Assembly (NCBI RefSeq): GCF_008831285.2
Contig: NC_045145.1
Span: 13,886,802-13,950,801 of the forward strand
From: Nymphaea colorata
Taxonomy: Eukaryota; Streptophyta; Magnoliopsida; Nymphaeales; Nymphaeaceae
DNA: 64,000 nucleotides
Reading direction: 5' to 3'
Shown piece by piece: positions 1 through 64,000 of the stretch (position 1 is its first letter; each line of letters starts with the position of its first letter). Made by a program: the position numbers and the translations under genes. Below the pieces are notes generated by a model. It was not told the origin of the DNA and searched no databases. It was given only the letters and a program-made list of their open reading frames with translations.

Positions 1-1491
1 AATAATGGGCAGCCAGGTCAGGTCGTTCGGCCTCGGTGCATGTGACCGCTATTAATTAGCTGAAGCTGCAAACTGCAACCTGGTCTCCACCTTCGCATAT
101 AGCTCTTACCGGATTCTTGGAATTTCATGTTTATGGTAAGATTCGATTGCAGTTACCATAACATTAAAAGATATGGATATTCCATAATTATCTTCATTAT
201 TTATTTTTCTGTAATTATCTTCTTAACAGTCATATCATGTGTAATGCCAGAATCCTTGATTCATGGATCTCATTGTACATATATACTGCAATTTCATACG
301 AAGAATAGCATTCTTTTCTCTTCTTAAATTTCTCAGCTCTCATGTTGGGGACTCTCTTCATTTAGGTTTCTATGCCTGAAAGGAAAGTAATTTTTCCTTG
401 ACCTACGTAGTCCAGGGTGCAACCATGAAAGAGTACTAAATTCAGATAGCCAAAGAAATAAAAGAACTAAGCTATCGCAAGTGAAATTGTTAAAATTAGA
501 GAAGGAATCTTCATATATTGAAACTCAAGCTAAAACCAAGAGCAAACACCTGCATATATGGGGGAGCCAGGCTGAACTAAGATCTGCTCTTTAGGTCAAA
601 TGAGTCCTATTGTTGATCAACTACAAATTAATCAATATATTGCAAAAATCTGCTTTACCTGCAGGAAGACTGTCATTGTTAGGTGACAAGGAAACTGTCA
701 ATCAAATGAACTGCACATTATTATTATTAACTGATTTAGGTATTGAAATACTGGTATTTGTTTTCCTATTTTTAAGCTGACCCCATGAACAAGCCCAAAA
801 GTTTTTCTGCCTGACAGGGCTTAGTTAGGTACCGAGTTATTTACTGCAAGTACCATCAAGCATGACCATGTCAAGTGAAAGCAAAAGAATTTTAAGTCAA
901 CCAAAACTACAGAAGATCAGTAAGGAAATAGACATGATCAGACAAGGCACAACGATGTAAGAGATACACACATTTCGAACTAACCAAAAGAACTACTAGT
1001 GACGGCATTACCTTTTTCTTTGCATTTTCTCCTAAATCATAAGAAAGTTTACAAACTAACAAGATCACTACAAACATGGCAAAGATGTAGAATGACACCA
1101 TTTTTTAGTGCAAGAAGATCATGTCTCAGATTGTAGCCAGTAGCATAGTGTCCGACTCTTGATAGGCGCTGCTTGATCAGGAGGCTGGCAATAGACTATA
1201 GGCTCTCCTTGCATTTGAGTCAGCACAAATATGAAAGCGGTCTCTATTTTATCATGAGGGTGGCAATAGACTAAACATGTGCTGTTCTAAGATGCGTCAT
1301 CCTTGTCCATTGTTGATTCAATTTATATTCAAACAGAACATGTGGACCATGGTTATGGAACAGTCGCACACACACATAGCCCATAGGTAGCTATGCAGTT
1401 GATATAAAATGCTGATGCTGCTAAAACACTCATAGATCATACAGGAATTTAGATCCTCTTTTGTGCGTAGTAGGTAATTAACCAAGCCTGA
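1..1491. other. Intergenic AT-rich DNA, no supported gene
   Basis: No reading frame here resembles a known family. The only mildly gene-like stretch is on the minus strand at about 1101-1010: an ATG followed by a hydrophobic, signal-anchor-like run (MVSFYIFAMFVVILLVCKL) and then a possible splice donor (AAAAAG followed by GTAATG). I could not connect it to a convincing second exon, so it is not called a gene. Confidence 0.5.
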
Positions 1492-1959
1492 TCACAAGCC
1501 AAGTGCACCAAGGGCAGAGAGGACGACACCTTTGTTGGATTCGGGCAGCTCGGATCTGCAAGCAAACATCTCAGCCAGGGCATCCCAGACTTCTTTGGAG
1601 GTGGTGCAGCCAACTACATCAGACAGAACCGAGGGATGAAGCGTTGCATGGAGGAGGCTGATGATGTGCTGGTCGGTCCGTCTCCAAGCTACATAATCAG
1701 GGTTCAGGATCAGCTCACATAAGCAGGAGATAGTGGAGCCACTGATTGCTGCTAAGGAGATCTGTGGGGGAGCAGAAACTGATCCATCTACATACCCCAT
1801 CAAGCCTTCGAAAGCAAGAACATGTTCAATCTGCTTCCTCCAGGCAGAGTAGTTAGTCCCGTCGAGCTTTGTGGAAACAAAGCTAGTGATGTTTGGCTTT
1901 GTTGGATCACTCGAAAGAGCAGAAGCAATGGAGGAAGAAGAAGAGCATGAGGAGGCCAT
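1492..1959 (-). mobile_element. Copia-type retrotransposon gag fragment (UBN2/DUF4219-like)
   Basis: A minus-strand frame of 155 codons begins with a serine-rich leader (MASSCSSSSS) and continues into the gag pattern of plant Ty1/copia elements: LDGTNYSAWRKQIEHVL near residue 33, then VDGSVSAPP, then DYVAWRRTDQHIISLL, ending near TSKEVWDALAEMF. Gag packages element RNA into virus-like particles. The usual CCHC zinc knuckle, protease, integrase and reverse transcriptase do not follow, and the frame stops early, so this is a truncated relic. I saw no flanking LTR pair. It could also be a domesticated gag-like gene, but nothing supports that. Confidence 0.75.
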
Positions 1960-4144
1960 GAGAAAGCACTGGAGGCATAGGGGTGAAACAAAGTGAAGTT
2001 CAATCGGCGCAATGATTAGCCACAAGTGGACTTGAATGCGGAAGCCGATGGCCTGTCAATTTTGTCACAGAGACGCTGGACGCCAGTGGGGACCAAGGTG
2101 TACTAGGCAGCTGCAATATGTAGGACGAATCTCTAGCTGGCTATCTCCTACTTTTTTCCTAATTCCCAAAGCATTAACGTTCACTTTATCGGAAGAGCGA
2201 AGGCTGCAACTTGAATTCGGCTCATGAAAATCAGAAGAAATGAGTTTTACATAGATTCAAAGGCCTTGATCGAGATCGTTTGTGTGCTTTCTTTTGTGAA
2301 GAACAGAATTAAAATTTTCTCACGAACTTTAAAATCTTGCTTTTTTCTTTTTGGCATAAATCAGACTGTACGAGTTCATCGAACTTTTGCGAGAACTTAA
2401 GAAACAACAGCAATATTAATTTCTCACCTTGCGGTTAGTTTCGATGGTGCATCGAAAAACGAATTTTGATTACCGTCAGTAACCAGGTTTTGAACAAAGA
2501 GATCTTAGGTGTGCAACTGGATTTTGGAAAGAGTACAAACTTCAACTGAAGGTATTTGAAACTCGCTGTGGCAGCAAAATTTTTCCTTCTTTATATCCGC
2601 AAGTAATGTCTACTGCCACTTATGGCATACTATTTGAAAGTTTTAAAGAAAGACTATTGACATGCGTGGTAATCCCGGACGAGTGGATCTCTACCTTTAT
2701 TCTGAAAAGCCTTGGCTACCTTAGTTAGTTGCGTATTTTAACAAGCCTCTTCTTTCGAATCGATTGATCAGCCCCCACCACCAGGCTTACGAGGACAACT
2801 CCAAAACCTTGAAGCTGTGAAATTATGGTCCCAATTTTGGCTGGAGTGTGTTAGGCAGTGAAGCTTCTTTTATGCTTTCTTAGTCAATCCTCATTATGGG
2901 CATTTGGTTACCTGGGATCTCAAATCTGGGGGCGATCTTTCATGGGGTCTACCTTAACTCTACAATTTTGTCAAGTTCCAGATTTTCAAACAACGGATCT
3001 AAGATCCCCCATAATCCCCCAAATGGGCTTCTAAGATTCTGGGATCTATCTCAAATGGCCTCTGATCGCCGATCAGAGACGCCACCTTCTTTTCCACATG
3101 CATTAAATATTAGAAAATTTTCAACTCGGATTCAGCGGTTGTTCTACGGTCCATGATTTAGTGTGCCTAGGGTTGTCGGTTTTGCTTGACCGTTGACTTG
3201 AGTTGAAATCGAAATTCCCCTGTTTGAGTAAGAATGAAAAAAATTATAATGAAAAAACAAATGAGCTCCAGCTAACGGAAGATTTAAACTGTATATCAAT
3301 ATTAACATGCCCAGCAGCCGGCAGCATTCCATGAGTTCCCCAACCAACAGAGTACTTGCTCGAAAATGCTCATGGAGGAAATTTCTTTCATGCTATTTTA
3401 CTGGATACATCTGCTAAATTGGTGCATGGGAACAGTCACCATCATGATCAAAAATTTCTTGTGAAAGGGGAGGGCTTTTATTGTGCAAAGTCGGTACCAC
3501 AGATGCAACTATAGGCCCTCATCATTCATCTCTGCATCTCCAGTGCCCATCAAATCCAAAGCATTCAGATTGATGGCAGCTAAATTTGTTGGAGATTGAG
3601 TGGGAATCAGATCTAACCCCTAATCAAACCAAAAGATGACACAACCCTCGTAGCAGATTCCACTCATTCGCAGCCCTGCTTAGGTAGAATGAGCAGGAAG
3701 GTGGCTAAGCAGTTATGTTTTCTTTCGAATGGAAATTAAAGCCCGTAATTTATGTGCTGAGTGAAGCCTACGTACCACTACTGTCGCTGCTTCCAAAAGA
3801 GTTCAAGTATGAGTTTCCTTTGAACTTTTGGTCGATGAAGAAAAGAAACAAGTTCCACAGGCCCCATGATTTAGACAGTAGATGGATATATACGCCTCTC
3901 TTGCCATGACTAGAGAACTCAAGAGACATCATGACCTGTCCTTGGAGTATTTTACCTAGTGTCATATAATGTACTAATCTCACGATCTTGGATGGAATGG
4001 AACTGTCTGATATATGCACTGTATTTCTTTTCGTCGGTCCATGTATCTCTTTTTCCGAAGGATTTTCCTGTTCTTATTTCACAGGTCTGAGAATCACAAT
4101 AACGATCATCCAACAGACATATTCCATCAATCATCATCACCACC
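1960..4144. other. Intergenic DNA upstream of the duplication
   Basis: No coding region could be supported. Short frames around 3715-4232 lack family resemblance. A pyrimidine tract with an acceptor-like CAG near 4081 precedes a short open stretch that crosses the left duplication breakpoint, but no upstream exon was found. The last bases before the breakpoint are CACC, followed by the TTCA shared with the PRP16 exon 10 breakpoint. Confidence 0.5.
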
Positions 4145-6424
4145 TTCACGGCGAAGCATTGTCCTCGATCTTCACATGGAGGGACCGCATCCACCCAACT
4201 GCCATGGCATGCATGCTACCATGTGTGGCTGATAATAAAGACTGATACTGGGACAATGGCCTTTCCAAGGTTGTCGGCCCACTGCCCATCACATGTTTGT
4301 TATAGTATATGGTAGTGCTGACAATATTCGGAGAGGTCAGTTGAGGACATGTTGTTTTCTTTGAATATGCGCTGAATGATCAGCTTAGGCTTGTATTCTT
4401 AAAGTTGGGCTTCAATTAGATGAGTAAGAGTTGCATCGGAAATTAAACATCGGCGGTATGGGTTTTGTTCACATGAGGAGCTCATTGAACCAGTGGAAGG
4501 TGAGAATTTTATGGGGATTCTTATGAATTGGTATTTTGGTGATAGCGCTCTAGGGATGCATATAGCTATTTTGTCATTTTTAGCTGTACAGAATGGATTT
4601 TTTAGCGAATTCGAATGTATTTTAGTTTGTCGTGGCTCGAGACATTTGCATCTGTTGCTGCTCTATGAAAACTGATCAAACTAATTTAGTAAAGAAGCTG
4701 GGGCATGAAATCTCTGTTATATTTCGGGCCAGGCCAATCCAAGGCCGGCGGGCTCTTATTGGCGTGAACAAAGTCTGGCCACCATCCCGATGGCAAACGG
4801 CCGGCTTGGCAGACCTGAGTTTGTGCAGAGCACGTGTCCAAAATTCTGCCTAGTACAGGTGATTCAAGTCAAATGGATCGGATTAAAATCCAATTCATAA
4901 AGAACAACTATCGTTTTATTCGTTTTAAAGAAAAAAGTCCCTTCGACTGCTATTTAATTTTTAATTGTTCAATGTTCACATTTCAATCTAACAATTGTTG
5001 GATCTTACAATCTTAAATAAATACATGAGATCTTACAATCTAACATTTCAAGTGTGTGTTCAATGAATCGTTCTCGAATTGGTTTTTCCATTTTTCAAGT
5101 GTGTGTTATTTTACATATTTTTTAATATTAAGTCATCTGCCATGAGATGTAACATAACTCGGCAACAAAGAAGAAGCGGTTCCAGGTTAAAATCTTACGA
5201 GTGTTGTTATACTTTCAAGTGTTACAAAACCGCTAACAGTGGTAATCACGACATTCGGGTTCCGAGTTCAATGATGTAAAAGAAACTTAAGGCAAAACTT
5301 AAGGGTCTGTTCAAGGTTTATGTTTGACAAGGCTTCCTCTAAATAAACGTTAAAAAAAACTAATCATCAACATGAATAATTTGGCAAATTATTGTTGATG
5401 AGCATCTAGATATATGTTACTGGCCTTTAGACAGCCCACAATTTTATTGATTAAAAACCTTTGAACATTATTTTTTATTTTTAAAAGAAAGAATTGTCGA
5501 GCGAGGCGGTGGTGCCCGCCGATGGCCACCACACCCCTTCCTGTTGCTGGTGATGCCGCCACCCTGCTTGGGCCATCCGAGGCTACTGCTGGTGGGTGCC
5601 ACCCCCTCCATCTGACAGAGGATCTCTTGGGGGAGCCGCCTCCCCGACCCCCTCCTCTTGCCGGCAAGGTGGTGGGATTTCACTGCCGGCCGACGAAAGG
5701 AGGTGCCCAAGGCACTGGGTTGCTCCACCTCCTTCTATGATGGGATGTCGGGCGGACATGACCAACACTTTTTTTTTTTCTTTTTCTCCGTCTCTAATGC
5801 TATGAGTCTGGCCGTCCATACAGACGGCCCAAGCTTGCACGCATGAAATTTACTTACATGTATATGTATATAGATATGATTACTTAATTCCTTCAATCGG
5901 TTTGGCGTACACCCTGATGCGCGGGGTGAAAACTGAAAATAAGCCGACCGATGCTTTCTCTTTGGCCGGACCTCACCCCAGTTGAAAAAAAAAAACAAGT
6001 GCCGTTGACTTGAGAAAAAGTTGAACTTACACTAAAAAATAAGACCGATCTAATAAACAAATAAAAAATCATCTAAATTGTTAAATTGAAATTTTGAAAA
6101 ATACCAAATTAGACATTTTTCTTGTTCATGTCGGTCCGTTTGAGAAAGATTTGAACTTACGTTAAAAAATTAGAATGATATAATAAACAAAAAAATCATA
6201 TAAATGGTTAAATTGATATTTTGAAAAATACCAAGTTCCACTTTTTTCTTCTTCATGCCATAGCTCATGAAAATTTTCATAACAAACACCTAATCTTTTA
6301 ATAGCTCAAACAATCTCGATTGGTGCACTCAACTGTTTGAGCTTAAGCATGTTCAAACAAATAAAAGACATGATCGAAAGAAAATAATTATACTTTAAAA
6401 TTAATAATAGACTGAAAAATTTCT
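4145..6424. other. PRP16 far-upstream DNA (repeated at 13323-15602)
   Basis: No gene is supported. An AATAAA lies at 4234. A GC-rich island at about 5500-5750 opens several overlapping frames on both strands, none with family resemblance and all composition-driven. The 6008-6260 stretch holds an imperfect tandem duplication described separately. The same content occurs in copy 2. Confidence 0.5.
6011..6260. repeat. Imperfect ~130 bp tandem repeat (also at 15189-15438)
   Basis: Two diverged AT-rich units lie side by side. Each starts with GAGAAA followed by TTGAACTTAC and ends with TTGAAAAATACCAA before a T-rich stretch ending in TTCATG. Units begin near 6011 and 6142. Because both 9.2 kb copies contain it, it predates the large duplication. 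It lies about 160 bp upstream of the GC-rich PRP16 leader region. Confidence 0.75.
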
Positions 6425-8403
6425 CTTGCCGCCGTTGGTCGGGCAATCTAACGGTTTAAGCTTTGTGGGGCGTCTCTGTGGCGGCGCTGGAAACGAAAGA
6501 ATAGTGTTCCGTTGTGCCGAAACCGACCCAAACGGTAAAACAGGTGAGCCCGTCGGACCACAGAGAACCCACGGAACAGCGCGCCGTGTTACTCGAGGGA
6601 CATCGAAGCCGGGTGAAACCCTCCTGCTGTTAAGCCCTTTGCTGGAAGCGGCTTTCCCTCTTCCTCTTCCTCCTTATCCACCGACCCACCGTCGTCCGTT
6701 CGCGGCCAACCGTCGCCTCCCCGGTTGAAGCAAGGTAAGCCATCTCTTTCTCTCTCTCTAACTCTCCAACCCACGGCGGAACGAGGATTCTGGCCGGCAC
6801 CTTTCTCTCTCTTGCTCTCTCTCTTCTTCCCATTCTTATCCTCCCGCGGAGGTCTCCTCTCGCTCTCTCTCTTCTTCCCATTCTTATCCTCCCGCGGAGG
6901 TCTCCTCTCGCTCTGTCTCTGTCTCGGTGTCTCCCTCTTCCACCTATTCTTATCCTCCCGCGTAGCCCTCTCTCTCTCTCCCTCTCTCTCTCTCTCAGTC
7001 ATTGCTAGGTGCACATAAGATGTTTGATGAAATGCCTCAGGTATAAACTTGTAGCAGTGCACAAAATCAACTGATGTTTCTCACCACCATGTTGGACCCA
7101 TTTTTTTTCCTTCCTCCTCTCTTTGCGTCTATCTTCCTCATTCACGCAGCCGACCATCAAATTCGACATATGCGAAATCATACAAATAATACTCCCATTG
7201 ATGAGATTCCGCCTTCTTTATTTGGCTCATTTTTTATTTTATTTTTCTCTTAATCGGTTATTTTTGTCATTTTCTGCTCTATTAAGATTGTGCACGTGTT
7301 ACTAGAAAAAGAGGCCCTGCTGCACAGATCAACTAGTGGAATGGATGCTTTTTTCTTTGTGTCAGAGGCTCTGATCTCACGCATAAGTTAACGAGTTCGT
7401 GAACCTTGAGACTGTTTTTTCAAATACTAACTGATAAGCATGTGTTGTATCCAATGTTTGTTTACTTTAGCTGTAAGCAACACGACTGACCTTTTCCTAC
7501 ATCTCTTTACCCTTGTCTGGCTTAATTTTTTTCACTGTGCTCAGCAGTGGAATTTCCCTTTGCTGTTCCTTCAGATTTTGAGATGTCTGCATCGATAATG
7601 TTGCCTATGAATAGCTGAAACTGTTTCTTCTTAAATGCATCTGAGTCATATCTTTTGAATCTAGACGAATATGATGTGTTTGCTTCTATCGCCTCATAAT
7701 GCTACACTTGTTGCTTCTGCTTTCGCAGTTTTGTTCAAATTTTCATTTCCAAAGCATTGTGTCCGTAAAGCTGCTGTAAACATATCTTATATGAAATCAG
7801 ATGTATAAAATTTGAATGTTCAAACACTTTCAAATATCAGTCTTTTTTGAGTGGTTGGTCTTGCATTTCTTTTCTTTACAATCACTTTATATATAATCCA
7901 AACAATTGAAATTTCAGCCATCGGACAATGAACATTATGATTCTCTGATTGTGTCTTCGTCTTTTATTTTATTACACCTTCAATTTCATTGTTGCATTCT
8001 CTTGCAGATTATCAAACACCGAACAGATCAGACACCTTTTCCATTCCCAATTTCATAAAACTATGGAGTGGTCACTGTTTTGTCCACTGGGATAAAGACT
8101 CTTGTATGGAGAACCGGACTTCCCCGTTCTTCCTGTCCCAGGAACTCTTATCAAATGCCCTCTAAAAGCCAAAACCTGACTGCATTCCCTCTCTCTCTCT
8201 CTCTCTCTTTTTCTCTCATATATTTGGGATAGGAACAGGCTGAAAATGGAATCTGCCAGCTTAGAGATTGGCAAAGCCAGAAAATAAACTGATAGGTGTA
8301 TTGATTTGGGGCATTGTCTTAGGTGGATTTTCTAATCCATGTATGATACAAACAGTGCACAGGAAACTTCTGTTGTTTGAAGAGGGCGTTCTGCTTGAAC
8401 AGC
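6425..8403 (+). promoter_or_regulatory. PRP16 core promoter and 5' leader, copy 1 (copy 2: 15603-17592)
   Basis: Base composition changes abruptly at about 6425 from AT-rich to a CG-rich stretch, then to polypyrimidine CT tracts (6741-6995), typical of plant housekeeping promoters and leaders. A good donor, GCAAG followed by GTAAGC, lies at 6734/6735. A good acceptor, CTCTTGCAG, ends at 8007, so a leader intron of about 1.3 kb is plausible. The rest of the leader, 8008-8403, contains upstream ATGs (for example 8250) in other frames. The transcription start cannot be fixed from sequence alone. The same elements exist in copy 2 and there drive the complete gene. Confidence 0.5.
6814..6963. repeat. 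48 bp pyrimidine-rich minisatellite in PRP16 leader (also 15992-16141)
   Basis: A 48 bp unit starting GCTCTCTCTCTTCTTCCCAT and containing TCCTCCCGCGGAGGTCTCC is present in two near-perfect tandem copies (6814-6861, 6862-6909), followed by a degenerate third copy. It sits just after the putative leader donor, so it would be intronic if that donor is used. Confidence 0.85.
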
Positions 8404-11400
8404 ATGGCGGTGAGTGCATGACTGCATTCCAGAATCAAAATGTTTCAAGTTCATCTTTTCTATTTGCTGCTTCTCATTTTTCTACAGCACTCATGTTAGT
8501 TGTTATTCTTGTAAATAGGAAGGAAAAGGAGACTTTATTGATGTTAATGCCACAAAAGCTGTCTTGGAGCCTGAGAAGCTCATTAAGGGTGGACTATATG
8601 TTCCTGGGAAGGAAAGGGTGATGTTCAGACCTCCTCCTGAAAGGAAATCCATTTTGGGTGTGTTCTTGTTGAATTTCTTGGATTAGTTTTTGAATTTTTT
8701 ATTATTCAAGTTGCTTTCTTTCAACACGTAGTTTCTATAATTATTACATAGTATATTACAATGTGTCAAGTCAAGTGATCTTTGAACAATGTAGGACTTG
8801 ATTTGAGGGCTCGTGAACAAAGGGAATCAAAGACTGGCGATGGATTTAAGATTCCTAAACCAAAGAATGTTACTGCCATGTCACTGGCAGATGATGAAGA
8901 GAAAGTTGGTCCTGCAAGTGCAGAGGAGGGCTCACTCCATCATCCTCAAGCAAAGCGTAATCACATTCACAGAAGTTATAGGGGTTCACATGCTGAAAGG
9001 TCATCACATCCAGGTGCATATTTTTCTAATGACTAATGAGTAATGACTTCGTTACCAACAATTTACTAATTTTGTGTTTCTATTTTTTTGCATAAATAAT
9101 CTGTTAATTACATGTCACTTTATTTATCAAGTTGTTTGGGTACTTTTTTCCTACACCATTATTCTTTTCTTCCACCGTTGGTTATACATTTGTAATGATG
9201 CATTTATTTTTCATAAATTCTTATTTTTAACTCAATACTGTTTCAGAAAGTTATGAAGCAGAGGATGGTGATGGGGATTCATCTGAGAAGGGTGGTGCAG
9301 AAGAACATCAGCATCCAAGAGTAATTCATACACATTCATGATTATAAATTATTTGCTTCATGCGTTTCTTGCCAACACTATCGTTTCCATCTTATGTTAG
9401 ATACAAGCTATCAGCCTATCACTACCTTAGTGTCATTATCTCGTCATTTTATGATTTGATTGGCATCTATAGTAAGCATGATAAGTTGTTATACCATATA
9501 ACTATATGAGCATTATTCCTTGAAAACTTTGATGATGTTTTCTCTCATTCACGAAAGGTTAGGCAGGTGTTCCACGAACCGGCAGACTTCCAGGGTGTGC
9601 AAATTGGGTGGTGTACATACCTAAGTCCATCCTGGATCTGGCCCATTTGTTGGTTCTGGACGGTATGTGTGAATCTTGAGTTCATTATAAGATACTTATT
9701 TTGGCCTAGCTGGATCCTGGGTGGGATCAAGTGAATGAAAGGGTCCACTAACTAGTTTTCCATCTCTCAGATTCGTACCTAGGTCCCGGTTGACCCTGCA
9801 CATATCCAGCTGGTTTGCTTCCTATTTTCTAGCAAACTGGCCAACTGCTTCTCTGGTGCATATCAGTGTCAGTGCATATAAGTCTTGTAGTTATACATGT
9901 CTGAGGATCTGCTTTATTAATCTTTTATTCATTCTATTTCTAGAGAAGCCTTAAGATCGTTAAATCATCGCATCCTAATTTGCATATACACAGAACTGGT
10001 CCATGACCAAATACAAATACTCTCTTTAAGGAGATTTGCACGCAGTTGTAGTTGGTTCATCTAATCCATATATGCATAAATGATATTGATGGATGTTTCT
10101 GATTTTTGCCTTGTTTGAAGCTTGCAACTTCTTCCAGCATGCGGTCTTCAATCGACTCATTGAGGAGTACAAAAAATTACAGGATGGATGACTCTCCTAG
10201 CAACAAAGGATTCACCCCAAGAAAAGGTGATTATGAAGGAGAACAAACAGGTAAAAGAGAATTACATAGAAGATATAGCCATGAAGATAAATATTCCAGA
10301 AGACATGGGGGGAAAAGAAGTAGAGATGGACGTTCCTCAAGCAAGACATCTGGTATCAGCTTCATCTTAAGCTATTCAAGTCTCTAGTTATAAAACATAA
10401 CAATATATAGATTTTCCCTCTGGTATATTTTGCTGCTCGGTTTGTGAAAGTAAGAGGTTTTGATTAGTGGATATTTTCCAGCCAAGTCTGATTGGGATGA
10501 TGGGAGATGGGAATGGGCGGATACTCCTCGTAGGGACAAGTCTGTCACGCCTAGGCATCATCTTCATTCACCTTCTCCAATGTTTGCTGGAGCTTCTCCT
10601 GATGCAAGGCTGGTCTCACCTTGGGTTGGAAGTAATACACCTTATGCATCAAGTAGGTGAATACTTGGTTTGCTTTGGATAAACTTTCTTGGTGTGTTGG
10701 TTTAAATGTGATGACATAATATCATAGAAATTTTACTTTTTTATTTAATAGAATCTGTCTTAGTTCTTTCCTATGTCATGGTAGTTAAATGTTTAAATTT
10801 CCTTAAATATATGATTGTATTTGGTAAAAAATTTCAGGACCATCTGCTTCGCCTTGGGATCATGTAGCTCCTTCTCCAGTTCCTGTACGTGCATCTGGAT
10901 CCTCCATGAGAGTCACCAGCTCTCGTAATGGTGGAAGGTCACATAAAACTATGTTAACTTCAGAAAATTTGGATTTTGGACACAGGGTAATTTTGCTGTA
11001 GCCCTTTATCACTTTATGTATTGGTTTTCTTTTCAGAAGATATTTTCAACTTGTACTGTATTGTTTGTTGTATATTGGGAATTGAACTGACTTTTGGCAT
11101 CGTCATCCTTTCTCTCTGTCTCTCTCTCAGGAAGCTGATCAAAGTTCACTTGATGGAGAACAAAGTGTTGAGGCTGTTGAAAGAATGCGCGTAGAGATGG
11201 AATATGCTGAGCGAGATGCTGATCGTGCATGGTATTGTTTTCTATGTGCTGATGTATTTGATTTTGGTTATGAACAAAAACTTGTTCACTAGCTACTAGT
11301 CATGTGGCCATAATCTGTTTCTTTTGCTTCAGTGGAAAGACTACGGTTTCAATCCTTTCTAGTTGTTTTTGCTTCTAATGGAGCATGGTAGACACAGTTT

Positions 11401-13423
11401 ATCGGTCTATTGACTTCACCTTACATGCATATATCCAGTCACTTGGATGTTGGATCTACACTATGAAAATAAATTTCTCTGTTCTTCCTGATTTCTTGGA
11501 CCTTTGAAGCCCAAGCTAAACTTTGGGAAGTTTCTTAAAATTCTAAGTTCTAACTAGAAAAAAGTTATAAGTTTATAGGAGAACATGGTCCTTTCTTAAT
11601 GTCATAACAGATTGTGTAAGAATGCAAGGATAGTGTTGTTCTCTGATCAATCCTTATGTTTATGTGATGGTCTTAGAATATGCTAGTTCTCATTCTTCAA
11701 CATGGAGATGCTCTTGAATTGCATGGTGCCCTTTTTTTCCTCTTCAAAGAACTTTTAATGGAAAATACAAATGCCTGCACTGCAGCAGCTATCCTGCCCA
11801 GAATTAGTCAAGTTGAAAATCTTGCTTGTATATTACATACAATGGGGCAGGCAAACAAAGAAAAATTTTCTTTCCTTTGTCAAATTAATCAGTAAAAATA
11901 TGTAGCAACATAGGTTAATCACCTGGTATAGTTACAGCATAAAGCCATAAACAAGTGCCATTTCATGAAATTGTACTGGAATCTTAATGTAGTTTCTCTC
12001 CATCCCATGATCCCAACTGTTTAAGAAAAGAAAGCTAGTTGGGTTGGTTCAATGACATGTGAGGGGAAGGAAGGAGAAAAGCAATTCTTAAATGGAATTA
12101 AGGAGTCAACTTCCTTTACTCACAATCAAATTGGATTCTAGTTTGTGTTTTGCCTTGATTAAAAGGGCTTATGCACCATCCGTGCTTTGGAGCTTGTGTT
12201 CTATACTTCTATCTCCCTCTGCACTGAGGACAATATAGCCAATACTTGTCTTAAATGGTGGAAACAATGGTAAAGCCTAGGAAACTAAAGTGCCTTGGCC
12301 TTTTATAGCTTTAAAGTTTAAGCAACCTACAGATGGGATAAATTGTGTGATTGATACTTGGGCCTTCTAAAGTCACTAGTATAGGTCGTATATATAATGT
12401 CTGAATTGTCATAAGCAAGTTTCTGATTGGTAAGTCCCTTGAGGTCTTGGCTGCATATTCTGCAGTACTTGTAACTTCAACTTTGTGGCACACCAGGTAT
12501 CTTATTGTGAATATGAACTTGATACCCTGTCAGCTTCGTGACTCATCATTTCTCCTTGCAGAATGAGGGTATCCTTCTGAGCTCCTAATTGCAACTAATA
12601 CATGTGAAATGGAACTTTTTAACTACATCTAACACTGTAAAGCTAAATTTATAAAATCCTGTGTTACTTTGTGATCTTGTGGTTGAGGGGCATCTTGCAC
12701 TTCCAAAACTGACACTCAGACATACACAGCAGATGAGCACTTGTAGGTACTCATTTATGTGGTCATAAGTTTATATTTAGTATGTTTTAGTAAGTTTTTT
12801 AATATTTTAATGCTTGACTAGTGATAACTTACAATTTAATTTTTTTTCTTAAATTTTTGGTGCTTATTTATGTCTCAGGTATGATAGGGAAGAAAGTGGA
12901 GCAATGTTTGATGCTGAAAGTTCTGCATTCATTCTTGATGATGAGACATCATTTAGAAAGGAGCGGGAGATGCCCAAGAAATTGGTAGGGTATTGGAATT
13001 CTTGGTTCTTCTCAGTTTTGTCTTTCCATAATTCTCTACTCACTGGGCTTCTAGATTTATCATATCTTAATATTTGGGGACATTTGGATCTCCTATTCTG
13101 TTGAATCATTGAATATCATGGTTTAATTGGTAAAAATTACCGACTTGCAGATAAGAAAAGATGGAACAAAAATGACACTTGCACAAAGCAAAAAATTGTC
13201 CCAGCTCACTGCAGATAATGCACAGTGGGAGGATCGACAACTTTTAAGGTCTGGTGCTGTTAGAGGAACAGAGGTACAAACTGAATTTGAAGATGAAGAT
13301 GAACGGAAAGTTATACTTCTTGTTCACGGCGAAGCATTGTCCTCGATCTTCACATGGAGGGACCGCATCCACCCAACTGCCATGGCATGCATGCTACCAT
13401 GTGTGGCTGATAATAAAGACTGA
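8404..13423 (+). pseudogene. 5'-partial PRP16 copy, truncated in exon 10 and fused to upstream DNA
   Basis: This copy repeats coding exons 1-9 of the intact gene at 8404-8409, 8519-8657, 8795-9013, 9247-9320, 10121-10352, 10482-10652, 10838-10986, 11131-11231 and 12879-12984. A broken exon 10 follows from 13151. No coding disruption was seen before the breakpoint; the noticed differences from copy 2 are intronic or upstream. At 13323 exon 10 runs into duplicated upstream DNA and loses its donor. The frame stays open for 31 foreign codons (GEALSSIFTW... to ...ADNKD) and ends at TGA 13421-13423, with AATAAA at 13412-13417. The predicted product is 489 residues: the charged, RS/WD-rich N-terminal domain of PRP16 without Walker A, DEAH or any other helicase motif. 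It has its own complete promoter copy, so it may be transcribed. Whether a stable protein is made is unknown. Confidence 0.9.
9745..9875. repeat. Dispersed ~130 bp repeat in PRP16 intron 4 (copy 1)
   Basis: The segment containing CACTAACTAGTTTTCCAT, CCCGGT, CACATATCCAGCTGGTTTGC and CTGGTGCATATCAGTGT is recognisably related to a stretch of PRP16 intron 12 at about 24117-24247. It also occurs at 18934-19064 because of the 9.2 kb duplication. It is likely an old short transposable element, family not recognised. Confidence 0.6.
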
Positions 13424-16400
13424 TACTGGGACAATGGCCTTTCCAAGGTTGTCGGCCCACTGCCCATCACATGTTTGTTATAGTATATGGTAGTGCTGAC
13501 AATATTCGGAGAGGTCAGTTGAGGACATGTTGTTTTCTTTGAATATGCGCTGAATGATCAGCTTAGGCTTGTATTCTTAAAGTTGGGCTTCAATTAGATG
13601 AGTAAGAGTTGCATCGGAAATTAAACATCGGCGGTATGGGTTTTGTTCACATGAGGAGCTCATTGAACCAGTGGAAGGTGAGAATTTTATGGGGATTCTT
13701 ATGAATTGGTATTTTGGTGATAGCGCTCTAGGGATGCATATAGCTATTTTGTCATTTTTAGCTGTACAGAATGGATTTTTTAGCGAATTCGAATGTATTT
13801 TAGTTTGTCGTGGCTCGAGACATTTGCATCTGTTGCTGCTCTTTGAAAACTGATCAAACTAATTTAGTAAAGAAGCTGGGGCATGAAATCTCTGTTATAT
13901 TTCGGGCCAGGCCAATCCAAGGCCGGCGGGCTCTTATTGGCGTGAACAAAGTCTGGCCACCATCCCGATGGCAAACGGCCGGCTTGGCAGACCTGAGTTT
14001 GTGCAGAGCACGTGTCCAAAATTCTGCCTAGTACAGGTGATTCAAGTCAAATGGATCGGATTAAAATCCAATTCATAAAGAACAACTATCGTTTTATTCG
14101 TTTTAAAGAAAAAAGTCCCTTCGACTGCTATTTAATTTTTAATTGTTCAATGTTCACATTTCAATCTAACAATTGTTGGATCTTACAATCTTAAATAAAT
14201 ACATGAGATCTTACAATCTAACATTTCAAGTGTGTGTTCAATGAATCGTTCTCGAATTGGTTTTTCCATTTTTCAAGTGTGTGTTATTTTACATATTTTT
14301 TAATATTAAGTCATCTGCCATGAGATGTAACATAACTCGGCAACAAAGAAGAAGCGGTTCCAGGTTAAAATCCTACGAGTGTTGTTATACTTTCAAGTGT
14401 TACAAAACCGCTAACAGTGGTAATCACGACATTCGGGTTCCGAGTTCAATGATGTAAAAGAAACTTAAGGCAAAACTTAAGGGTCTGTTCAAGGTTTATG
14501 TTTGACAAGGCTTCCTCTAAATAAACGTTAAAAAAAACTAATCATCAACATGAATAATTTGGCAAATTATTGTTGATGAGCATCTAGATATATGTTACTG
14601 GCCTTTAGACAGCCCACAATTTTATTGATTAAAAACCTTTGAACATTATTTTTTATTTTTAAAAGAAAGAATTGTCGAGCGAGGCGGTGGTGCCCGCCGA
14701 TGGCCACCACACCCCTTCCTGTTGCTGGTGATGCCGCCACCCTGCTTGGGCCATCCGAGGCTACTGCTGGTGGGTGCCACCCCCTCCATCTGACAGAGGA
14801 TCTCTTGGGGGAGCCGCCTCCCCGACCCCCTCCTCTTGCCGGCAAGGTGGTGGGATTTCACTGCCGGCCGACGAAAGGAGGTGCCCAAGGCACTGGGTTG
14901 CTCCACCTCCTTCTATGATGGGATGTCGGGCGGACATGACCAACACTTTTTTTTTTTCTTTTTCTCCGTCTCTAATGCTATGAGTCTGGCCGTCCATACA
15001 GACGGCCCAAGCTTGCACGCATGAAATTTACTTACATGTATATGTATATAGATATGATTACTTAATTCCTTCAATCGGTTTGGCGTACACCCTGATGCGC
15101 GGGGTGAAAACTGAAAATAAGCCGACCGATGCTTTCTCTTTGGCCGGACCTCACCCCAGTTGAAAAAAAAAAACAAGTGCCGTTGACTTGAGAAAAAGTT
15201 GAACTTACACTAAAAAATAAGACCGATCTAATAAACAAATAAAAAATCATCTAAATTGTTAAATTGAAATTTTGAAAAATACCAAATTAGACATTTTTCT
15301 TGTTCATGTCGGTCCGTTTGAGAAAGATTTGAACTTACGTTAAAAAATTAGAATGATATAATAAACAAAAAAATCATATAAATGGTTAAATTGATATTTT
15401 GAAAAATACCAAGTTCCACTTTTTTCTTCTTCATGCCATAGCTCATGAAAATTTTCATAACAAACACCTAATCTTTTAATAGCTCAAACAATCTCGATTG
15501 GTGCACTCAACTGTTTGAGCTTAAGCATGTTCAAACAAATAAAAGACATGATCGAAAGAAAATAATTATACTTTAAAATTAATAATAGACTGAAAAATTT
15601 CTCTTGCCGCCGTTGGTCGGGCAATCTAACGGTTTAAGCTTTGTGGGGCGTCTCTGTGGCGGCGCTGGAAACGAAAGAATAGTGTTCCGTTGTGCCGAAA
15701 CCGACCCAAACGGTAAAACAGGTGAGCCCGTCGGACCACAGAGAACCCACGGAACAGCGCGCCGTGTTACTCGAGGGACATCGAAGCCGGGTGAAACCCT
15801 CCTGCTGTTAAGCCCTTTGCTGGAAGCGGCTTTCCCTCTTCCTCTTCCTCCTTATCCACCGACCCACCGTCGTCCGTTCGCGGCCAACCGTCGCCTCCCC
15901 GGTTGAAGCAAGGTAAGCCATCTCTTTCTCTCTCTCTAACTCTCCAACCCACGGCGGAACGAGGATTCTGGCCGGCACCTTTCTCTCTCTTGCTCTCTCT
16001 CTTCTTCCCATTCTTATCCTCCCGCGGAGGTCTCCTCTCGCTCTCTCTCTTCTTCCCATTCTTATCCTCCCGCGGAGGTCTCCTCTCGCTCTGTCTCTGT
16101 CTCGGTGTCTCCCTCTTCCACCTATTCTTATCCTCCCGCGTAGCCCTCTCTCTCTCTCCCTCTCTCTCTCTCTCAGTCATTGCTAGGTGCACATAAGATG
16201 TTTGATGAAATGCCTCAGGTATAAACTTGTAATAAACTTGTAGCAGTGCACAAAATCAACTGATGTTTCTCACCACCATGTTGGACCCATTTTTTTTCCT
16301 TCCTCCTCTCTTTGCGTCTATCTTCCTCATTCACGCAGCCGACCATCAAATTCGACATATGCGAAATCATACAAATAATACTCCCATTGATGAGATTCCG

Positions 16401-19400
16401 CCTTCTTTATTTGGCTCATTTTTTATTTTATTTTTCTCTTAATCGGTTATTTTTGTCATTTTCTGCTCTATTAAGATTGTGCACGTGTTACTAGAAAAAG
16501 AGGCCCTGCTGCACAGATCAACTAGTGGAATGGATGCTTTTTTCTTTGTGTCAGAGGCTCTGATCTCACGCATAAGTTAACGAGTTCGTGAACCTTGAGA
16601 CTGTTTTTTCAAATACTAACTGATAAGCATGTGTTGTATCCAATGTTTGTTTACTTTAGCTGTAAGCAACACGACTGACCTTTTCCTACATCTCTTTACC
16701 CTTGTCTGGCTTAATTTTTTTCACTGTGCTCAGCAGTGGAATTTCCCTTTGCTGTTCCTTCAGATTTTGAGATGTCTGCATCGATAATGTTGCCTATGAA
16801 TAGCTGAAACTGTTTCTTCTTAAATGCATCTGAGTCATATCTTTTGAATCTAGACGAATATGATGTGTTTGCTTCTATCGCCTCATAATGCTACACTTGT
16901 TGCTTCTGCTTTCGCAGTTTTGTTCAAATTTTCATTTCCAAAGCATTGTGTCCGTAAAGCTGCTGTAAACATATCTTATATGAAATCAGATGTATAAAAT
17001 TTGAATGTTCAAACACTTTCAAATATCAGTCTTTTTTGAGTGGTTGGTCTTGCATTTCTTTTCTTTACAATCACTTTATATATAATCCAAACAATTGAAA
17101 TTTCAGCCATCGGACAATGAACATTATGATTCTCTGATTGTGTCTTCGTCTTTTATTTTATTACACCTTCAATTTCATTGTTGCATTCTCTTGCAGATTA
17201 TCAAACACCGAACAGATCAGACACCTTTTCCATTCCCAATTTCATAAAACTATGGAGTGGTCACTGTTTTGTCCACTGGGATAAAGACTCTTGTATGGAG
17301 AACCGGACTTCCCCGTTCTTCCTGTCCCAGGAACTCTTATCAAATGCCCTCTAAAAGCCAAAACCTGACTGCATTCCCTCTCTCTCTCTCTCTCTCTTTT
17401 TCTCTCATATATTTGGGATAGGAACAGGCTGAAAATGGAATCTGCCAGCTTAGAGATTGGCAAAGCCAGAAAATAAACTGATAGGTGTATTGATTTGGGG
17501 CATTGTCTTAGGTGGATTTTCTAATCCATGTATGATACAAACAGTGCACAGGAAACTTCTGTTGTTTGAAGAGGGCGTTCTGCTTGAACAGCATGGCGGT
17601 GAGTGCATGACTGCATTCCAGAATCAAAATGTTTCAAGTTCATCTTTTCTATTTGCTGCTTCTCATTTTTCTACAGCACTCATGTTAGTTGTTATTCTTG
17701 TAAATAGGAAGGAAAAGGAGACTTTATTGATGTTAATGCCACAAAAGCTGTCTTGGAGCCTGAGAAGCTCATTAAGGGTGGACTATATGTTCCTGGGAAG
17801 GAAAGGGTGATGTTCAGACCTCCTCCTGAAAGGAAATCCATTTTGGGTGTGTTCTTGTTGAATTTCTTGGATTAGTTTTTGAATTTTTTATTATTCAAGT
17901 TGCTTTCTTTCAACACGTAGTTTCTATAATTATTACATAGTATATTACAATGTGTCAAGTCAAGTGATCTTTGAACAATGTAGGACTTGATTTGAGGGCT
18001 CGTGAACAAAGGGAATCAAAGACTGGCGATGGATTTAAGATTCCTAAACCAAAGAATGTTACTGCCATGTCACTGGCAGATGATGAAGAGAAAGTTGGTC
18101 CTGCAAGTGCAGAGGAGGGCTCACTCCATCATCCTCAAGCAAAGCGTAATCACATTCACAGAAGTTATAGGGGTTCACATGCTGAAAGGTCATCACATCC
18201 AGGTGCATATTTTTCTAATGACTAATGAGTAATGACTTCGTTACCAACAATTTACTAATTTTGTGTTTCTATTTTTTTGCATAAATAATCTGTTAATTAC
18301 ATGTCACTTTATTTATCAAGTTGTTTGGGTACTTTTTTCCTACACCATTATTCTTTTCTTCCACCGTTGGTTATACATTTGTAATGATGCATTTATTTTT
18401 CATAAATTCTTATTTTTAACTCAATACTGTTTCAGAAAGTTATGAAGCAGAGGATGGTGATGGGGATTCATCTGAGAAGGGTGGTGCAGAAGAACATCAG
18501 CATCCAAGAGTAATTCATACACATTCATGATTATAAATTATTTGCTTCATGCGTTTCTTGCCAACACTATCGTTTCCATCTTATGTTAGATACAAGCTAT
18601 CAGCCTATCACTACCTTAGTGTCATTATCTCGTCATTTTATGATTTGATTGGCATCTATAGTAAGCATGATAAGTTGTTATACCATATAACTATATGAGC
18701 ATTATTCCTTGAAAACTTTGATGATGTTTTCTCTCATTCACGAAAGGTTAGGCAGGTGTTCCACGAACCGGCAGACTTCCAGGGTGTGCAAATTGGGTGG
18801 TGTACATACCTAAGTCCATCCTGGATCTGGCCCATTTGTTGGTTCTGGACGGTATGTGTGAATCTTGAGTTCATTATAAGATACTTATTTTGGCCTAGCT
18901 GGATCCTGGGTGGGATCAAGTGAATGAAAGGGTCCACTAACTAGTTTTCCATCTCTCAGATTCGTACCTAGGTCCCGGTTGACCCTGCACATATCCAGCT
19001 GGTTTGCTTCCTATTTTCTAGCAAACTGGCCAACTGCTTCTCTGGTGCATATCAGTGTCAGTGCATATAAGTCTTGTAGTTATACATGTCTGAGGATCTG
19101 CTTTATTAATCTTTTATTCATTCTATTTCTAGAGAAGCCTTAAGATCGTTAAATCATCGCATCCTAATTTGCATATACACAGAACTGGTCCATGACCAAA
19201 TACAAATACTCTCTTTAAGGAGATTTGCACGCAGTTGTAGTTGGTTCATCTAATCCATATATGCATAAATGATATTGATGGATGTTTCTGATTTTTGCCT
19301 TGTTTGAAGCTTGCAACTTCTTCCAGCATGCGGTCTTCAATCGACTCATTGAGGAGTACAAAAAATTACAGGATGGATGACTCTCCTAGCAACAAAGGAT

Positions 19401-22400
19401 TCACCCCAAGAAAAGGTGATTATGAAGGAGAACAAACAGGTAAAAGAGAATTACATAGAAGATATAGCCATGAAGATAAATATTCCAGAAGACATGGGGG
19501 GAAAAGAAGTAGAGATGGACGTTCCTCAAGCAAGACATCTGGTATCAGCTTCATCTTAAGCTATTCAAGTCTCTAGTTATAAAACATAACAATATATAGA
19601 TTTTCCCTCTGGTATATTTTGCTGCTCGGTTTGTGAAAGTAAGAGGTTTTGATTAGTGGATATTTTCCAGCCAAGTCTGATTGGGATGATGGGAGATGGG
19701 AATGGGCGGATACTCCTCGTAGGGACAAGTCTGTCACGCCTAGGCATCATCTTCATTCACCTTCTCCAATGTTTGCTGGAGCTTCTCCTGATGCAAGGCT
19801 GGTCTCACCTTGGGTTGGAAGTAATACACCTTATGCATCAAGTAGGTGAATACTTGGTTTGCTTTGGATAAACTTTCTTGGTGTGTTGGTTTAAATGTGA
19901 TGACATAATATCATAGAAATTTTACTTTTTTATTTAATAGAATCTGTCTTAGTTCTTTCCTATGTCATGGTAGTTAAATGTTTAAATTTCCTTAAATATA
20001 TGATTGTATTTGGTAAAAAATTTCAGGACCATCTGCTTCGCCTTGGGATCATGTAGCTCCTTCTCCAGTTCCTGTACGTGCATCTGGATCCTCCATGAGA
20101 GTCACCAGCTCTCGTAATGGTGGAAGGTCACATAAAACTATGTTAACTTCAGAAAATTTGGATTTTGGACACAGGGTAATTTTGCTGTAGCCCTTTATCA
20201 CTTTATGTATTGGTTTTCTTTTCAGAAGATATTTTCAACTTGTACTGTATTGTTTGTTGTATATTGGGAATTGAACTGACTTTTGGCATCGTCATCCTTT
20301 CTCTCTGTCTCTCTCTCAGGAAGCTGATCAAAGTTCACTTGATGGAGAACAAAGTGTTGAGGCTGTTGAAAGAATGCGCGTAGAGATGGAATATGCTGAG
20401 CGAGATGCTGATCGTGCATGGTATTGTTTTCTATGTGCTGATGTATTTGATTTTGGTTATGAACAAAAACTTGTTCACTAGCTACTAGTCATGTGGCCAT
20501 AATCTGTTTCTTTTGCTTCAGTGGAAAGACTACGGTTTCAATCCTTTCTAGTTGTTTTTGCTTCTAATGGAGCATGGTAGACACAGTTTATCGGTCTATT
20601 GACTTCACCTTACATGCATATATCCAGTCACTTGGATGTTGGATCTACACTATGAAAATAAATTTCTCTGTTCTTCCTGATTTCTTGGACCTTTGAAGCC
20701 CAAGCTAAACTTTGGGAAGTTTCTTAAAATTCTAAGTTCTAACTAGAAAAAAGTTATAAGTTTATAGGAGAACATGGTCCTTTCTTAATGTCATAACAGA
20801 TTGTGTAAGAATGCAAGGATAGTGTTGTTCTCTGATCAATCCTTATGTTTATGTGATGGTCTTAGAATATGCTAGTTCTCATTCTTCAACATGGAGATGC
20901 TCTTGAATTGCATGGTGCCCTTTTTTTCCTCTTCAAAGAACTTTTAATGGAAAATACAAATGCCTGCACTGCAGCAGCTATCCTGCCCAGAATTAGTCAA
21001 GTTGAAAATCTTGCTTGTATATTACATACAATGGGGCAGGCGAACAAAGAAAAATTTTCTTTCCTTTGTCAAATTAATCAGTAAAAATATGTAGCAACAT
21101 AGGTTAATCACCTGGTATAGTTACAGCATAAAGCCATAAACAAGTGCCATTTCATGAAATTGTACTGGAATCTTAATGTAGTTTCTCTCCATCCCATGAT
21201 CCCAACTGTTTAAGAAAAGAAAGCTAGTTGGGTTGGTTCAATGACATGTGAGGGGAAGGAAGGAGAAAAGCAATTCTTAAATGGAATTAAGGAGTCAACT
21301 TCCTTTACTCACAATCAAATTGGATTCTAGTTTGTGTTTTGCCTTGATTAAAAGGGCTTATGCACCATCCGTGCTTTGGAGCTTGTGTTCTATACTTCTA
21401 TCTCCCTCTGCACTGAGGACAATATAGCCAATACTTGTCTTAAATGGTGGAAACAATGGTAAAGCCTAGGAAACTAAAGTGCCTTGGCCTTTTATAGCTT
21501 TAAAGTTTAAGCAACCTACAGATGGGATAAATTGTGTGATTGATACTTGGGCCTTCTAAAGTCACTAGTATAGGTCGTATATATAATGTCTGAATTGTCA
21601 TAAGCAAGTTTCTGATTGGTAAGTCCCTTGAGGTCTTGGCTGCATATTCTGCAGTACTTGTAACTTCAACTTTGTGGCACACCAGGTATCTTATTGTGAA
21701 TATGAACTTGATACCCTGTCAGCTTCGTGACTCATCATTTCTCCTTGCAGAATGAGGGTATCCTTCTGAGCTCCTAATTGCAACTAATACATGTGAAATG
21801 GAACTTTTTAACTACATCTAACACTGTAAAGCTAAATTTATAAAATCCTGTGTTACTTTGTGATCTTGTGGTTGAGGGGCATCTTGCACTTCCAAAACTG
21901 ACACTCAGACATACACAGCAGATGAGCACTTGTAGGTACTCATTTATGTGGTCATAAGTTTATATTTAGTATGTTTTAGTAAGTTTTTTAATATTTTAAT
22001 GCTTGACTAGTGATAACTTACAATTTAATTTTTTTTCTTAAATTTTTGGTGCTTATTTATGTCTCAGGTATGATAGGGAAGAAAGTGGAGCAATGTTTGA
22101 TGCTGAAAGTTCTGCATTCATTCTTGATGATGAGACATCATTTAGAAAGGAGCGGGAGATGCCCAAGAAATTGGTAGGGTATTGGAATTCTTGGTTCTTC
22201 TCAGTTTTGTCTTTCCATAATTCTCTACTCACTGGGCTTCTAGATTTATCATATCTTAATATTTGGGGACATTTGGATCTCCTATTCTGTTGAATCATTG
22301 AATATCATGGTTTAATTGGTAAAAATTACCGACTTGCAGATAAGAAAAGATGGAACAAAAATGACACTTGCACAAAGCAAAAAATTGTCCCAGCTCACTG

Positions 22401-22511
22401 CAGATAATGCACAGTGGGAGGATCGACAACTTTTAAGGTCTGGTGCTGTTAGAGGAACAGAGGTACAAACTGAATTTGAAGATGAAGATGAACGGAAAGT
22501 TATACTTCTTG
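13323..22511 (+). repeat. Tandem duplication, copy 2 (9,189 bp)
   Basis: This is the downstream member of the direct duplication. It begins at the junction TTCACGGCG, where PRP16 exon 10 of copy 1 is fused to the DNA originally found at 4145. Its right end (TTCATGGTGAG) continues seamlessly into the native exon 10 donor and the rest of PRP16. The only indel seen is an 11 bp tandem repeat, AATAAACTTGT, near 16229-16240, absent at the matching place in copy 1 (about 7050). This copy supplies the promoter and first exons of the intact PRP16 gene. Confidence 0.97.
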
Positions 22512-25500
22512 TTCATGGTGAGTTATGCCTTAAAACTTTTAAAATGTCTTTCTAGCTGACATGTTGGAAGGAATCTTGCTTTGAAAATACTATTGTCTAA
22601 TCAAATATCATCCTGAGTGGGAATTTCTGAGTCTCTGACAGCGTGTTGGTTAGCCCATCGAAGATTGGTCTAGGATTGTCCTTCACTCAGTTTGGTTGTT
22701 TAGAATTTTTTTATTGGTTGTTAGTATTACATGGTGAATTATGTTTTCTGTTCCATCTTATGATCTGTTTATGGCTTTATGGTTTTTAAAAAAATTGACA
22801 ATGAGAATTGCAATTAATATTTTATATTAACCATCTGTAAGATGATAGAATAGCAGTGTTATGCTGTTGTGGTGATCTTCCTTTATGAAAATTTACGTAT
22901 TGGTCTCAGGTTTCTGACTCTGCATCTACTTGTATGGTGTTACGTTCCAATTTAAATTACAAAATGCAGTAAGACTCAAGTATGTTAAGTTCCAGAGATT
23001 GGTCCCTAAGATTGAGTATCAGTGTTGTTTCTGGTGGGATTGAGAAAGCTCCATTCTAAACTGTTGTCTATTTCCTCAACTAGGAAAGCCATATCGCCTT
23101 TTAGTACGGATCCCTTGTCTACAAGTCCTGTTCACTTTGTATAATTTTGTTTTCGCAGATACTAAACCTCCATTCTTGGATGGCCGGATTGTCTTCACAA
23201 AGCAAGCAGAGCCCGTTTTGCCATTGAAGGATCCCACATCCGACATGGCAATAATATCTAGGAAGGGCTCTGCTCTTGTAAGGACGGTCCATGAGAAGCA
23301 GAGTATGAATAAATCACGTCAACGGTTCTGGGAACTTGCTGGGTCCAAACTTGGTGATATTCTTGGTGTTGAGAAGACAGCAGAACAGGTTTTCCATCAC
23401 TTCATTACTGATGTCTTTTAATCTATCATGCTTAGGCATGGTTCTCGTGAATATTCAGTTGCCTGTGGATTAATTGTGTTTGTTTCCAGATTGATGCAGA
23501 TACTGCTGCAGTTGGGGAAGAAGGTGAAGTTGACTTTAAGGAAGGAGCAAAATTTGCTTCACACATCAAAGATAAAGGTGAAGCTGTAAGCGATTTTGCC
23601 AAGTCAAAATCAATAACAGAACAACGGCAGTATCTTCCAATATATTCAGTGCGTGATGAGTTGCTCCAGGTAGTAGCTTTTGTAACTGAATAAATATTGC
23701 ATCTGTTTCATTAGTCTTCATTCGTAGGTTCACTTTGTTCATTAGGAAAGACATGTGTGGATGTGTTTGACCAGAATATTATTTTGTTGCTTTAATGTGA
23801 ATGTTTCTGGTTTATAGGTGTGCAATGGATTCTTTTTTTTTTTTTGGGGGGGGCGGGGCGGGGTGGATTCGAGTTTGATGCAGTCAGTACCGTAACAGAA
23901 AGCTTCTTATCTGCTCAATGGCCAATAGTTTTCATGAAGAATGTGCTACAATAAATTTAGTTTGTCCCGTCTTTTTATGTCAATTAAGCCTTTTACTTAT
24001 CTGAAAAGTCTCGTATAGTTTTACAATATAATCAATTATTTTGTAAAAGGTGCTGGAAACGTTTACCTTTTTGTTTTGCACATGAGGTGATTAAAATTTC
24101 TTCTTTTGTTTTGGTCAAGCCACTAGTTTTTCATTTTTCAGACCCCGGATTTAGGTGAAGCTTAACCGGCACATATTCAACTGGTTTGCTTCTTTACTTC
24201 CTAGCAACTGTATAACTGCTTGTTTGGTGCATATCAAGTGTTAGTGTTGACGTCATTCCATGTCTATTCACTTATGTTGCATCTACAAACAAAACATAAT
24301 GCATTGTTAAATATATCTTATAGTTGTAGGTATATGGGGGTATTTCTTGTGACCTCTAATGACTTCTAGTCTAGGTTTGTTCAGCAGGAGGTATGGAAAA
24401 AATTATCGTATCGATCTTGACAATAGCAAAACTAGGGGAATTGCCTGGGATCTGATATTTGAGCTTTCCTCTGACCCTAAGGTCTGAAATTTTGTGCATT
24501 TCTTGTTAGGATAGTATGACAAAACTGCCAATGGCTACAGCACTCTTAGCACAATATACCAACAAAACCTTAACTAGTTTGTTTCGGGCATGCTACAGTT
24601 AATGGATGGCAGTGCTGGTTATGTTCCTAAGACACGGCCAACCTTATGAGAAGGAGCCTTTTGTTGTGTAATTGCAGATTTTTGATGTTGTGCAGATAGA
24701 TTGTTAGGTGAATTTGCTTCAATCTGTTCTATCTCATGTTAATATTTTGCAGCCATGGTGAATTATGACGCTGTGATGCTCATTGTTTTGGTAGGTGGTT
24801 CGTGAGAATCAGGTGATAGTTGTTGTTGGAGAGACTGGGTCTGGGAAAACAACTCAGCTGACACAGGTTAATATTCTTTGTTTTTGATGAATTTGTGGCT
24901 GTATTTTCGTGATTGCAACTAGCTCTGTCAATTTTAAAAACGAGGGGCTATATGCAATTGACAGCGTTAATGGTTTTCTTGTCCACAGTATCTTCATGAA
25001 GGTGGATACACAACAAATGGAGTAATTGGTTGTACCCAACCAAGGCGTGTAGCAGCAATGAGTGTTGCAAAGCGTGTTAGTGAGGAAATGGAAACTGAAT
25101 TAGGGGATAAAGTTGGTTATGCTATTCGTTTTGAAGATGTGACTGGGCCACATACTGTAATTAAGGTGATGTGATTTTTATTACATCTTATGTGTTCATA
25201 TTGATCTCCAGAATATTAATTTTGGCATTGTAGTGCATTTTAGATATTTGAGCATCGCTGACACATTTGTCTGCAGTGCAAGTGTGGTTTCATATTTCAA
25301 AAAAACTTGTGTATGTGTTTTTGAAGGTATCTATGTGCGTCAAAGAAGCTTATATGTACATGTGTAAAGAATTACATGTAACTAAGTTGACTATCTATAT
25401 AGTAAAATGCTGACTCAAATACGTTAGTCCAGTAGCCCTGCTCAGGTGACATAGTTGAGTGCGTGCATTTTATATATAGGGCATGAATGATCAAGCTGGA

Positions 25501-26761
25501 CAGTTAAAAAAGGCTTTTAATCACTGTATTCTTTTTGAGTTCTGTTAACTGATTATGTTTTATTTTGCTCATACAGTATATGACTGATGGGGTTTTACTG
25601 CGTGAGACACTAAAGGATTCAGATCTTGACAAATACCGGTAAGAATTTGGTTGAAGCATCGTGTCAACCTATTTCTGTCTTCTTTTCTTTCTTTAATTTA
25701 TTCGTCTTTTGGTTGCCTGCTAAATCCATCTTAGCGGACTTTGAAGAAATTTTGATGGCTTATTATTGTGAATCTCGAGTGGCCTTTCTAGGAAGGATGC
25801 TGATAACATCCTGCTTTATGTGTAATGATCGTGTGTGCTCTCTGCAGCTTGCTGTTTTCTTTGTTCATCCTTTGAGAAATATTACAAAGAAAGGAAAGTT
25901 TGTCATTTTTTTGTTTGTTGGTTGAATTTTTTTAGACATGTATAAATTGAAGGTTTGTTTTTTGCATCAACCATCTCATTTGCTGTGTTCCTATTAGGAC
26001 TTTCTTAACTTTTTATTTCCTCTGTGATTTTCAATCACCCATGAACACAAGTACGATTTATTTCTTTGAATAATTGTTTACTTATATACTTGTTGTATTG
26101 GTTTTTCTTAAAAAAAAAATCATTATTCTTATGGATATTATATATTTCACAATTTCGTACACTTCAACGCCTTGAAGCTTATGCCTCAGGCTCATGATAG
26201 GCTCATCCCCTCGCTTTGCCGTATCGGTCTCCAACATTGGTTACACGAAAGTAAACTAGTTGCAAGGGTCTATCATCTCTTTGTTGTTGAAAGTGCTTGG
26301 TGGGCCTAGAAAGCCTAGTGTAAGGTGCCTAGTTGTTACAGAATATGAAAGAAAAAAAAAAGAGAAGGAAGAACAGGGAAAAGAGAAGGAAAACAAGAAA
26401 AACAAGAAGAAAAGGGGAAAAATTAAATAGAAACATAATTACAAAAGGTAAAAATAGAGTGGGAAACAGGAGGAAAAAAAAAAATTTGAAAAGCATTTTT
26501 TTGTTTGACTAAGGTGCCTAGGTGGTCCAGCCTAGTTCAAAAAGCTTGTGCCTTGGTGCACTTTTGACTATGAAGTGTATTATAACACTTTGTTTTTAGT
26601 TGGGCTACGTAAGGAAACATGCTTACTATCATCACAATCCAGTTACAGAGGCGACTAGGCACAAGAAGAGAAAATACTGCTAGATATACCGTATTGGTGT
26701 TAAAGTGTTTTTTTCTCTAATATCATTCTTATTGGAAATACTCATTTTTCTTTTCATATTT

Positions 26762-26802
<41 letters not shown>

Positions 26803-29348
26803 GCATGCCTGTATGGCACTGCATGAAGTGATTATTCACTTATCTACTAACATTTGTTTCTTAACTTCATTACCATCTTTTTGCAGAGTGATAATAATGG
26901 ATGAAGCTCATGAAAGATCACTAAGTACTGATGTACTGTTTGGTATATTGAAGAAAGTGGTTGCACGGCGTCGTGATTTCAAGCTTATTGTAACATCTGC
27001 GACATTGAATGCACAGAAGTTCTCTAACTTCTTTGGAAGGTACTACCTATTGTCATTGTTTGAATTCCTCAAATAAATATTGGAGAATCGGTCATGATAG
27101 GTTTGAAGGGTTACTTTGATCCTTACTGGTCTTGAGTTTTGTAATCTTAGGTCTCCGTTTGGATATAGTCTCACTAGCACACAAAGAAAAGCTCCAGTAA
27201 CATTCTCTCTCTATAGTTCGAGTTTCAATCTTGTGCGGGGTTGTATCATCAAATCGCTGGTTTGCATCGCTCAACGTGGTAAATCAGCATTAGGTCTATA
27301 CAAGTGGGATTTATATGCATAATAAACATATAAAATGATTTGACTGGCTTCGACGAATGGATTTACTTTGTATTTCAATGCTGCACAAAATTAGTTCAAA
27401 GGAATCTTGTAATGTAGAATATCTTTCAGTTTCCCTTAAAATACTTCAAGTCATTTTTTTATTGATAGGTCTGGAATTACTTGGATCCAGCTTAGTGGCG
27501 TGTATTCCCTTGAGTCGCTGCACGAAGTCCTTTTTGTTGATTGCGTGAGTAGCAATTAGGGGATCCAGCTTTGTGGCAGAAAGAGAGAGACAGAGAGACA
27601 GAGAGGGAGAGACTCATCCCTGCTTGTTTGTTTCTGTTGTAGTTTCAGTAGCTTAAATATTATATAGATGTTCCCCATTACACTGAAAATGCTCATGTTT
27701 GTTAATTTGCGCCGCTAATTTATTTGATTCTTCTTATTGCATTCACAGTGTGCCGATTTACCACATTCCTGGGAGGACATTTCCTGTGAACATCTTGTAC
27801 AGTAAAACTCCATGTGAAGACTATGTAGAAGCGGCTGTGAAGCAGGCCATGACTGTTCACATCACGTGTCCTCCTGGTGACATCCTTATATTTATGACTG
27901 GCCAGGATGAAATTGAAGCAACCTGCTATGAGCTTGCTGAGCGCATGGAGCAGCTTTCCTCTAATGCAAAGAAGGCTGCTCCTAAACTCTCCATTCTTCC
28001 TATTTATTCTCAACTGCCATCAGATCTCCAAGCTAAAATTTTTCAGAAAGCAGAAGATGGTACCCGCAAGTGTGTTGTTGCAACAAACATTGCTGAGACT
28101 TCTCTTACTGTTGATGGTATTTTATATGTTATAGATACAGGGTATGGGAAAATGAAGGTCTACAATCCTCGGATGGGTATGGATGCACTTCAAGTGTTTC
28201 CAGTTAGCCGGGCTGCTGCTGATCAAAGGGCAGGCCGTGCAGGGCGAACAGGGCCAGGCACATGTTACAGATTGTACACTGAGACAGCCTATCAGAATGA
28301 AATGCTACCAAATCCAGTGCCTGAGATTCAGCGAACTAATCTTGGGAATGTGGTTCTACTGCTCAAGTCTTTGAAGATTGATAACCTTCTTGATTTTGAT
28401 TTCATGGACCCTCCACCTCAAGAGAACATCCTCAACTCCATGTACCAGTTGTGGGTGTTGGGTGCTCTTAGCAACACTGGCAAGTTGACAGATCTTGGGC
28501 TGAAAATGGTGGAATTCCCGCTGGATCCGCCCCTGGCAAAGATGCTGTTGAAAGGGGAGGAACTAGAGTGCATAAATGAGGTTCTAACTATTGTCTCAAT
28601 GCTCTCAGTGCCATCGGTCTTTTTCAGGCCCAAGGACAGGGCTGAGGAGAGTGATGCTGCAAGGGAGAAGTTCTTTGTGCCGGAATCTGACCACCTGACG
28701 CTACTAAATGTATATCAACAATGGAAGGCAAATGACTATAGGGGTGACTGGTGTAACGATCACTTTCTTCATGTGAAAGGACTTAGAAAGGCAAGAGAGG
28801 TGAGGTCTCAGCTGTTGGACATACTAAAGACACTCAAGGTACCGCTGACATCATGTGGACCGGATTGGGATGTTGTGCGGAAGGCTATTTGCTCTGCATA
28901 TTTTCATAATGCTGCAAGATTGAAGGGCATAGGCGAGTATGTCAATTGCAGAAGTGGAATGCCTTGCCATTTGCACCCAAGTAGCGCACTTTATGGACTT
29001 GGATATACTCCGGATTATGTGGTGTACCACGAGCTGATTCTGACAACGAAGGAGTACATGCAATGTGTTACCGCAGTGGAGCCACAATGGTTAGCGGAGC
29101 TTGGGCCCATGTTCTTCTCTGTGAAAGAGTCCGATACTTCCATGTTGGAGCACAAGAAGAAGCAAAAGGAGGAAAAGACATCGATGGAGGAAGAGATGGA
29201 GGAACTTAGGAGGATGCAGCTAGAGAAGGAGAAGGAAGACATGGAGAGGGAGAAGGAAAAGCGAGCAAAATACCAACAGAAAATATCGATGCCCGGGACG
29301 AAACAGTCATCTACATATCTAAGACCACCCAAAAGACTTGGTCTTTAG
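17593..29348 (+). CDS. PRP16: PRP16-type DEAH-box pre-mRNA splicing helicase (DEAH7/CUV homologue), 1,282 aa
   Basis: PRP16 is the nuclear spliceosomal ATPase that remodels the complex after the first transesterification; the Arabidopsis homologue is CLUMSY VEIN (DEAH7). Seventeen coding exons: 17593-17598, 17708-17846, 17984-18202, 18436-18509, 19310-19541, 19671-19841, 20027-20175, 20320-20420, 22068-22173, 22340-22517, 23159-23388, 23490-23669, 24795-24866, 24989-25165, 25577-25638, 26887-27039 and 27749-29348. The sum is 3,849 nt and phase is kept throughout. The start is ATGGCG, which forms the entire first coding exon; an in-frame stop lies upstream of it. Motifs: Walker A GETGSGKT (607-614), TQPRRVAA (635-642), DEAH (704-707), SAT (736-738), TNIAETS (862-868), QRAGRAGR (909-916), then the HA2/OB region and a Glu/Lys-rich tail. 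The N-terminal 400 residues are charged (RS, DW/WEW repeats) as in the family. Length is close to the plant orthologue. Exons 1-10 lie in duplication copy 2. Confidence 0.95.
23833..23863. repeat. T13/G8 homopolymer tract in PRP16 intron 12
   Basis: A run of 13 T is followed directly by eight G and then two CGGGG blocks. Clustered G runs of this kind could form a G-quadruplex on the sense strand of the intron RNA. They are also error-prone in sequencing, so exact lengths are uncertain. Confidence 0.8.
24117..24247. repeat. Related dispersed repeat in PRP16 intron 12
   Basis: This stretch shares a colinear series of blocks with 9745-9875: CCACTAGTTTTTCAT, then CCCCGG, then GCACATATTCAACTGGTTTG, then TAGCAACTG, then TTGGTGCATATCA. 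Divergence is substantial, so the copies are old. I recognise no terminal inverted repeats or coding capacity. Confidence 0.6.
26150..26560. other. Repeat-derived segment of PRP16 intron 15
   Basis: The stretch has GCCT/AGGC-type motifs at both ends (GCCTTGAAGCTTATGCCTCAGG at the left; GGTGCCTAGGTGGTCCAGCC and GTGCCTTGGTGCAC at the right), flanking an A/G-rich core of about 120 bp (26345-26475). This looks like an old non-autonomous element inserted in the intron. No coding capacity was seen and the family was not recognised. Confidence 0.35.
26764..26797. repeat. (CT)17 microsatellite upstream of PRP16 exon 16
   Basis: A pure CT dinucleotide run lies about 90 bp upstream of the exon 16 acceptor (CAG ending at 26886). 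It may add to the polypyrimidine context of that acceptor, but a separate T-rich tract lies closer to the splice site. Confidence 0.9.
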
Positions 29349-29470
29349 GTTTGAAAACCTGTTTGTATATTTACCTGACCAAGCGCAGGTGTAAGTAGTT
29401 CTTTTCGCCCCTAAAAAAGAAAAAAATAATCAATGAGAAATATTTCAGCGGTGGGTGAATTGGCGAAAGA

Positions 29471-29476
29471 AATAAA
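29471..29476 (+). terminator. Candidate poly(A) signal of PRP16
   Basis: AATAAA lies 123 nt after the PRP16 stop codon in an AT-rich stretch, a normal plant 3' UTR distance. Plant poly(A) signals are loose, so other sites are possible. It lies upstream of the PRP16 3'-end fragment at 29.8 kb. Confidence 0.35.
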
Positions 29477-29831
29477 GAAATTTGTCAATCACATTTGTAG
29501 TAATAGTCATTTGATTGGGTAGTTCACTGTAACAAATATATTAAGAGGTCTAAATCAAGGGAGAAGAATGTGCAGCTGACTCTTCTTGCGCATTCTTGTC
29601 GCGTTCTTTGTTTGGAAACCCTCTTGAACGCCGTATTTCGTTGTTGGAACCCCTACCTCATTCTTTAGGCGGGATGGCTTATTGAGAGAGAGGGAGAGAG
29701 AATTCCAATAGGAGGGAGAGAGAGTATAATAATGGGGTTTCTTCTCACGAGTGAGCTGAACACCAGTAACCAACTCGGAAATTATTTTAGCCAGTGTGGA
29801 AGGCCAGCAGTAGCAATTGTAAGTAGCAATT

Positions 29832-30144
29832 ATGCTATTTGCTCTGCATGTTTTCACAATGCGGCAAGACTGTTGGGAGTTGGAATGCTTGCCATTTGCA
29901 TCCAAGTAGTGCACGTTATGGACTTGGGTACACTCCGGATTGTGTGGTGCACTACGAGCTGATTCTAACAACCAAGGAGTACATGCAATGTGTTGCCGCA
30001 GTAGAGAAAGGGTCCAATACTTCCATGTTGGAGCACAAGGAGAAGGAAAAGACATCGATGGAGGAACTTAGGAGGATGCATCTAGAGAAGGAGAAGGAAG
30101 ACATGGAGAGGGAGAAAGAAAATCCTTCACCAGCCTTCCATTAG
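29832..30144 (+). pseudogene. Diverged fragment of the PRP16 3' end
   Basis: Starting at [13 protein letters not shown], the plus-strand translation follows the PRP16 C-terminal region that the intact gene encodes at about 28885-29260. Matches include [52 protein letters not shown] and [12 protein letters not shown]. Relative to the intact gene it has an early frameshift with a small deletion (the [11 protein letters not shown] stretch is mostly gone), loss of the [13 protein letters not shown] stretch, and shortened charged repeats. It ends at a stop at 30142. It lies 480 bp downstream of the PRP16 stop, in the same orientation, and is far more diverged than the 9.2 kb copies, so it records an older, independent partial duplication. 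It has no promoter or helicase motifs. Confidence 0.9.
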
Positions 30145-31014
30145 CTATTCTCATGCAGGATCATGGGTAGCCTTTTTGGTCTGGAAAAGATAACTTTGTT
30201 AATGTAATTCATATGTTCATTAATATATGAACTCCATTTATAATATGTTCCTGGTTCTCTAATCTTCAAGTTCCAACCAAAATTATTGAATCGTCTCTCC
30301 TCAAAGGTCCTAAAATAACAGTTTCGAAATGTCCTGGCTTTTGCATGAACCAAGCCAAATCCGTCGCTTCCTCCTCCAACCACACTATTGAGCTAGTATA
30401 ACACATACCGTTTTCTGTTGAGGATTTTCTGCCTTCAGAGAGAATAAACCACCTTCAGAGAGAATGAACCAACCATTTTATCCTCCGTAAACCACTGCTT
30501 GATAAATTTTTTTCACGTTATCTTGGATTAACATTTGTGGCCAATATTTTCCTGTAAATTTAGCTGGGCCTCGCCGATGGTTGCATATAAATATCCGACA
30601 AAGTGGTACGGGCGGACCGTCAGTGTCCTGCAAGTCACCAACTCTCTCCACAGTAGGGACATTCTCTCAAGAAAGCAATATCCTTTTATTTATGTTTTGG
30701 TATTTTTAAATACTTTTTATCTATTTCATTTTTTTATTTGGAAATGTTGATGACAATTCTAAATGAAATTTGAAGGGTGACTCAGCGCTCTCACTTGCAA
30801 CGGTGAAGGAGCCCAACCACCATATGACACAGATGGTTGAGGCGTGCAGGTGAAGGGCAATGACAGACAACCTACTTTGGGATAAGTAAAGGTGAGGGGA
30901 GCGGTTTTTCGTAAATACGACATCGTGAGTTTGGAAGCCGTAGCAGTCATTTGGTCAAGGAGGACGTCCGGAAGCCACCATCAAATTAGGCGTCCAAATC
31001 CGTTTGATAATATA

Positions 31015-31121
31015 CGGGACATCCTCTTTTTATATGCGGAGAATTATGCGAATTCCATTTATATGTACCTCATGCACGCGAACGGGACATCCTCTTTTTA
31101 TATGCGAATTCCATTTATACG
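31015..31121. repeat. Imperfect ~68 bp direct repeat
   Basis: The block CGGGACATCCTCTTTTTATA plus AATTCCATTTATA-GTA occurs twice in tandem, starting near 31015 and 31083. The second copy lacks 12 bp (GAGAATTATGCG) between two short ATGCG matches, consistent with slippage. No function is apparent. Confidence 0.8.
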
Positions 31122-32879
31122 TATCTCCGCCTGCCTGATCTGCCATGATTCAGTTGTACTAGCATCACTCACCACACATATCAAAAGACCGTGGTAAGCT
31201 TGTGTGGGCACTTGCCTATGTAGACCCATATAATTTCTTTTCTTTGCTTGTTAGTTTTCTACGTAATTTAGTTTATTATATATCTGCGCCTATTAAATCT
31301 CCTATTTCTTAAATTATAAGTGCTCCTCAGTCATAAATTTGAGCTCTACTATTGTTTGGAGATGTATTCAAGAAGTTTGAGGGCTTCCGAAAAAAGGTTA
31401 ATGATCCTAGTTTTCCAGCAAGCTTGGTTAGCACATCTCAATGTGGAAAAAAGGCATGCCACCTTTAGAAAAGTTGTACTGACTCGGTGGCCATGATATG
31501 CAATCAAATCCGATCAATCACTTGAGGAAGAAAGGCTTCACAATCTTGTAGACCACCATGAATTTCACGCGTTGCTCCCAAGATGTCAAGACCCACATTG
31601 GCCAGCGCCTCCACAACCACCATATAACTTGTTAGCTATTGGCTCCCGCTTTCAACGATTTCAATCTTCTCACCAGTCACTCCAAATATTGAATGGTCTA
31701 ATCAATTAGTGAGGAAGTCACTTGATCTTTGGGAGGCGAGAGGACTTTCTATCTTTCTGAATTCTGGGTTTTGCATTTAGGTTCATCTTTTCACTGGTCT
31801 CAACTTTTCAATTAAAGGCAGCAATTTTTGTTGCTGCCCCTTTACTTGGATTTTAAATCGGGGACGGTGGTACCTTTTACCGTCTTTTGCCGCAATGGTG
31901 AAAGCAGAATACAGAAGACGGGAGAGAGTGATAAAAATTTTGAATAAAAAACAACAATAAAGTTAGCTAATTATTGTCGCTTTGGTGTGCAAATCTGTCA
32001 CAATCTAATTAAGAAGATAACAGGGAGAGGGATAGAGAAACAAGGAAAGCGAGGCAACAGGGATTGGGGAGCAGGGAAGGAGACTTAGCAATCATCTCTT
32101 TAAAACTTAGGATGGTTATCCCCAACCTTATCTCTTATAAAGGAAAAGATAAAGAGTTCTAATAAGACTTACACTCTCTTTCGTTAATTCGTCAAACTTT
32201 ATATACTCTTAGTAGACCCAAAAACAATTCTTCTTCTTCTTTTCCTATTTTTTAGTGACGGAGGTGAGCCCCGCCTAACATGACCGCAACAGTGCACAAC
32301 AGAAAGTAGGAGAAAGTCATTAACTTGACATTCTTTAACTACCCTGGATAAAGAAAATGAAGATATAGTTTCTAAAACGCACACACACACACACATATAC
32401 GAGTAAGTTCAAGGTTCATTTCTCTTCTTAGAATCTACCAATCTTAGGGTGAGATAATAGTTGTATAAAGGAGAGGGTAACAACAAGAGCCTGAAAAAAA
32501 AAGGAGCAGGTGAGAAAGTGACAGGCAAAAAAATAAATCAGCCTTATATATATATATATATATAAAATTCATCCACAAGTCATAGGCAGCTGAGACGTGT
32601 TGACCGACAAGCATTTGCACTTTAAAATATTCAACGAAAATGGTTTACTACTTGGCTCGCTTTATTTACTCATCGGTTTCTTCTTTTCAAGGGCTACTCA
32701 TGGGGCAGCATGAATGTCACGGTGGGAGAAGATTCCATCATTTTAAAGATTATACATGATTGTGCTGCGTTCGGTGACTCTGTTCTTCTGACTTCTCATT
32801 CTACCTTCAGTCCCTCTCTCTAGAAAAGTGGACTATACTAAGTATATTATTTTTCGGAAGGCCAACTACTTCCCCCTCA

Positions 32880-32885
32880 TGTCTC
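32880..32885 (+). promoter_or_regulatory. TGTCTC auxin-response element candidate
   Basis: A perfect TGTCTC, the canonical binding core of auxin response factors, lies 164 bp upstream of the TATA box and 283 bp upstream of the SAUR start codon. A 6 bp motif is weak evidence alone. Its position in front of a SAUR, a family known for rapid auxin induction, makes it plausible. Confidence 0.4.
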
Positions 32886-33048
32886 ACCTTCAATTTGGTG
32901 GCCTCCTCTTTCTGTGCCAAAAGCTGCTAAGCAACAAACTCCGTGGAAAATAAATGAAAGGAAAATGAAAAGAAGGGAAAGAGAAAAAGGAAGATTCTCT
33001 TTCAGTACAGACGACGTACACCTACACCAACAAGGCCTTACCCCACTC

Positions 33049-33055
33049 TATAAAT
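33049..33055 (+). promoter_or_regulatory. TATA box of the SAUR gene
   Basis: TATAAAT follows CCCACTC in a typical plant TATA context, 114 bp upstream of the SAUR ATG. This gives an expected transcription start near 33080 and a leader of about 80 nt. The ATG at 33054 lies upstream of that start, so it is not the initiation codon. Confidence 0.6.
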
Positions 33056-33162
33056 GATGCCTCCCAACCTCTTCCTCTTCGTCAGCTCCTTCACTCAACT
33101 GCAGCAGAGCAGTAGTGCTGCCAAGGATCAATACTACTGGTTCTCCACCCTGTTCCATTTCA

Positions 33163-33459
33163 ATGGGAAAGAATCTAATATTCCATCACTCCATGGAATT
33201 GGACAAGGGGCCGTCCAAGCACAGCAAGGCAGTCCCCAAGGGCTGCTTGGCAGTCAAGGTCGGGCTCCACGACGACGGCCAGCGCCGGTTCATAATTCCG
33301 ATCACCTACCTCTCCGATCCCCGGTTCAGGCGGCTTTTGGAGGACGCACAGGAGGTATACGGCTTCCGGACACCCGGCCCCCTTCAAATTCCCTGCTCCG
33401 TCGAGGATTTTCTCCATCTGAAGTGGCTGATGGAGCGAGAGCATACTTACGCTTGCTAG
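33163..33459 (+). CDS. SAUR (small auxin-up RNA) family protein, 98 aa
   Basis: SAURs are small, short-lived plant proteins. Many inhibit PP2C.D phosphatases at the plasma membrane and promote cell expansion in response to auxin. The single-exon frame has the family signature in order: KAVPKGCLAVKVG near residues 25-37, RRFIIPITYLSDPRFRRLL (43-61), EDAQEVYGF, then GPLQIPCSVEDFLHLKWLMER. The family is normally intronless and 90-150 residues long, so 98 is typical. I chose ATG at 33163 (MGKNLIFHHSMEL) as the first ATG in frame after the TATA-predicted start; a second in-frame ATG ten codons later is an alternative. The conserved IP-Y-S-P-F core is intact. It stands alone, without the tandem SAUR neighbours common in plants. 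Confidence 0.92.
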   Translation: MGKNLIFHHSMELDKGPSKHSKAVPKGCLAVKVGLHDDGQRRFIIPITYLSDPRFRRLLEDAQEVYGFRTPGPLQIPCSVEDFLHLKWLMEREHTYAC

Positions 33460-36400
33460 AAAGGCCATGGCGGCGGTGCCAAAAGTTAAGTGATGTACAT
33501 GATCGACACTCAGGAGAGCTGGTTTCTAAATTTGGCTGTATTGGACAGTGAAAAAAAGTTGCTGGCTTTTGTAGATAAATCATCATGCTTGAAATAGGTT
33601 AGGAAGTTTTGGTCGTTGTACTCTGCCCTGTTCCGAGGCAATGGGTGGCTAACAAACAAGAGTTTCTAATTTGTTTGCAGTCTATCGCCCTGCTTCTTAT
33701 GCACAGACTACATATATATATAGGTGAATCGCTGAGCATGGATGCCAATGAGGAAAAAAGCTTCTCACTTCCCTTTTCTGATATTCGATCTGATCGAACT
33801 CGTGAACTTTTAGTTAGTGTTCTCTGTATTAGGATGTTCTGCTTCCTTAAGCAAAACCAAGTTTTATTGTAACAATAGAGGAATGAAAAAGTAGATCTAG
33901 ATTATTGAGAGCAGATCCGGTGATATAGCTTCACCAGTGAAAATATACTAAAATTTATGCATGCTTTTCGGTAGGATCATGAAGGATTTCACTATCTTTT
34001 AAGATGCCAATAAGTTCTTTGGCATCTATTCCGAACAGAAATGTACGATTTTAAAACACTTGTCTCTGTGAGCAGGGGAAAGCTCCAGCGTTCACAGGCA
34101 CCCTTCCGGACGATACTGAGATCAGACATCTGGTTTTAGCATAATAAAAAGTTCTTTCAAACTAGTTTTAATGCTAATCCTTATACGATTTCTTTTGCAT
34201 GACGCCTTTGGATCGACAGCGAATTTTTCACTGGTGTCTTGGAAGTTTTTGGTTTTGGCGTGTCAATCTTTGATTACAGGTCGACACTTGGTCGCAAATC
34301 CGATCATAAAAAACGATCAAGTTTACCAACTTCTTGACCTTCGGGATTTTAAGTAAGCTGAAGGAGTTCCTGAATTTGGCGTGATTTTCATGCCCAAGCA
34401 TAGGCTTGATGTATGTACTTACTCGGTGTCTGAGCAGTTCCGTGGTGGGTGGCAGAAAGGAATTTGGTGATCTGTGTTAGTGGTAGGTATGTGGTTAGAA
34501 TATTAATATTCTATGGATTCCGTACGCTTAGGTCCTAGAGAAACCTGCCCTGCTACGGAATATTGCTAAATCTCAAGTTCTTGGTACATAGCACTCATCT
34601 TGGTCCATAGGTAGGTCGCATCTTCAATATTGTAGTCCCCAGTTGGTTCTTTCTTTTTTCCCGACCTCCGTTTGGACCACCAATTTGTCCTTCTTTACTG
34701 AGGCCAAGATCCTGATATCTAATGTCTGAAATCCTAGCTCTTTCCTGCCTTGCGTGCTCAAATCATGAGGAAAAAAGAAAAATTTCAGTGGATGAAAACT
34801 AAAGAGCATGGCAGTTTCTTGGTGCATATTATCTGCCGAATACTATACTCGTCTTTCAAGAACAAGTAGCCTCCCTCGTTACTTTGGCCTCACAGCCATG
34901 GACGCGCACACACAAGGACTTGGTATCAAACTTTCGGCCGAATGGTTAAAGGCCAGCCACTTAGCAGCTGTGAGGGGCCATGTTTAATGAAAAGCAAAAG
35001 GGATTTTCCTGTGGAGAGAAAAAAAAAAAAAAAAAAAAAAGTTGGCTCGCGCCTACCGTTAATTTGACGGGCTAACGGTTGATCGACGGGCATGTGTCGA
35101 CCAAACGGTCAAAAATCTCAGCCCCTTTGCTCACTCTAGACAAATCCATCCCTATCCAATTGCATCCTTGATTTTTGCAGGAAGAATTATTGATCAATTT
35201 AATTTAGTTCCACTAAGTCTCTCTTTTTCTTTCTAGAAGGTAGTAAAAACTGATTCAAAATAATTAACTAGAAATCATTCCTGAGTAAGGAAGGGGTAGG
35301 AATGGACGTCACAGCAGCACATAATTATAGAGAAAACCCTTGATAATTAATCTACAGGCTTTCGTTTCGTTGTCTGTAAAAATGGAAAAGCAAGATAGAA
35401 TAATGGGAGGAAGCGTAGCTGATAAGGATGAGCCCACTCTCGTTTCGGCGTTCCAAGCGAAAGCCCCATTTTCGGAATCGACAAAATCCCTTGAATTATT
35501 GGTTTTGGCTTCTTGAAATTGATAAGAGAAAACAAAAAAAAATCTGACCTCAATGTTATATCGCCATCATCTGCCACCCAAAGTTTTAATGCCTTAAATT
35601 ATTTCTATTAAGAAAAAAACAGTTTATTTGAGAGTCGGTTTTGATTGAATCCGTGTTTTTCTTTTTGTTTTGCAAACAGTCATATTAATGTTTTTTTAAA
35701 TAAAAGTTTTGAACCTTTCTTGTTCCCTACTTTAGCCAAGTTGGGTCAGACACTGATCAATGTGGACAGCTGGAAACTCGACTTTCTTCAGTTCAATAGT
35801 ATAAACAAATAAATAAAAGCAGGGTCTGGAAAACGGAAATATGTCGTTCCTCGTAAGATTTTGGCTGCTCCGTATTATAATTAATCTTTTGCGGCCCTCT
35901 CTGTCACAACCTAGCGAAAAAGAAAGATGGGAAGACCCAACGGCAAACGTTTTAATTAATATCCCTGCACCCGAGGGGCCACAACCAACTACTCCGTGGA
36001 CCGATTCATAAAAGAACTTAAGCCTGTTCCGATAATTGCGTTGTAGCGTCTTTACTACACGTTGGCCGGAGACTAACCGCCGGAGCCGGAGGGTTTTCAA
36101 TCTCAAATCTCACAAATTTCCTCAGAATGGAACATGTTGTTCTCAGGAATGGAACAGAGTTCAATGGCAGAAGGCGAAGGAGTAGATCCTCCGTGTCTCT
36201 CTTTGGAGGTTCCGTTTCATATTTCCACGCGAATGTGGCCCAGCCATCGGGCATATTTGGTTCAAGACTGCCAGAAAAAACGACGTGAAGTTCTCACCGT
36301 TCTAGGGAACGAGAACGAGTTCTAGAGGTGCAATAACTGTTTACTCTTTCTAAGATCCATCTAATCTTTCGAAGAAGGTTCATCAACCAAAAGCACTAAG

Positions 36401-36474
36401 CGTAATGCTCTCAATCAATTGGGTCCATGACTTTGTGCCCATGAAGAAAGTGGTAGCTTAGTGCTGGTTGCTGT
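33460..36474. other. Intergenic DNA downstream of SAUR
   Basis: No gene could be supported. It holds a 22 bp A run (35019-35040) and AT-rich DNA. Short frames near 35347-35577 and 35732-36254 (minus strand) show no recognisable family. Confidence 0.5.
35019..35040. repeat. A22 homopolymer
   Basis: Twenty-two consecutive A residues follow GTGGAGAG. It could be the tail of an old retrotransposed sequence on the plus strand, but the preceding bases do not resemble a known gene or SINE that I recognise. Confidence 0.85.
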
Positions 36475-36510
36475 ATACCTTTTCTCGCCCTTTTGGCTAA
36501 GGTCAAGTGG
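36475..36510 (+). pseudogene. U2 snRNA 5'-end fragment followed by poly(T)
   Basis: The 36 bases starting ATACCTTTTCTCGCCCTTTT and running on through GGCTAAGGTCAAGTGG correspond to the conserved 5' end of U2 snRNA (AUACCUUUCUCGGCCUUUUGGCUAAGAUCAAGUG), with a few changes. The match stops before the branch-point-recognition GUAGUA element and is followed at once by T12. No plant snRNA promoter pair (upstream sequence element plus TATA at fixed spacing) was seen. This is a truncated, probably retroposed fragment and not a working U2 gene. Confidence 0.8.
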
Positions 36511-36569
36511 TTTTTTTTTTTTCTTTTTTCCCTTTTTCCAAATGAAATGTACTCAATGATCGTTGAATT

Positions 36570-36607
<38 letters not shown>

Positions 36608-39186
36608 TCGATTGGTTAGTGTTTCAAAAGATTACAAATTTATAGGTTACATATTGCACGTTCATATCATGATAAAAGGCAGGAGCCGCTCATAGTTGTG
36701 AGAGTCCTTTCATTCTTCATTCCAACATCTTGGAAACGTTGAGATCTCCTTCCCTTTTCTTTCGAGTGCCGTGGAACCACAACCACCCAACTTCTTTACA
36801 TCCACAAATTTGCAGACTCTCAAAGCAGAAAAGCTAAAGATGCAAAACCAACTCCTAACATTCACAAACTTGCATTCAATGAGCAAGAAAGCTAAAGATG
36901 TAGACGGGTTCAATGAGGTGGACATATTTTTGTCATTTTCTTATGCAGCCAATTCAGACTTGACTTACTAATGTATTTAGTTGTCCGTGTTCGACTCGTC
37001 CGTGTTGCTCTAAAATGGACCAATCTCTAAATCGGGTACAAAATATCTTCTTGGCAAATTCGCATGTCCGTGGTCCGTGTGCCGCTTATGTTGATGGACA
37101 TATATATACGTGTCCCTCTATCATGCACCAACGCTGACTTTTTTGGCTCATATTTTTTAAATGCAAAAGCCTTCGTGGCAATTGTTTTTTTGCGACACAT
37201 GGCATAATCCTGATTTCAAATCAATGAACAAGTTTGGACAAGCCGACACATCCGGTAACTCCACTAGAGCTTCACCCACCTGGCTAAAAGATGATCAGTT
37301 GAAAGTCACCTAAGCCCCATATGGCACTAAAGAATGAAACACTTTTATATGTGATAAAGTGTGGTTGCAATCAAAGGGGATATTTTGTAGTGCCCCTTAA
37401 AGAACGAAGATGATGCGAAGCATATATTCCTTAAGTAGGCAAAGTTGAATCGAACAGGCTGCGCAGTTCGTTACCCGAAGGGGGCATGAAAGTGTTCCGC
37501 GTTAGCAGGAAGATAAACCGGGGCCCTTTACTTCGATCAAATCTATCAGGAATATTTCTGAAAATGAAGATCGAATCTGCTGTTTGTATCCTTCTGGAAT
37601 GTTTTCCGTCATGACAGTTCATGTTTTCCCTTTAAAATAATATTGTAGCTAAATACTGAAAGGGAGAAACTGGCATGTCTCGTATACTCTTCTGTTTCGG
37701 GAAGGTTCCGACACCTTATAAAGTTGTATTTGCTTTCTTAATCCAATCTTAATTATATGTATATGTATAATCACCTTTATAACTTACAATTAATCTAGGA
37801 AGAAAAAAATGTAGCCAGCTCTGTTAAACATGACAAGTTACTTTCAAGTCATTAACAAAAATCGATGGCTCACATGAGATGCCAAAAGCCCTGACGGATG
37901 AAAAACCAAGAATACATTTTGTAAAACTGACCGAAACTAAAGCGTGGCAACAAGAAGAAGTTATAAGCAATTAACAACATATTTTAGTGTGTGAAGTAAA
38001 TAAAAACAAATATGAGTATGTATTTTAGGCAACCTAAATCTGTTGAAACAGTGGCAGAGCCAGCAATTTAGGTTGGACAGGATGTAGCTAGGAGCACTCC
38101 ACTAGCTATTCAACGTCTTTTTCAGTGGGTCCGAGGGAGAGAGCGCCCCTTCACCGTGTCTCTGCAACTGCGCCAAGTATGAACTGTCCACTGACAATCC
38201 CTTATCTCGTGTAAATTGAAAGGTGCTCGAAGCTGAGCTAGTTGATACTGTTTCCTTTTCTGAGGTTCTGAGGCCGATATGGAAGTGATCTCATTAATCT
38301 GAAACAAGGAAATCCATTTCATGATAAGATTTTATAATAAGGATCGAAAATCGTATAAGAATCTAAAGTTTTTTCAAAATTATTTGGACGATTATAAAGT
38401 CTATTTACAGGTTCTGATAAAACCATGTTGAGAGTGAGTATGAAAGTTTTTGTTCAGGGAGGAGATCCATCTGTACTGATCAAAAGAAACATTAGCATTT
38501 AACTTTTAGGAGGGACACTTGTTTACCTTGGATATGAAATCGCTGAGGATCGCAGATCCAAGGATTTGAGGTCAGACCCCAGGTCAAACCTTACACTTGA
38601 GGTTCTAGCTACATAATGATGATTTCGATCATCATTTTTACATAATGGTAAAATCCAAAGTTTGATTACTATGTGGGTTCTATGGTTTCAGATCAGCCTT
38701 GGGTCTTATATCTGAAACTATCAAAACATTGATGCAGACCAGGACCCCAGAGGCAGAGGCAGGGGGCATAGAGATAGAGGGGCCTTTGGGCCTCTTTTCC
38801 AGGTGGAGGGTTGTTGACTTCTTACCAACCCAGAATGAATACTTTTAAAGTTTCTGGTTTTATTAGCCAAAACATTGTTTCTAGATGCCACAACAGGATC
38901 TTCCATCAGCGCTTCTGCGAAAACTATTTACATTAACAATGCCTTTCCTAATATACAGTTTATTGACGAAACCTAAACATAAAAAATTGTTATGTAAACT
39001 TTGTTCTTCGTTGTGTGGGGAATGGCCAACAAGTTGGAACCGGCTGCAATGCAGAATTGTTTCAGTGTGATGGCTCCCAGATATTGCAGGTGGAGCCCCA
39101 AAAAGGTAGCCTGATGTGCTGCTGACATGTCAGCCTTGTGCTCTATTTTGGACATAATGGCACCTCAGACGCAGCAAGAAATCTGG
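36511..39186. other. Intergenic DNA with microsatellite
   Basis: It contains an AT dinucleotide run at 36575-36604 and AT-rich DNA. A locally GC-richer stretch near 37440-37540 has unusual composition for the area but no recognised coding content. The GTGGCAGAGCCAG motif at about 38050 resembles transposon-derived plant sequence, with no boundary visible. The last few hundred bases, from about 38.9 kb, are probably the 3' UTR and downstream region of the minus-strand lipase gene. Confidence 0.5.
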
Positions 39187-42100
39187 TCACTCGGCGAGGT
39201 TCTCTTCCCTGGTGATCTCCTCGACTGGGTTCTGCCCTGCCCAAACAGCAGCATCCTGGTACCCAAGTTCAAAGAATTTGTCCAACAGATGATCTTCTGC
39301 TGGTTCCAGCGCCCATTGGAAAAGCTATAGAGTGCAAAGAACCAAGAAGTAACTATATGGAGTCCAGTCGAGCATTACAAAACAAAAAGGTAAAATCTAG
39401 TTCAGGACTCTACCTGGCGTGGGGAGGCCCTATCGGTTGGGTTGCAATCAGGACTTATACCAATATTTGTGAGCCCCAAGCGACTTGCTGGAAATGCACA
39501 TACTCGCACCTACAACATGAGATCAACTATTCATAAATTGAAGCAACATAAGTTAGAAAGCACCAGTTTGAAAAGCTGCAATTTCACACCTGAAAATCTA
39601 GGGGAAGTAAATGAGATTAACTTTTGACATATACTGGTAAAAGGTTTTAACCCAACAAAAATATATCTCTTTGTCATCTGATCATGTTCTTTAACTTGGC
39701 TCAAGTCTTAAACAGGGTAATTCTGCAGGTTAATTCTGAATCAGTTGCCCTGTGAATAAACTTTTGATGCTTCAAGTACACCACTTGAGTTCAAAGATGA
39801 CAACCACAAAAGAAAAAATATATATACATTTTTTTTTTGGAAATATATGGAACAAAAATATCAGCGGAATACCGTATTTGTTGCAGATGTTGGTGGCATA
39901 AATAATGTTAGCCCTCCATCTATACAGATCCGATTACGATACATTGTAACCGGCCTTGGTGCAATATACCTGCACTGGAAAAGAAAATTTTCTAACTGCT
40001 TCGTATGAAAGAGGCAAGAGGACTAAAACTGAGAAAAAATCAGGACAAGGAACTATACCCTGGAATGAATGAAGAGGTAATTACTGCATCAATAAGATCC
40101 TTCCTGGAGTCAAACTGATCTACCAGCAATCCTCTTGGCCTCCCAAACACTTGGGTAACTCCAACTGAAGATGAAACTAGATATAGATGTAGTTGATGCA
40201 GGTAAAAGGAAAACTCTAAAATTACAACCATGTAAAGGACTGTCTACTTCTTATTTGTCCAAGATATATGATGAATTAAGATACAGCTTAGGTGCAATTC
40301 AATGTTCAAACAACCAAGCCTCATTGAATGAAGATCTTCAGGACAAAAGTCCGAAGTGGCATTTTGTTAGATTGGATGAACATTAAATAAAATCACTTAT
40401 CTAGAGAAAGATAAATACTGCTTCTGAACATACTGACAACACATTCTGTAGTGTTGCTTAATTGACACATTCCGTACTATGTCTCACTTTATCTAGAGAG
40501 AAACAAGCAATGACTTTCTGACATATATGACAATGCATTATGTAGAATTGCTTAATTGACACAAATAGAAAAATAGCCACTGCTACTGAACCTGATCAAA
40601 AGGGGAAAACACACATTCACACCCATAGGAAGAAGTTTCCCCAATTTGTATTACTCAAGAAGGAAATTGATGACAAAAAGGTAACGGGTGTATTCCCCTG
40701 ATATACAAACATACCCTAAGTGAATACCGGTCAGACATTGAGGACCAACCCTTATCAGACCATTATGAAGGTCCATGGGAACCAGTCCTGAATTCCAGCT
40801 GATTCAGGACCCAAAACCCTGAAGATTTACTACCCACTGCTGCTCGAAAACAAGAAGTGGCACTTTCTGGATAATTCTTTGTCAAGTATATCCCCAGTTG
40901 TAGATGAAAGCATGGAATAAGTCCATAAAGAACAATATATTGTTTAGAACAATATATTGTTATCATGTGATGCCCTTGGTACAAAATCAGCAAGTGCTTT
41001 CACATTTTCCCCTTTTGCATTCAAATGAAAATTGTTCTGACATTTCTTCTGAATGTTTTTTCTATCAAAAACATAGGCATGTGGTACCCAGCATATCTAG
41101 CAAGAAGAACGTTCTAAAGTGAGAAAGGGAAGACAGAAGGGAATTAAGCACTTCAAAAACAATAAGCACAACATGCTAACTTACTGATTGAAGCATTAAG
41201 GCTTTAGCTCGAGACCATTCAGTCCTACGTTTCATGCCTTGTCAAGAAAAAATCTTGACAAAAAATGCTAGACAAATCTGCATGGGGTGTTTGAGCAAGA
41301 TAAGGCTTTCACCTACAACTTCCCACTCAAATTACTTGGACATGCAGACAAAGACTTCACCTTGGAAACAAACTTTCCACTTTCCATATCTTGCTGCTTC
41401 TTTTGCTACTTCGAGAAAGGGCACAGAGGCATTCCCATGGGGCCTCCGCTTGAGCATCAAGCTTTGGCCTATAAATCCCATAGGTACGAAACTTAACAGG
41501 TTCCATTCATCTCTATTCTCCTTGATGATGAAAACAAGAATACTCATGCAGAAGCAAAACAACTTGCATGTCATGAAAAAAGATGGACCAAGTTGTTCTG
41601 AAACGAACTCAGGTGAATGATGCTTACCTCTGATCCTACCATTTGATTTCTTATGAACATCATCCGGTAAAAAGTTTTCAAGTATATTCCTCAGGACAGC
41701 CTGTAAAAGGGGATAAATCTATCGGTGGCGTACAAACATATGTTATGTGAATGTTCTCCATAACCATGCTGTCCTATGTATATGCAGAAAAAAATTCACC
41801 AGTGCCTAAAGCATGATCTCACAACGAAAACAGATACGAAAAGAAAAAAAAATGCAGGTTAAAAGAACTTCTGGGATGGTCAAATGTGAAATACCTTGAT
41901 GCAATTTTGCATTTCAGTCACAAATTTGAAAAGCATTAGTGTCAAAGATAAGAGGGCGGTTACCCCAAGACGAAATGCTGTGCCATTAAGTCGACAATCT
42001 TCAGCCAGCATTTTCGTGGCTTTCAGAGCGTCCTCCATGGTGTTTCCGGATGCAATAACTGCACAAACTATAGCCCCCGCAGATGAACCAGCTAATGGAG

Positions 42101-43092
42101 TGTTCTCCTGCAGACATAACCCTAATTGAGACAAGATCGGGTCAAGGAGGGAAAAAAAATAAAGAACTTTGTTATTTAATAGAAGCACATTTATACCAAA
42201 GACAGAATGACTGTATTCATTTGCGAGAACTTATGCAGAATTTGTTCGCAACAAATCATCCGACTAAAAAATCCGTCAGAACTAAATTTGTCGACGACTC
42301 AAAAGAAATTCACACCTGCAAAGATAAAACTAGGCGGAATTCCCATTTACAACGGACGCTCCTCCTTGCAAACAGCTAAAATTTTGATATTCCACCAAAG
42401 TATCAAATTGCTAGGTAATCAGAAAGGCACACCGTTGGGTCTAAGCATGAGTCAGAAAACCAGAGAAATAACGGCATCGAGATAACATAAACTGCAGTTG
42501 CACACGACAAAAGCAACACAGAGAAAGAAACTCTTTCCCTTTTCATTACCCGAATGTACCCCTTCTCGAGGAGAAACTGCGCGACGCCAAGATGGTACGG
42601 AAACAAAAGCCCCGCCGCGGAGAAGCTGAACCCGGGGCTCGTAATCTTCGACCGCTCCCTCTCCGCTTCGACGTCCTTCTCCCTCCGCTCCCAGATGACG
42701 GCGGGATCCGCCTCATCGACGATCACGGAAGCCACACCATCTCGATCGCCCTCCCCGGAATCCACCAGGACGGAGCCTCCGCCGGCACGCCGCGTCCTCA
42801 GGAGAGTGGACGCGAGGCCCATGAAGAAATCGCCGGTGGCGACGGCGAACGACCGCTTCTTGGGAAGCTCGACCGACTGCGGAGCATCGTCGGGCGCCTT
42901 ATCCTGCACCGTGGCGAAGAGTCTGAAGGAAGTCGGAGGTCTAACCGCGGGATTCCCCCTAGGCCTGAAGCAGGTGGGGTTGGGGCTCAGCAAGAGGGAG
43001 GGCTTGGCAGCACGGTCGGCAAGAAGGCAGAAGGAAGGGTGGGCGAAAAGCGCGCTGGCCATCGCAGAGCATGCAGCAAGCTTCGGTGCCAT
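39187..43092 (-). CDS. Patatin-like phospholipase, probable plastid protein, 398 aa
   Basis: Patatin-domain proteins are Ser-Asp dyad acyl hydrolases acting on membrane lipids. Seven minus-strand exons: 43092-42550, 42107-41964, 41700-41628, 40164-40059, 39969-39873, 39509-39414 and 39324-39187. The sum is 1,197 nt with phases consistent at every junction. The start MAPKLAACSAMASALF opens a Ser/Ala/Arg-rich leader of about 60 residues resembling a chloroplast transit peptide. The patatin domain starts at GFSFSAAGLLFPYHLGV (about 158-174), has the nucleophile elbow GSSAG (188-192, Ser190) and the catalytic DGG (306-308, Asp306). The usual glycine-rich oxyanion loop appears here as SAAG. The domain layout resembles Arabidopsis At1g33270 as I recall it. 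No in-frame stop or lost catalytic residue was seen. Exon 1 is GC-rich, which explains long antisense frames over it. Substrate unknown. Confidence 0.92.
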
Positions 43093-43250
43093 CTCCCCCG
43101 ACTCTTCCCTTTTGAGTTGAAGAAAGCCCGTCGCTGGGCCCCGTTCTCCCCCGTCCTTTTGTTTTGTTGAACATTCCCCTACTTTTGTCTTCTTTATTTT
43201 ATTCTCAAGGAAACAGTTCGGGTCGGGGTGGCGTGTATTGCCGGGAACCA

Positions 43251-43842
43251 ACCAAGGGAAACTAGCCTAGGAGGAGGAGGAAATGGCTCGGGTTACATGG
43301 ACCCGAAACAGGTCCATAAAATTCGTTTGATTTCATAAATGGGCGTACTTTTTCTGAAATGCTGTGAACTCCTAACTTTTTCAGAATCAACATAGCTTTT
43401 ATACATCATTAACAACAATAACACTAATGATGGCGCCTGTACACTGACTGAGCAACGAGCGGTCCCGATAATGTTTCACATTTTCGATGTAGAACTTGCC
43501 ACCTTGTTCTCGCTCTTTCTTAATTTTCCTTTGTTTTTTGTTTCTCCACTTCTTTTGTTTTTGTTCGTTGGCTTATTTGTATGTTTTATTTTTCTTCGTC
43601 TTTTTGGGGATTTTTTGTGTTTTTGTTATTAAATTCCCGTTTTGTCGTCTCTCTCTCTCTCTCTCCCTCCCCCCCCCCCCCCCCCCCCCAAAAAAACACA
43701 CATTACAGACACTTTTTGACAGCATTTTTGAATAATAATGAACAACAAGAAGAACAATATGAATCGCTCAGGTTCGTATAAACAGAGGATTAAAAAGAGA
43801 ACAGAATTTTAAAAAGGAAATAAAACAAAATTTTTTTGCTGG
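43251..43842. other. Spacer between lipase start and COG4 end
   Basis: Both flanking genes are on the minus strand, so this 0.6 kb must hold the COG4 3' UTR and the upstream promoter of the lipase gene. It contains a CT run (about 43647-43665), 21 C (43669-43689) and seven A. No gene is present. Confidence 0.6.
43646..43696. repeat. (TC)n-C21-A7 simple-sequence tract
   Basis: A TC dinucleotide stretch merges into 21 C residues (43669-43689) and seven A. All-pyrimidine on one strand, then all-purine; exact lengths are uncertain because such runs are difficult to sequence. Confidence 0.85.
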
Positions 43843-46800
43843 TTATAGTTTGAGGGAAGCAATCGCCTCAGGCTTGAAATCCACTCTGAGGCTCAAAACC
43901 CTTCGCACTTCAGCTGGGGTGAGCCTCCATGTCATGGGGCCGGAGTTCTCCCCCCAGAAGTCCAGAATCTCAGAAACCTTCTCCAGGTTCAAAATCGTAG
44001 CCATTTGAGTAAGCCGCGCGAACTTGTCCCTCACCGTCTTTTGAGTCATGGCAGAGAAGTGGCTCACCAGCGCCCTGGTGTCCCTGTCTAGCTGCAAGCC
44101 TCCCAGCTGACTGAACCTCTTCTGCATCATGATCACCTCCAGTCTTTTCACCACAAAATCAATCACCAGGTGCACGAAAGAGTCGTAGTTGTTGCTTGTC
44201 ATCGTGGGCTGCAGCCATGTGGCATTGGCCTCTACAGCATGCAACAGGCTCTGGACCCATGGATCGTTGATCTCGTTCTCCGCATACTCTGCTTCAGACA
44301 ACTCGTAGCTAATGGTAGCAACAATGTCCAAGGCTGGACGGAGGCGCGGCGTCACAGTTGCAACCAGCTGCTCCATGCCTGAATTCAGAACTTGCTTGAA
44401 AGCATTACTCATTTCACCTAGTTCTGATAGGCATGATTTCAACTTCTCCCTGTCTGCTGGCGCTGGGAATACCTGATACAGCATAAGAGAATTTCAACGG
44501 CATTAAGAACAAATGAAAGAGAAAAGGATTGACACCAATAATGGGCACACAAGTTCACAAATTAAATGCAGAATGCGATCAGGCAAAACTTGATCAAATT
44601 CTGTTTTGGAAGCACAATTTGCAGTCATAGTAAACTCTGAAATCAAATTGAAAAACAAAAGACCCTCTGTTAGTTAATTGGCATCAGATGCAGAGACATG
44701 AAATTGTCACTATCTGGAAACTGCAGCCAGGTATCAACAAGCACCTAATATGTTCCCAAAAGTTTATTATCTATTTGCCTTTCAGGTCAAACGGCGTTTG
44801 CTTCGGAGCCTGTTTGGTACAACCAGGTTTCAATAGCCTTCTTCCAAAATCGGAATGTAATTATTGGTTATTTGGTAATGCTAATCCATTTACCAGCTTG
44901 AGTCGGGTTTCTTTAAGGCTTCAATCATCAGAAGGAATAGGTAGACTGCATTTTCAGCTGGGAAGTAGCAGATCATGTTTCATTCATTATGAAGCAACAT
45001 AACATTGTAGACATATGTATTATCCAAGAACATATCAAGAGGCTCAGTTCCATTGACGTAACAGAAAAAGAAGATGAGCTTATTTGGGTTGATGGGAGAG
45101 TAAAGTCAATGAAGGAAGGCTGCTTGCTAGAAGCCACTAGGGAACAAGGATCTCAAGAAACATGTAGGAGGTCAATTTGGAGTTACACTGCTCCAGCGAG
45201 GGCCCAATGGTATCTTTATGTGGCTTGCAAAGAGAGACTCCCCACATATGACAGAATTAAAAAACAAGGCATAGCGCTGGCCAACTGATGTAGCCTAAGT
45301 AAGCAAATGGAAGAAAGCAATAACCACTTGCTTATCACCTGCACAGCTGCATAACACAGTGTGGAACAAGGTGGTTAGGAAGTTTGGTAGAACTCGCACT
45401 CCTTGGCAAGGAATTAAAGCTGAATTTTGTCATGGGATGAGTGTTAAGCTGAAATACAAGTGGCTCTCGAAATGCTGGAAAATCAATTTCCACATGGTGA
45501 TATGGACAATATGGTGGATGAGTAATAGGGTGGTGCATGAGGAGAGTTTTGACAGCAGCTGCCATGGTCTCCCAAACATGATATGGAACTGCTGTAAAGA
45601 AGGGTACCGGGCAATCAAGTGGAACGAAGAAGAAAAGGAAATGATCAGCATTTGGCTGGATACTGGGCTAATTTGTGCAAACAAGTGGAGCAGGATAGCC
45701 CAAAACACAGCCTTAATCATAGCGAGCTACCACAAAGGTAGGCAGAAGTGCAGCTCAGCAGCCATGGGGGCACTCTGATTGTGCGTAGCAGAAGGGAGTA
45801 TCTAACAAGCGATGACGGTAATGAGTTCAGTCTATTAGAATGGGGTATCAACCACAACGTAGGGAATAGAGAACCAATTACACTCATAACAAATGCTAGC
45901 AAATGGAAAAGGAAACTCCGACAACTCCTAGAGGGCAGATGGAGATGGAATACCAAATGGATCATCATTCAGAATGACATGAACAGGGTTACAATTGTTG
46001 ATGCAGACCGCCCAATTCAGCTAGGAAAGATACTCATTGACCACAGAGAGACTGACAGTTCTTATGAACTTGGTTAAATCGTCTTTTGACCCAATCTTTT
46101 TTTGTTAGGTTTTTCTGGAATCTAATTGCCTTGATCTATTGTCAACAAATACCTGATAGCTTTTTCATCTGACTCTATGCATCCCTTATACATCGTTTTT
46201 TTTTAGCTGTATATACCTGTTTGTTTCTCAATAAAAGGCAGGAAGCCTATCTCCCAGCGCAACCGTTCATTGGAACATAACATTTGTAGACAAGATCAAC
46301 AGAAAATCTGGCAAGAGGTACATGAGAGAGCACTTGCCAGTTATACAAAACAAATAACGATCAGTACAGACAGATGGGCAGAAACCAATCATTTCATAGT
46401 CGATAACAAATAACTTCAAGCAACAAAATAATTTTTATTTCTTGATTGCACTGGAGAAAGAGCAAATGTCTCAGCCAGAAGCACAGGATATAGTGGGCTA
46501 GCAGCAAAAACATATCAGCCTTAAAATTTGTGCTTTTATGCACATGAAGGCCCAAATACACATGCCAATACAACGAATTATTAGAAGATAACTAGATACA
46601 ATCCCTAGCAAAATTGCATGACTGCCAAAGAGAGTCAATGCAGGCCACCTAAACAACTGAAAACAAGAATCCTTATCTACATGAGAATCCCATACCACTA
46701 TACCAGGGGATAGTCAATCTATAATTATCCACATAAATAAGGCTCCAATCTCTGGATGAGATGACCAAATCATGAGTCAGCAAAAATCAACTAGAAGAAG

Positions 46801-49800
46801 GTATTCTCCTAGTGAACTGAAAGTATCATGAGTCAGCAAAAATCAACTAGAAGACGGTATTCTCCTAGTGAACTGAAAGTAGACTTTTACCATTCTAGAT
46901 GAATAAAAGCTAAATAAGATAAAAAAAAAAAAGACTTAGAACCTAAGTCACATGGATACTTCAGTAAGGTTCACGTACCCGTGTCGCCGTACCCGTACCC
47001 AAAGTGGGTACTTTGACACTTGGGTACCTATAGATCCAAACTGCTTAATTTTACTTTGATTTAATTTTTTTCACTTTACTTTTTATTATATTCTTTGGAT
47101 GTGAAAATTCGATTGATGTTCATATTTGACTAAGGGGCTGCTTGGTTGTCCATATGTTTAAAGTTTTTCACAGGCTTCTAAAACACACTGTTGCAAGAGC
47201 CGTTGATATATATTTTTTATGTTATTTATTTGTTTATGTTGATGTATATTCTTTATTTTGATATATATTTTCTAAGTATTTCTTATTGTTCATATATATA
47301 TATATATATATATATGACAAACCTTGAAATCGATAACTAAGAATCGTTATTATCATTGTCAACAGCAAAATGGTTGGCCACAGGGAAAGAGCACAACCAA
47401 CAGGATTTTCGAGGAATTCTGTTATTGTATAACGACCAAGATCTAGCTTCATTTTTTCCTGTTGTATTAGTTCTCTTTTTACAAAAACAGTAGAAGAACA
47501 GCTGTTCATTAGCTGAAGGAAATTAATAGCCAGAACAGCATAGGAAATCAAATCTAAAGAGCCAAGGAAATTGTGAAAGAAGAGTCCAGCTACATTATGG
47601 TGATCAACAAATGGAACCAAGACAGACACTGGCTACACCAGTAGCATCTATCTTCTCATGCGAAGATAAGACATTGGTTCCCAACTTCTCCATACCAACT
47701 CCATACAAATTCTTCTTGCAATAAAGAATGGATGTGATCCGCAAGTCTTCTCTCAGCTCTAGCTAGAAAAAAATGTTTTGAACTTTCTCATTTCTTGTGC
47801 ATGTTGCCAAAGATGGACACCTAAAAATCCCATCCAGATCCACTTAGGGAGATAGGTGAACTTGAGTTGGCCACGAACTTATTTCAACTTGAATAACGTG
47901 GAGAGGGAAAGAGTTTGGTGGCTGGGTTTGTGGGGTTAAATATTGACACTTTTTATCATATACTAAGCATAAGATAAGCTCTTTACAATTATTTGGAGAG
48001 AAACTCACACTGATATTTAACTTCCTAACAGCACTCGGAGTCATAATTTGTACACTTCTACAAATTTAACATAATCAGATCCGCTTGCAGCCTCACACAA
48101 TGTTTTTCAGTCAAATTACTTAAAACAATAACAATCATGATTATGTACTGCAGTCTCATTCATGACCCATTATCTGCTTCCTAACTGATTTCTGCTTTAG
48201 CTTTTTAATTGAGTCGATGCTCCGCAAAGATCTACCTGATAGAGACACACAGCCAAAACACATAGAGGTGGAAGTTACATGTGTTTTGGCAAGTTAAGTA
48301 CTCAAATTAATGATATGGTACCAAATTTCAGCTTCAATCTTATTCTGATCCTAACTATACAAAGCACATGAAACAATTTAGACACATAAAACAAAGGTTT
48401 CTAAAATAGTAAATTATGAGAACAGACTTCTCTAGAGCGTCCTATTGCTAGAAACTCATCTTTGTTGTTTCTTTTTCCTTGGCACTTTCCTTTTCTCCTG
48501 AAGGAGTTTCTACTCTCTTGCGAGCCCTTACTTGTTACATGTAAAGTTTTTATTCTTCGGTTTTCAAACAAGAAAAGTGAATCCCATTTGATTGAGAAGT
48601 CCTCATCAGCATAATGTTCTTCAAACACATCATGCGACTATGCATCAAAATCAAAAGGACAAAACCAAGAACTGGCACGTAAAACGACTGAGTTTACTAT
48701 CTTGTTATCTAAGGACTTGTTTTTTATTCATCTTCTTCTGAAATATAGTTCATGTTCCTCAAAATAAAAATAAAAAAGAATCGGCTTCTTCTAAGAAGCG
48801 TTAATCTAAACAAAACAATCAACAAGACTCTTGTTCTTTTGCCTCACTTTGATAAAATTTTGCAACAAAATCGAGGGGAATGTGTTTCCCCGACGCACAA
48901 TGTTTCAGCATTTAATAGCCAAGAAGTATAACAACGAAAATGAAAAAGGTCCTTCACCTTCATAATCGAGGGAAAATCACTTAACCAACTGATGCAGCGT
49001 GCGTATACGCACATGACATGAAATGGCAGCAGAACAAGGAACAAGCTACTCACCTCTGCACAGTTCTCCTCAATCTTGTGGCGCAGCTTCAAGACATACT
49101 CGCTGCTCACGTCAATATTGTTCAGAGCAGTTGCAATCTCGGTTCCCGTCTTCTGTACCCCAACTCCACCAAGAAACAGCTTAGCTCCCAAATTGGGTTC
49201 TCGACATTTCTGCTGCAAGGCCTCCTGGTATTCATTGCCCAAGAGGTTCATGGCCCCACTGAGGACCGCAGAAACCGAATGGATATTTGAGGTAGAGATT
49301 GCCCTCCTGCAACAACTCTCTAAAACGTAGAACACATCATCCACCATCGACGTTGTAAGGCTATCCGGCACTTGCTCGTCAATCTTAATAGCCTTCTTCA
49401 CATTCTCGACCATAAAGAACTCCTCAAGGATGACATAGTACCCAGTAAGCTCTTGAATCACCTTGTTGAATTCACCACTTCGGAAAGCTTTAGCTGCCCG
49501 AGGGCCGATCTGGGCGTCCACGGAGTTCAACTCCCTGATTTTAGCCGACATGAATTCGGTATAATCCTCACCCAGCTGTGCAAGCGAGACTATTTCCTCA
49601 AGGTAAATCACGATCTCCCTTGGGTCCGGACCGTCCGCAACCCCAACGGAGAGGAGATTCTTACTGTACGAGTTGATCTCTGAAGCTAACCTCGCCAATT
49701 TCCTATAGTCCATATATCTTTTCAAGATAATCGACCCTCTCGAATCACATTCTTCTTGAAGCTCGCAGATTGCATACGCGATCGCGTCTTCCCCGCACAG

Positions 49801-50673
49801 TCCCTTGAGAACATCTTCGTTCTCTTGCACTGCGAGAACGATATCCTTGAACAGAGTCGTCAGGCACGCCACGAAGTCGGCCTGCTCTCGAGTTCCGTTG
49901 TGTCCTACAGACTGTTCCACCAATTCCATCAAATGCTCGAATTCTAACCTAGATCTCAAGGAGATAACCTTTCTAAGATAGGCAACGTAGATCTGCAAAG
50001 CCTCGTTCTGTATCCCTAGAGGACAGAAGAGCTTCACGAACCTGAGAATCATCGGGTGGTCCCTCTGGTCGATCGCCGCCGTCAGTCTCTTCCTTACAAT
50101 CCCCTCCAATAGCCTCTTCGACTCCAGAAGCTGCTCTCTCTGCTCCGAGAACCCTGAACCGCCGAACTCTGCATCAATCCGAAGGAATGTGTGCACGGAA
50201 TCGGCCGCCGACTCGTATTCCTCGGCCTCGAGCGCCTTCTTCGCTAAGTCTATGCAATTGCCCCTCTGGACAATGGCGTCAATCCGAGAGATCGTCGACC
50301 CAACCTGTGACTGCGCCAGATCGAGCTCCCGGACCTTGCTGCTAACCTGATCCGCCAGATCGCACGTGGACTGGATGCTCGAGAGCATGTGATCCGCATC
50401 CGCCCTCACGATCTCCAGTATCTCCGCCGATTTGAGAAGCCCAGTGAGCTGCCGCTCAATCTCGGACCTCTGGGAGAGAATGCCCTCTAGCTCGATGTCG
50501 AGGCTTCTCTGGTATGCCACGCACTCGTGGAGGAGGCGAGTCATGGCGCCGACGTCCGTGAGCCGTCGGATCTTGTCTAGGGTTTCCGAATTCCCGAAAT
50601 CGACAGTGGTGGCGACTGCGCTCTCGTCGTGGTCTGCATCTCTCGAGACCGGCGACCCGCTCGACACCGCCAT
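43843..50673 (-). CDS. COG4: COG4, conserved oligomeric Golgi complex subunit 4, 749 aa
   Basis: COG4 belongs to lobe A of the Golgi tethering complex, which captures retrograde intra-Golgi vesicles and interacts with SNAREs. Two minus-strand exons: 50673-49054 (540 codons) and 44472-43843 (209 codons plus stop). They join KIEENCAE to VFPAPADREKLKSC in phase 0 with GT donor and AG acceptor. The start MAVSSGSPVSRDAD is chosen because homology to plant COG4 begins shortly after (GAMTRLLHECVAYQRSLDIELEGIL), while the longer upstream extension is not COG4-like. The N-terminal quarter is predicted coiled coil (RSEIERQLTGLLKSAEI), followed by the helical COG4 domain. The C-terminal exon holds the most conserved block: [59 protein letters not shown]. 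No lesions were seen. The 4.6 kb intron carries a LINE remnant. Confidence 0.95.
44989..46077 (+). mobile_element. LINE (non-LTR) 3' remnant inside the COG4 intron
   Basis: On the strand opposite COG4, a broken frame reads like the zinc-binding region that follows reverse transcriptase in plant L1-type elements: DELIWVDGRVKSMKEG, then IWSYTAPARAQWYLYVACKERLPTYDRIKKQGIA, LLITCTAA, VWNKVVRKFGRTRTPW and NFHMVIWTIWWMSNRVVHEE. A further stretch ending near 46077 resembles the following C-terminal part. At least one stop (after GIALAN, about 45288) and one frame change interrupt it. The reverse transcriptase and endonuclease parts are absent, as expected for a 5'-truncated insertion. Related non-coding 3' sequence may extend to about 46240. 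Target-site duplications were not identified. Confidence 0.75.
46078..49053. other. Remainder of the COG4 intron
   Basis: No exon or RNA gene is supported here. It contains a 56 bp tandem repeat (46771-46880), a short GTACCC-rich patch (46975-47030), and a TA microsatellite at about 47296-47315. Exon continuity across the whole intron is confirmed by homology, so no COG4 exon is missing. Confidence 0.6.
46771..46880. repeat. 56 bp tandem duplication in the COG4 intron
   Basis: The unit starting CATGAGTCAGCAAAAATCAA and ending GTGAACTGAAAGTAT is present twice back to back (46771-46826 and 46827-46880). One internal difference was seen (GAAGAAGG versus GAAGACGG). The near-identity suggests a recent event. 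Confidence 0.92.
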
Positions 50674-52410
50674 GAACCCCTCCCTCTTCCTCCCGCCCTT
50701 CCGCAGATCTACATCACACGATGAAGTTCTTTTACAGGATGGAAACACCGTCGCAACGATGACGAAGAAGATGAAGAGACGGGAAGCAAAATGGAGGGAC
50801 GGGGCTAAGGAACGGCGCCTGCCTGCACGGGTTCTGGTTCGTACCGCTGTCCGTTTATTCAATGTATCGCTGTAAAAACGATTCGATTTACAGAATCGGC
50901 TAACGAGTCGATCCTGTCTCGGCAATGCTGATACAACTCGAACCAGCTTGAAGAAAAAAAAAAACTGACATGCGAACGCCTTATTATATATACTATTGGA
51001 ATCCACGAGTTGTGTCTGAAAAGATGAGAATTGGAGTGGATCGTGTTAGATCATGATCAAAACCATAGTGGATCAATAGATCCGAAGTCAACATTCACAT
51101 AGAAATAAAAAGATGGACTATAATAAACAAAAACCAAATTCGATGAAAATATTTGAACAAACTACGAACATTCTATATATTTACGAACACTAAAATTAAT
51201 GTAAAGCCTGATTTAGTTGAAGTTCTTTTTATGAAAAACACTGACTTTTTTATTATAAAAAATTTAGTGTTAAAGGAGTCAAATGACAATTAAGTACAAA
51301 AAATATTTAACTTAATATATGTTTCCTATCATATTTTAAAAATCATACATGTACAAGATTATATTGCTCTGAAGATAGCTAAATAATCAATTTTAAGGTG
51401 TCTAGTTTTTGTCTTTTAAATAAGTGGTCTAGCACGCGCGTGTGCGCGTAATATATAATATGAAAGATGTTGAATAAATAAACAAGAAATTATATGCATT
51501 GATTAGAAATCATAGATTGTCTTGATTAATTTATAGTTCACAAGTTTACAGAATACTATCTACAAGATTATTTTTAAACTAAATGACAATAAATACTTTT
51601 CACTTAAAAAACATTTTACACGTAATATGTTATAAACCATCAATTAAATTTAATGACATATCTGATAGCTCATAACTAATTCATATAATCTTCTTAGACG
51701 TACTGGTGATTCCTTATGGCAGAGATGTTTGGATCAGTTGGAAACGAATCTGTTGCGCAGGAATGTCGTTAAGTAAATAGCTATACCAATTTCAACAAAG
51801 ATTTTAAAGTGCACGACCGCTTGGAGATGCTGAAATGGGGACTTCAAGATTTCCAGCCACAGAGAGATCAGCCTTATAAAACGATGGTAACTGATGGTTC
51901 GGAGAAGGTTGGCTTCCTTGCATCCGGTCACCTAGACAGGTGAGTGTGCGCAGTTAAAGCATCCAAGTGGAACGCGCAATCTGCTGATTCATATGTTATT
52001 TCTTGTGACTTGCTGATGCCCAAAACTAATAACAGGTTTGAGCCTGTGGATACGGCTGCTTCTGCCTGGCCTTCACTTTCTCAAAGTAAGTGACCTTTAA
52101 CTAATGAAACAACTACTGATTGATTTTTTTCAGTTTATATTTCTCGTTCCTTTTTGGTCTAGAACAGCAGCAGTTCTGTGTCCCATCCCATCTATGATTT
52201 CCAAACCTGTATGAATTCCATGTATCTATGCAGGGGCCGACAAGAGACTGGCCACAGACACTGGTATGGAGAATTTGTCGTCTTATTTCGGTTCTCTTGC
52301 ATTTACAGAGAATGAAGTCATCCTAACTAATCGCAGAACAATGTGCATTCAACAATCAAGGCGTGAATGATGGCACCTGAAGAGATTATATGGGTGATAG
52401 CAGGTCTACG
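50674..52410. other. COG4 upstream region and AT-rich spacer
   Basis: The first 300 bp or so should contain the COG4 promoter and leader. The rest, to about 51.7 kb, is AT-rich without recognised content. From about 51.88 kb short plus-strand open stretches end in donor-like sites (CACCTAGACAG followed by GTGAGTG at about 51939; TTTCTCAAA followed by GTAAGTG at about 52086). They may be decayed 5' exons of the kinase pseudogene that follows, but I cannot match them to the family. Confidence 0.4.
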
Positions 52411-52415
52411 CCAAA

Positions 52416-52612
52416 AAGAAATGTAGGCACATCAGATGAGAAATTTATGGCTTTTATTTGGGAAAAAGAAATGTAGACACATCAGATGAAAATTTTATGG
52501 CTCTTATTGGGGAAAAGAAATGTAGACACATCAGAAGAGAAATTTATGGCTTTTATTGGGAAAAAGAAATGTAGACACATCAGATGAGAAATTTATGGCC
52601 TTTATGGGGAGG
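52416..52612. repeat. Four-copy 49-50 bp tandem repeat
   Basis: The unit AAAAGAAATGTAGACACATC followed by AGATGAGAAATTTATGGCTTTTATT is repeated four times, with ATGTAG starts at 52421, 52471, 52520 and 52569 (spacing 50, 49, 49). In one frame each unit reads RNVDTSDEKFMAFIGK-like, so the repeat seems to have grown from coding sequence of the adjacent kinase pseudogene. The 49-50 bp spacing breaks the frame from unit to unit. Confidence 0.92.
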
Positions 52613-53640
52613 AGACGACGAATCTATCTTCAGGAGTTGCTACTGCAACTTAGTGTACTTCTGCCGCTCCCTTAAATTCTGGGACGTACAACCAACCATT
52701 TTCCAAGGACAAGAACCAGAAAGTCGAAAGGGATCCTAGGGGGGAACCTGATGCTTATATAAAAGCTACAAGCAAGCAGATGAAAGCTCCTTACATTCAA
52801 AGTGACTCAAATGCTCTATCAGCAGCAGCACCTTCATTACGAATGTCCTTATCATCTGTTTCACAAACTTCCTCAGGCATTGAAGATGAGGGCCTTTTAC
52901 AGGGAGGAAAGCATTTAAAACAGGAAATCATCCAGCCCGCCAATGGATCTGTTGATTGTGTTAAAATTTTCAAATCTAACCAACAGCTTGTCGGGGGAAA
53001 AGATGTTTTTGGTTCCCATATGAAAAATGAAATGAGACCCCAGCCTGTGGGAACAAGAATGTCTTCATCAAATATCAACCTCGAGCCATCTGGTGTAGGA
53101 AATAAAGGGAACATAGCTAGTAACAAAGAATCTACCTCACGTAAGGAGCAATATGATCCTGATGTGGTGTTCAAAGTCAATGTAGGGCCACCTGAAGCTT
53201 TTATGTGCGACGACCAGAACTCCGATGGAAACACTATCGACTGCGGTTGGCCATCTGATATTTGGTCTCTTGCATGTATTCTCTATGGAAGAAAACCCTT
53301 CGTGTAATATAAAACGTTCTGCGCCAAGTTCAAAGTGATAACTGATAGAAATCATGAGATCTCTTACGGACCCGTATGAAATCCTTGGTTGGTTGATCTC
53401 GTGAAAAACTGTCATGCATAGGACCGCAATGAAAGATGCGGATAACTCAATTACTTGAATAGCCTTTTCTTCCATCTCCAGTGCCTTCTCAGGTACAGTC
53501 AACCCCGGAACAGCACTGTAAGCTACTTGTACAGATTGATGACCGTTATAGTGCTGTTCCACAAGTTTCTCTACTTTGTAGTCAATTAAAGCAGCTTAAT
53601 GTTAAATCGAGCATAGGCACAAAGAGTTCTGCAGAAATGT
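52569..53640 (+). pseudogene. MPS1/TTK-type dual-specificity kinase pseudogene
   Basis: MPS1 kinases monitor chromosome attachment at the spindle checkpoint. The frame from about 52654 through the open stretch 52780-53307 reads like the linker ahead of the kinase domain ([15 protein letters not shown]). It then jumps straight to [32 protein letters not shown], which belongs after the activation loop. The whole N-lobe, HRD and DFG region is therefore deleted. Beyond it the frame has stops at 53305, 53377, 53419 and 53443, yet still reads YKTFCAKFKVITDRNHEISYGPV, NPWLVDLVKNC and DRNER. After a frameshift, a tail-like stretch reads PFLPSPVPSQ. Another in-frame stop lies at 52651. No intron interrupts the linker-to-C-lobe stretch, so retroposition or an intron-spanning deletion is possible. 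It cannot encode an active kinase. Confidence 0.85.
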
Positions 53641-54252
53641 AAGTTGGCATCTACCATGTCTTTTTTGGTAGAAAGTTGATAGCTATTTGTTATATTCCTT
53701 TCTTATTTTATGTTGTGTCATGTACAAACAACTCATGAAATTCTAAAGAATGGGAGGACGGATCATGGGTAAAGCCACATATTTGCCAGGCGAGGTATGT
53801 GATTTGTGACCTTTTTACCCCCCTTTCAATAAACACGTTACACATTTGTGCCTGCTGTCCTAAATTTCTGGCTCCACTGACCAGAAGATCCCTACGAATA
53901 GCAGGGATTTTGCTTGATCAACTTTAATTTTTCAGAAACTGCCCTCTAGCAAAAATAAGGAGCATACAACAATCCGGTCTGGATAAGTGTTCAAGAAAAG
54001 TGTCGGTTTCTCCTATAGTGGAAGAGGAACCCTTTCTGTTCTCATTTCAAGACACTTAATCCCGCAGAAGATGTATCTGTCATGCAGACAAGTTCGAACC
54101 ATTTAGGCTTGAGGTAAGATGCACACAGAGAGACTGCAATGTGGATGAGCAAATAAAAAGCAATTTTCTCAGACCAAGTAGCAAAGGTAATTGCTGAACT
54201 TTTAAACTGTATCCTGTGGATAAGCCAAATCGGTAGCACACACTAATACATT
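53641..54252. other. Tail-to-tail spacer between kinase pseudogene and ASHR1-like gene
   Basis: A donor-like ATGTAAGTTGG at about 53638 and a later acceptor-like TTTTTCAG near 53936, followed by AAACTGCCCTCTAGCAAAAA, hint at a decayed last exon of the kinase pseudogene. The rest should include the 3' UTR of the minus-strand ASHR1-like gene. No separate gene was seen. Confidence 0.4.
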
Positions 54253-57200
54253 TCAAGTACCATTTGAGGAGGTAGCAAACCAGTTGGCCTCAGCACGTGC
54301 TTCATCTACCAAGTGAAAGAGTTCTTTCATAAAAGATGTGTTTGCTCCATGAGTGATCCTTAATATATCCATTGCCTTGGTCAAGGATTTGAGGGCATCC
54401 AGTGTTGCACCAAGGAACCTGCCATAGCAAGAGCGGAAGTCAAAACCCAGGAAACAGAATTTCTAAGTTCTTTTTAATTACCCATAGACCTTTAGGGAAA
54501 AATGAGAATATCGTATGTTTTGAAAATTATAAGCTGCATTGAAATTGACAAAAACATGGTAGAACATATCAAGTCACTTTCATGCTCTTTCTTTTGGATA
54601 GTCAAATCTACGGTTAAGCACTGGCAGGTCATCACCAGATCATGTTAAGTATGCTTCAACTTAAAAATTTTGAATGTCCATATTATGAGGTATGCTTCAC
54701 CTGACATCCATGTCCTCACGGAATCAACTCCTTGAAAAGCTTACAATGAAAATAAAGAAAAAAGTGCCCTCACCATTTGAGCTTCCCACAGGCGTATAAT
54801 AACATCCATGTCTTCATGGTATCAACCCCTTGAATAGCTTACAAGTTACAATGAAAATAAAGAAAAAGAAAAGGTGCCCTCACCATTCAAGCTTTCCACA
54901 GGTGTAGTACTGCAATCCGAGTAGAGGATGGATTGGTGGATATGCTCCTGCAGAAATGTAAACAAGTAAAATGGTAACTGGTGATGAAACTTGAAAACAC
55001 AGGATTCTGCACAAAAAAGTTCTACATCAATAATAAAAATTGTATTACAACATTTTCTGTGGGTTGCACATGTGGCAGGTTATTAATTCATCAGATTTTG
55101 GTTAAGTTAAGAGGTCATCATAGTCCTTTCCATTAATTGACACCAGATGGATAAACATAAAACCAGGTTCAAGAGATACAATGATTGTGAAAGTATACTG
55201 TCATCAGAAAGGATGGCTTTTACATGAAGGACGGAACAATTTCACTTATCAATATCAATCAGAGAATTTTCGAACAAAGAAACACTTGAAGATGCATTTT
55301 ATCATGGCATATGGACATGAGCCTATCTAAATTTACCATGTGAGAATTTATAAAGTAACAGCGGACTTTCAAGTAAAGCAATTGTACTTTGATAAACTGG
55401 AATTGTTAGTCGGCAGTACTCGAGTGCTTCTTCCCAGTCCTTCAGCTCCATATGCATCTATCAGCAAACGGGTTGGTTAGATTCAACATAAAACTTTATA
55501 ATAGCCAGTGACAAATTCAGAGACCACTCTGAATCCAAACAGAACCAACTTAATTAGCACAGAGCTAAAAGGGGGGGGCAGCACCTCTAATCGCACCCTT
55601 TTCAAAAAAATTTCCGTTCTTTTTTTTTCTTCTCTCTCCCTCTCTTTCTCTCTCTCCCTCTACAGTACAAAAAGGACATATTAAGCTAAGAACTATGATT
55701 ATATATGTATATAAATATATATATACATACATATATATATACACCCTTGTCCACCCACACAATTTTTGGGATGTGCCGCACTGGCATGGGCACCCACATT
55801 TATGTGACATAGCTTTGTCACATAGCCTTTTGTCCATAAACTCTATATTGTATATACGTAAACCTACGTCAACGAGAAAGAGCTACGGTTCATGCTAGCA
55901 GTTCAGGGCTCCGGACCAGAAAGAGAATAGTCTAGATATTAGTCTGGTCTCAGCTAAAGCTAAATAAGCTCAATTGAAATTATGTGAAGGTCATAATAAA
56001 GTTTTAGAATCAAAAGAAAAAAAGGAAACAATAACACCTTCAGCAAAGTCTCTCGAGTCCGGACCAACTTAATTGACATAGAGTGGAACAACTTGGCTTG
56101 AAGAAGCTCCACTTCTTTGTATTTGACAACAGCTTCAGAGGAGCCTGATTTGACATAGGAAGCATCATCCAGAAAATGTGAAGATTGGACATGTCGACAT
56201 GTGGGGGCATGCTTGCAATTGACTATCAAACGGTTATGACTGTGAAGTACAAATATTCAATAAATGCCAACATGTTTAGCTAAATACGTTATGCATACTT
56301 CCAGAAGAAAGATGTTTAGAAGCACTATCCAACTTCTCTTCCACCTCACTAGAAAGTCTTGTTATCTCTTGCATGTACCGTGGAAATCCACAACTCTGGC
56401 ATATAAATAGTTTCAGGTCTACACAAGGAAGCAACAGGGTGAACTCTGTAGCCAGTTCAAAATTGTATAATAAGGAAAACTGCTTAGGCAAATCATAAAA
56501 AAAGGTCCTCACTCTGTTCATATTTTACCAGGGTTCAGAAGAAGGTAACCATCACAATTTTCGTCTCTACATTTATAACCTTCTAAAATAGCATTTTCCT
56601 CAAGATCATCTTTCTGACCCTGCAGTAAAACAGATGCCAAAAATATGTTTGATCTTCATGTGAAGCAAATAGGAGAAAGCAAAAATCTCATCAGTTATGA
56701 AGAACAAATAGAACAGATGGTACCACTTTCATGCAGCGGATGCACATACAGTTGAAAAGGTATTGCTCCTTAAGAGCTTTCCGTCGTGTCGTGGTGCTTG
56801 CAGCAGTCTCAATATAACTTATTACCACCTTGCAAAATGTCAAAGATTATCAGGAGATGACAACACATCCATGTGTGTTTGAGATTAGAGAAAGCATAAG
56901 GGAAAAATGTTCTTACTTCTGAGCCTCTGATTATAGGCTCAACTGCACGAACTACTGCTAACTTTCCTTCAAATAGCAACACAGAATTGGGCAAGCAGCT
57001 TTACAAAGATGGAAAATCATTTAGATAAATGTAACTGCACTAAAGTTGAATTTAAAGTACATGCTACAAAATGGTCTATAAGTTTAAGTACCTATGGTTA
57101 ATAATGGAAATCACAGGATATAGGCCAGTACCCAATGGCCTGAGTTCACTGTCACAAATTGTATGAGCATTGCAAGCTAGCTGCATGTAAAAAAGAAAAT

Positions 57201-57467
57201 GACAATAAGAAACAACTATTTTTACCAAAAAGTTTCACTTAATATGTGACAAGAAGCATAACTCATTAAAACAAACTTCAACAGATTGGAAGGTCCCCTC
57301 CCAATATCTCTTTCTCTTAAGCATAATGGAAGGATGTTAGACCCCAACCCAATTTATCGGCTCCTTTTGTTTCCCTTACTTCATGTTTTGAAATTATGTT
57401 TAAAAGTAACCCAGTTGAGCCGGGTCAGGTGGACTAGTTAGTTTAGTTGGTAACAATCCACCTCATC

Positions 57468-57526
<59 letters not shown>

Positions 57527-60500
57527 GATTAAACCTTAACCAGAAATTATCTTCTCTTTTGAATCTGGGCTTCTTAATTAAGTGTGTATGTTGCAGTGTT
57601 GTTAGCAGGGGTTAACAAAGGATCATCTGAATTGAAAAAAAAATTGTATACCATTTCTTGTGAACAAGTTCATTCTAAACTGAAGAACAAGATCCAACTT
57701 TACAAGCAGCAAAAGTATTAATTTTTATGATTGAAAATAGCATCAGAATTCTATACTTCAGGATTCTACATAAAATCTTGAGCATTAATTTTCTGAAAAT
57801 CATCAAAATCACCAAAATTGCAGTAAGTTTCCCCCACCATGGCATAGTGCATGTCAAACACCCTTTGGCGCAAACACTTCAATTCTTCTCATCAAAATGT
57901 TTATTCGACAAGAACAAGCACAATCAAAGTCGTTCCACTATATCCGTTTTTGCTAGTAAGGAAGGATATGCAAGAAAAGAAAGTGTCTTAACTCTTAAGA
58001 GTTTACCCTTGAAAAATTTTGTGCAATCTCTTTGATACTGATCTCCTCCAATGGAAGGATAACATTGACAAGGTTAGCCATTTGTGCAAATGTGAGAAGC
58101 TGTTTCTCATCAACACCAGACATATCTTTGCAAAGTAAAAGTTGTTAACAAACATTTGTCAACCACAAAATAAGCATGTTAATGGGTAAAATAAGAAAAA
58201 GGATACAAGGATACGCATCACTAACTCTTCCACCAAGTTATAGTTATCCCTGGCAGTTGTTACAATAACCTGACAGTGTGAAAAATGAGCTAATATTAAC
58301 ATCATAAATCATGTGAAAATAAAACTGAACAGAACTTGTATACTAAAAGAAGTAATCTATCATCTGGACTTTACTACTGATCAGGGATAATTTTCTATGA
58401 TGGTTGTTGTAAGCACCTCGCAGTCGAATTTGTGTGACAAAGTACATTGTCACAACTGTGTAATGAATGAAAAGAAACAGATTCTACTCCTTGAGAACTC
58501 GATGGAACAAAAAAGAATCCAACCAAGGAATAAATGCTCAACTTATTTAACAAGCTAGAGCAACAACTGCTAGAAAAATTTGTCAAGCATTTGATGTCAA
58601 GGGAGTATTATCCATGATTTACTAAGTACTAGTCTATATCTAAGCAGATGAAAAGAAGTAACAGTTGAGCATTATTACATGTTTATGTTTTCTCTGCTTG
58701 ATTTATTTTCTGTTTCCTAAAAAGAAAGCTGCTTCTTAGTTCCCTATGATTGTTAGCTTGTTTTGTTCATCAGGTCATTTCCTTTGAAATTTTTCATGGT
58801 TATAGATAAGAGCAATAAGTGGTCTCCTGTACATGTTACATATTTCCATCTCCTTTAAATTTTATATCAGCTGCTTGTCTTCCAGAACCCTATCTGACTT
58901 AATGTTATACATGCAATTTCGTACCACTAGTTTCTCCACCAAAATTACTTCAAGTGGTCTCATCCACTGATCGGAATCCTCCATAACTCTCACCTTTCAG
59001 TAGATAAGCATGTCAATTTCCAAAGAAGCATCAGCTATTGCCTTCTGTATTGTCTGGGATGGCCTCTGGGAAATGTAAAAGGATAAGTCAGTAAGGCTGA
59101 GCATTTTTCAGATTTCGTATCCAAGTAGATAGAGAAACAACCCCAACAACCCTACTTTTTCCACTGATGGGCATAGGCTCAACCAGTTAAATTGCTTAAG
59201 GCATTAAGCCATAAATAAGCACACTAGCAGGTTGAGATACACGTAGGTCAGATGTATTTACACTTTGCCAGCTGTACTGTTCATGTTCAACATGTGCTAG
59301 AATGAGGCAGCGCATGAATGCCACTCAGACCAAATGCCAAAATGAATTGACCTCTAGTCAATGTCCATATTTTTTGCTAAGGACCCTCTTTCATCTCCAT
59401 TTATCTAATAATATTCACTAATTTTCCTCGAAATCAATGCTTGGTTGGATATGTGAAACAAGTTGGTTCCCTTAAGTGTCAAACAATGTATGAATACTTT
59501 CAGAATTTTATCTAATTGAGTAATAGGCTTATACAAAAACAGACTGGTCAATGAAGGAGGTCAGTTATTTGAAGTGAAAAAGAAAAAGGAATAATGTTTA
59601 TTGCATCATCAAATATAATATGATAAATCCTTTCAACTGAGGTATATTGCAGCCAGCATGTTGAGGTATGGATGAAAAGAAGCATCAGCAGAAGCTAAAA
59701 AGTTAAACTACCAGACAACCAATGGAGGAGATGGGACTGAAAGAATGTGCATTGCAGATAAAGCCTTTAGATAACTAAAACGTGAGCATAAAAAATGAGT
59801 CTTATGAGAAAGCTCTCCATCACTTGCTGCTCCAAGTATTGCAGTGTAGGAAATGTGAAACCTTACGAAGTAGCTCACCTTCTCAATTTGTTTCTTTCTT
59901 CTTATAAGGATTCTCACCATCAAACGGATAGAAGGTGTAAGCATCTTTCTTTTCTCCTTGCTAAGGCTCACAAGGGCCTGGCATTCAAGCTGATGCAAGT
60001 TCCACTCTGCTTTCTGATTGTTATGGCATCATATGCAACAAAAATAAAATAAATCCATAAGTTCATATGAAGCAATAAACTTTCTGTTAGCCACCAACTA
60101 ACAAGCTGATTACAAGAGTAAGGCACACATGGATAAAAAATCTCAAAACTCATCCATGCAGACCCTAATCCCAGATTAGGGTTCTCCTCCCAGAGGAAAC
60201 ACCCAATAATGTCTGTGATGAACACTGGGCCAGCCCCTGTTTATGGAGATTATCGGGTCAGTCCAATGGACCCGACCCGTGATCCCATATCTGGTATCAA
60301 ACACTTTCACATTAAGAATTAAATTTAGTTTTCAGCTTTTCATCCAGTAGACAAGGACAAAAAATGCTATTTATCAAAGGAACAGCCCAAGAACCTTGAT
60401 TTAAAGTTAACCTTTACTAGGTCAAACAAGATTATCTACTATCAGCTTGATTCTTGAAACCGATATGACATCACACCTCATTTTGACCAGGAATGTAGCT

Positions 60501-61711
60501 TGCAAAAGCTATTTAGGGCATCTATGCACTTTCCTTCATGTTCTAAAGTACAAAGGAATGAACTTAAAGAGTGTAAAGTTTGTCCTTAGTGTGTGTATAT
60601 TCTGAATGTGTCTTGGATGCTTACGTTACACGCATTAGCCTGTGGAATATCAAACCAAGTAAAATGAAATTCATAAACCTTGAGAAGGGACTTTCCTTAT
60701 TAAAGACAGGCATACGATATCAAACTTTTCATAGAAATATGCAATTTACTTGCATGATAATTATAAAAATCTACCTGGCACGAACTTCCACAGTACCAGG
60801 CCATCTTACACATTGAACATTTTTTCAAACTGTTACTTGAAGAAAAGCAACTGTCACATGTCTTCCCGTGGCACGAAGTATCCACCACAGAGGCATATGG
60901 CTCCTGGGAGATAACCACTTCTCCTGTAAAGTGCATGTACTACAAGTAAATAATCAAATTGGATTATTAGAGGTCATAAAAACAAGATCACCATGAAGAT
61001 TTGCAAAACTGCAACAAAGATATGATCCAGAATTCGTGCTTCAAATGTTAACAAATGCCACAGTGACCATAGGACTACGGATAAAACAATACACAACAAA
61101 AAGGTAAAATCAATGACTAATTCTAAATTGTTAAGAAATAGTCAGCAACTCAGCATCCTTAGGACAGAAATAAGAGGACGCTAAAACCATCTAATATTAA
61201 GTGAACGACGAATCTGATTTTCTCAAATGAATACACGCGAACATGCTCGAAGGTATTGCCTGAGAAACGCGTGGCTGAAGCGATCAGCACTGTAAATACG
61301 AGACTTGCAATGCTGGAACCGGCATGATGATCGCACCTCACGAACCAGGCGAGGCGATGCTACGCATACTCGCCTTGAAGCTTATTGATCCCCTAAACAG
61401 TTCGCGACATTTCCGTTTCCACGGTCAAACAAGAGGTCATATGCTTTTTGCGATCTCCGCGTCCTAAGCTACTCATACATGCCAAACATAAGCGAGACGC
61501 CGTCAGCGACGACTATTAGTCGCACTGCCGCGTTCAAGAATGCAATCGATTGCACGGAGACGCATAAAGAAAAGGATGAAGCTGAGGAGAGAGACGAACC
61601 GGGAGAGAAGTCCCTATCGGCTATTAGGCAGCGGCCCTTCTCTTGAGTGAAAGAGATCGCTAGCCCTTGCTCGGAGAGACTCTTGGGCAATTCCTCCCTG
61701 CAATCGCCCAT
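54253..61711 (-). CDS. ASHR1: SET and MYND domain protein, ASHR1-like lysine methyltransferase, 487 aa
   Basis: SMYD-class enzymes transfer methyl groups from S-adenosylmethionine to protein lysines; plant ASHR1 targets are poorly defined. Fourteen minus-strand exons: 61711-61600, 60923-60775, 60013-59879, 58269-58215, 58125-58007, 57180-57092, 56998-56917, 56828-56724, 56619-56529, 56418-56299, 56144-56038, 55457-55388, 54947-54884 and 54418-54253. The sum is 1,464 nt in phase, close to the Arabidopsis length. The split SET domain starts at QEKGRCLIADRDFSPGE. A full MYND finger lies inside it (C60, C63, C73, C76, C82, C86, H94, C98). The cofactor-binding NHSCLPN is at 218-224 and VVISYIET at 248-255. 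The post-SET cysteines are CMCIRC (274-279), with further zinc-site cysteines CRDENC and CQSC after them. A helical TPR-like tail follows. All key residues are present. Start chosen as the first ATG of the homologous N-terminus (MGDCREEL). Confidence 0.94.
57470..57522. repeat. (AT)26 microsatellite in ASHR1-like intron 5
   Basis: An uninterrupted AT dinucleotide run of about 53 bp lies between exons 5 and 6. It is probably polymorphic; a length error from sequencing is possible. Confidence 0.92.
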
Positions 61712-64000
61712 TTTCTTCCCTTCTCCTAGATGATCGCGCACTCGCCAGATCAAATGGGGTTTTCGGCGGGAGAAATAGCCGTTACAGTCTCAACTGCTTA
61801 TTCTGGTCGCGTTGATAACCGCCTCTTTCGTCAAAATTGGATTTAGGGAGGGAGCTTCGGGACGGGTAAAAGACAGGAGGGTTTTCTTTCAGAATCGGGC
61901 TTGACGGGAGGAGAACGCTGAGAGAGAAGAGCAGAACAAAGTGAAGAGATGAGGAACACGAGCGAGCCGCAAAAGAGGAGGGAAGGAAGGACAAGCGAAA
62001 GAGAGGGAAAATGCGCGGTTGGGTGTGCACATGGTGTTGATTTGTGTACGCCAAAAAAAAAACAACAACAACGTAGGAGTTGGGGCAATTTGGAAATGAC
62101 TTAAAAAAATATTTTTTTTAGTTTTCTTTTTTTTTTTTGTCTCAACAAAAAGTTCTTTTTTGCTATTAATTAATAGTATTTTAATCATTAAGCAAAAAAT
62201 GATGCACCAACCGGCAGATATAGATTGTTGGAAAGGGTGAGGGAGTCTTGTTGGTGACAAATCCACTTTTACACAGATTTTACTCCAAACACAGCCCCTA
62301 ATAAGATTAAGTCGACGCATGCACATACTCTTGCGATTACATTTGAAAAGGAAAATTTTAAAACATCATGGAGAAGTTCCGATCCTTTCCCCAAAAAAGG
62401 AACTCTTTAAAGTCCTCGCGAGTTGCCCGCAATATTAACTCTTTAAATCTTTAGGCAAACCACTTCTAGACCCTCACCCAATTATTAGAATGGGCATGAA
62501 AAATATTAAACTGAACTTGATTGAAGTACTGTTCCATACTGATAACTGAACATTGTAGCCTGCACGTTTTACACTAAAACTTGTTTTCATGAGGTACCCA
62601 GTTCTCATATATAATAAATTTGACTAACCCGATGACTTTTAGAAGACATTTTGTAATAAGAATATTATATTGTTATTAAAATACATGTTGTAAACAACAT
62701 GCGTGCTTCTAAAATACCATGAAATATGGTGTAATTTGTAAACTATTTCGTTCTTAGATTTAGAAATCACATCAATGATCAAACTATGTCTCTTAGAATA
62801 AAAACATATATGGTATTTTGGAAACATGAGTTGGGAAATCACTTTTAAAAGCCTTTTTATGAAACGCCTTCTTAGATAGTCTTAATTGTTGCACATAAAT
62901 TTCAAGTTGCTTAGGCGAGATAATAGATTCAATCTAGGACGCTGCCTTGGTTGATTAGACATCTGCAATCTAAGGCACTGCTTTAGTTGACGGCATATCT
63001 GCAGGTCCAAAGCTAAAAATAGAGGAATAGTGTTACTTTGCAGTCGTTTAGTACGCAGCAGCAGTGTTGGCTTAACCCTAGCCAACCTCGTTCCTATAAA
63101 TAATATCATTCCTGGAGAAGCTTCCATGGAAAGCTGTATAAATTTATAATGTCCATAGAGCGCCACTGCTAGTGCTCATAATTTTTCCCCTGTGAAATGT
63201 AAAACTATTTCAGTTTTTAATTTGTGATTGTCCAACAATATGCAGTTTTGTGCCTGTTTTAATTATAATGAGATCACATATATCCTGCCTCTAATCAATT
63301 CCATCTTCGATCCCGTTAGTATTTCTTTCTGCTCACGCACTCGTTAACCTAAGATTTTTTTTTTTTTTTATTAGAGGGTCGAATTATAGTTTTAAAGTTT
63401 TAATAAAGGCTGAAATGTAAATTTTTAATCACACCTTTTAAAAATTATATGATTTTTTTTCCTGAAATTTTGAAGGGGGTTGGCAGTGGCGCCCCCTGGC
63501 TCTACCATGACCCTCAAAGTTTTTTCTGGGTGCATGAGATGTGAGTTAGATAAGAATAGATAGAGAATGTGCGTAACACTCACCTGGGTACTGCAAATTC
63601 CGGTCTACTGGATGGAGGAATGAGAAAAAAGAGAAGAAGCAGCGAGCTCAAGAAATTAAGAGGAAGCCATTCGGGTGTGCATGAGAAGGCATTTTTCTCA
63701 TGATGTAAAATGGCGTGGGTCATTATTTGGTTTTATTTTTTCTAAAAAATCACGTATCAACCGTCCAAATTAAGAAATGGAAGGCTGTGAAGATTCCACA
63801 TGGTTTATATATATATATATATATATATATAAAGCAAACCTCTTACTTTCTTGTTAGAATATATTTTAAACAAAATATAATGTTGTAAGAGAGCCGTTCA
63901 TTTAAAATCAAACAGATATAATTAACCTAATATATGTTTTTTCGTATAATATTTTTGAGTTCATATGGATTGTGTAAAATAAGTACTTTTGAAGGAGTTT
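61712..64000. other. Intergenic DNA upstream of the ASHR1-like gene
   Basis: The first 350 bp or so likely holds the ASHR1-like promoter and leader (GC-richer, with purine-rich GAGAG stretches at 61910-62010). Beyond it the DNA is AT-rich. A stretch at about 62885-63170 contains TATAAATA (63095) and TATAAAT (63137) in a context that could be an old solo LTR, but no terminal repeats were defined. A TA microsatellite is at 63807-63831. No gene was supported. Confidence 0.45.

Follow-up and report, generated by a model that had tools for sequence, protein, structure and literature searches.

Probable young partial tandem duplication at the PRP16 locus of Nymphaea colorata

The intact PRP16 gene and its fragments

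The window, meaning here the whole stretch of 64,000 bases of N. colorata DNA that was analysed, contains an intact PRP16 gene, a long direct repeat covering its upstream DNA and first exons, and an older fragment of its 3' end. All of these features lie on the forward (+) strand:

17593..29348, +, intact PRP16 gene model; 17 coding exons, 1282 aa, with DEAD, Helicase_C, HA2 and OB domains (hand-built exon model, Pfam, solved-structure match)
4145..13322, +, copy 1 of the duplicated unit; 9178 bp, with 4259 bp before the start codon of PRP16, then coding exons 1-9 and the part of exon 10 that precedes the junction (self-BLAST, base-by-base walk, exon model)
13323..22511, +, copy 2 of the duplicated unit; 9189 bp, running on into the intact PRP16 gene (self-BLAST, base-by-base walk, exon model)
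16232..16242, +, 11-bp insertion present in copy 2 only; second tandem unit of ATAAACTTGTA, which copy 1 has once (base-by-base walk)
29834..30122, +, older decayed copy of the 3' end of PRP16 exon 17; source 28884-29260, 266 of 289 ungapped columns identical, with deletions (self-BLAST)

The exon model of the intact gene was built by hand from the sequence; all 16 introns run from GT to AG, and the exons join into a single open frame of 1282 codons. The acceptor of exon 5 and the donor of exon 6 were picked to keep this frame, without transcript support, and another acceptor for exon 5 together with another donor for exon 6 was dropped, as the frame was then broken. Pfam analysis of the 1282-aa model returned DEAD, Helicase_C, HA2_N, HA2_C and OB_NTP_bind, which place the DEAH motor, HA2 and the OB fold in order, with the helicase core beginning at residue 592. 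The best match among solved structures was a chain named PRP16 (5yzg_Z; 1287 bits over residues 33-1281, E=0), which we take to be the human protein. DHX8 matched with 826 bits over residues 386-1225, the yeast PRP16 chain scored slightly below it (821 bits), and DHX15, PRP43 and PRP2 were lower. The gene is thus closer to PRP16 than to PRP22, PRP2 or PRP43, its N-terminal region included, and the domains and the best solved match bear out the name PRP16 that an earlier, sequence-only reading of this DNA had given it. Four of the seven reading frames of the window that were run against Pfam had no family, and no RNA genes were detected in the window by Rfam (at gathering score) or by ARAGORN.

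The exon 17 fragment sits 0.5 kb downstream of PRP16. A further decayed copy lies near 16.62 Mb on contig C9, where exons 11-14 are continuous, without introns and with stops present; this is presumably a retrocopy. Partial copying of PRP16 has thus happened more than once in the N. colorata genome, and DNA searches with parts of the gene point to one intact PRP16. These searches were not exhaustive, in that the known pair 28884-29260 / 29834-30122 was not listed as a separate match; the search that omitted this pair gave one match elsewhere, a 58-bp piece on C10 (86%).

The duplicated unit and its truncated copy

Copies 1 and 2 lie head to tail and adjoin directly. Self-BLAST of the 64,000-base window returned one long direct repeat (4145-13332 against 13323-22521; 9199 columns, 99.83%), the match extending 10 bp beyond the strict end of the unit because the breakpoint sequences resemble each other. 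A repeat of 9 kb at such identity cannot be of chance origin. When the copies were walked base by base, they were found to differ by three substitutions and by the 11-bp insertion in copy 2, in agreement with the coordinates and difference counts of the sequence-only reading. The substitutions (copy 1/copy 2) are A/T at 4665/13843, T/C at 5195/14373 and A/G at 11853/21042; none falls in a coding exon, two being upstream of the start codon and one in intron 8. The copies do not differ in their coding parts, which are exons 1-9 together with the first 176 bases of exon 10, and the DNA before the start codon amounts to 4259 bp in copy 1 and 4270 bp in copy 2. The divergence of the copies is thus 3 substitutions in 9178 bp, or 0.033% (95% interval 0.007-0.096%). 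Among 12 megablast self-matches of at least 300 bp in the surrounding 264 kb, the PRP16 unit was the sole one at 99% or above. The same 264-kb neighbourhood holds one 446-bp pair at 98.4%, and a tandem array with units 85-94% alike was seen at C8:14.012-14.043 Mb.

The exon model agrees with the earlier description of a duplication of upstream DNA and N-terminal exons, with the complete gene surviving downstream. "First half of the gene" was, however, too much: exons 1-10 of 17 are affected, and 458 of 1282 aa (36%) are duplicated. The right end of the unit coincides with the final bases of coding exon 10, and the following features describe copy 1 at this point:

8404..13423, +, truncated PRP16 frame of copy 1; exons 8404-8409, 8519-8657, 8795-9013, 9247-9320, 10121-10352, 10482-10652, 10838-10986, 11131-11231, 12879-12984 and 13151-13420, then TGA (exon model, frame calculation, Pfam)
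13326..13334, +, position of the exon 10 5' splice site in copy 1; TTCATG/GTGAGT in the intact gene (slash, exon end) as against TTCACG/GCGAAG at the junction, the donor being lost (sequence and exon model)
13319..13332, +, duplication junction; 4-bp microhomology TTCA at 13323-13326, also at 4145-4148 and 22512-22515, within 8 of 10 similar bases, TTCAYGGYGA (sequence)

Read through the junction, the frame of copy 1 has 489 codons, made up of 458 PRP16 residues followed by 31 novel residues, and its stop is at 13421-13423. All of the PRP16 residues (458 of 1282) precede the helicase core, and no Pfam family was detected in the truncated frame at E<=0.001. The AATAAA at 13412, beside the stop, proves nothing, because 10 AATAAA/ATTAAA hexamers, this one included, occur between 13323 and 16000.

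Tandem duplication or assembly error

We infer that the locus carries a real, young and probably near-neutral partial tandem duplication at the DNA level, and we hold this reading to be probable. It has to be weighed above all against an assembly error, in which the assembler placed two alleles, or under-merged read stacks, of a single-copy locus end to end. Such false duplications are widespread, can be neighbours on a single scaffold and can give rise to false gene parts, according to the available portion of the published account (PMC9516828), which gives as their signs a gap separating the copies, reduced depth, discordant pairs and one-copy k-mers. The present case is like them in that adjacent, nearly identical copies truncate a gene, and unlike them in the absence of a gap at the join, a main sign in that account, and in its very low divergence. 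There are no Ns in the 264 kb around the duplication, nor in the 64,000-base window, and the join is therefore not a scaffold gap, although a join without Ns can also come from gap filling (PMC9516828, in the same portion).

DNA searches of the 407.8-Mb assembly were made with the junction and with both breakpoints. The junction region gave three matches, all within the window. The left breakpoint gave nine, two in the window and seven short dispersed matches of 78-81%, and the right breakpoint gave four, two in the window and two that are pieces of the one decayed copy on C9. No further haplotype copy or contig of either breakpoint or of the junction was found in these searches, which score the best candidates only and skip very common words, so that this result is not proof of absence. 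Contigs C1-C16 do not include about 28 Mb of the assembly, and an imperfectly resolved assembly of this kind leaves some room for a false join.

The differences between the copies were also considered. None of the 30 homopolymers of at least 6 bases in the unit differs in length between the copies, and the tandem arrays have equal lengths in both (five rows each). The differences between the copies are therefore unlike raw, unpolished long-read error, and their single clean pattern speaks against a false duplication, although short-read polishing could mask homopolymer errors. The divergence is well under the heterozygosity of three vertebrate examples (0.22-0.95% in the available text of PMC9516828), a comparison that may not apply to a plant; in an inbred or low-diversity plant 0.033% could equal heterozygosity, and a false duplication there would look like near-identical copies. 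Thus the false duplication that the sequence-only reading had named as the main alternative is still to be reckoned with, but it is weakened by the missing N gap, the microhomology at the join, the very low divergence and the equal homopolymers, and we regard it as unlikely. Only raw reads could exclude an assembly error.

Expression, origin and known partial duplicates

With 4270 bp of upstream DNA and the full set of 17 coding exons still in place in the intact copy, no loss of function need follow from the duplication; the weight that the earlier reading had implied for an essential gene was overstated. Copy 1 is itself taken to be near-neutral, with an effect that is most likely small. As the exon 10 donor is lost, copy 1 transcripts may read on past it, terminate early, undergo decay or skip. 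In the course of events that we propose, they would terminate close to the junction, undergo decay, or yield the ordinary message by splicing around it, through the following putative intron:

12985..22339, +, hypothetical 9.35-kb intron from the copy 1 exon 9 donor to the copy 2 exon 10 acceptor (frame arithmetic only)

By frame arithmetic, this splice between exon 9 of copy 1 and exon 10 of copy 2 would let the copy 1 promoter produce the normal message of 1282 aa. Since the splice would restore normal mRNA, the duplication may be silent.

A selected function of copy 1, either as a helicase-less PRP16 N-terminal protein or as a second PRP16 promoter acting through the spliced-around message, might be read into its 489-codon open frame, whose coding part does not differ from that of the intact gene in exons 1-9 or in the first 176 bases of exon 10. 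This identity is, however, explained by the youth of the copies alone. Copy 1 exon 9 is in frame to the normal stop with 8 of the 16 downstream exons tried (copy 2 exons 2-17), exon 10 among them, and its join to copy 2 exon 2 would give a 1679-aa protein with a doubled N-terminus. In contrast, only 3 of the 16 downstream exons stay in frame when joined to the truncated exon 10, and both of the pyrimidine-rich leader acceptors of copy 2 to which exon 9 was joined led to early stops. Functional partial duplicates are known in plants, as with HvARM1 (PMC6092874, in the part available), yet for copy 1 a selected function seems distinctly improbable. We would give equally little credence to the possibility that the species carries the duplication as a fixed or common variant with both starts in use, whereby the 9.35-kb splice would lead to the ordinary message, or a 489-aa helicase-less PRP16 would compete for the spliceosome, tuning PRP16 dose.

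As regards the origin of the probable tandem duplication, four bases (TTCA) are shared at the join, within the range of 1-10 shared bases without long homology that defines microhomology. When 200,000 pairs of breakpoints were drawn at random from this neighbourhood, 1.98% shared at least 4 bases and 0.07% agreed in register at 8 of 10 bases, the latter measure having been picked post hoc. No longer repeat common to the two 1-kb breakpoint regions was found; the longest exact match was 11 bp, and every row had E of at least 0.43. TTCA without long homology is a mark to be expected of microhomology-mediated joining or template switching. We propose that an error of replication or break repair, acting through template switching or microhomology-mediated end joining at the 4-bp TTCA match, connected the end of exon 10 to a point about 4.26 kb before the start codon. 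The upstream copy would thereby have been left as a 5' fragment that lacks the helicase and consists of the upstream DNA and ten exons, with its last donor site destroyed, while the downstream copy would have retained upstream DNA and the whole gene, so that PRP16 function is expected to be intact.

At a substitution rate of 7e-9 per site per generation, the divergence of 0.033% would correspond to an age of about 23,000 generations (4,800-68,000), and at an alternative rate of 1.5e-9 to a point value of about 109,000 generations; gene conversion between the copies would push the true age higher. The copies are thus young, as "very recent" in the sequence-only reading had implied. An origin through a transposon, or through recombination between repeats (NAHR), is the least probable reading and can be set aside: a copia gag fragment (1492-2055) does lie 2.1 kb left of copy 1, a short dispersed repeat lies inside the unit at 4858-5027, and 12 of 27 non-collinear CNV genes in rice were put to transposons (PMC4812662, available portion), but one breakpoint is an exon/intron border, and the comparison of the 1-kb breakpoint regions gave no common repeat beyond chance-level matches.

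In the same portion of the rice study, 14 of the 27 genes were put to NHEJ and one to NAHR (PMC4812662). The NHEJ/microhomology CNVs resemble the PRP16 case in having few shared bases at the join and no long homology; they were inferred across accessions, whereas the present case comes from one assembly. With its head-to-tail adjacent copies, one of which holds part of a gene, the PRP16 unit is a partial tandem gene duplicate. In the sections of Katju 2012 (PMC3449122) available, partial duplicates with or without recruitment are similar in having one breakpoint upstream of the gene and one inside it, and in a truncated copy with 5' flank and first exons and possible new tail codons from neighbouring DNA; no structural difference from those classes was seen, although a core splicing helicase is, in our judgement, a less usual target. 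HvARM1, a partial duplicate of HvPUB15 in Triticeae, is similar in that the full-length plant source gene survives; it dates to the Triticeae ancestor and has a reported function (PMC6092874, in the part available), whereas PRP16 copy 1 is young and known from sequence alone.

Arabidopsis PRP16 / CLUMSY VEIN (At5g13010) has the full-length PRP16 architecture in common with the intact N. colorata gene, and Arabidopsis cuv mutants show auxin-related defects and arrested embryos, according to the available part of PMC12114641. A single PRP16 is listed for Arabidopsis in the excerpt of PMC545797, whereas in N. colorata one intact gene was found together with the young copy of its 5' part, the old scrap of its 3' end and the decayed copy without introns. 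Among titles and the starts of abstracts on PRP16 duplication, PRP16 paralogs and plant PRP16, we found no such duplication of PRP16, which is no claim of absence.

If the duplication is false, annotation could list a spurious short PRP16-like gene beside the real PRP16. If it is real, the gene owes its survival to the upstream position of the truncated copy and to the upstream DNA that the complete copy has retained. The PRP16 case looks like an ordinary, recent and harmless partial gene duplication of a known kind, and would offer a clean, base-resolved example of a young partial duplication that spares the gene.

Partial copies of PRP16 exons

Two decayed pieces of PRP16 lie outside the gene itself:

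Window 29834-30122, decayed second copy of the 3' end of exon 17 (source 28884-29260)
C9:16620229-16623439 (locus L056), decayed PRP16 fragment, identified by DNA match

The downstream piece, an old and decayed duplicate, was identical to its source in exon 17 at 266 of 289 ungapped columns and carried deletions. A 58-bp match (86%) to C10:22187888-22187945 was also observed at window 29749-29807, between the end of PRP16 and this piece. In the C9 fragment, exons 11-14 were found to be contiguous without introns, with stops present, together with a short piece of exon 17, and it has the appearance of an old retrocopy.

Repeats within the PRP16 locus

Introns 4 and 12 of PRP16 share a 127-column repeat (window 9751-9874 against 24122-24246; 76% identity), perhaps a small mobile element. 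A further repeat was located upstream of the gene:

Window 4858-5027, with an equivalent in copy 2, short dispersed repeat

This repeat was found at seven other places, on contigs C1, C3, C11 and C466, with 78-81% identity.

Flanking genes and surroundings

The surroundings of the locus comprise the following features, the gag fragment lying to the left of copy 1:

Window 1492-2055, minus strand, copia-type gag gene fragment (Pfam Retrotran_gag_3 and gag_2)
Window 33058-33459, auxin-responsive gene of the SAUR type (Pfam Auxin_inducible)
Window 43843-51045, minus strand, gene for the COG4 Golgi tether subunit (Pfam COG4_C, COG4_N, COG4_m)
C8:14012510-14043269, older tandem array (loci L022-L025), ~62 kb right of the window end

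Units of the array are spaced ~14-18 kb apart and show 85-94% identity.
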